The notes below the pieces were generated by a model. That model saw only the letters and a program-made list of their open reading frames with translations. It searched no databases and was not told where the DNA came from. The translations under genes were made by a program, and so were the position numbers. From a virus: a stretch of 23,182 nt of DNA. The stretch spans positions 1 to 23,182 of the IMG/VR virus record IMGVR_UViG_3300031669_000244; one strand, given 5' to 3'. This document shows, in pieces, positions 1-23,182 of the stretch (within the stretch, counting starts at the first letter, position 1; every line of letters starts with the position of its first letter).

Positions 1-228
1 CCGGACGCTGGCACCACCCTCACAGCCACCACGCTTCCCGCAGGCTGGACCAGCGGTAGCGGGGCGCCAACCGGCACGCCTGCCTATGGCACGGGCTACT
101 ACGACACGGCGGCTGACCAAGGCTGGACGTATCAGCAGGGTTGCCTGAACCAAGCCGCACAGTCATTCGCAGACGCACTGGAAGCGCAGATCGACAACGC
201 GGCGAAACTTCTCTCGCTGGGACTGTGA
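1..228 (+). CDS. C-terminal end of an unrecognised, probably structural gene (5' partial)
   Basis: Frame 1 is open from the first base to a TGA at 226-228 and gives the last 75 residues of a protein whose start lies outside the window. The visible part is rich in Gly, Thr and Ala with several aromatic residues (for example GTGYYDTA), followed by a short helical tail ending in KLLSLGL. Third positions are mostly G or C, as in the genes downstream, which supports real coding. It lies directly upstream of the lysis cassette and on the same strand, where podovirus-type phages often keep tail or fibre genes. The sequence itself shows no recognisable domain, so a structural role is only inferred from position. 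Confidence 0.6.
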   Translation, partial: PDAGTTLTATTLPAGWTSGSGAPTGTPAYGTGYYDTAADQGWTYQQGCLNQAAQSFADALEAQIDNAAKLLSLGL

Positions 229-304
229 CAAAAACCGCCTATATAACTGGGGCGAAATGTCATATCTTACGCACAGCACCCTTTACCCCATCATGAGAGA
301 CGCC

Positions 305-592
305 ATGGATCTGACACCACCGACCACGTCGCCTGTTCCAAGCACGTTCTCAGTGCGTACCATCATTGAAGGTATTGCCGTTGCCGGGATCATCTGGATG
401 GCCACCTCAGTCAACAACCAGAACCTCGCCATCGCCCGGCTGCAGGTTCAACTCACCGAAGTCCAGGCTACCCTGATCGATGTCCCCTCCCTGACCAAGA
501 GCGTCGCCCAGATCGAGGTTGGTGGCGCAGAGCGCAACCGCCGGATTGCCGCGCTTGAGCAGGCTTTTGCTGCGGCGAGGGTAAGAGAATGA
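305..592 (+). CDS. Single-span membrane protein with coiled coil, probable lysis accessory protein
   Basis: From the ATG at 305 the product is 95 aa: a Pro/Thr-rich N terminus of about 20 residues, one hydrophobic segment (IEGIAVAGIIWMATSV), then about 50 residues of heptad-like, charged sequence that should form a coiled coil. No domain is recognised with certainty. The one-helix-plus-coiled-coil plan and its place immediately before a two-span holin-like gene and an endolysin suggest a lysis role, such as an accessory or class III holin or an inner-membrane spanin-like protein. An in-frame ATG at 257 would add 16 residues. I prefer 305 because GAGAGA lies 4 bases upstream and because third-position GC is low in the extra codons. 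The stop overlaps the next start (ATGATG), so the two genes are translationally coupled. Confidence 0.6.
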   Translation: MDLTPPTTSPVPSTFSVRTIIEGIAVAGIIWMATSVNNQNLAIARLQVQLTEVQATLIDVPSLTKSVAQIEVGGAERNRRIAALEQAFAAARVRE

Positions 593-861
593 TGGCCCTC
601 CGCGAGCGTATAGAAGCGCACCTTGTGTCTGACTGGCGTGAAGCCCGCAGGTGGGCTTCGGTATGGATCGCTGGTAGCGCAGCCACCCTGTTCGGCGCGG
701 TGGGCGCGGCGCTGGCCCTGAGCTCGTCTGCAGCCCAGTGGGCGAGCGTGCTGCCGCCGTGGGCCGTATTCCTGATCGCTTCGGCGATCTTCCTGAGCGT
801 GATCGTGGGTCGCCTCTACAGCCAGAACAAACTGAAGAACACGCCCAAAAACTACGGGTGA
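589..861 (+). CDS. Holin-like two-span membrane protein
   Basis: This 90-aa protein has a charged N terminus containing SDWREARRW, then two hydrophobic helices at about residues 24-45 and 58-76, joined by a short Ser/Ala/Pro loop and followed by a basic tail (KLKNTPK). The plan matches phage holins with a conserved DWR..W..S entry to the first helix (the DUF7940-type holins, from memory). Holins accumulate in the inner membrane and trigger lysis timing. Here the partner is a SAR-type endolysin, so a pinholin role, which only needs to depolarise the membrane, is possible. Two consecutive ATG codons (589 and 592) could give start choice, but there is no Lys between them as in the lambda dual-start motif. 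GAGGG and AAGAGA precede the start. The stop at 859-861 lies 5 bases before the endolysin ATG. Confidence 0.65.
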   Translation: MMALRERIEAHLVSDWREARRWASVWIAGSAATLFGAVGAALALSSSAAQWASVLPPWAVFLIASAIFLSVIVGRLYSQNKLKNTPKNYG

Positions 862-866
862 TCCCG

Positions 867-1370
867 ATGGCATCGAATAAAGTCAAAGGCGGGTTGGGTG
901 CGGGTGTTCTGGCGCTGGCCATTGCCGGCACGCTGATCGGCAAGTACGAGCCGGCGGCGAACGTGCATAAGCCCTACTGGGACCCCTACGGTCGCGTATG
1001 GACCGTCTGCGACGGGCACACCGGGCGCGTCGACCCGAAGCGCATCTATACCACTGCGGAGTGCACGGCGTTCCGTGATCAGGACATCGCCACTGCCCGG
1101 GCGGCGGTCAACCGCTGCCTGCCGATGCCCAAGCTGCCTCAGATCGAGGGTGCGGCGATCGACGCCACCTACAACCTCGGCCCGCAGGTCGTGTGCGGAT
1201 CCACCCTGCAGCGGTACGCCTTGCAGAACAACTGGCCGGCGGTCTGCGCTGAGTTCAGCCGCTGGGATCATGGCGGTGGCCGGGTGCTGCCCGGACTGAC
1301 CCGCCGGCGCACGGACGACCGCGCTGTGTGCGAAGGCACCGCCGTATCTGACCTATGGGCGCAGAAGTAG
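867..1370 (+). CDS. SAR-type endolysin, GH24 lysozyme
   Basis: The product is a 167-aa muramidase expected to hydrolyse the MurNAc-GlcNAc bonds of peptidoglycan. Residues 8-24 are a weakly hydrophobic Gly/Ala-rich segment typical of signal-anchor-release endolysins, which are exported by the host Sec system and released when the membrane is depolarised. The rest aligns by eye with the phage P21 lysozyme type: E28, D39 and T46 fit the catalytic Glu-Asp-Thr, followed by CDGHTG, the YTTAEC region, a YNLG motif and a C-terminal GLTRRR.DDRAVC block. The spacing is E-x10-D-x6-T, whereas P21-type enzymes have E-x8-D-x5-T. The ATG at 867 is chosen because it places the hydrophobic segment at the N terminus; the much longer upstream reading would run through the holin gene. 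Four or more cysteines could regulate activation by disulphide exchange, as in some SAR endolysins. Confidence 0.88.
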   Translation: MASNKVKGGLGAGVLALAIAGTLIGKYEPAANVHKPYWDPYGRVWTVCDGHTGRVDPKRIYTTAECTAFRDQDIATARAAVNRCLPMPKLPQIEGAAIDATYNLGPQVVCGSTLQRYALQNNWPAVCAEFSRWDHGGGRVLPGLTRRRTDDRAVCEGTAVSDLWAQK

Positions 1371-1777
1371 CCACGGACCACCGAGCCGAACTGATTCGCC
1401 TACTGCGAGAGCGTGATCTTTCGCTGGGTGGCGACGGAGTCGTCTACGATGAGTCCGCGGTCGAGGCTATCTACATAGCCCCGGGGACCTACGTCGGGTT
1501 CTGCGGCGACAACTATGCTGTTGTAATTGACCCCGAACAGAAGCACTATACGCGTGACGTCGTGCGTGCGCTGGGCGTGCGGCTGCAAATGATAAGCCCC
1601 ATACGCGCTGCAGTGCACCACAGGAATGTCGCGTCGATCATCGCTAACCGGCGCCTCGGGGCAGAATGGATCGGGGTCGATGACCAAGGCTACCATCACT
1701 ACCTGCTGACCAGAGAAGGGTTTCGCTATGGGAAAACAATCTGCTCCGCAGCCGCCGAACCTGCAGCCGATCAGTGA
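1355..1777 (+). CDS. Unrecognised 140-aa phage protein
   Basis: I do not recognise this protein. It begins at an ATG 16 bases inside the end of the endolysin gene, in another frame, and its last 50 bases overlap the start of the next gene. It is soluble-looking, with no membrane segment: an N-terminal helix (RAELIRLLRERDLSL), a mixed beta-type centre with YIAPGTYVGF and YAVVID, and a His/Tyr-rich stretch (DDQGYHHYLLTREGF). No clear Shine-Dalgarno sequence precedes the ATG, so expression probably depends on coupling to the endolysin. It is accepted as real because it fills an otherwise empty 360-base stretch on the coding strand of a compact operon. The region 3' of 1728 could instead be read-through of a gene that originally ended earlier. 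Confidence 0.6.
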   Translation: MGAEVATDHRAELIRLLRERDLSLGGDGVVYDESAVEAIYIAPGTYVGFCGDNYAVVIDPEQKHYTRDVVRALGVRLQMISPIRAAVHHRNVASIIANRRLGAEWIGVDDQGYHHYLLTREGFRYGKTICSAAAEPAADQ

Positions 1778-3239
1778 CGCGCAGGTCCAGATCGCCGCTG
1801 AAAATCAGAAGACAGCGCAACAGTATCTCGGGCTGAGCCAGCAGCAGTTCGAGTTCATGAAAACGAACGCGGCGCAGGAGATGACCTTCGCCCAGTCGCA
1901 GGCCGACCGCAGCTTCGGCCTGCAGCAGAGCGCGCTCGACACCCAGAACCAGATCGCTGCGGCGGCGACCAAGGTCAGTGACCAGCAGCAGGCGACGATG
2001 GCCGAAGCCCAGAAATGGGCGGAGCAGGACCGTGCCCGGTATCAGTCCCAGTACCAGCCGGTGCAGGACCAGATGCTCAAGTACGCGCAGGATTACGCGT
2101 CGCAGGCGCGTCAGGACACGAACGCGTCGCAGGCGCTGGCCGACACCAATTCGCAGTTCGCGCAGGCGCAGGCGAACGCGCGGCAGCATTTGCAGGGCCT
2201 CGGCGTGGATCCCTCGCAGGTCGAGAGCTCATCCATGTTGAATCAGATGGGTGTCCAGAACGCCGGCAATGCGGCGATGAACGCCAACAACGCGCGGATC
2301 CAGACCCAGATGCAGGGCCAGTCCCTGCTTGGCAACGCCGCGAACATGGGCGCCGGCCTGCCGGCATCCACCTCGGCTTACATGACCGGCGGCACCAACG
2401 CGGGTGCCGGCGCCGTGGGTGCAGCTTCGGCGGGTCAGCAGGGCCAGCTGAACGCCATGGGCCAGTCGATCAACTATGGCGGCTCGGGCCTGAGTGCCCT
2501 GACCAACTCGCTGTCGGCCTACGGCAACGCCACCGGCACGCCGATGCAGTACGCCGGCCTGAGCAACAATCTCAGCAACAGCGCCATGTCCGGGTATTCC
2601 TCGGCGGCGAACACCCAGATGAACCAGTTCAGCGCCGGCCTGCAGGCGTCAAACGCGAACAACGCCACCACCTCGGGCGAGATCAGCAACGTGATGGGCA
2701 TCGCCAGCATGGCCATGATGGCGGGCGGTGGTGCTGTGCCGATGGCCGCGGCCGGCCCGGTGCAGCCCAACAACGACATGCCGGCGATCGATCCGACGAT
2801 GCCGCAGATGGCGCTCGACATGAGCTCGGCGCCACAGGTGAGTGTGAACGACCTGCATCAGGATCCACAGGGGATCAAGAACGTCGACGCCGTGAGTTTC
2901 CGCGACATCATGAAGAGGCGTCTCGCGAACGCGGCAACCGTCAGCAACTCGATCCACGCGCCGAACTACGACACCGGCACCGGGCCGCCGACGATCTACG
3001 CGCCCGTGCAGATGCCCGGCCCCACGGACATCAATGCGGCGTCCGGCGGCATGCCGATCCCGCCCAACGGCCGGCCACAGCCGCGCACGGGTATGGCAGT
3101 CCCGATGAATCAGTCCGTCGACAAGGTTCATGCGATGCTCACGCCCGGGGAATATGTGATCCCGGCCGACGTGGTGCACAGCAAGGGGCTGGAGTTCTTC
3201 GACAATATCGTCAAAAAGTACCACCGCCCGGGAGCGTGA
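1728..3239 (+). CDS. Putative internal virion (ejection) protein, Gln-rich coiled coil
   Basis: This 503-aa protein starts at an ATG preceded by GAGAAGGG. Residues about 15-170 are extremely rich in Gln and Ala with heptad spacing, predicting long helices. Residues 180-340 are Gly, Asn, Ala and Ser rich and low in charge. The C terminus (from T472, TPGEYVIPADVV) is a short conserved-looking domain of a kind I recall at the ends of phage structural proteins. There is no enzymatic motif. It is the first and smallest of three consecutive large genes ending in a transglycosylase and a giant peptidase-like protein. By analogy with T7 gp14-gp15-gp16, it could form the outer-membrane part of the channel that is ejected with the DNA. 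That role is inferred from context and composition, not from recognisable homology. Confidence 0.65.
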   Translation: MGKQSAPQPPNLQPISDAQVQIAAENQKTAQQYLGLSQQQFEFMKTNAAQEMTFAQSQADRSFGLQQSALDTQNQIAAAATKVSDQQQATMAEAQKWAEQDRARYQSQYQPVQDQMLKYAQDYASQARQDTNASQALADTNSQFAQAQANARQHLQGLGVDPSQVESSSMLNQMGVQNAGNAAMNANNARIQTQMQGQSLLGNAANMGAGLPASTSAYMTGGTNAGAGAVGAASAGQQGQLNAMGQSINYGGSGLSALTNSLSAYGNATGTPMQYAGLSNNLSNSAMSGYSSAANTQMNQFSAGLQASNANNATTSGEISNVMGIASMAMMAGGGAVPMAAAGPVQPNNDMPAIDPTMPQMALDMSSAPQVSVNDLHQDPQGIKNVDAVSFRDIMKRRLANAATVSNSIHAPNYDTGTGPPTIYAPVQMPGPTDINAASGGMPIPPNGRPQPRTGMAVPMNQSVDKVHAMLTPGEYVIPADVVHSKGLEFFDNIVKKYHRPGA

Positions 3240-3240
3240 C

Positions 3241-5628
3241 ATGGCAGGTAACCCCGTCGCCATTGACTTCGGCAACATCAAGCAGGCTGCCGATCTAGGC
3301 GCAGAGCTCCACACTGCCATCGGCCAGCGCATCTATCAGGCGCGGCTGGCGGATCTGGACCAGCAGGCCAACTCGGGCAAGGTCACCCTGCCAGATGGTA
3401 CGACGGCCGACGCCAACAGCGCCGCCGGCCAGCAGGCGCTGACCGCCGCGCGCATCGACGCCTACAAGAAAGCCTCGTGGTGGGGCGTGGGCCATTCACA
3501 GAACCCGGATGGCGACCAGTCTCTCAACAACATGCTGCAGGGCGATCGCACGGAGCAGGGCGCGCAGCAGGGCTCGCGCGGTGCATTGAATGTCGCCAAC
3601 GCGCCGCAGGTTGCCGATCCCATGGTCGGCAATGGCGCGACCAAGGCTGACCCGAACGCGGTCGCCGCCGGCTACCGGCAGCAGGCGATCGGCGGCGCGC
3701 TCGCCGGCCAGTTCCAGCAGTCGAACGCCAACAATGAAATGGCTTCGACCGTCCAGAACACGGCAGCCTCGCAGCCAATTCAGGTGAACAGCCCGCAGTT
3801 CCAGAACATGGACGCCGGCCAGCGCATGCAGGACCAGCAGACGGGTGTCATGGGCGCGACGGCGAGTGCCGGCGCCCAGTACGGCGACGCCCAGCGCGTG
3901 AGCTCGGGCACGCAGGCTTACCTGAACTCCACCTCGGGCCTGCTCGCCACGACTGCCGGCAAGATGTCCCAGCAGATCGGCTCGGGCGACATGGTCGGCG
4001 CGACCGGCTCGCTGAACGCGATGGCCAGCCTGAATCCCGGGCTGCTGCCGCAGGGCGCTGATCCACATATCCCATTCCAGTACGACCCCGCGAACCACGC
4101 GTTCGTGGTGCGTGCCCCGAACAACCAACCCGTGCTGGGACCGGATGGGAAAGCCCAGATGCTGCCAGTCGACGCCGTTGCCCAGAGCGCGCCGTTCCTC
4201 GCCCAGAGCCCTGACAAGATCCCCGGGATCCTGATGGGTCTGCACGGCCAGCGGATTCAGGCCATGCTGCAGGCACAGGCGAAGGGTGCGGATGCCCAGC
4301 GTCAGGTGTACTCGGCAAACCCACAGTCGGGCATGGGCTTCATGCTGCGTGCTTTCGACGAAGCCAGCGCGGGCGGCGGTGCCGGTACTGGCGGAGCGGG
4401 CGGCGGGCTGGCCAAGCAGCTCAGCTCCATGGGCATCGCGGTCACAAACAAGCAGGGCGGTGGTTCCAGCTCAATGAACGGCAGTGGCCAGTTGGTCACG
4501 CAGATTGTTTACCGGAATGGCCAGTCCGGCACGCTGGTGACCACGCCCGCGAAGGCCAACCCAGACGGAACGATGTCGCCTACCACTACCCAGTTCCTCG
4601 ACAACAACGGCAAGGTGATCTCGGGAGTCATCCCCGGCACCACCACGGCGGCGCAGTCGGCCAGCGGTAATCTGGGCAGCCTGCTCGACACGATGATGAA
4701 GTACAAGGACATCGGATCGAACAAGATCGACGGGATCACGGCTGAACAGGTTCAGGGCATCAATGGCGTGGGCAACATCAACATGGGCCTGCCCTTCGGC
4801 AGCCCGCAGACCTCGGCGCTTCCCTCGGGGCAGGGCGGAGGTCAGGCCAGCGCGCCCGGTGATCCATCGACCGGCACCATAAAGGATGTGTCCGACTCGC
4901 TGCAGTTCAGCCCGAAGAGCGCATCGCAGTATTCGCTGCTGACCAAGAACTGGGTGGGTACGCCCTACGAGATGCCGACCAGTCTGCCGGGCATCGCCCT
5001 GCACATGGAAAGTGGTGACACTGATGTCCCCACGCGCCAGTTGAAGAATGGCGTGAGCGTGACTGGCGCTGCCCAGCTGACGCCTGAGACGGCGAAGCCC
5101 TACTTCGACCAGCTGAAGGCCGCGAACCTGCTGCCCGGGCACATCACGTCGCTGACGCAGGCGCTCAACGACCCGGCCACGAACCGCGTCATCGGTGCGG
5201 CGGTGCTGCAGGACAACTATGGCGCGTTCGCCAAGCTGGGCATGACGCCCGCGAATACCGTCACGGCGACGCTCGCGGCGTACAACATGGGCAAGGCAGC
5301 CGCAGTGGCATGGGTGCATGGTCTGCCGTACCGCACGCAGGGTGGCAAGCTGTGGAAACCCAGCGGCCCGATGGATCCGAATGGGCTGCCACCGGAGACG
5401 CAGAAGTACATCCAGCAGGGCAAGAATCTGCTCGCTGCGCGCCTGAGCGGACCGGGTGCAGGGCAGGGCGCTACACCGCCAGCCCCCAGCGATCCCGCGG
5501 CCAGCACGGCAGCGAACGCAACTGCCGCTGCCACCGCTGCGCCAAACCCGAACTTGGCACTCCCCGGGATGGGCGCTACGAACTGGACCATGCCGCCGCC
5601 GGTGCAGGCTGCCACCGCCACGAATTAA
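3241..5628 (+). CDS. Internal virion protein with C-terminal lytic transglycosylase domain
   Basis: The product is 795 aa and starts 2 bases after the previous stop, with GGGAG as ribosome site. Residues 1-560 are helical to low-complexity sequence rich in Gln, Ala, Gly and Asn, including a Gly-rich linker near residue 380. Residues about 582-690 match the SLT (soluble lytic transglycosylase, GH23-like) fold: HMESGD carries the likely catalytic E590, followed by SVTGAAQLTPETA, which corresponds to the GAxGLxQ core, and AAYNMG at 679-684, which corresponds to the AYNxG motif. The C-terminal 70 residues are an Ala/Pro-rich tail. Such virion-borne enzymes cut peptidoglycan locally so that DNA can enter the cell. 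In T7 this domain is at the N terminus of gp16; here it is at the C terminus of the middle protein. The domain call is firm; the ejection role is inferred from the neighbours. Confidence 0.8.
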   Translation: MAGNPVAIDFGNIKQAADLGAELHTAIGQRIYQARLADLDQQANSGKVTLPDGTTADANSAAGQQALTAARIDAYKKASWWGVGHSQNPDGDQSLNNMLQGDRTEQGAQQGSRGALNVANAPQVADPMVGNGATKADPNAVAAGYRQQAIGGALAGQFQQSNANNEMASTVQNTAASQPIQVNSPQFQNMDAGQRMQDQQTGVMGATASAGAQYGDAQRVSSGTQAYLNSTSGLLATTAGKMSQQIGSGDMVGATGSLNAMASLNPGLLPQGADPHIPFQYDPANHAFVVRAPNNQPVLGPDGKAQMLPVDAVAQSAPFLAQSPDKIPGILMGLHGQRIQAMLQAQAKGADAQRQVYSANPQSGMGFMLRAFDEASAGGGAGTGGAGGGLAKQLSSMGIAVTNKQGGGSSSMNGSGQLVTQIVYRNGQSGTLVTTPAKANPDGTMSPTTTQFLDNNGKVISGVIPGTTTAAQSASGNLGSLLDTMMKYKDIGSNKIDGITAEQVQGINGVGNINMGLPFGSPQTSALPSGQGGGQASAPGDPSTGTIKDVSDSLQFSPKSASQYSLLTKNWVGTPYEMPTSLPGIALHMESGDTDVPTRQLKNGVSVTGAAQLTPETAKPYFDQLKAANLLPGHITSLTQALNDPATNRVIGAAVLQDNYGAFAKLGMTPANTVTATLAAYNMGKAAAVAWVHGLPYRTQGGKLWKPSGPMDPNGLPPETQKYIQQGKNLLAARLSGPGAGQGATPPAPSDPAASTAANATAAATAAPNPNLALPGMGATNWTMPPPVQAATATN

Positions 5629-5640
5629 GAAGGAATTTCC

Positions 5641-8600
5641 ATGGGCGTTCTAACCACTGCTGCTCTCGCTGGTCAGCCGGCACCCCCGGCAGCAGCGTCG
5701 GGTGGACCGTCTGCGGACGACATCATCAATGCGTCCCTCGGCGGGAACAGGCAGGCACCGGCAGCCCCTGCCGCGCAGGCGCCGGCACCGAATGGCGCTC
5801 CCGTGTGGCGTGATCCCTCGACGGGTGACTTCTTCGCTGGCGGCCAGAAGATTCTGGCGGGCGACACGGCTGGTCTGCGCAACTTGATCACCGGCATAGC
5901 GAAGAACGCGGTGCCCGACTCGCAGGCGCCATCGTCCACATGGCAGCCGATCGACCCGGGCACGCTGCCTGCTGCACTGCAGTATTACCAGCAGAACCAG
6001 AGCGCCCCCATGTGGCGCGATGCCGAGGCTGCCACCGGCAAGCTGGTGAACAAGCTGCCGGTGATCGGGCAGGACATGCTTGCCGGCGCGGCCAACGTCG
6101 AGGCGAAGCTGCACAACACATTCACGAACCCCGACACCGATGCCATGAGCGGGCAGAAGTTCGCGCAGGGTACGGCGATCCCGACGGACATCGGCAGCCA
6201 GTGGGCGGCGAAGAACCCGGCTAAGCCGTGGCATATCGCCGACGCGCTCGCGTCGAAAGCTGACCCTGAGAACCTGACGCCGCAGCAGCGCGCATCGCTT
6301 GGCCCAGACGCTTCGACGTTCTCCAAGGTGGAGAACATGGGTGCCCAGCTGGCTCCGTTCCTCGTAGGCGGCGTGCTGGCGACGGCGGCCGGCAGCCCCG
6401 AGGCGGCGCTGGGCCTGTTCGACAGCCCGCTCGCGCTGGCGATCGGTGGCACTGCCGGTACGGCGATCGGTGGCACCACGGCGGCGGCCGGCGCGGCGAT
6501 GTTCGCCGAGGGTGGCCACGATCAGGCGACCCAGATCGCGAAGGAGGGTCTGGACCAGCTGTCGGACTCCCAGCTGAATCAGCTCCCGACGGTGCAGGGC
6601 GTGCTGCAGGCGCACCCGGGGATGTCCACTGGGCAGGCGCGGCAGCTGCTGATCACCGAGGCCGGCATGTCCGGCACGAACATCGGACTGGCCATCGGTG
6701 CCCTCACCGAGGGCGTCGCGTTCAAGTTCCTGCCCAAGGTGTTCGTGGGCAAGATGGCCGACGCCGGCTTCAACATCCCCGGTGCCGCGGTCAAGGGCAT
6801 CACCGGCCGGCTGCTGCGCGGCGGTGAGGCGGCGGTGAGCAACGAGGCCCTGATGCAGGGCCAGCAGGCCGCGACCGGCATCGCCGCGAAAAACATCACT
6901 GGCGTGGGCGACACCAGCCTTAGCGCCAACATCGACAAGGATCCCGGCGACGCCGCGGCGAACCTCGCGATCGGCTTCGGCATGGGCTCGCTCAAGCCGG
7001 CCCACGGCGATATGGCGCCGGCCCAAGTCACCGACAAGGGTATGGCGGACGCACTGGCGAACCCGAAGGCCGTCGACCCGGCGCAGCAGGACGGTGACGC
7101 GGCGGCGCATGCCGCGGCGATGGCTCAGGCTGGCCTGACCACCCACCCGGATGACGTGCCCAAGCCGCTCACCCCCGAGGACATTCAGGCTGCGGCAACC
7201 AACACCCCGCCGGGTGCGCCGGCGGCTGCCGGCGCGCCGCTGGACGCCACCACCATCCAGACTGCCTCGCAGACCCCGGCACCGCAGCAGGGTCCCGGCG
7301 GTAGCCCGGTTCCCCCGGCGCCGACAACCGTCCAGTCGCTGGAAGCAGCGATCCAGATGGCGAAGCAGGAACAGGCGAAGCACGGCACCGGCAGTATCGT
7401 GCACCGGCAGTTCACGCAGGGCATCGAGCGTCTGGAGACCCAGCTGGCCCAGCTGAAGTCCCAGCCAGCGCCGGACGCCGCGACAGCACCTGCAGCACCT
7501 GCACCCGTGGTGGATCCGAACGCGCCACGCGAGCCCGGGATGGCGCCGGCGCCGATCCCTGCGGCTCCCGGTGAGATCTCTCCAGAGCAGGCGGCAGCGC
7601 AGGCCAAGACCGAAGCTGCCCGCGGCACACCGATCCCTGATCAGGCCGCGCCAGTTGCCGCGCCGGTGCCCACCCCTGAGGCTACCCCTGAGGCTACCCC
7701 TGAGGCTGCCCCGGCAGCACCGGCACCAGTCGATGCTGCGCCGAAGACCGCAGATGTCGGCGACGTCGCGAACACGGTGCCCGAGCCGAAGCAGGACATC
7801 GCCGCCCAGCTAGCCGCCGTCAAGGCTGGCGAGAAGCGGGCGGTCTGGATCCCGGCCAACCAGCGCGAAGGTGAGGGTACGCCTGCCGTGAAGGGGCTGC
7901 GCCGTATAGTCAAGCCCGAGGGAACGCTGTACACGAAGGATCCCGCGCTGGCCAAGGCAGCGAAGGATACGCCGGTCCTCGACGAAAAGTTTCTCGCCGA
8001 TGCGCTGGGCATGGCAAAATCCAAGGCGGAAGTCGCGGCGCATGCGCAGGCGACTGCTCAGGAACCCGTCGGGCTCCGCGTGAAACGTGGCGCCAATGTC
8101 ATCCACGAAGAAGCCACCACGCCCGACATGGTCGATGAGCGGCGCAAGGCGCTGCAGAAACTGCATCGCGGTGCGAAGGTCACGGTGCACTCGGCGCAGG
8201 AGATCATCGCCGAACGCTTCGCGAAGGTCGCCGCCGAGAAGGCAGCTGCTGCAGGCAAACCCGCAGAGGCGCCCGACACTGCGCCGGCCGCAGCACCTGT
8301 CGTGGAAGATACCCCTGCGTCGAAGACCGCGGCGCCGGCGGCTGCACCAGTGACCAGCGAGAAGCCGAAGCTGCCGAAGGAACTCGCCGGCGCGTCGCCG
8401 CGCTACGCGTTCGGACCCAAGCAGTTCACCCTGACGTTCGTGAACGACGCCGACAAGGCGGCGTACATCGCCGCGAATGGCAGTACCCAGTCGAAGGCGG
8501 ATGGCAAGTATCTGGCGTTCGCGAAGCAGGCGCTGGGCATGACGGACGATCAGGTCCGCGCCCATGGCGAGGCGATCCGCGCATATATCAAGCAACATGC

Positions 8601-11600
8601 CGCCGCCGCGGCACAGGGCGGCAAGATCAATATCGTCGAGAGCGCCCGGGCGCAGAAGGCCCGCGGCATGACCCCCGATGCCCACGATGGCATCCTCGAC
8701 AACGTCGACAAACTTCAGCCCACCCGCACGCCGCAGGTCGGCACCGGCAAGATGATCACCGGCAACGTGGAGATCGTGGGTGATCACCCCGGCCTGCACC
8801 AGCTCGGCGGCATGCTCAGTGGCTGGCTCGACCAGTTCAAGGCCGGCGGCCACGGCCTGCTGAACGGGCTGCGGATCATGACGTTCGACGACTACGCGCG
8901 TGAGTACGGCGTGGACCGCGCCGATCTGGACGGGAGTGGTGGTTTCGTCGGCACGCGCAGGGCGGCGGATGGATCACTGCATCAGGTGCTCGCGCTGGAT
9001 CTTCCCCGCGACGGGAGGATCGGTCAGTACCACGTCGAGGTGGCGGCGCACGAGCTCGGCCACGTCATCGACGACAACATGTTCGAGATGCTGCCTGATG
9101 AAGACAAGGCGCACATCGATGCGGCCTACCAGCGCTGGGTGGAGATGCAGGCCGGAAAGTCCGAGAAGCAGACCACCGCAGGCCGGAACACCCCGCTGCG
9201 CGCCGTGGAGACCTCGAAGATCAAGGACGGTGTGATCCCGAAGGATTACGCGCTGTCGCGCAGGGAGTGGATGGCCGACAACATCGCGCGCTGGTTCCTG
9301 ACGGATGCCAAGCCGGTCGGCGTCATGGAGAAGTTCTTCCACAGCGTGGCGCAGGCGCTGAAGTCTCTGTGGTCCTCGCTGGCGATGAAGCAGCATCTCG
9401 AACCGGATGCCACCGTGGCGAAGTATCTGGCGGACTTCACCAACAACGCGAAGACCGCGCGGATGGTGGATCTGGCCAAGAGCCAGCCGGTCCGCATGGC
9501 TGATGCCCACTCGCTGGCGGCCGAAGTGGAGCACGACGACACCGATCCGAAGTTCGTCACCGTGGCCGATGGCGTCAAGGCCGGTCTGGGCCGCGCCGTG
9601 CGCGGTTCGATGAACGCCATGAACGATGCTGCCCACCTGTTCACCGAGCCCAAGAAGGTATGGGCGCACATCCAAGGCAGCAGGAAAGCAGCGCAGGCGC
9701 GGCGGCTGTCTCTGGCGTTCCAACCCACGATGTTCTACGCCGAGAAGGCTGAAGCCCGGGGTGAAACGACGCACCCGCTGTATCGTGCGATCGGGACGCT
9801 GCTCGACCACGCGGACAGCAATACGTCCAAGCTGCTCGCGCCGATCGATGTCCTGTACCGCCGCATCGGCAACCACAGCCCCGAGGCGCGTGCGCTGCTG
9901 CAGACGGCGATGTATGAGGGAACCACGCACGGTGTGTCGCTCGACAAGCCGTGGGATCACCCATTCAACCAGCACCTGCACTCGGATGACCCGCGGCTGG
10001 ATGCCGCCGGCAAGGCGACGTGGGAGCGCGGCCGGCGGCGGTTCGAGCAGCTGAAGACGCTGGGCGTGGACAAGCTGTACACCCACCTGCGCGACTATGC
10101 GCGTGCGCTGTACGGCCACACGCTGGACGTCCACAAGCGGCTCATCGAAGAAGGTGACTTCGGCGACGAGGCGAAGCAGGATGCGCTGGCGAAGATCGAG
10201 CTGTCGCGCAAGGCGATGCTGCAGGGTGACTACTTCCCCAAGGTCCGCGACGGCCAGTTCATCGTGTCCGCGCGTACGCCCTCGGTGCTGTCGATGACCG
10301 GTGACAATGACGACCACACGTTCTCGACGAAGGAAGCAGCGGATCTGGAGCGCAGGCGGCTCAAGCAGCTGAGCCCGCACGCCGACGTGCAGGTGGCCAA
10401 GACCACCGGCGACGCCAAGACGGACGAAGACGGCAATCCTACGCCCGACAAGTTCGAGGTGCGCGTGACCATTCCGGCTGTGTGGATGCACCGGTCGGTC
10501 ACCGAGTCGCGCAACGCGCGTCCGCAGATGCTGGAAGATCTGCGCGACGCATGGCACCGCGTGGGTCTGGGCAAGGAGTTCGACAAGCAGGCGGCCGAGA
10601 AGGACATGCTCGGGCCGCTGCGCCAGAAGACCGACTGGTGGAATGACCAGAAGGAGGTCCCGTCCGGGTTCCTGACGAAGATCCGCGAGCTGCAGGAAAG
10701 CAAGAAGATCACGCCGGAAGCAGCCGAGGCGCTGCGCGACATGTACCTGCACTCGACCGTGGAAAACTCTTTCATGAAGTCGCAGATGCGCGACCGCAAC
10801 GTGCTGGGCGCGAGCAAGGACATGCTCACTGGCATGGCGCAGCGCATGACCCAGAACGCGTTCTATGTGTCCCGTCTCGAAGCGAAGTCCGAGCTCGACA
10901 AGGGCTGGGCGAAGCTGCTGAAGGCGGCGCAGTCGGATTTGAACGATGGGCACGTGCACGCGGTGACCAACGCGAACGAGTTCTACCACCTGATGCAGAC
11001 GCGCGCCGAAGCGAACCGGGACAGCGTCTGGAACAGCGTGGGTGGTGTGCTGTCAGACCTCACCACGATCCAGACGATGGGCATGTCGCCGGCCTACATC
11101 GCCATGCAGATCCCGCAGCCGTGGCTGACCACGCACCCGCTGATGGCGGGGCGCATGGGTTACGCCGCAGCCGGCAAGCACCTCGCCAGCGCCTACGATG
11201 GCGTGACGAAATACTACGCCAGCCGCGGTGCGAAGGAGTTCGTCGCTGGCCTGCGCAAGGCCGCCGGCGCCAGCAGCGTGTACGATCCGGAGCTGGAGAA
11301 CATCGACACGATGATCAAGCGCGTGGCGAAGACGCCGGAAGAAGCGACGGCGCTGCGCGAGTGGGCGTCCAGTGGCAAACTCGACTTCAACTGGAACAAC
11401 AATCTGCGCGATGCATCGAGCGGGTCGAACACACTGAACAACCTGCAGCGGATGTCGCTGTCCTTCGCTTCGCAGATCGAAGCCCTCAACCGCGTGGTGT
11501 CCGCGATCGCAGCCTACCGCGGCGGCCGGGCCGAGCTCGGAATGTCCCACGAGGAGGCGCTGCAGTACGGCGGTGACATCGCCGACATGTCGCAGGGCAA

Positions 11601-12606
11601 CTACCGGCAGACGAACAAGTCGGCGTTCCTGCGCGGGTTCAGCGGCAAGACGGTCGGCAAGTTCAAGATGTGGACGCTGACCATGTACCACCTGTTCCAC
11701 ACGCAGGTCCTGCGGGCGATCCACAACGCGAACCCGGGTGACCGCGAGCAGGCGATCAAGACGCTCGCCTACATGACGGCGCACCATGCGGCGTTCGCAG
11801 GGCTCAAGGGTCTTGGGCCGATGTATGCCACGGCGCAGCTGATGCTCTGGGGCCTGCAGCACGCCGGCGTGATGAGCGGTTCGGTGCCCAACTCGCAGAA
11901 CAACTACAAGGATCCGTCGGTGCTGATCCACGACATGTGGCGCAGCGTGGGCAAGGACTTCGTCGGCGAGCAGAACGCTGAGCGGTTTGCCCGCGACATC
12001 GAGCACGGCCCGCTGACCGAGCTGGGACTGGACATGTCCGAGAAAAGCGGCATCCCGAAGCTGATCTCGGGCGACTACGCGAACTGGAAGCACACCGACC
12101 CAACGTCGCTGAACCTGATGAAGTACGTCATGGCGCAGCTTGGACCGGTGGCCACCGGGCCGATGAACATCTTGGGCAAGATCGGCGACGGGAACATCAC
12201 CGGTGCCGTGGCGCAGGCGTCGCCGGCGCTGCTGCGGGATGCCTACAAGGCGTACGAACTCGACAGCAAGAACTCACCGTCAGGGATGAAGTCGATCTTC
12301 GCCGCCGGCGAGAACGCCACGCCATGGAGCACCGCCATGATGGCGCTGGGCCTGCCCAGCTCGCAGGTGACGGAGGCGTACGAGAAGCGCGAGCGCGTGG
12401 CCTCGACCGGTGACCAGCTGACCGCGGCGCGCACCCGGCTGCTGCAGGCGTACACGGACAACCCGGACGACGCCGAGGTGCAGAAGCGGATTGCGCGGTT
12501 CAACGATTCGGTCGACCAGCCGTTCCAGATCAGCAACGCATCGCTGCAGCGGGCACTCCACCCACGCGTCAGCCGCGGTCGCGCGGCGCTGCAGGCAGAG
12601 GAATGA
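5641..12606 (+). CDS. Giant 2321-aa polyvalent virion protein with HELGH metallopeptidase-like domain
   Basis: The ATG follows AAGGAA at good spacing. In order: a short N terminus; Gly/Ala-rich hydrophobic segments at about 234-290 and 347-367 that could insert into membranes; a Pro/Ala linker at about 500-720 with a three-copy 12-bp repeat; a domain at about 720-870 like those called large-polyvalent-protein-associated domains; a second Pro/Ala linker near 873-907; then a zinc-peptidase-like domain with H1137-E1138-x-x-H1141 and a candidate third ligand E1209 in REWMADNIARW. The last 1000 residues are mostly helical. YFPKVRDG at about 1531-1538 resembles a degenerate PLxRFG motif, seen in giant phage and mobile-element proteins, and residues 1784-2080 look like the matching C-terminal region. 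By size and position it probably corresponds functionally to T7 gp16 and may be ejected into the cell. The peptidase target, possibly host or virion proteins, is unknown. Confidence 0.75.
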   Translation: MGVLTTAALAGQPAPPAAASGGPSADDIINASLGGNRQAPAAPAAQAPAPNGAPVWRDPSTGDFFAGGQKILAGDTAGLRNLITGIAKNAVPDSQAPSSTWQPIDPGTLPAALQYYQQNQSAPMWRDAEAATGKLVNKLPVIGQDMLAGAANVEAKLHNTFTNPDTDAMSGQKFAQGTAIPTDIGSQWAAKNPAKPWHIADALASKADPENLTPQQRASLGPDASTFSKVENMGAQLAPFLVGGVLATAAGSPEAALGLFDSPLALAIGGTAGTAIGGTTAAAGAAMFAEGGHDQATQIAKEGLDQLSDSQLNQLPTVQGVLQAHPGMSTGQARQLLITEAGMSGTNIGLAIGALTEGVAFKFLPKVFVGKMADAGFNIPGAAVKGITGRLLRGGEAAVSNEALMQGQQAATGIAAKNITGVGDTSLSANIDKDPGDAAANLAIGFGMGSLKPAHGDMAPAQVTDKGMADALANPKAVDPAQQDGDAAAHAAAMAQAGLTTHPDDVPKPLTPEDIQAAATNTPPGAPAAAGAPLDATTIQTASQTPAPQQGPGGSPVPPAPTTVQSLEAAIQMAKQEQAKHGTGSIVHRQFTQGIERLETQLAQLKSQPAPDAATAPAAPAPVVDPNAPREPGMAPAPIPAAPGEISPEQAAAQAKTEAARGTPIPDQAAPVAAPVPTPEATPEATPEAAPAAPAPVDAAPKTADVGDVANTVPEPKQDIAAQLAAVKAGEKRAVWIPANQREGEGTPAVKGLRRIVKPEGTLYTKDPALAKAAKDTPVLDEKFLADALGMAKSKAEVAAHAQATAQEPVGLRVKRGANVIHEEATTPDMVDERRKALQKLHRGAKVTVHSAQEIIAERFAKVAAEKAAAAGKPAEAPDTAPAAAPVVEDTPASKTAAPAAAPVTSEKPKLPKELAGASPRYAFGPKQFTLTFVNDADKAAYIAANGSTQSKADGKYLAFAKQALGMTDDQVRAHGEAIRAYIKQHAAAAAQGGKINIVESARAQKARGMTPDAHDGILDNVDKLQPTRTPQVGTGKMITGNVEIVGDHPGLHQLGGMLSGWLDQFKAGGHGLLNGLRIMTFDDYAREYGVDRADLDGSGGFVGTRRAADGSLHQVLALDLPRDGRIGQYHVEVAAHELGHVIDDNMFEMLPDEDKAHIDAAYQRWVEMQAGKSEKQTTAGRNTPLRAVETSKIKDGVIPKDYALSRREWMADNIARWFLTDAKPVGVMEKFFHSVAQALKSLWSSLAMKQHLEPDATVAKYLADFTNNAKTARMVDLAKSQPVRMADAHSLAAEVEHDDTDPKFVTVADGVKAGLGRAVRGSMNAMNDAAHLFTEPKKVWAHIQGSRKAAQARRLSLAFQPTMFYAEKAEARGETTHPLYRAIGTLLDHADSNTSKLLAPIDVLYRRIGNHSPEARALLQTAMYEGTTHGVSLDKPWDHPFNQHLHSDDPRLDAAGKATWERGRRRFEQLKTLGVDKLYTHLRDYARALYGHTLDVHKRLIEEGDFGDEAKQDALAKIELSRKAMLQGDYFPKVRDGQFIVSARTPSVLSMTGDNDDHTFSTKEAADLERRRLKQLSPHADVQVAKTTGDAKTDEDGNPTPDKFEVRVTIPAVWMHRSVTESRNARPQMLEDLRDAWHRVGLGKEFDKQAAEKDMLGPLRQKTDWWNDQKEVPSGFLTKIRELQESKKITPEAAEALRDMYLHSTVENSFMKSQMRDRNVLGASKDMLTGMAQRMTQNAFYVSRLEAKSELDKGWAKLLKAAQSDLNDGHVHAVTNANEFYHLMQTRAEANRDSVWNSVGGVLSDLTTIQTMGMSPAYIAMQIPQPWLTTHPLMAGRMGYAAAGKHLASAYDGVTKYYASRGAKEFVAGLRKAAGASSVYDPELENIDTMIKRVAKTPEEATALREWASSGKLDFNWNNNLRDASSGSNTLNNLQRMSLSFASQIEALNRVVSAIAAYRGGRAELGMSHEEALQYGGDIADMSQGNYRQTNKSAFLRGFSGKTVGKFKMWTLTMYHLFHTQVLRAIHNANPGDREQAIKTLAYMTAHHAAFAGLKGLGPMYATAQLMLWGLQHAGVMSGSVPNSQNNYKDPSVLIHDMWRSVGKDFVGEQNAERFARDIEHGPLTELGLDMSEKSGIPKLISGDYANWKHTDPTSLNLMKYVMAQLGPVATGPMNILGKIGDGNITGAVAQASPALLRDAYKAYELDSKNSPSGMKSIFAAGENATPWSTAMMALGLPSSQVTEAYEKRERVASTGDQLTAARTRLLQAYTDNPDDAEVQKRIARFNDSVDQPFQISNASLQRALHPRVSRGRAALQAEE
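7672..7707 (+). repeat. Three perfect 12-bp tandem repeats encoding Pro-Glu-Ala-Thr
   Basis: The unit acccctgaggct occurs three times in a row at 7672-7683, 7684-7695 and 7696-7707. It encodes TPEA repeats inside the Pro/Ala-rich linker of the 2321-aa protein. The unit is a multiple of three, so copy-number change by slippage would alter linker length without shifting the frame. Confidence 0.9.
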
Positions 12607-12610
12607 AAAA

Positions 12611-12634
12611 GGGGACTGCCTCACGGCAGTCCCC
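12611..12634 (-). terminator. Intrinsic terminator between the convergent operons
   Basis: A perfect 10-bp inverted repeat (ggggactgcc / ggcagtcccc) surrounds a 4-base loop, tcac. It begins 4 bases after the stop of the giant virion gene. Read on the minus strand the hairpin is followed by TTTTT (complement of 12606-12610), so it is a good Rho-independent terminator for the leftward replication operon, whose last gene ends at 12684. On the plus strand the hairpin is followed by CACCCCTC with no T run, so it should act less efficiently for the rightward operon, although a strong GC stem may still slow the polymerase. Confidence 0.85.
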
Positions 12635-12644
12635 ACCCCTCAGA

Positions 12645-12666
12645 CCCTGACCTCGCACAATCAGGG
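12645..12666 (+). terminator. Weak second hairpin, possible rightward terminator
   Basis: A 6-bp inverted repeat, ccctga / tcaggg, with a 10-base loop is followed on the plus strand by actcttt. Stem and T run are both weak, so this is only a candidate helper terminator for rightward transcription. It lies in the 77-base convergent gap between the two operons. Confidence 0.3.
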
Positions 12667-12683
12667 ACTCTTTCCGCAGCTCG

Positions 12684-15617
12684 CTACTGCGTAGAGAGAC
12701 GTTGCACACCGGTATCCGGTGCTGGAAGTTTGACAGCTCCTACCTGACCGAGAACGTACGCGGTGAACTCCACGCCGCGCGACCGCATCGAATTGGGTTG
12801 GCCTGCCATGAAAGTCAGGTTGGTCAGCTTGTTGACGTGCGGCTGCAGCACGCCCTTCGTGATGGCCTCGTAAGCCGCCGTCCAGTTGAAGTTGTGCTCC
12901 TTCGCATGCTCCTTCAGTCTCGACATCGGGATCATTACACGCTCAGCCGTGAACTTGCCGTGGTGACTCGTTCCGCGGATCTCGCCGTAGAACTGCGTGC
13001 CGCCGCCGGCGTACACCATCGCGTTGCCCGTGTCGCCGCCGAAGATCGTGAGATCGCGCAGGTGCTGCATCAGGTAGTGCGCCACCAGCTGATCCGGCGC
13101 CACGCGCTGCTCCTTCGCCATGTCGGCCTGCGCGGTCCACTGCGATTCTAGCGTGTCGCGGACGACTTTCACGTCGAATGCCAGCCCGAGGATCTTGCCC
13201 AGTTCCGCGCCCAGCTCCGCTACCGCGCAGAGTGCACTGCGGAAGCGATCCGCACTGCCGGCTGCCATGCGCAGATCCCAGCCAGCGATGCGATTCTGCA
13301 CCGCAAGCCGCCACTTATCACTGGGCCGGGACATCAGCAGTTCAACAACCTTCGGGCCGATGAAGCCGTAGTTGTGGCGCAGCTGGTTCAGCGTCACCTT
13401 CGCAAGCGACAGCGCCGCGGGATCCACGCGCATCGGGCTCAGGCGCATCTCGAACACGCGCGCGGCTTCAGCGTCCGCATCGGGCCGGTACTGCAGCAGC
13501 TTGTCGTGCACGCTGTTGTTGGACGTGGCGATCAGCGGCAGGCACCAGCGGTTGGTGTTAGCCTGCAGCTTCGCATCCGAGGTCATGCGGTGGCGTTCAC
13601 GCCCTTGTGTCAGCGTATACACGAAATCCGAAAGCTGCTTGCCCTCGACGTTGGTGAACTCATCGATGATGAAGGGCAGGTTGCCGGTCGCCGCCGCCAG
13701 CCGGAAGATCGAGTTGTGCGTGTCCTTCGCATCCCGGCGCAGCGCCGTGGGGTCACCCCAGATCGAACTGGCCGCTTCGCACAGGGTTGTCTTGCCCACG
13801 CCAGATTCTGGAGAAAAGGCGTTGAGCATCACGCCGTCTACACCTGTGAAGGCTAACAATGGCGCTCCCAAGGCCAGCGCGAGCAGCGCCTGTCGCTCAC
13901 CACCACCCGAGAGGGCGACGTTGAAGCCCTGAAGCCAAGAGGCGTAATCGCCTTTCACATGGTACGGCTCGATGGCATCCACCGTGCCGGACGCGCGAAT
14001 CGATTCCGGCGCCTTGCCGGCGGCGTAGATCGTCGTGCCGAGAACGAACTCCTCATGGGAGTCCGTCCAGCCACAGCGCGACGCAATCTGCCCAGAACGG
14101 CGCAGCTTCTGCAACTGCGCGAGGAAATCAGTCATGACGATGTCCCTGAATATGTTGACGTGCTCACTGCGCATGCGGATGTTGGCCACGGCCAGCGCAC
14201 GCGCACAGGCTTTCGTGTCGGTCTGCTCAGCCGCGCCGAGCTCGACCGTGATGGGGCCATCCTCGAAACGGTCGAAGGTCACCAGCGCGTACGACCCGCG
14301 CCCCATCCGGTCAGCGAGGAGTTCAATATGCGTTATTGGGAAGCCACCGATCGGCAAGAGTTTCCAGATGGGCTTGCCGTCCGCATTCTCACCGTCCTTC
14401 TTGACGACGTGCGGAATCCCGCCACGGATCTCAAGGCTGCCCAGCTTCCCGTCGGTGACGCTCACCCGGCTCTCGCCCGGGGTGACGATCAGGGCGCCGT
14501 GCTTGACCGCCCCGGACGTGCTCAGAGGGACGGGGACGGGCACAGGAGCCACTGGCTGGGCGACGGCTGCCGTGGGCCTGCCCAGCTGCACTGGTGAGGC
14601 CACACGGCCCGCATGGGGGCAGGTATGACACTGCGCCATCCCGAGCTGCTTGAACTTGGCACATGTCGCCGGCTGGTATCCCTGATCAAGCGTCTGCGTC
14701 CACTTCCGGCCGAACTCCTCCATCTCGAACGCGTGATGGCCGCTGCTCAGTGCCAGCGCAACCCGTTCCTTGCCGATGGGCGTCTCGCTGGAAGCTGCGA
14801 CAACGTCCAGCGCGGCTTTCCACAGCGGCTCAGGTACGCCCGCGCCGTGGGTGCCCAGCATGGTGTTGAACCCCGGGCAGTCCATCAGCACGCCGCGCAG
14901 GCTGTAGGGCGGATGCTCCGTGCCTGCCAGCAGCGCATTGTTGTCGCTCAGGCCGGGGGCACGCGTCATGGACGGTTGGTGCGCCGCGTCAGGATACGGC
15001 GCTAGGGCGCGCGCCAGCACGACCGGGCTGCTCGGCACGCCTTGGACCAGCACGCGCACCGGTGCCGTGGTTCCGTGCTTGTGATTCAGCGTGCCGGGCA
15101 GGCGCAGGATCCGCGCCGCGTCCTGCGTGACCGTGGTATCCAGATGCACGCCCACCTTCGCGAACGCGCCGGCCAGCCGGGACGACAGGCGCAGCCACTG
15201 CGTGATCGGCAGGTCGGCATCGAACGGCCAGTAGACGTGAACCCCATAGCCAGAGTTGACGATGGTCGGCCGCGGCAGGCCGATGGTGTCGTTGCCTGCC
15301 AGCAGCGCCGTGAGGCCGTCGCGCTGGGTGGCGTAGCTCTTGCCCGCGCCGCAGTCGACGTCGACGCGCAGGCAGCGGTGTAGCTTGGCCAGATGGGCAC
15401 GGCGGTAGACCACGCCGTCAGTGTCTTCCGAGTAGGCAGCGACGCCGAAGTAGACGTCCGCCGAACGGCCCATGCCCCACTGGGTCAGGCTGAGCAGTTC
15501 ATCATTGTTGCCGGCCGGGACGGACTTCTGCCATACCTTGCCGTCGGGAAAAACGAATGTGGTGAACCAGTGCCCAGTGCTGGGCAGTACATGTGCGAGA
15601 AATGTTGAAGGTTCCAT
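12684..15617 (-). CDS. Primase-helicase: archaeo-eukaryotic-type primase fused to DUF927 helicase
   Basis: This 977-aa protein probably synthesises primers and unwinds DNA at the phage fork. Residues 1-200 fit the AEP/PrimPol fold: a metal-binding D86-x-D88 (RVDVDCG), then SGYGVHVYW with H127, then DAARILRLPGTLNHK around 166-180, a signature of phage AEP primases. A cysteine cluster C319-x10-C330-x2-CP-H follows, as in many plasmid and phage primases. The C-terminal half is DUF927-like with Walker A SPESGVGKTT (K609) and Walker B FIIDEF (D652, E653), then a TSNN stretch that would fit a sensor. The ATG has AGGGG upstream. It is the last gene of the leftward operon, separated from its upstream neighbour by 63 bases that contain a hairpin. 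Domain assignments are by motif; hexamer formation is assumed from the family. Confidence 0.85.
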   Translation of the reverse strand: MEPSTFLAHVLPSTGHWFTTFVFPDGKVWQKSVPAGNNDELLSLTQWGMGRSADVYFGVAAYSEDTDGVVYRRAHLAKLHRCLRVDVDCGAGKSYATQRDGLTALLAGNDTIGLPRPTIVNSGYGVHVYWPFDADLPITQWLRLSSRLAGAFAKVGVHLDTTVTQDAARILRLPGTLNHKHGTTAPVRVLVQGVPSSPVVLARALAPYPDAAHQPSMTRAPGLSDNNALLAGTEHPPYSLRGVLMDCPGFNTMLGTHGAGVPEPLWKAALDVVAASSETPIGKERVALALSSGHHAFEMEEFGRKWTQTLDQGYQPATCAKFKQLGMAQCHTCPHAGRVASPVQLGRPTAAVAQPVAPVPVPVPLSTSGAVKHGALIVTPGESRVSVTDGKLGSLEIRGGIPHVVKKDGENADGKPIWKLLPIGGFPITHIELLADRMGRGSYALVTFDRFEDGPITVELGAAEQTDTKACARALAVANIRMRSEHVNIFRDIVMTDFLAQLQKLRRSGQIASRCGWTDSHEEFVLGTTIYAAGKAPESIRASGTVDAIEPYHVKGDYASWLQGFNVALSGGGERQALLALALGAPLLAFTGVDGVMLNAFSPESGVGKTTLCEAASSIWGDPTALRRDAKDTHNSIFRLAAATGNLPFIIDEFTNVEGKQLSDFVYTLTQGRERHRMTSDAKLQANTNRWCLPLIATSNNSVHDKLLQYRPDADAEAARVFEMRLSPMRVDPAALSLAKVTLNQLRHNYGFIGPKVVELLMSRPSDKWRLAVQNRIAGWDLRMAAGSADRFRSALCAVAELGAELGKILGLAFDVKVVRDTLESQWTAQADMAKEQRVAPDQLVAHYLMQHLRDLTIFGGDTGNAMVYAGGGTQFYGEIRGTSHHGKFTAERVMIPMSRLKEHAKEHNFNWTAAYEAITKGVLQPHVNKLTNLTFMAGQPNSMRSRGVEFTAYVLGQVGAVKLPAPDTGVQRLSTQ

Positions 15618-15642
15618 AAGCCCCTGTCCGCCAAGAAGCAGA

Positions 15643-15667
15643 GGGGTCTGGTGCGAATCCAGACCCC
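15643..15667 (-). terminator. Intercistronic hairpin before the primase-helicase gene
   Basis: A perfect 9-bp inverted repeat (ggggtctgg / ccagacccc) with a 7-base loop fills the only sizeable gap in the leftward operon. On the minus strand it is followed by TCTGCTTCTT, a poor U tract, and the primase start codon comes about 25 bases later. It could be a partial terminator that lowers primase-helicase expression relative to the upstream genes, or an RNA processing/stability hairpin. Confidence 0.55.
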
Positions 15668-15680
15668 ACCATCGGGTTGC

Positions 15681-16739
15681 TTACTGGCCGAGCAGGCTGT
15701 CGACCTCGCTGAGCAGGACGGACGATGCGGCGGGCGCCGGCGGTGGCGTGCTCGGCACACTCACCGGGCCAGCGTACTGCGGCGGCAGCGGCGGCAGTGA
15801 GGCGTGCGTCGTGGGAGCCTGCTGCAGCGGTGCCTGCTGGACGGGCGCCGGCGGCGGCGCCTGCTGCAACGGAGCCTGCTGCAACGGAGCCTGCTGCAAC
15901 GGAGCCTGCTGCAACGGAGCCTGCTGGACGGGTGCCGGCGGTGGCGCCTGCTGCAGCACGGTCTGCTGCAGCACGGGCTCAGGCGCCGGCGCCGGCGCCG
16001 AGGCGGCAGGCGGCGTGGCAGCCGTCGCGCCCAGCACGTTCTTCACCTGCGCACCTTCGCGGGCATCTTTCACCACCGCGGCTTCGGCATCGGTCAGCGC
16101 CCGCGCCACTTGGAACAGCAGCTTCGGGAACGCCTCGGTCGAGTCGAACAGCATGCGGATCACCACCCCGTAGTACGGGATGCCCATGTCATTCAGCGAC
16201 CGCGCGAAGTCAGCCAGCGAACCCAGCGACGCCGGCGGTACGCGCAGCAGCATCGGGCCGCCATACAGCTCATTCTTCAGGTCCGACGCCGGGACGATCG
16301 CCAGCTTGCGCACGTCCTGACACGCCTTGCCCTTGCCGCCGTTGTCCGACACGCGCGAACCGAACGCGTTCATCGGGCAGATGCCGCAGGCCAGCGAGAT
16401 CGGCGCTGCCACGTTCGGGTGCACACCGTCTTCGCTACTGCAGTCCGGCTGCTGGTCAGAACCCTCAACGTAGGCCGTACGATAGAACGTCTTGCTGAAG
16501 TGCGCGTTGGCGCTCAGCAGTACCACGTCCATGTAGGGCGCGGCGTACTTCATGCCCTGCACCTCGACCACCAGCGGCGTCTCGTTGCCGCCGTGCTTGA
16601 TCTTGAAGCACTTGCCCTTGATGGACACGACGGCGTAGCCGCCGGAAAGGCCCTCGGTGAGGGACGTGTTGGCCGCGACCTGCCCAGCGAAAAGGTTGGA
16701 CAGCGCGAAGCCCTGCGGTAGTGCGATCTGTTGGCTCAT
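15681..16739 (-). CDS. Cys-rich replication protein, candidate ssDNA-binding protein, with QQAPL repeat tail
   Basis: From the ATG at 16737-16739 (preceded by GAGGG) the product is 352 aa; an upstream in-frame ATG would run through the neighbouring gene and is rejected. Residues 1-235 form a conserved-looking domain with four cysteines placed as C100-x17-C118-x2-C121-x18-C140, the middle pair in ACGICPMNAFGS, then KGKACQDVRKLAI. I recall this C..CP.n..GS...GKAC pattern from phage proteins encoded beside replication genes, where an ssDNA-binding role is suspected. Residues about 240-340 are a Pro/Ala/Gln tail with QQAPL repeats, and the C terminus is short and acidic-hydrophobic (LLSEVDSLLGQ), like the partner-binding tips of SSBs. 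Function is inferred; a zinc site is likely but not proven. Confidence 0.6.
   Translation of the reverse strand: MSQQIALPQGFALSNLFAGQVAANTSLTEGLSGGYAVVSIKGKCFKIKHGGNETPLVVEVQGMKYAAPYMDVVLLSANAHFSKTFYRTAYVEGSDQQPDCSSEDGVHPNVAAPISLACGICPMNAFGSRVSDNGGKGKACQDVRKLAIVPASDLKNELYGGPMLLRVPPASLGSLADFARSLNDMGIPYYGVVIRMLFDSTEAFPKLLFQVARALTDAEAAVVKDAREGAQVKNVLGATAATPPAASAPAPAPEPVLQQTVLQQAPPPAPVQQAPLQQAPLQQAPLQQAPLQQAPPPAPVQQAPLQQAPTTHASLPPLPPQYAGPVSVPSTPPPAPAASSVLLSEVDSLLGQ
15861..15920 (-). repeat. Four perfect 15-bp tandem repeats encoding QQAPL
   Basis: The plus-strand unit ctgctgcaacggagc is repeated four times without a mismatch at 15861-15875, 15876-15890, 15891-15905 and 15906-15920. On the coding (minus) strand it encodes the pentapeptide QQAPL. 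The block is flanked by two nearly identical 35-bp copies, 15834-15868 and 15921-15955, that differ at a few bases, so the whole segment appears to have grown by duplication. Perfect identity at the DNA level implies recent expansion. Confidence 0.92.
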
Positions 16740-16746
16740 GACACCC

Positions 16747-17136
16747 TCACTTGCGGAAATTGACGGAAACGAGCGCCGAACGGTCGACACCGGGCGGCAG
16801 GCAATTTGTCTCATCGACGTACGCCTCGACGACCGTCTTGGCAACGCGACGCTCGAACATGTCGAGCCGGTTGTGCTGCTGCGCCCACTCGGTGAACACT
16901 ACAGGGTCGGTCAGCTTGAACGACGTGAGGGTGTTAATGTACATCGTCCCCTCGTCGGTGCGAATCGATTTCTCGCCTCGCGCCTGCATCTGCTGCAGTG
17001 CAATGGCTTCCAGCTGCTCCATCGCCTTGTTAAAAAGAACGAGCTCACCTGCGTGGCGTTCTTTGATTTCTTTCACTTTATCGCGCAGCTTGCGATACCG
17101 GTCGATGAGATCGACCGAGCTGATTTCGTCTGCCAT
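16747..17136 (-). CDS. Gp157-like coiled-coil replication/recombination accessory protein
   Basis: This 129-aa protein has one of the strongest ribosome sites in the operon, AGGAGGA, six bases before the ATG. The N-terminal 55 residues are a highly charged coiled coil (DRYRKLRDKVKEIKERH). The C-terminal half contains SIRTDEGTMY, an ERRVAKTVVEAY segment and LPPGVDRS, a pattern I recall from a widespread phage family resembling siphovirus Gp157, usually found beside ssDNA-binding and recombination genes. It lies 7 bases upstream of the candidate ssDNA-binding gene and 9 bases after the SNF2 helicase gene, so the three are probably made together. The biochemical role is not established; loading or bridging of ssDNA-binding protein is a guess from context. 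Confidence 0.6.
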   Translation of the reverse strand: MADEISSVDLIDRYRKLRDKVKEIKERHAGELVLFNKAMEQLEAIALQQMQARGEKSIRTDEGTMYINTLTSFKLTDPVVFTEWAQQHNRLDMFERRVAKTVVEAYVDETNCLPPGVDRSALVSVNFRK

Positions 17137-17145
17137 GGTGTCCTC

Positions 17146-18687
17146 CTACAATTCTTCAGCGAGTATCTGCTGCTCGAACAATTCGAGTAGCAGGCCCTGC
17201 ATCTGCGCCCGACGCCTAAGCCGATCGTAGATTTTCTCCTCCACCTTCGTCGACATCAGGTGCACGATCAGCTGTGAATATTTCTGACCGGCGCGGGTGA
17301 TGCGTCCGTTGGCTTGCTCGTACAACTCCAGCGACTGCACCGGGCCATACCAGATCACGGTGCTGGCCTCGGTCAGCGTCAGCCCGTGCGCCATACAGGC
17401 CGGGTGGGCAACGATGACGTGCGGCTCGGGGGTCAGCTGGAACGCCCCGAAGATCCGCCCGCGTTCCCCTGCGGGTGTATCGCCAGAGACCTTCACGGTC
17501 GACCACCGCTTGGACAGGTGCTCATGCAGCATGTTGAGCGTGGACTTGTATGGGGTGAACACCAGCACCTTGTTCTCCGACTGCTCCACCAGTTCTTCCA
17601 GTGCCGCGAGCCGGGGATCAGCATTGAGCCGCTGCTCCTTGTGGTCCGTAGTATAAACCACACCGAGTGTAATCTGCAAGAGCTTGTTGATTTTATCTGC
17701 TTCGTTTGCTGCGGTGACTTCGCCGCGAGCGCATGACAGGGTGCAGTCCTTGGTCATCTGCTGGTACAGCTTGTGCTGCTCGGCGGTCATCGGCGCGAGC
17801 CGGTCCACGTACTGCACGGGCGGCAGATCGTAGCACTCGGCACGACTGAACCGCACGGCCGGCTGCATCATGTCGAGCACCGCCTGTGTCGAGGTTTCGC
17901 GCGGCAGCCATTTGAACGAGGTGACCTTGTACATCATCATCTCGCGGTAGCCGTTGAACGACTGCGGCACCCGGTTCGGGGTCAGCAGCTTGATCTGTCC
18001 GTACGCGTCCATCGGACCCTGCGGTGTCGGCGTGCCGGTCATGCCCAGCGCCCACGGCACCTCCTCGATCAGCGCGCGTGCGGCTTTCCAGCGGTCGGTA
18101 CGCGGGGTCTTGAACGCGGTGGATTCATCGAAGCACACCATGTCGAAAGACTTTCCCTTCAACTCCTTCAGGATCACTTCGATGCCGTCGTGGTTGATGA
18201 TGTAGACGTCCGCCGGTGACGCCAGCATCTTCAGCCGCTTCTCGCGCGAGCCATGCAGCAGCACCGCCTTCAGGTGCGGGAACACCAGCGCGACCTCGCG
18301 CATCCATGTCGCCTGCAGCGTGGACAGCGGCGCCACCACCAGCAGCTTCGTCATGCCGATCTTCTTGCGCAGGTAGTCGAACGCGAACAGCACGGAACGC
18401 GTTTTGCCACAGCCCAACCCGTTGAGCACGAAGCACCGCTTGTTGATCGTTATGTGCGCGGCCGTGATCATCTGCGCGTGGAACGGTGCCGTCTTGCACC
18501 AGTCATACTCATGCAGCATCGGCGACTCGATCGCATACCCGAGGTTGCGCAGCAGCTTGGTTTCTTCCAGACCATGCGGCACCACCAGTGCGCCGCTGGC
18601 CGTGGCCTGCACCGTGGGGAACAACTCGATCACGCGGGGATCATTCCCCAGCACGATGTGTTCGCGGTAGACGATAGGGTGGCTCAT
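17146..18687 (-). CDS. SNF2-family DEAD/H-type helicase or DNA translocase
   Basis: The 513-aa product shows both RecA-like lobes of superfamily 2. Motif I is NGLGCGKT at about 89-96 with K95, motif Ia lies near VVAPLSTLQATW, motif II is DEST at 187-190 in place of DEAH, motif III is GMTGTP at 215-220, and motif VI is QANGRITRAGQ at 458-468, the arginine-finger signature of SNF2 proteins. A short N-terminal extension of about 65 residues precedes the first lobe, and there is no nuclease or HNH domain attached. Phage SNF2-like proteins are thought to move along dsDNA or remodel protein-DNA complexes and branched DNA. Its ATG overlaps the stop of the VRR-NUC gene (ATGA), so the helicase and that nuclease are translationally coupled, which hints at a joint DNA-processing step. 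Confidence 0.88.
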   Translation of the reverse strand: MSHPIVYREHIVLGNDPRVIELFPTVQATASGALVVPHGLEETKLLRNLGYAIESPMLHEYDWCKTAPFHAQMITAAHITINKRCFVLNGLGCGKTRSVLFAFDYLRKKIGMTKLLVVAPLSTLQATWMREVALVFPHLKAVLLHGSREKRLKMLASPADVYIINHDGIEVILKELKGKSFDMVCFDESTAFKTPRTDRWKAARALIEEVPWALGMTGTPTPQGPMDAYGQIKLLTPNRVPQSFNGYREMMMYKVTSFKWLPRETSTQAVLDMMQPAVRFSRAECYDLPPVQYVDRLAPMTAEQHKLYQQMTKDCTLSCARGEVTAANEADKINKLLQITLGVVYTTDHKEQRLNADPRLAALEELVEQSENKVLVFTPYKSTLNMLHEHLSKRWSTVKVSGDTPAGERGRIFGAFQLTPEPHVIVAHPACMAHGLTLTEASTVIWYGPVQSLELYEQANGRITRAGQKYSQLIVHLMSTKVEEKIYDRLRRRAQMQGLLLELFEQQILAEEL

Positions 18688-19031
18688 TGGGTGGCCGACG
18701 CCAGCTTAACCCATGTGAGAAATCCTTGGAGCTCTGCTTCCGTGGTCACCGAGAACACCACGATGCCGGCGCGCTGCATTGCCGCCGTCGTTACCTGCTG
18801 GCGCTTGGTCAGCTTGGCCGGTTCATCGAAGCGTTTCACCTCCACGGCAAACGGGATGCCGGTTATGCGGTGCGCAGTTCGAATCGATCCGATGTAGTCG
18901 AGCGACGCCGCACCGAACGCCCCACCGCTAGCGCCCTGCAACCACAGGTGCACCCCGAGATCCGCGCACAGCGCCCGCAACGCATTGCGGAACCTCGTCT
19001 TGGCTTTACCCTCAGGCGTGTTGCTGCTCAT
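18684..19031 (-). CDS. VRR-NUC domain endonuclease
   Basis: This 115-aa protein is a stand-alone VRR-NUC (PD-(D/E)XK superfamily) nuclease. Visible motifs are an early charged helix, GASGGAFGAASLDYIG with D45, the core E64-V-K66 in FAVEVKRF, and the following LTKRQQ with Gln78/79, then an AGIVVF strand. Phage VRR-NUC proteins of about this length are reported to dimerise and cleave branched DNA such as Holliday junctions, so one role could be resolving recombination or packaging intermediates. GAGG lies 7 bases before the ATG. Both ends overlap neighbours by ATGA: the Cas4-like nuclease upstream and the SNF2 helicase downstream. Confidence 0.82.
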   Translation of the reverse strand: MSSNTPEGKAKTRFRNALRALCADLGVHLWLQGASGGAFGAASLDYIGSIRTAHRITGIPFAVEVKRFDEPAKLTKRQQVTTAAMQRAGIVVFSVTTEAELQGFLTWVKLASATQ

Positions 19032-19705
19032 CTCACCGCCTCATCATTCGTGTTGTGTGGGCAGCTGCCGACGGGGCAGTACCCACAGAGTCCGTTGGGT
19101 GTCATGGGGAACTCGTTGTTCGCCTCGGCCATCACCATCTTGGTGACCGTGGGCAGGAACTTGTTCCACAGCGCCTGTGCTTCTTCGACCTTGATCACGC
19201 GCCGGTGCGGCTTGTCGTGGTAAATGTAGAACAGCGACCCGCGCACCTCGGTGATGAAAGGCATCTCGTGGAAGATCATCAGCGCCGCCAGCTCCAGCTG
19301 GTCATCCGCCGGCCGGAACTTCCCGGTTTTCCAATCGATGTAGATCGCGATCGTCCCGATCACCAGAATGAAGTCCGACTTCCCGCGCAGCCAGCCGTTG
19401 TCCCAGTCCCTGAAATCGCACGGCTTGAAATTCGCGTCGATACACATCGGCTTCTCGATCAGGCGCAGACCCTTCTGCGCCATCAGCTTGTCCAGCACCG
19501 GCTTGATCCGGTCCAGCTTCGCCGGCAGCGGCGTACCGGACTTCAGGTATGCCTCGATCTGCTTGTGCTCGTCGTCGCCCATGGTGTTGAACTTGTTCGC
19601 GTCGCTGTGCGACTTGGCGATGCGAACGTGGTAATACTTCTTCGGGCAGTTGTCGAACATGCTCAGCGAGGAGTACGACCACGAAAACTTCTTTGCCTTG
19701 GCCAT
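19028..19705 (-). CDS. Cas4/RecB-like PD-(D/E)XK exonuclease with four conserved-type cysteines
   Basis: From the ATG at 19703-19705 (AGGA upstream) the product is 225 aa; an earlier in-frame ATG would read into the polymerase gene and is not used. Residues 9-24 hold S..SLSMFDNCPKKYY, the entry motif of RecB/Cas4-type nucleases. The catalytic core is GKSDF with D111, IDWKTGK with D124 and K126, and Q136. C20 together with C207-x2-C210-x4-C215 near the C terminus is the arrangement that binds a 4Fe-4S cluster in Cas4 and AddB, so this enzyme may carry one. Cas4-type enzymes degrade DNA ends. Here it sits 7 bases after the polymerase gene and overlaps the VRR-NUC gene, with no CRISPR components in view, so a recombination or host-DNA degradation role is more likely. 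Confidence 0.82.
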   Translation of the reverse strand: MAKAKKFSWSYSSLSMFDNCPKKYYHVRIAKSHSDANKFNTMGDDEHKQIEAYLKSGTPLPAKLDRIKPVLDKLMAQKGLRLIEKPMCIDANFKPCDFRDWDNGWLRGKSDFILVIGTIAIYIDWKTGKFRPADDQLELAALMIFHEMPFITEVRGSLFYIYHDKPHRRVIKVEEAQALWNKFLPTVTKMVMAEANNEFPMTPNGLCGYCPVGSCPHNTNDEAVR

Positions 19706-19712
19706 GGGAATC

Positions 19713-21536
19713 CTATTTCGTGTCAGCGTAGGTGGCACCGAACTTCACCTCGGCGTCGAGCGGGATGCCCGGCAGGTACGACGGCGTGACGCACATGCCC
19801 GCGTGGATCTCCTGCTCCATCGCCTTCAGGTCGCTGGTCGCGGGCACCAGCATCAGCAGTTCATCATGCACCGTCCCCACGATGTGGAATTTCTGACGCA
19901 GGCGGATCAGGCAGTCCGCAATCACTTCGCGGCCCAGCGCCTGCGTAAAGTTCTCCACCAGCTTGCCTCCATAGAGCCGCGGCGTGGACATGCCGCGCGT
20001 GGTCTTGCGGTCGAACACCCACCCACCCGTGGCGCCGTCGAAGCGTAGGTTCGGATACTGCAGCCACAAACCACCGGGGAGTTGGATGCCGCCGCCGGCG
20101 ATGCGCAGCCCGGCGATCGACCCTTCACCACCTGCGGCCAGTATCCTGATCGCCTCATGCGCCTGCTTCCAGAGCGCCTTCACCTTGTGCCGCTTCGTGC
20201 GGTAGCCATCGATCGCCCGCTGGCAGAAGTCCTCGGAATCATCCGGTAGGGTCATGCCGTCACGCCGCGCCGACGAGCGCAGCATGGTGCGGAACTTCTC
20301 GTGCCCGCAGCCGTACCCGGCCGAGAGCTCTGTGACCTTGCCCACGAACCGCTCCAGCTTGTTCGCCTTCGTCACGGTGTACCCATATATCGCGCTGGCT
20401 GCGTCGCAGTACACGTCGCCACCACCCTTGAGGATGTCCAACACCTCGGTGTGGCCGGCGTTGTACATGTTGATCCGCAGCTCGATCTGCGACAGATCCG
20501 CCGAGCACAAGAGGAATCCCTTGGGCGCACGAATCGCCTTGCGGATGCCCGAGCGATTATTCAGGTTCTGCAGGTTGATCTTCTGGTCACCCGACCACCG
20601 ATCGGTTTGGATCGCGCCGCAGTACGACAGGGGAAACGGCAGCAGCCCGCGCGTGGAAATGTCGTACAGGCGCTGCGACCGGCTCAGCGTGATCGACGAC
20701 TTGCTGTTGAGCCGCGCCTCGATCACCGTCGCCACCAGTTCGTCCGGGTGATCCAGCAGATCCATGAACTCAGGGTTCTGCTTGTTGAACCCGTAGGCCG
20801 GCTTGCCCTTCTCGTTCTCACCCATCTCCCAGTCAATTCCGAGCATCTGCAGCAGGCGAAGCATTTCTTCGTCGCTGCGCAGATCCTTCGGGTTGATGCC
20901 GGATGAGATGGTGAGTTCTCTCGTGCGTTTTTCGCTGTCCTTGATAAGTGCCTTCAGCACGTCACCGTCGAGCTCCAGCTTCGGCTCGGTGCCGGCACGG
21001 ATGGTCCAGTCGATCAGCAGCATCTCGCGTGCCGGTACGTGAGGACGCATGTGCAAGAACAGCCGGCGGCATATTTTGGTGTCCTGCATGCAGTAGTCCG
21101 CATACCGCTGCATCTCGGCCACCGTCAGGGACTCGCGGGTGCGGCCCAGCATGCTGTACACTTCCGTGCCTTTGGCCATACCCAGCAGCTGCTCGCCGAG
21201 GTTCTTCAGCGAGATCGACATGCGCATGCCATACAGGGCACGCGCCATCGACATCGTGTCCACGATCAGCTTCGGACGGATCCCGAACTTCAACGACATG
21301 ATCGACATGTCGAACGCGGCGTTGTGCGAGCACACGGCTTGGTTCTGCCAGTCGAACTGTGACAGCCACAGGTGCGTCGCCGCGTGGCTGCCAGAGAACC
21401 ACTGGCACGGTTGGTCATCGACCTGCACCGACACCATGATCACCTCGAAGCGAGGGTCACGGATGTACTCCTCGTATGTCAGTTTCGACAGCGAGTAGTC
21501 CGGGTCATACAGCGTCTCGAAGTCGAGCGTGATCAC
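19713..21536 (-). CDS. Family A DNA polymerase with 3'-5' exonuclease
   Basis: The 607-aa product should replicate the phage genome. The exonuclease domain has D5-x-E7 in LDFETLYD, N72...D76 in HNAAFD and Y148-x3-D152 in YCMQD. The polymerase domain has RWSGDQKINLQNL, motif A CSADLSQIELR with D347, motif B R396-x3-K400...Y408-G409 and motif C VHDE with D558-E559. There is no 5'-3' exonuclease domain, as usual for phage enzymes. The position matching Klenow Phe762 is Leu404. The start codon is GTG at 21534-21536, overlapping the TGA of the upstream gene as GTGA, and it is preferred because the exonuclease motif begins only five residues in. Coupling to the dNTP-hydrolase-like gene upstream ties the polymerase to dNTP-pool control. 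Confidence 0.93.
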   Translation of the reverse strand: MITLDFETLYDPDYSLSKLTYEEYIRDPRFEVIMVSVQVDDQPCQWFSGSHAATHLWLSQFDWQNQAVCSHNAAFDMSIMSLKFGIRPKLIVDTMSMARALYGMRMSISLKNLGEQLLGMAKGTEVYSMLGRTRESLTVAEMQRYADYCMQDTKICRRLFLHMRPHVPAREMLLIDWTIRAGTEPKLELDGDVLKALIKDSEKRTRELTISSGINPKDLRSDEEMLRLLQMLGIDWEMGENEKGKPAYGFNKQNPEFMDLLDHPDELVATVIEARLNSKSSITLSRSQRLYDISTRGLLPFPLSYCGAIQTDRWSGDQKINLQNLNNRSGIRKAIRAPKGFLLCSADLSQIELRINMYNAGHTEVLDILKGGGDVYCDAASAIYGYTVTKANKLERFVGKVTELSAGYGCGHEKFRTMLRSSARRDGMTLPDDSEDFCQRAIDGYRTKRHKVKALWKQAHEAIRILAAGGEGSIAGLRIAGGGIQLPGGLWLQYPNLRFDGATGGWVFDRKTTRGMSTPRLYGGKLVENFTQALGREVIADCLIRLRQKFHIVGTVHDELLMLVPATSDLKAMEQEIHAGMCVTPSYLPGIPLDAEVKFGATYADTK

Positions 21537-21979
21537 AGCTTTGACCTGTCGTCGGTCGCCGCCGCCATCCGTGCCGAACGCATCTGGTCCGACAGGAACA
21601 GGGCGTTGACCAGAATGTGGTCGACGTGCAGGCAGCCGGACTCCGGGTCGAGATCCTGACCGTCCATGAACGCCTTCATGTGACGGCTCAGCGAGTCAAT
21701 GATTTCCGTGGCAGGCAGGCCCAGCTTCCAGTTGCCGCGGGAGTATTTGCCCATCCCGTATTCCAGCACCTCGGCTGCACCCTCCAGTGCGCGACCAGCC
21801 TCCAGCACGAGGCTCAGCTTCGGCTTGCCCACGTTGAGCCGGTCAGCGACCGGCTTGGTGGGACACTCCTTGGGCGCCATCGCCGCGCGACGGGCATCGC
21901 GGTCGCGCGCGGCCCGCCGGTTGGACCGGATGTCCTCCTCGACGGCGCTCACAAAAACATCTTTCGGTTCCTCACTCAT
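21533..21979 (-). CDS. dATP/dGTP diphosphohydrolase-like protein (DUF5664 type)
   Basis: This 148-aa protein has a charged N-terminal 45 residues and then a pattern that I recognise as the phage dATP/dGTP diphosphohydrolase N-terminal family: KPKLSLV at 52-58, VLEYGMGKYSRGNW around 71-84, SLSRHMKAF at 96-104, and DPESGCLHVDHILVNALFL from 111. The conserved Glu, His and Asp residues could hold metal as in MazG-type all-alpha pyrophosphatases. Its likely role is to hydrolyse purine dNTPs to monophosphates, either to balance the pool or to exclude normal bases in phages with modified purines. No purZ-like or other base-modification gene is in the window. It overlaps both neighbours (ATGA with the HNH gene, GTGA with the polymerase) and has AGGGTGAA before its ATG. 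Confidence 0.72.
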   Translation of the reverse strand: MSEEPKDVFVSAVEEDIRSNRRAARDRDARRAAMAPKECPTKPVADRLNVGKPKLSLVLEAGRALEGAAEVLEYGMGKYSRGNWKLGLPATEIIDSLSRHMKAFMDGQDLDPESGCLHVDHILVNALFLSDQMRSARMAAATDDRSKL

Positions 21980-22194
21980 TGTTTCACCCTGTTGGTGTGG
22001 CGCGAAGTCACGCGCAAGTTGCTGGGGCTGTTGTTGTTCGGGTTGCCGTCCTTGTGGTCAATCTCCTTGCCATCACCCTTGTGCACCCGGCCTTTCTTCT
22101 CGGCCTCATTGCGCACCTTGTTCCGCGCGGCGCGTTCTTTCTTCATGCGCGGGCTGGCGTGGTACTTCTCGTAGTCACCTTTTTCGTAGGCCAT
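21976..22194 (-). CDS. Small HNH-type nuclease
   Basis: The product is 72 aa from the ATG at 22192-22194, with GAGGA about ten bases upstream. It has a basic helix (MKKERAARNKVRNEAEKK), a short loop, and an HNH signature: EIDHKDGNPNNN with D46-H47, N59 in SNLRV, and a C-terminal SRHTNRVKQ. This matches the compact DHxDGNxxNN family found in many phages, either as free-standing homing-type nickases or as DNA-processing enzymes. The long overlapping frame running upstream to 22521 is rejected as a start because it would cover two well-supported genes in other frames. Its stop overlaps the next ATG, so it behaves as an operon member and does not look like a recent insertion into a gene. Confidence 0.78.
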   Translation of the reverse strand: MAYEKGDYEKYHASPRMKKERAARNKVRNEAEKKGRVHKGDGKEIDHKDGNPNNNSPSNLRVTSRHTNRVKQ

Positions 22195-22205
22195 GCCTGC
22201 GGTCC

Positions 22206-22466
22206 TCAGTGCTTTTTGGGAACGATGATCTGCGGTGCCTTGTCCGCTTCGGCCTGCGCTTCCGCAGCTGCGATCGCCTTCTCCAGATCCACTTCTTCCA
22301 ACGTGGCCCACGCACCGGGCGCGAACACCGCGACGGTGAACAGGTCGGCTTTGTCGGGCTTGTAATTGAACAGGTGCAGCGCGGCACCGTTCAACTCCCA
22401 GCCGTCGGCCTGAATCTGCAGCGGGTCTTTCGAGGCGACGGAACGTACGACAAAAATCTTGCTCAT
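22206..22466 (-). CDS. Unrecognised 86-aa phage protein
   Basis: I do not recognise a family for this protein. It starts at an ATG with AAGGAAAA upstream and overlaps the stop of the Cys-rich/HTH gene (ATGA). The first 55 residues look like a small alpha/beta or beta fold (KIFVVRSV, DGWELNG, LFTVAVFAPGAW), and the last 30 are a charged helix rich in Ala, Glu and Asp ending in a basic tip (VPKKH). There are no cysteines, membrane segments or catalytic motifs. Its place among the first genes of the leftward operon suggests an early function. Confidence 0.72.
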   Translation of the reverse strand: MSKIFVVRSVASKDPLQIQADGWELNGAALHLFNYKPDKADLFTVAVFAPGAWATLEEVDLEKAIAAAEAQAEADKAPQIIVPKKH

Positions 22467-22876
22467 GAGTTTTCCTTGGTGTGGGTGGATTCAACGAGTG
22501 CGCGGTAGGCTTCGAGCCCACCCAGCGCCCGCGTGCGACGGGCGTAGTAGGTGATCAGCGGCACGCTCACAGCGTACTTCTCGCTGATCTCTTTCAGCGT
22601 GAGTTTGTCCTTGGCGTGATCCTTCAGGATCCGGTCCAGTGTGGCCCACGTCACAGACCGCGGACCGTACGGCCGCTTGGCGCCGCGCGTGGCGCTCTCG
22701 GGCACGCCGTTGTAGCGGCAGCTGCGCTTGCCGCAGGACTTCGCCTGACCGGCCTGCAGACGGTACATGGGCACCGTCTTGCGCGTGCCGCAGGTGCACT
22801 CGACTTTCCCGAAGCGGATACCGTCCCGGGTGAAGTCTTCGAGGAGCGTCAGCTTGCCGAACTTCTGGTCTTTCAT
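22463..22876 (-). CDS. Cys-rich (zinc-ribbon-like) and helix-turn-helix DNA-binding protein
   Basis: From the ATG at 22874-22876 the product is 137 aa. The N-terminal half starts FGKLTLLEDF and carries C27-x-C29...C48-x4-C53 (ECTCGTRKTV...KSCGKRSC), the zinc-ribbon-like module that often accompanies phage HNH/AP2 homing enzymes. The C-terminal half has LTLKEISEKYAVSVPLITYYARR at 92-114, a good helix-turn-helix. No nuclease core is seen, so a DNA-binding regulator or a homing-enzyme remnant are both possible. A TTG-started reading to 22933 would add 19 residues, but that stretch contains a promoter-like sequence, so I choose the ATG, which lies about 23 bases after the predicted transcription start. 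The ribosome site is weak (CGAG). Confidence 0.7.
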   Translation of the reverse strand: MKDQKFGKLTLLEDFTRDGIRFGKVECTCGTRKTVPMYRLQAGQAKSCGKRSCRYNGVPESATRGAKRPYGPRSVTWATLDRILKDHAKDKLTLKEISEKYAVSVPLITYYARRTRALGGLEAYRALVESTHTKENS

Positions 22877-22887
22877 GATCGTACTCG

Positions 22888-22917
22888 GTGTGATGATTAG
22901 AGCAGACTGTATCACAT
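22888..22917. promoter_or_regulatory. Inverted repeat overlapping the leftward promoter, possible operator
   Basis: TGTGAT at 22889-22894 is mirrored by ATCACA at 22911-22916, with 16 bases between them. The pair covers the predicted -10 box and start point of the leftward promoter. The half-sites look like CRP half-sites, but the spacing is wrong for CRP (which has 6 bases), so a phage or host repressor is more likely if it works at all. Confidence 0.35.
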
Positions 22918-22933
22918 CGTGGTAGTAAATCAA
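22906..22933 (-). promoter_or_regulatory. Sigma-70-like extended -10 promoter for the leftward operon
   Basis: On the minus strand TTGATT (complement of 22928-22933) is followed after 16 bases by TACAGT (complement of 22906-22911), directly preceded by TGA, which gives an extended -10. Matches to consensus are 4 of 6 in each box plus the TGn. Transcription would start near 22899, about 23 bases before the ATG at 22876. It lies in the 53-base gap between the 42-aa gene and the Cys-rich/HTH gene, where AT content rises. Confidence 0.5.
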
Positions 22934-23058
22934 CCACCCTGTAGGGCGAGGGTGAGTTTGTCGGCTATCACAGACTGGCCCATGAATTTTGCAATTCGAA
23001 TCACCTCCCGAATCGCGGCGAGGTCGGGCTGCTGGGCTATGTGGGTTTGGTCGGTCAT
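22930..23058 (-). CDS. Small 42-aa phage protein
   Basis: A 43-codon frame starts at the ATG at 23056-23058 with an excellent ribosome site, GGAGG seven bases upstream, and ends at TGA 22930-22932. The product reads MTDQTHIAQQPDLAAIREVI and on through an amphipathic helix (RIAKFMGQSVIADKL) to LQGG. It has no membrane segment and no known motif. The start overlaps the stop of the preceding 40-aa frame (ATGA), as elsewhere in this operon. The strong ribosome site and coupling make it likely to be expressed. Function unknown. Confidence 0.62.
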   Translation of the reverse strand: MTDQTHIAQQPDLAAIREVIRIAKFMGQSVIADKLTLALQGG

Positions 23059-23177
23059 GCGCGGGCCTCCGGCGGCGTGGTCTGAATCTTCTGCGGCTGT
23101 AGCGGCTGGCCGAACGTAAGAAGCGTCAGATACACCCTACCCGTCCAAAGTACGCGGAAACGCTCACGCCACGACAT
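23055..23177 (-). CDS. Small 40-aa basic protein at the window edge
   Basis: The frame begins at an ATG at 23175-23177, five bases from the window end, and stops at TGA 23055-23057, overlapping the next start (ATGA). The 40-aa product has a basic N terminus (MSWRERFRVLW), a short hydrophobic stretch (VYLTLLTFG) and a Pro/Gln-rich tail. It could be membrane-associated. Its ribosome site would be outside the window, and a longer protein starting further right cannot be excluded. The ATGA overlap is the main support. Confidence 0.48.
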   Translation of the reverse strand: MSWRERFRVLWTGRVYLTLLTFGQPLQPQKIQTTPPEARA

Positions 23178-23182
23178 GCGCC

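Follow-up and report, generated by a model that had tools for sequence, protein, structure and literature searches.

A zincin-type domain at a recurrent position before the PLxRFG module of a giant, probably ejected, phage protein

Zincin domains in giant ejected phage proteins have been described previously (PMC5512222, PMC12633501). In polyvalent phage proteins, it was already proposed in 2017 that they probably process the proteins themselves and possibly act on host targets (Iyer et al. 2017, PMC5512222), and they were predicted to cut giant injected proteins into working parts. The same paper gives the zincin core of polyvalent proteins as an N-terminal helix, three strands and two C-terminal helices, mentions an HExxxH variant of the motif, and cites the processed DdrB protein of phage P1, a precedent for processing. 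In the literature on giant injected zincin proteins that we examined, no such cleavage was shown for the class, and a review of ejection proteins that describes the gp14-gp15-gp16 cassette does not mention peptidases (PMC8954989). In the N4 vRNAP, an HExxH subdomain (C1) is followed by a helical C2 of ~110 kDa, and C1 and C2 together form a C-terminal domain with an inhibitory effect on the polymerase (N4 vRNAP structure paper). This protein goes into the virion without being processed, and the full-length recombinant form, once purified, showed no degradation (PMC5512222; N4 vRNAP structure paper).

We analysed a virus record of 23,182 bases, the whole of which is referred to here as the window, and which has no near relatives among named phages. 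Its gene setting is as follows.

738 to 1370, + strand: endolysin (phage lysozyme), a neighbouring gene (PF00959, E 4.3e-26).
1728 to 3239, + strand: 503-aa virion structural protein (phrog_8003, E 2.7e-31; tblastn).
3241 to 5628, + strand: 795-aa protein with an SLT transglycosylase domain, in a gp15-like slot (PF01464, 25.6 bits, cut-off 21.3).
5641 to 12606, + strand: giant 2321-aa PLxRFG-type polyvalent protein, probably an ejection protein (open frame, ribosome-binding site, hairpin, NF032893, tblastn).
12611 to 12634, no strand assigned: terminator-like hairpin, 5 bases past the giant-gene stop, between the convergent gene blocks (RNA fold -25.2 kcal/mol, z -4.5).
12684 to 22521, - strand: convergent replication block (DUF927 primase/helicase-like protein, SNF2 helicase, PD-(D/E)XK nuclease, DNA polymerase A).

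The frame of the giant gene is open over 2321 codons from its ATG (ORF analysis), and AAGAAGGA lies directly 5' of it, with a ribosome-binding site (aagaagga) at 5627-5634. Relatives of the 503-aa structural protein were found by tblastn in Bcep22-type podophages with DarB-like/PLxRFG proteins, and the 795-aa SLT protein had no match in named phages at E 1e-3 (tblastn). In Rhizobium phage RHph_TM29, matches to the structural protein at 1728 and to several of the replication genes occur in the same order. The overall layout is also much as in TM29: the genes for the virion protein, the SLT protein and the giant protein, followed by replication genes of convergent orientation. The Schitoviridae vRNAP gene also faces convergent replication genes in the records examined. 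Since the order of virion protein, hydrolase protein and giant protein fits the gp14-gp15-gp16 cassette (PMC8954989), we infer from gene order and homology that the protein is present in virions. It is probably an ejection protein, carried in the capsid of a short-tailed phage and entering the host with the DNA; this context makes the first-pass annotation of a virion protein probable. The replication block also encodes dATP/dGTP diphosphohydrolase-type and HNH proteins. The SLT domain occupies its own gene here (3241-5628), whereas it lies at the giant's own N-terminus in the PLxRFG giants of phages Skulduggery and ZX1.

Within the giant gene we distinguished the following features.

6337 to 6393, + strand: sole clearly hydrophobic stretch of the N-terminal region, residues 233-251 (hydropathy 1.37 over 19 residues).
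7201 to 7800, + strand: Pro/Ala-rich linker, residues ~521-720 (composition).
8221 to 8400, + strand: Pro/Ala-rich linker, residues ~861-920 (composition).
8380 to 8619, + strand: small domain common to two phages, residues 914-993 (tblastn).
8746 to 9435, + strand: zincin (gluzincin-type) peptidase-like domain, residues 1036-1265 (homologues, M78 matches in relatives, AF2/Foldseek, hhalign).
9049 to 9063, + strand: HELGH, residues 1137-1141, with predicted zinc ligands H1137 and H1141 and general base E1138 (invariant in alignment A7).
9265 to 9267, + strand: E1209, predicted third zinc ligand in REWMADN (invariant in A7; E-phi-phi-A in survey zincins).
10231 to 10254, + strand: YFPKVRDG, a degenerate YFPLxRFG motif, residues 1531-1538 (aligned with YFP..R.G of eight other phages).
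10624 to 12576, + strand: PLxRFG ('tail-700') helical C-terminal module, residues 1662-2312 (NF032893, phrog_30335, predicted helical).

The motifs, linkers and helical part of the 2321-aa protein had been described correctly from its letters in the first-pass annotation; both Pro/Ala-rich stretches lie N-terminal of the HELGH/peptidase region (composition). Pfam, PHROG and NCBIfam profiles gave no family match and no RNA polymerase domain in residues 1-1035, and Pfam and NCBIfam profiles pointed to no further enzyme in the N-terminal half. Residues 233-251 may contact a membrane, judging from hydropathy. Residues 914-993, which no Pfam model covers, match the gp16-slot internal virion protein of Sphaerotilus phage vB_SnaP-R1 (T7-like, Krylovirinae; 43.8% identity, E 7e-8) and Macromonas phage BK-30P (38.2% identity, E 3e-5) in tblastn searches. 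The occurrence of this domain in a Krylovirinae gp16-slot protein suggests another link of the giant protein to ejection proteins.

The assignment of the C-terminal part to the PLxRFG type was borne out by NCBIfam NF032893 ('tail-700 PLxRFG domain-containing protein'), which scored 182 bits against residues 1662-2312 (cut-off 100, E 1.9e-53). The same region is present in giants annotated DarB-like or PLxRFG (tblastn), and the final ~920 residues are predicted to be helical almost throughout. Foldseek of the module against the PDB gave nothing significant. YFPKVRDG aligns with the YFPLxRFG of other phages, and the label 'degenerate PLxRFG' is therefore correct. With the 914-993 domain, the zincin and the PLxRFG module, the protein combines domains of unrelated kinds in a single late gene product, as phage polyvalent proteins do.

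HExxH occurs somewhere in 7% of shuffled copies of the giant protein, so that the motif alone is weak and homologues are required to judge it. A chance motif in an unrelated domain would also agree with the Pfam result for the giant protein's own domain, which reached no peptidase threshold, including that of PF06114 (M78, IrrE/ImmA-like). However, conservation of HExGH and of an E-W/Y-x-A-D helix extends to four other giant phage proteins. Vibrio phage VS-ABTNL-3 (HEMGH, FEEYFADN) was matched by residues 1040-1260 at E 7e-4 in tblastn, and L006 (HELGH, HEWMADN), L007 (HELGH, EEYLADN) and L017 (HELGH, EEYVADQ) came from scans of genome and viral contigs. HELGH is invariant in alignment A7, as are the third-ligand Glu and the A-D after it, and the A7 profile recovers the VS-ABTNL-3 domain, which lies outside A7, at E 1.8e-18. 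In the giant protein, E1209 falls within SRREWMADNIAR (context SRREWMADN). HELGH is significant because it is conserved and stands at a fixed position in homologues.

When viral contigs were scanned with a single protein, no relatives came up; alignment scans did find some. Genomes of one bacterial class added only 2 weak matches in 369, and the zincin clade therefore looks phage-borne. L007 and L017 belong to this clade, yet their C-terminal parts are not detectably PLxRFG, which suggests that the zincin has moved between carrier modules.

The first-pass annotation had looked to peptidase profiles, structure prediction and conservation to judge its zinc-peptidase signature. Conservation of HExxH among homologues is good. 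The profile search succeeded for the relative L007, which passes the Pfam gathering score for Peptidase_M78 (PF06114; 23.4 against 22 bits), and fell below threshold for the giant protein. Structure prediction placed the ligand helices in zincin order, in an AlphaFold2 model from four sequences that was of moderate confidence (mean pLDDT 66, pTM 0.63). Its elements (H15-33, E42-46, E69-72, E78-82, H94-115, H172-185) form an N-terminal helix, three strands, a helix bearing HELGH (94-115) and a second helix bearing E1209 (172-185), which is the core order given for polyvalent-protein zincins in PMC5512222. HELGH and E1209, both invariant in A7, thus lie in two separate helices of the model.

Foldseek of the model against the PDB gave weak matches (best E 0.14), of which the first nine were lethal factor and M1 aminopeptidases, all gluzincins. 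Against viral models there were four matches below E 0.001, including 3e-7 and 2e-6, and the latter was named a large polyvalent protein. Sequence searches of solved structures with the zincin domain and its profile found nothing meaningful. By hhalign, the zincin clade of the giant protein matched the zincins of N4-type vRNAPs and phiKMV gp37 with a probability of 94% and other PLxRFG zincins with 84%, in both cases over the HExxH region; the comparison of the plxw and plx alignments was not counted as evidence, since these have sequences in common. Conservation and position in homologues led us to reject a chance motif, which these structural and profile matches and the E-phi-phi-A motif likewise make very improbable. 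The zincin-type domain with the ligands named in the first-pass annotation is supported, and from sequence comparison its position appears to be common to many related virus proteins.

Like the zincin MPTase proteins of Iyer et al., the giant is a large multi-domain, apparently late phage protein with an HExxH domain core, a second Glu helix and adjoining domains of unknown function; unlike them, it has no recognised enzyme on its cargo side and its zincin lies below Pfam peptidase thresholds. It resembles the N4 vRNAP as the probable largest ejection protein, with an HExxH domain followed by ~1000 helical residues, but lacks an RNA polymerase domain. Homology of the PLxRFG module to the N4-type C2 was rejected, as hhalign gave no support (1%). 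In the vRNAP of Vibrio phage PG11 (L005:2304-12653), two HExxH motifs stand in succession, one at residue 2187 and one at residue 2424, and a possible third-ligand helix comes after each. In phiKMV, gp36 has a lysozyme domain and gp37, in the gp16 slot, carries HEAVH...KELVAWGL; gp37 differs in its length of 1337 aa and was absent from the tblastn matches of the giant protein. The contrast drawn earlier, between a transglycosylase in T7-type ejection proteins and a peptidase here, did not hold, as the transglycosylase sits in the gene just upstream, gp37 of this T7 relative has the motif too, and giant ejected proteins with zincins were already known (PMC5512222, PMC12633501).

The N4 vRNAP shares its order with the giant protein (N-terminal domain, low-complexity linker, enzyme, C1, ~1100-residue helical C2), is packaged whole, and has no cleavage reported in its paper. 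The zincin domain could accordingly be read as a structural or regulatory bead and not a working peptidase, possibly like C1, and the absence or change of the motif in some PLxRFG giants points the same way. However, although the surrounding sequence is poorly conserved, E1138 and the two His persist in clades that have diverged strongly, which suggests selection on an active site. We regard the structural role as possible but rather doubtful.

Several named phages share both the zincin and the PLxRFG module. The DarB-like giants of Bcep22-type podophages (Klebsiella ZX1, Pseudomonas Skulduggery, Erwinia Pavtok) have the C-terminal module with YFPLxRFG and a zincin about 360-670 residues upstream of the motif; here, in contrast, the motif is degenerate, the SLT is a separate gene, and there is neither a helicase-methylase nor an LPD39 match. 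The adenine methylase and SWI2/SNF2 helicase of a DarB-like antirestriction protein were not found in the giant (Pfam); helicase and methylase matches are present in Skulduggery and ZX1. PVS_24 of Vibrio phage VS-ABTNL-3 (1790 aa) shares the zincin clade and PLxRFG module but has a shorter N-terminal part. EVB31_083 of Rhizobium phage RHph_TM29 (2328 aa) shares gene order, related replication genes and the module, but has its own InPase domain and a different zincin (HEATH...EEFVAEAF).

To survey this arrangement, we scanned with five PLxRFG modules and took the best 80 of 369 matches as loci. The PLxRFG motif was found in a long frame at 79 of these 80 loci, and removal of near-copies left 63 distinct giants. 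HExxH lay 340-700 residues upstream of YFPLxRFG in 43 of the 63, where 0.7 were expected from shuffles, and in 48 when HExxxH was counted too. The distance was mostly 360-470 residues, and is 394 in the 2321-aa protein. E-phi-phi-A, the third-ligand motif, followed in 29 of the 48 survey zincins (6 expected). As the survey is one search branch and covers the best 80 of 369 matches, its percentages describe that branch.

Most members of the rhizobial clade with YFPLGRFG, to which Sinorhizobium phage PBC5 belongs, lack HExxH, and other giants have HExxxH; HExxH is therefore not essential to the PLxRFG module. That clade comprises L033-L050, L053, L054 and L059, most of them without an upstream HExxH. 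The motif YFPLGRFG occurs with HExxH kept in L057, L060 and L064, and HExxxH replaces HExxH near the zincin position in L026, L028, L087, L090, L094 and L013.

Upstream of the zincin, the cargo differs: SLT with helicase-methylase in Skulduggery and ZX1, InPase in TM29 and douglas 12A4, and none recognised in the 2321-aa protein or VS-ABTNL-3. The lack of another recognised enzyme in the giant's N-terminal half would suit a peptidase that is itself the cargo and cuts host defence, envelope or regulatory proteins after entry, and host targeting is among the possibilities in PMC5512222. However, the domain adjoins the PLxRFG module whatever the upstream cargo, and a role tied to the carrier therefore fits better than one directed at host targets. 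Nothing was found that favours cleavage of host defence or envelope proteins over self-processing, and we consider the peptidase unlikely to be cargo.

As a whole, the data are best explained by a polyvalent ejection protein of a phage, belonging to the PLxRFG class and built like the N4 vRNAP (probability about 0.5). We infer its packaging, zinc binding, catalysis and substrate as follows. The protein would be a late product, stored in the capsid, that leaves through the tail along with the DNA once the smaller ejection proteins have gone. Its gluzincin-type zincin, flanked by a flexible N-terminal half on one side and by the helical PLxRFG module on the other, would hold zinc through H1137, H1141 and E1209 and use E1138 as base. 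Cleavage at a linker, on packaging or after entry, would then separate the N-terminal part from the PLxRFG module.

The likeliest job of the zincin, at roughly even odds, is thus cleavage at a linker, with the giant protein itself or its ejection partners as substrate. Self-processing is favoured because the domain stays by the carrier while the cargo changes, because active-site residues are kept while the rest diverges, and because the N-terminal parts are set apart by linkers and processing is known for P1 DdrB. Against it count the sub-threshold Pfam scores of the giant protein's domain, the moderate confidence of the model, and PLxRFG giants in which HExxH is missing or HExxxH. Because the N4 vRNAP enters the virion uncut, some of the probability stays with host targets and with a structural role.

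The giant protein adds a member to the known class of polyvalent phage proteins with a zincin (PMC5512222). What is new here is that the zincin has a fixed place ahead of the PLxRFG module, that the motif is degenerate and that the SLT stands in a gene of its own. By tying the zincin to this place across many podophages, the survey provides a testable target and a yardstick for which PLxRFG giants keep, alter or lose it. More tentatively, the zincin may be a dedicated release peptidase of PLxRFG-type ejection proteins, freeing the upstream cargo from a common carrier module. If so, carrier and cargo would be separable after threading through the tail in most such phages, and the giant protein described here would be a machine with reduced cargo and its transglycosylase in a separate gene.
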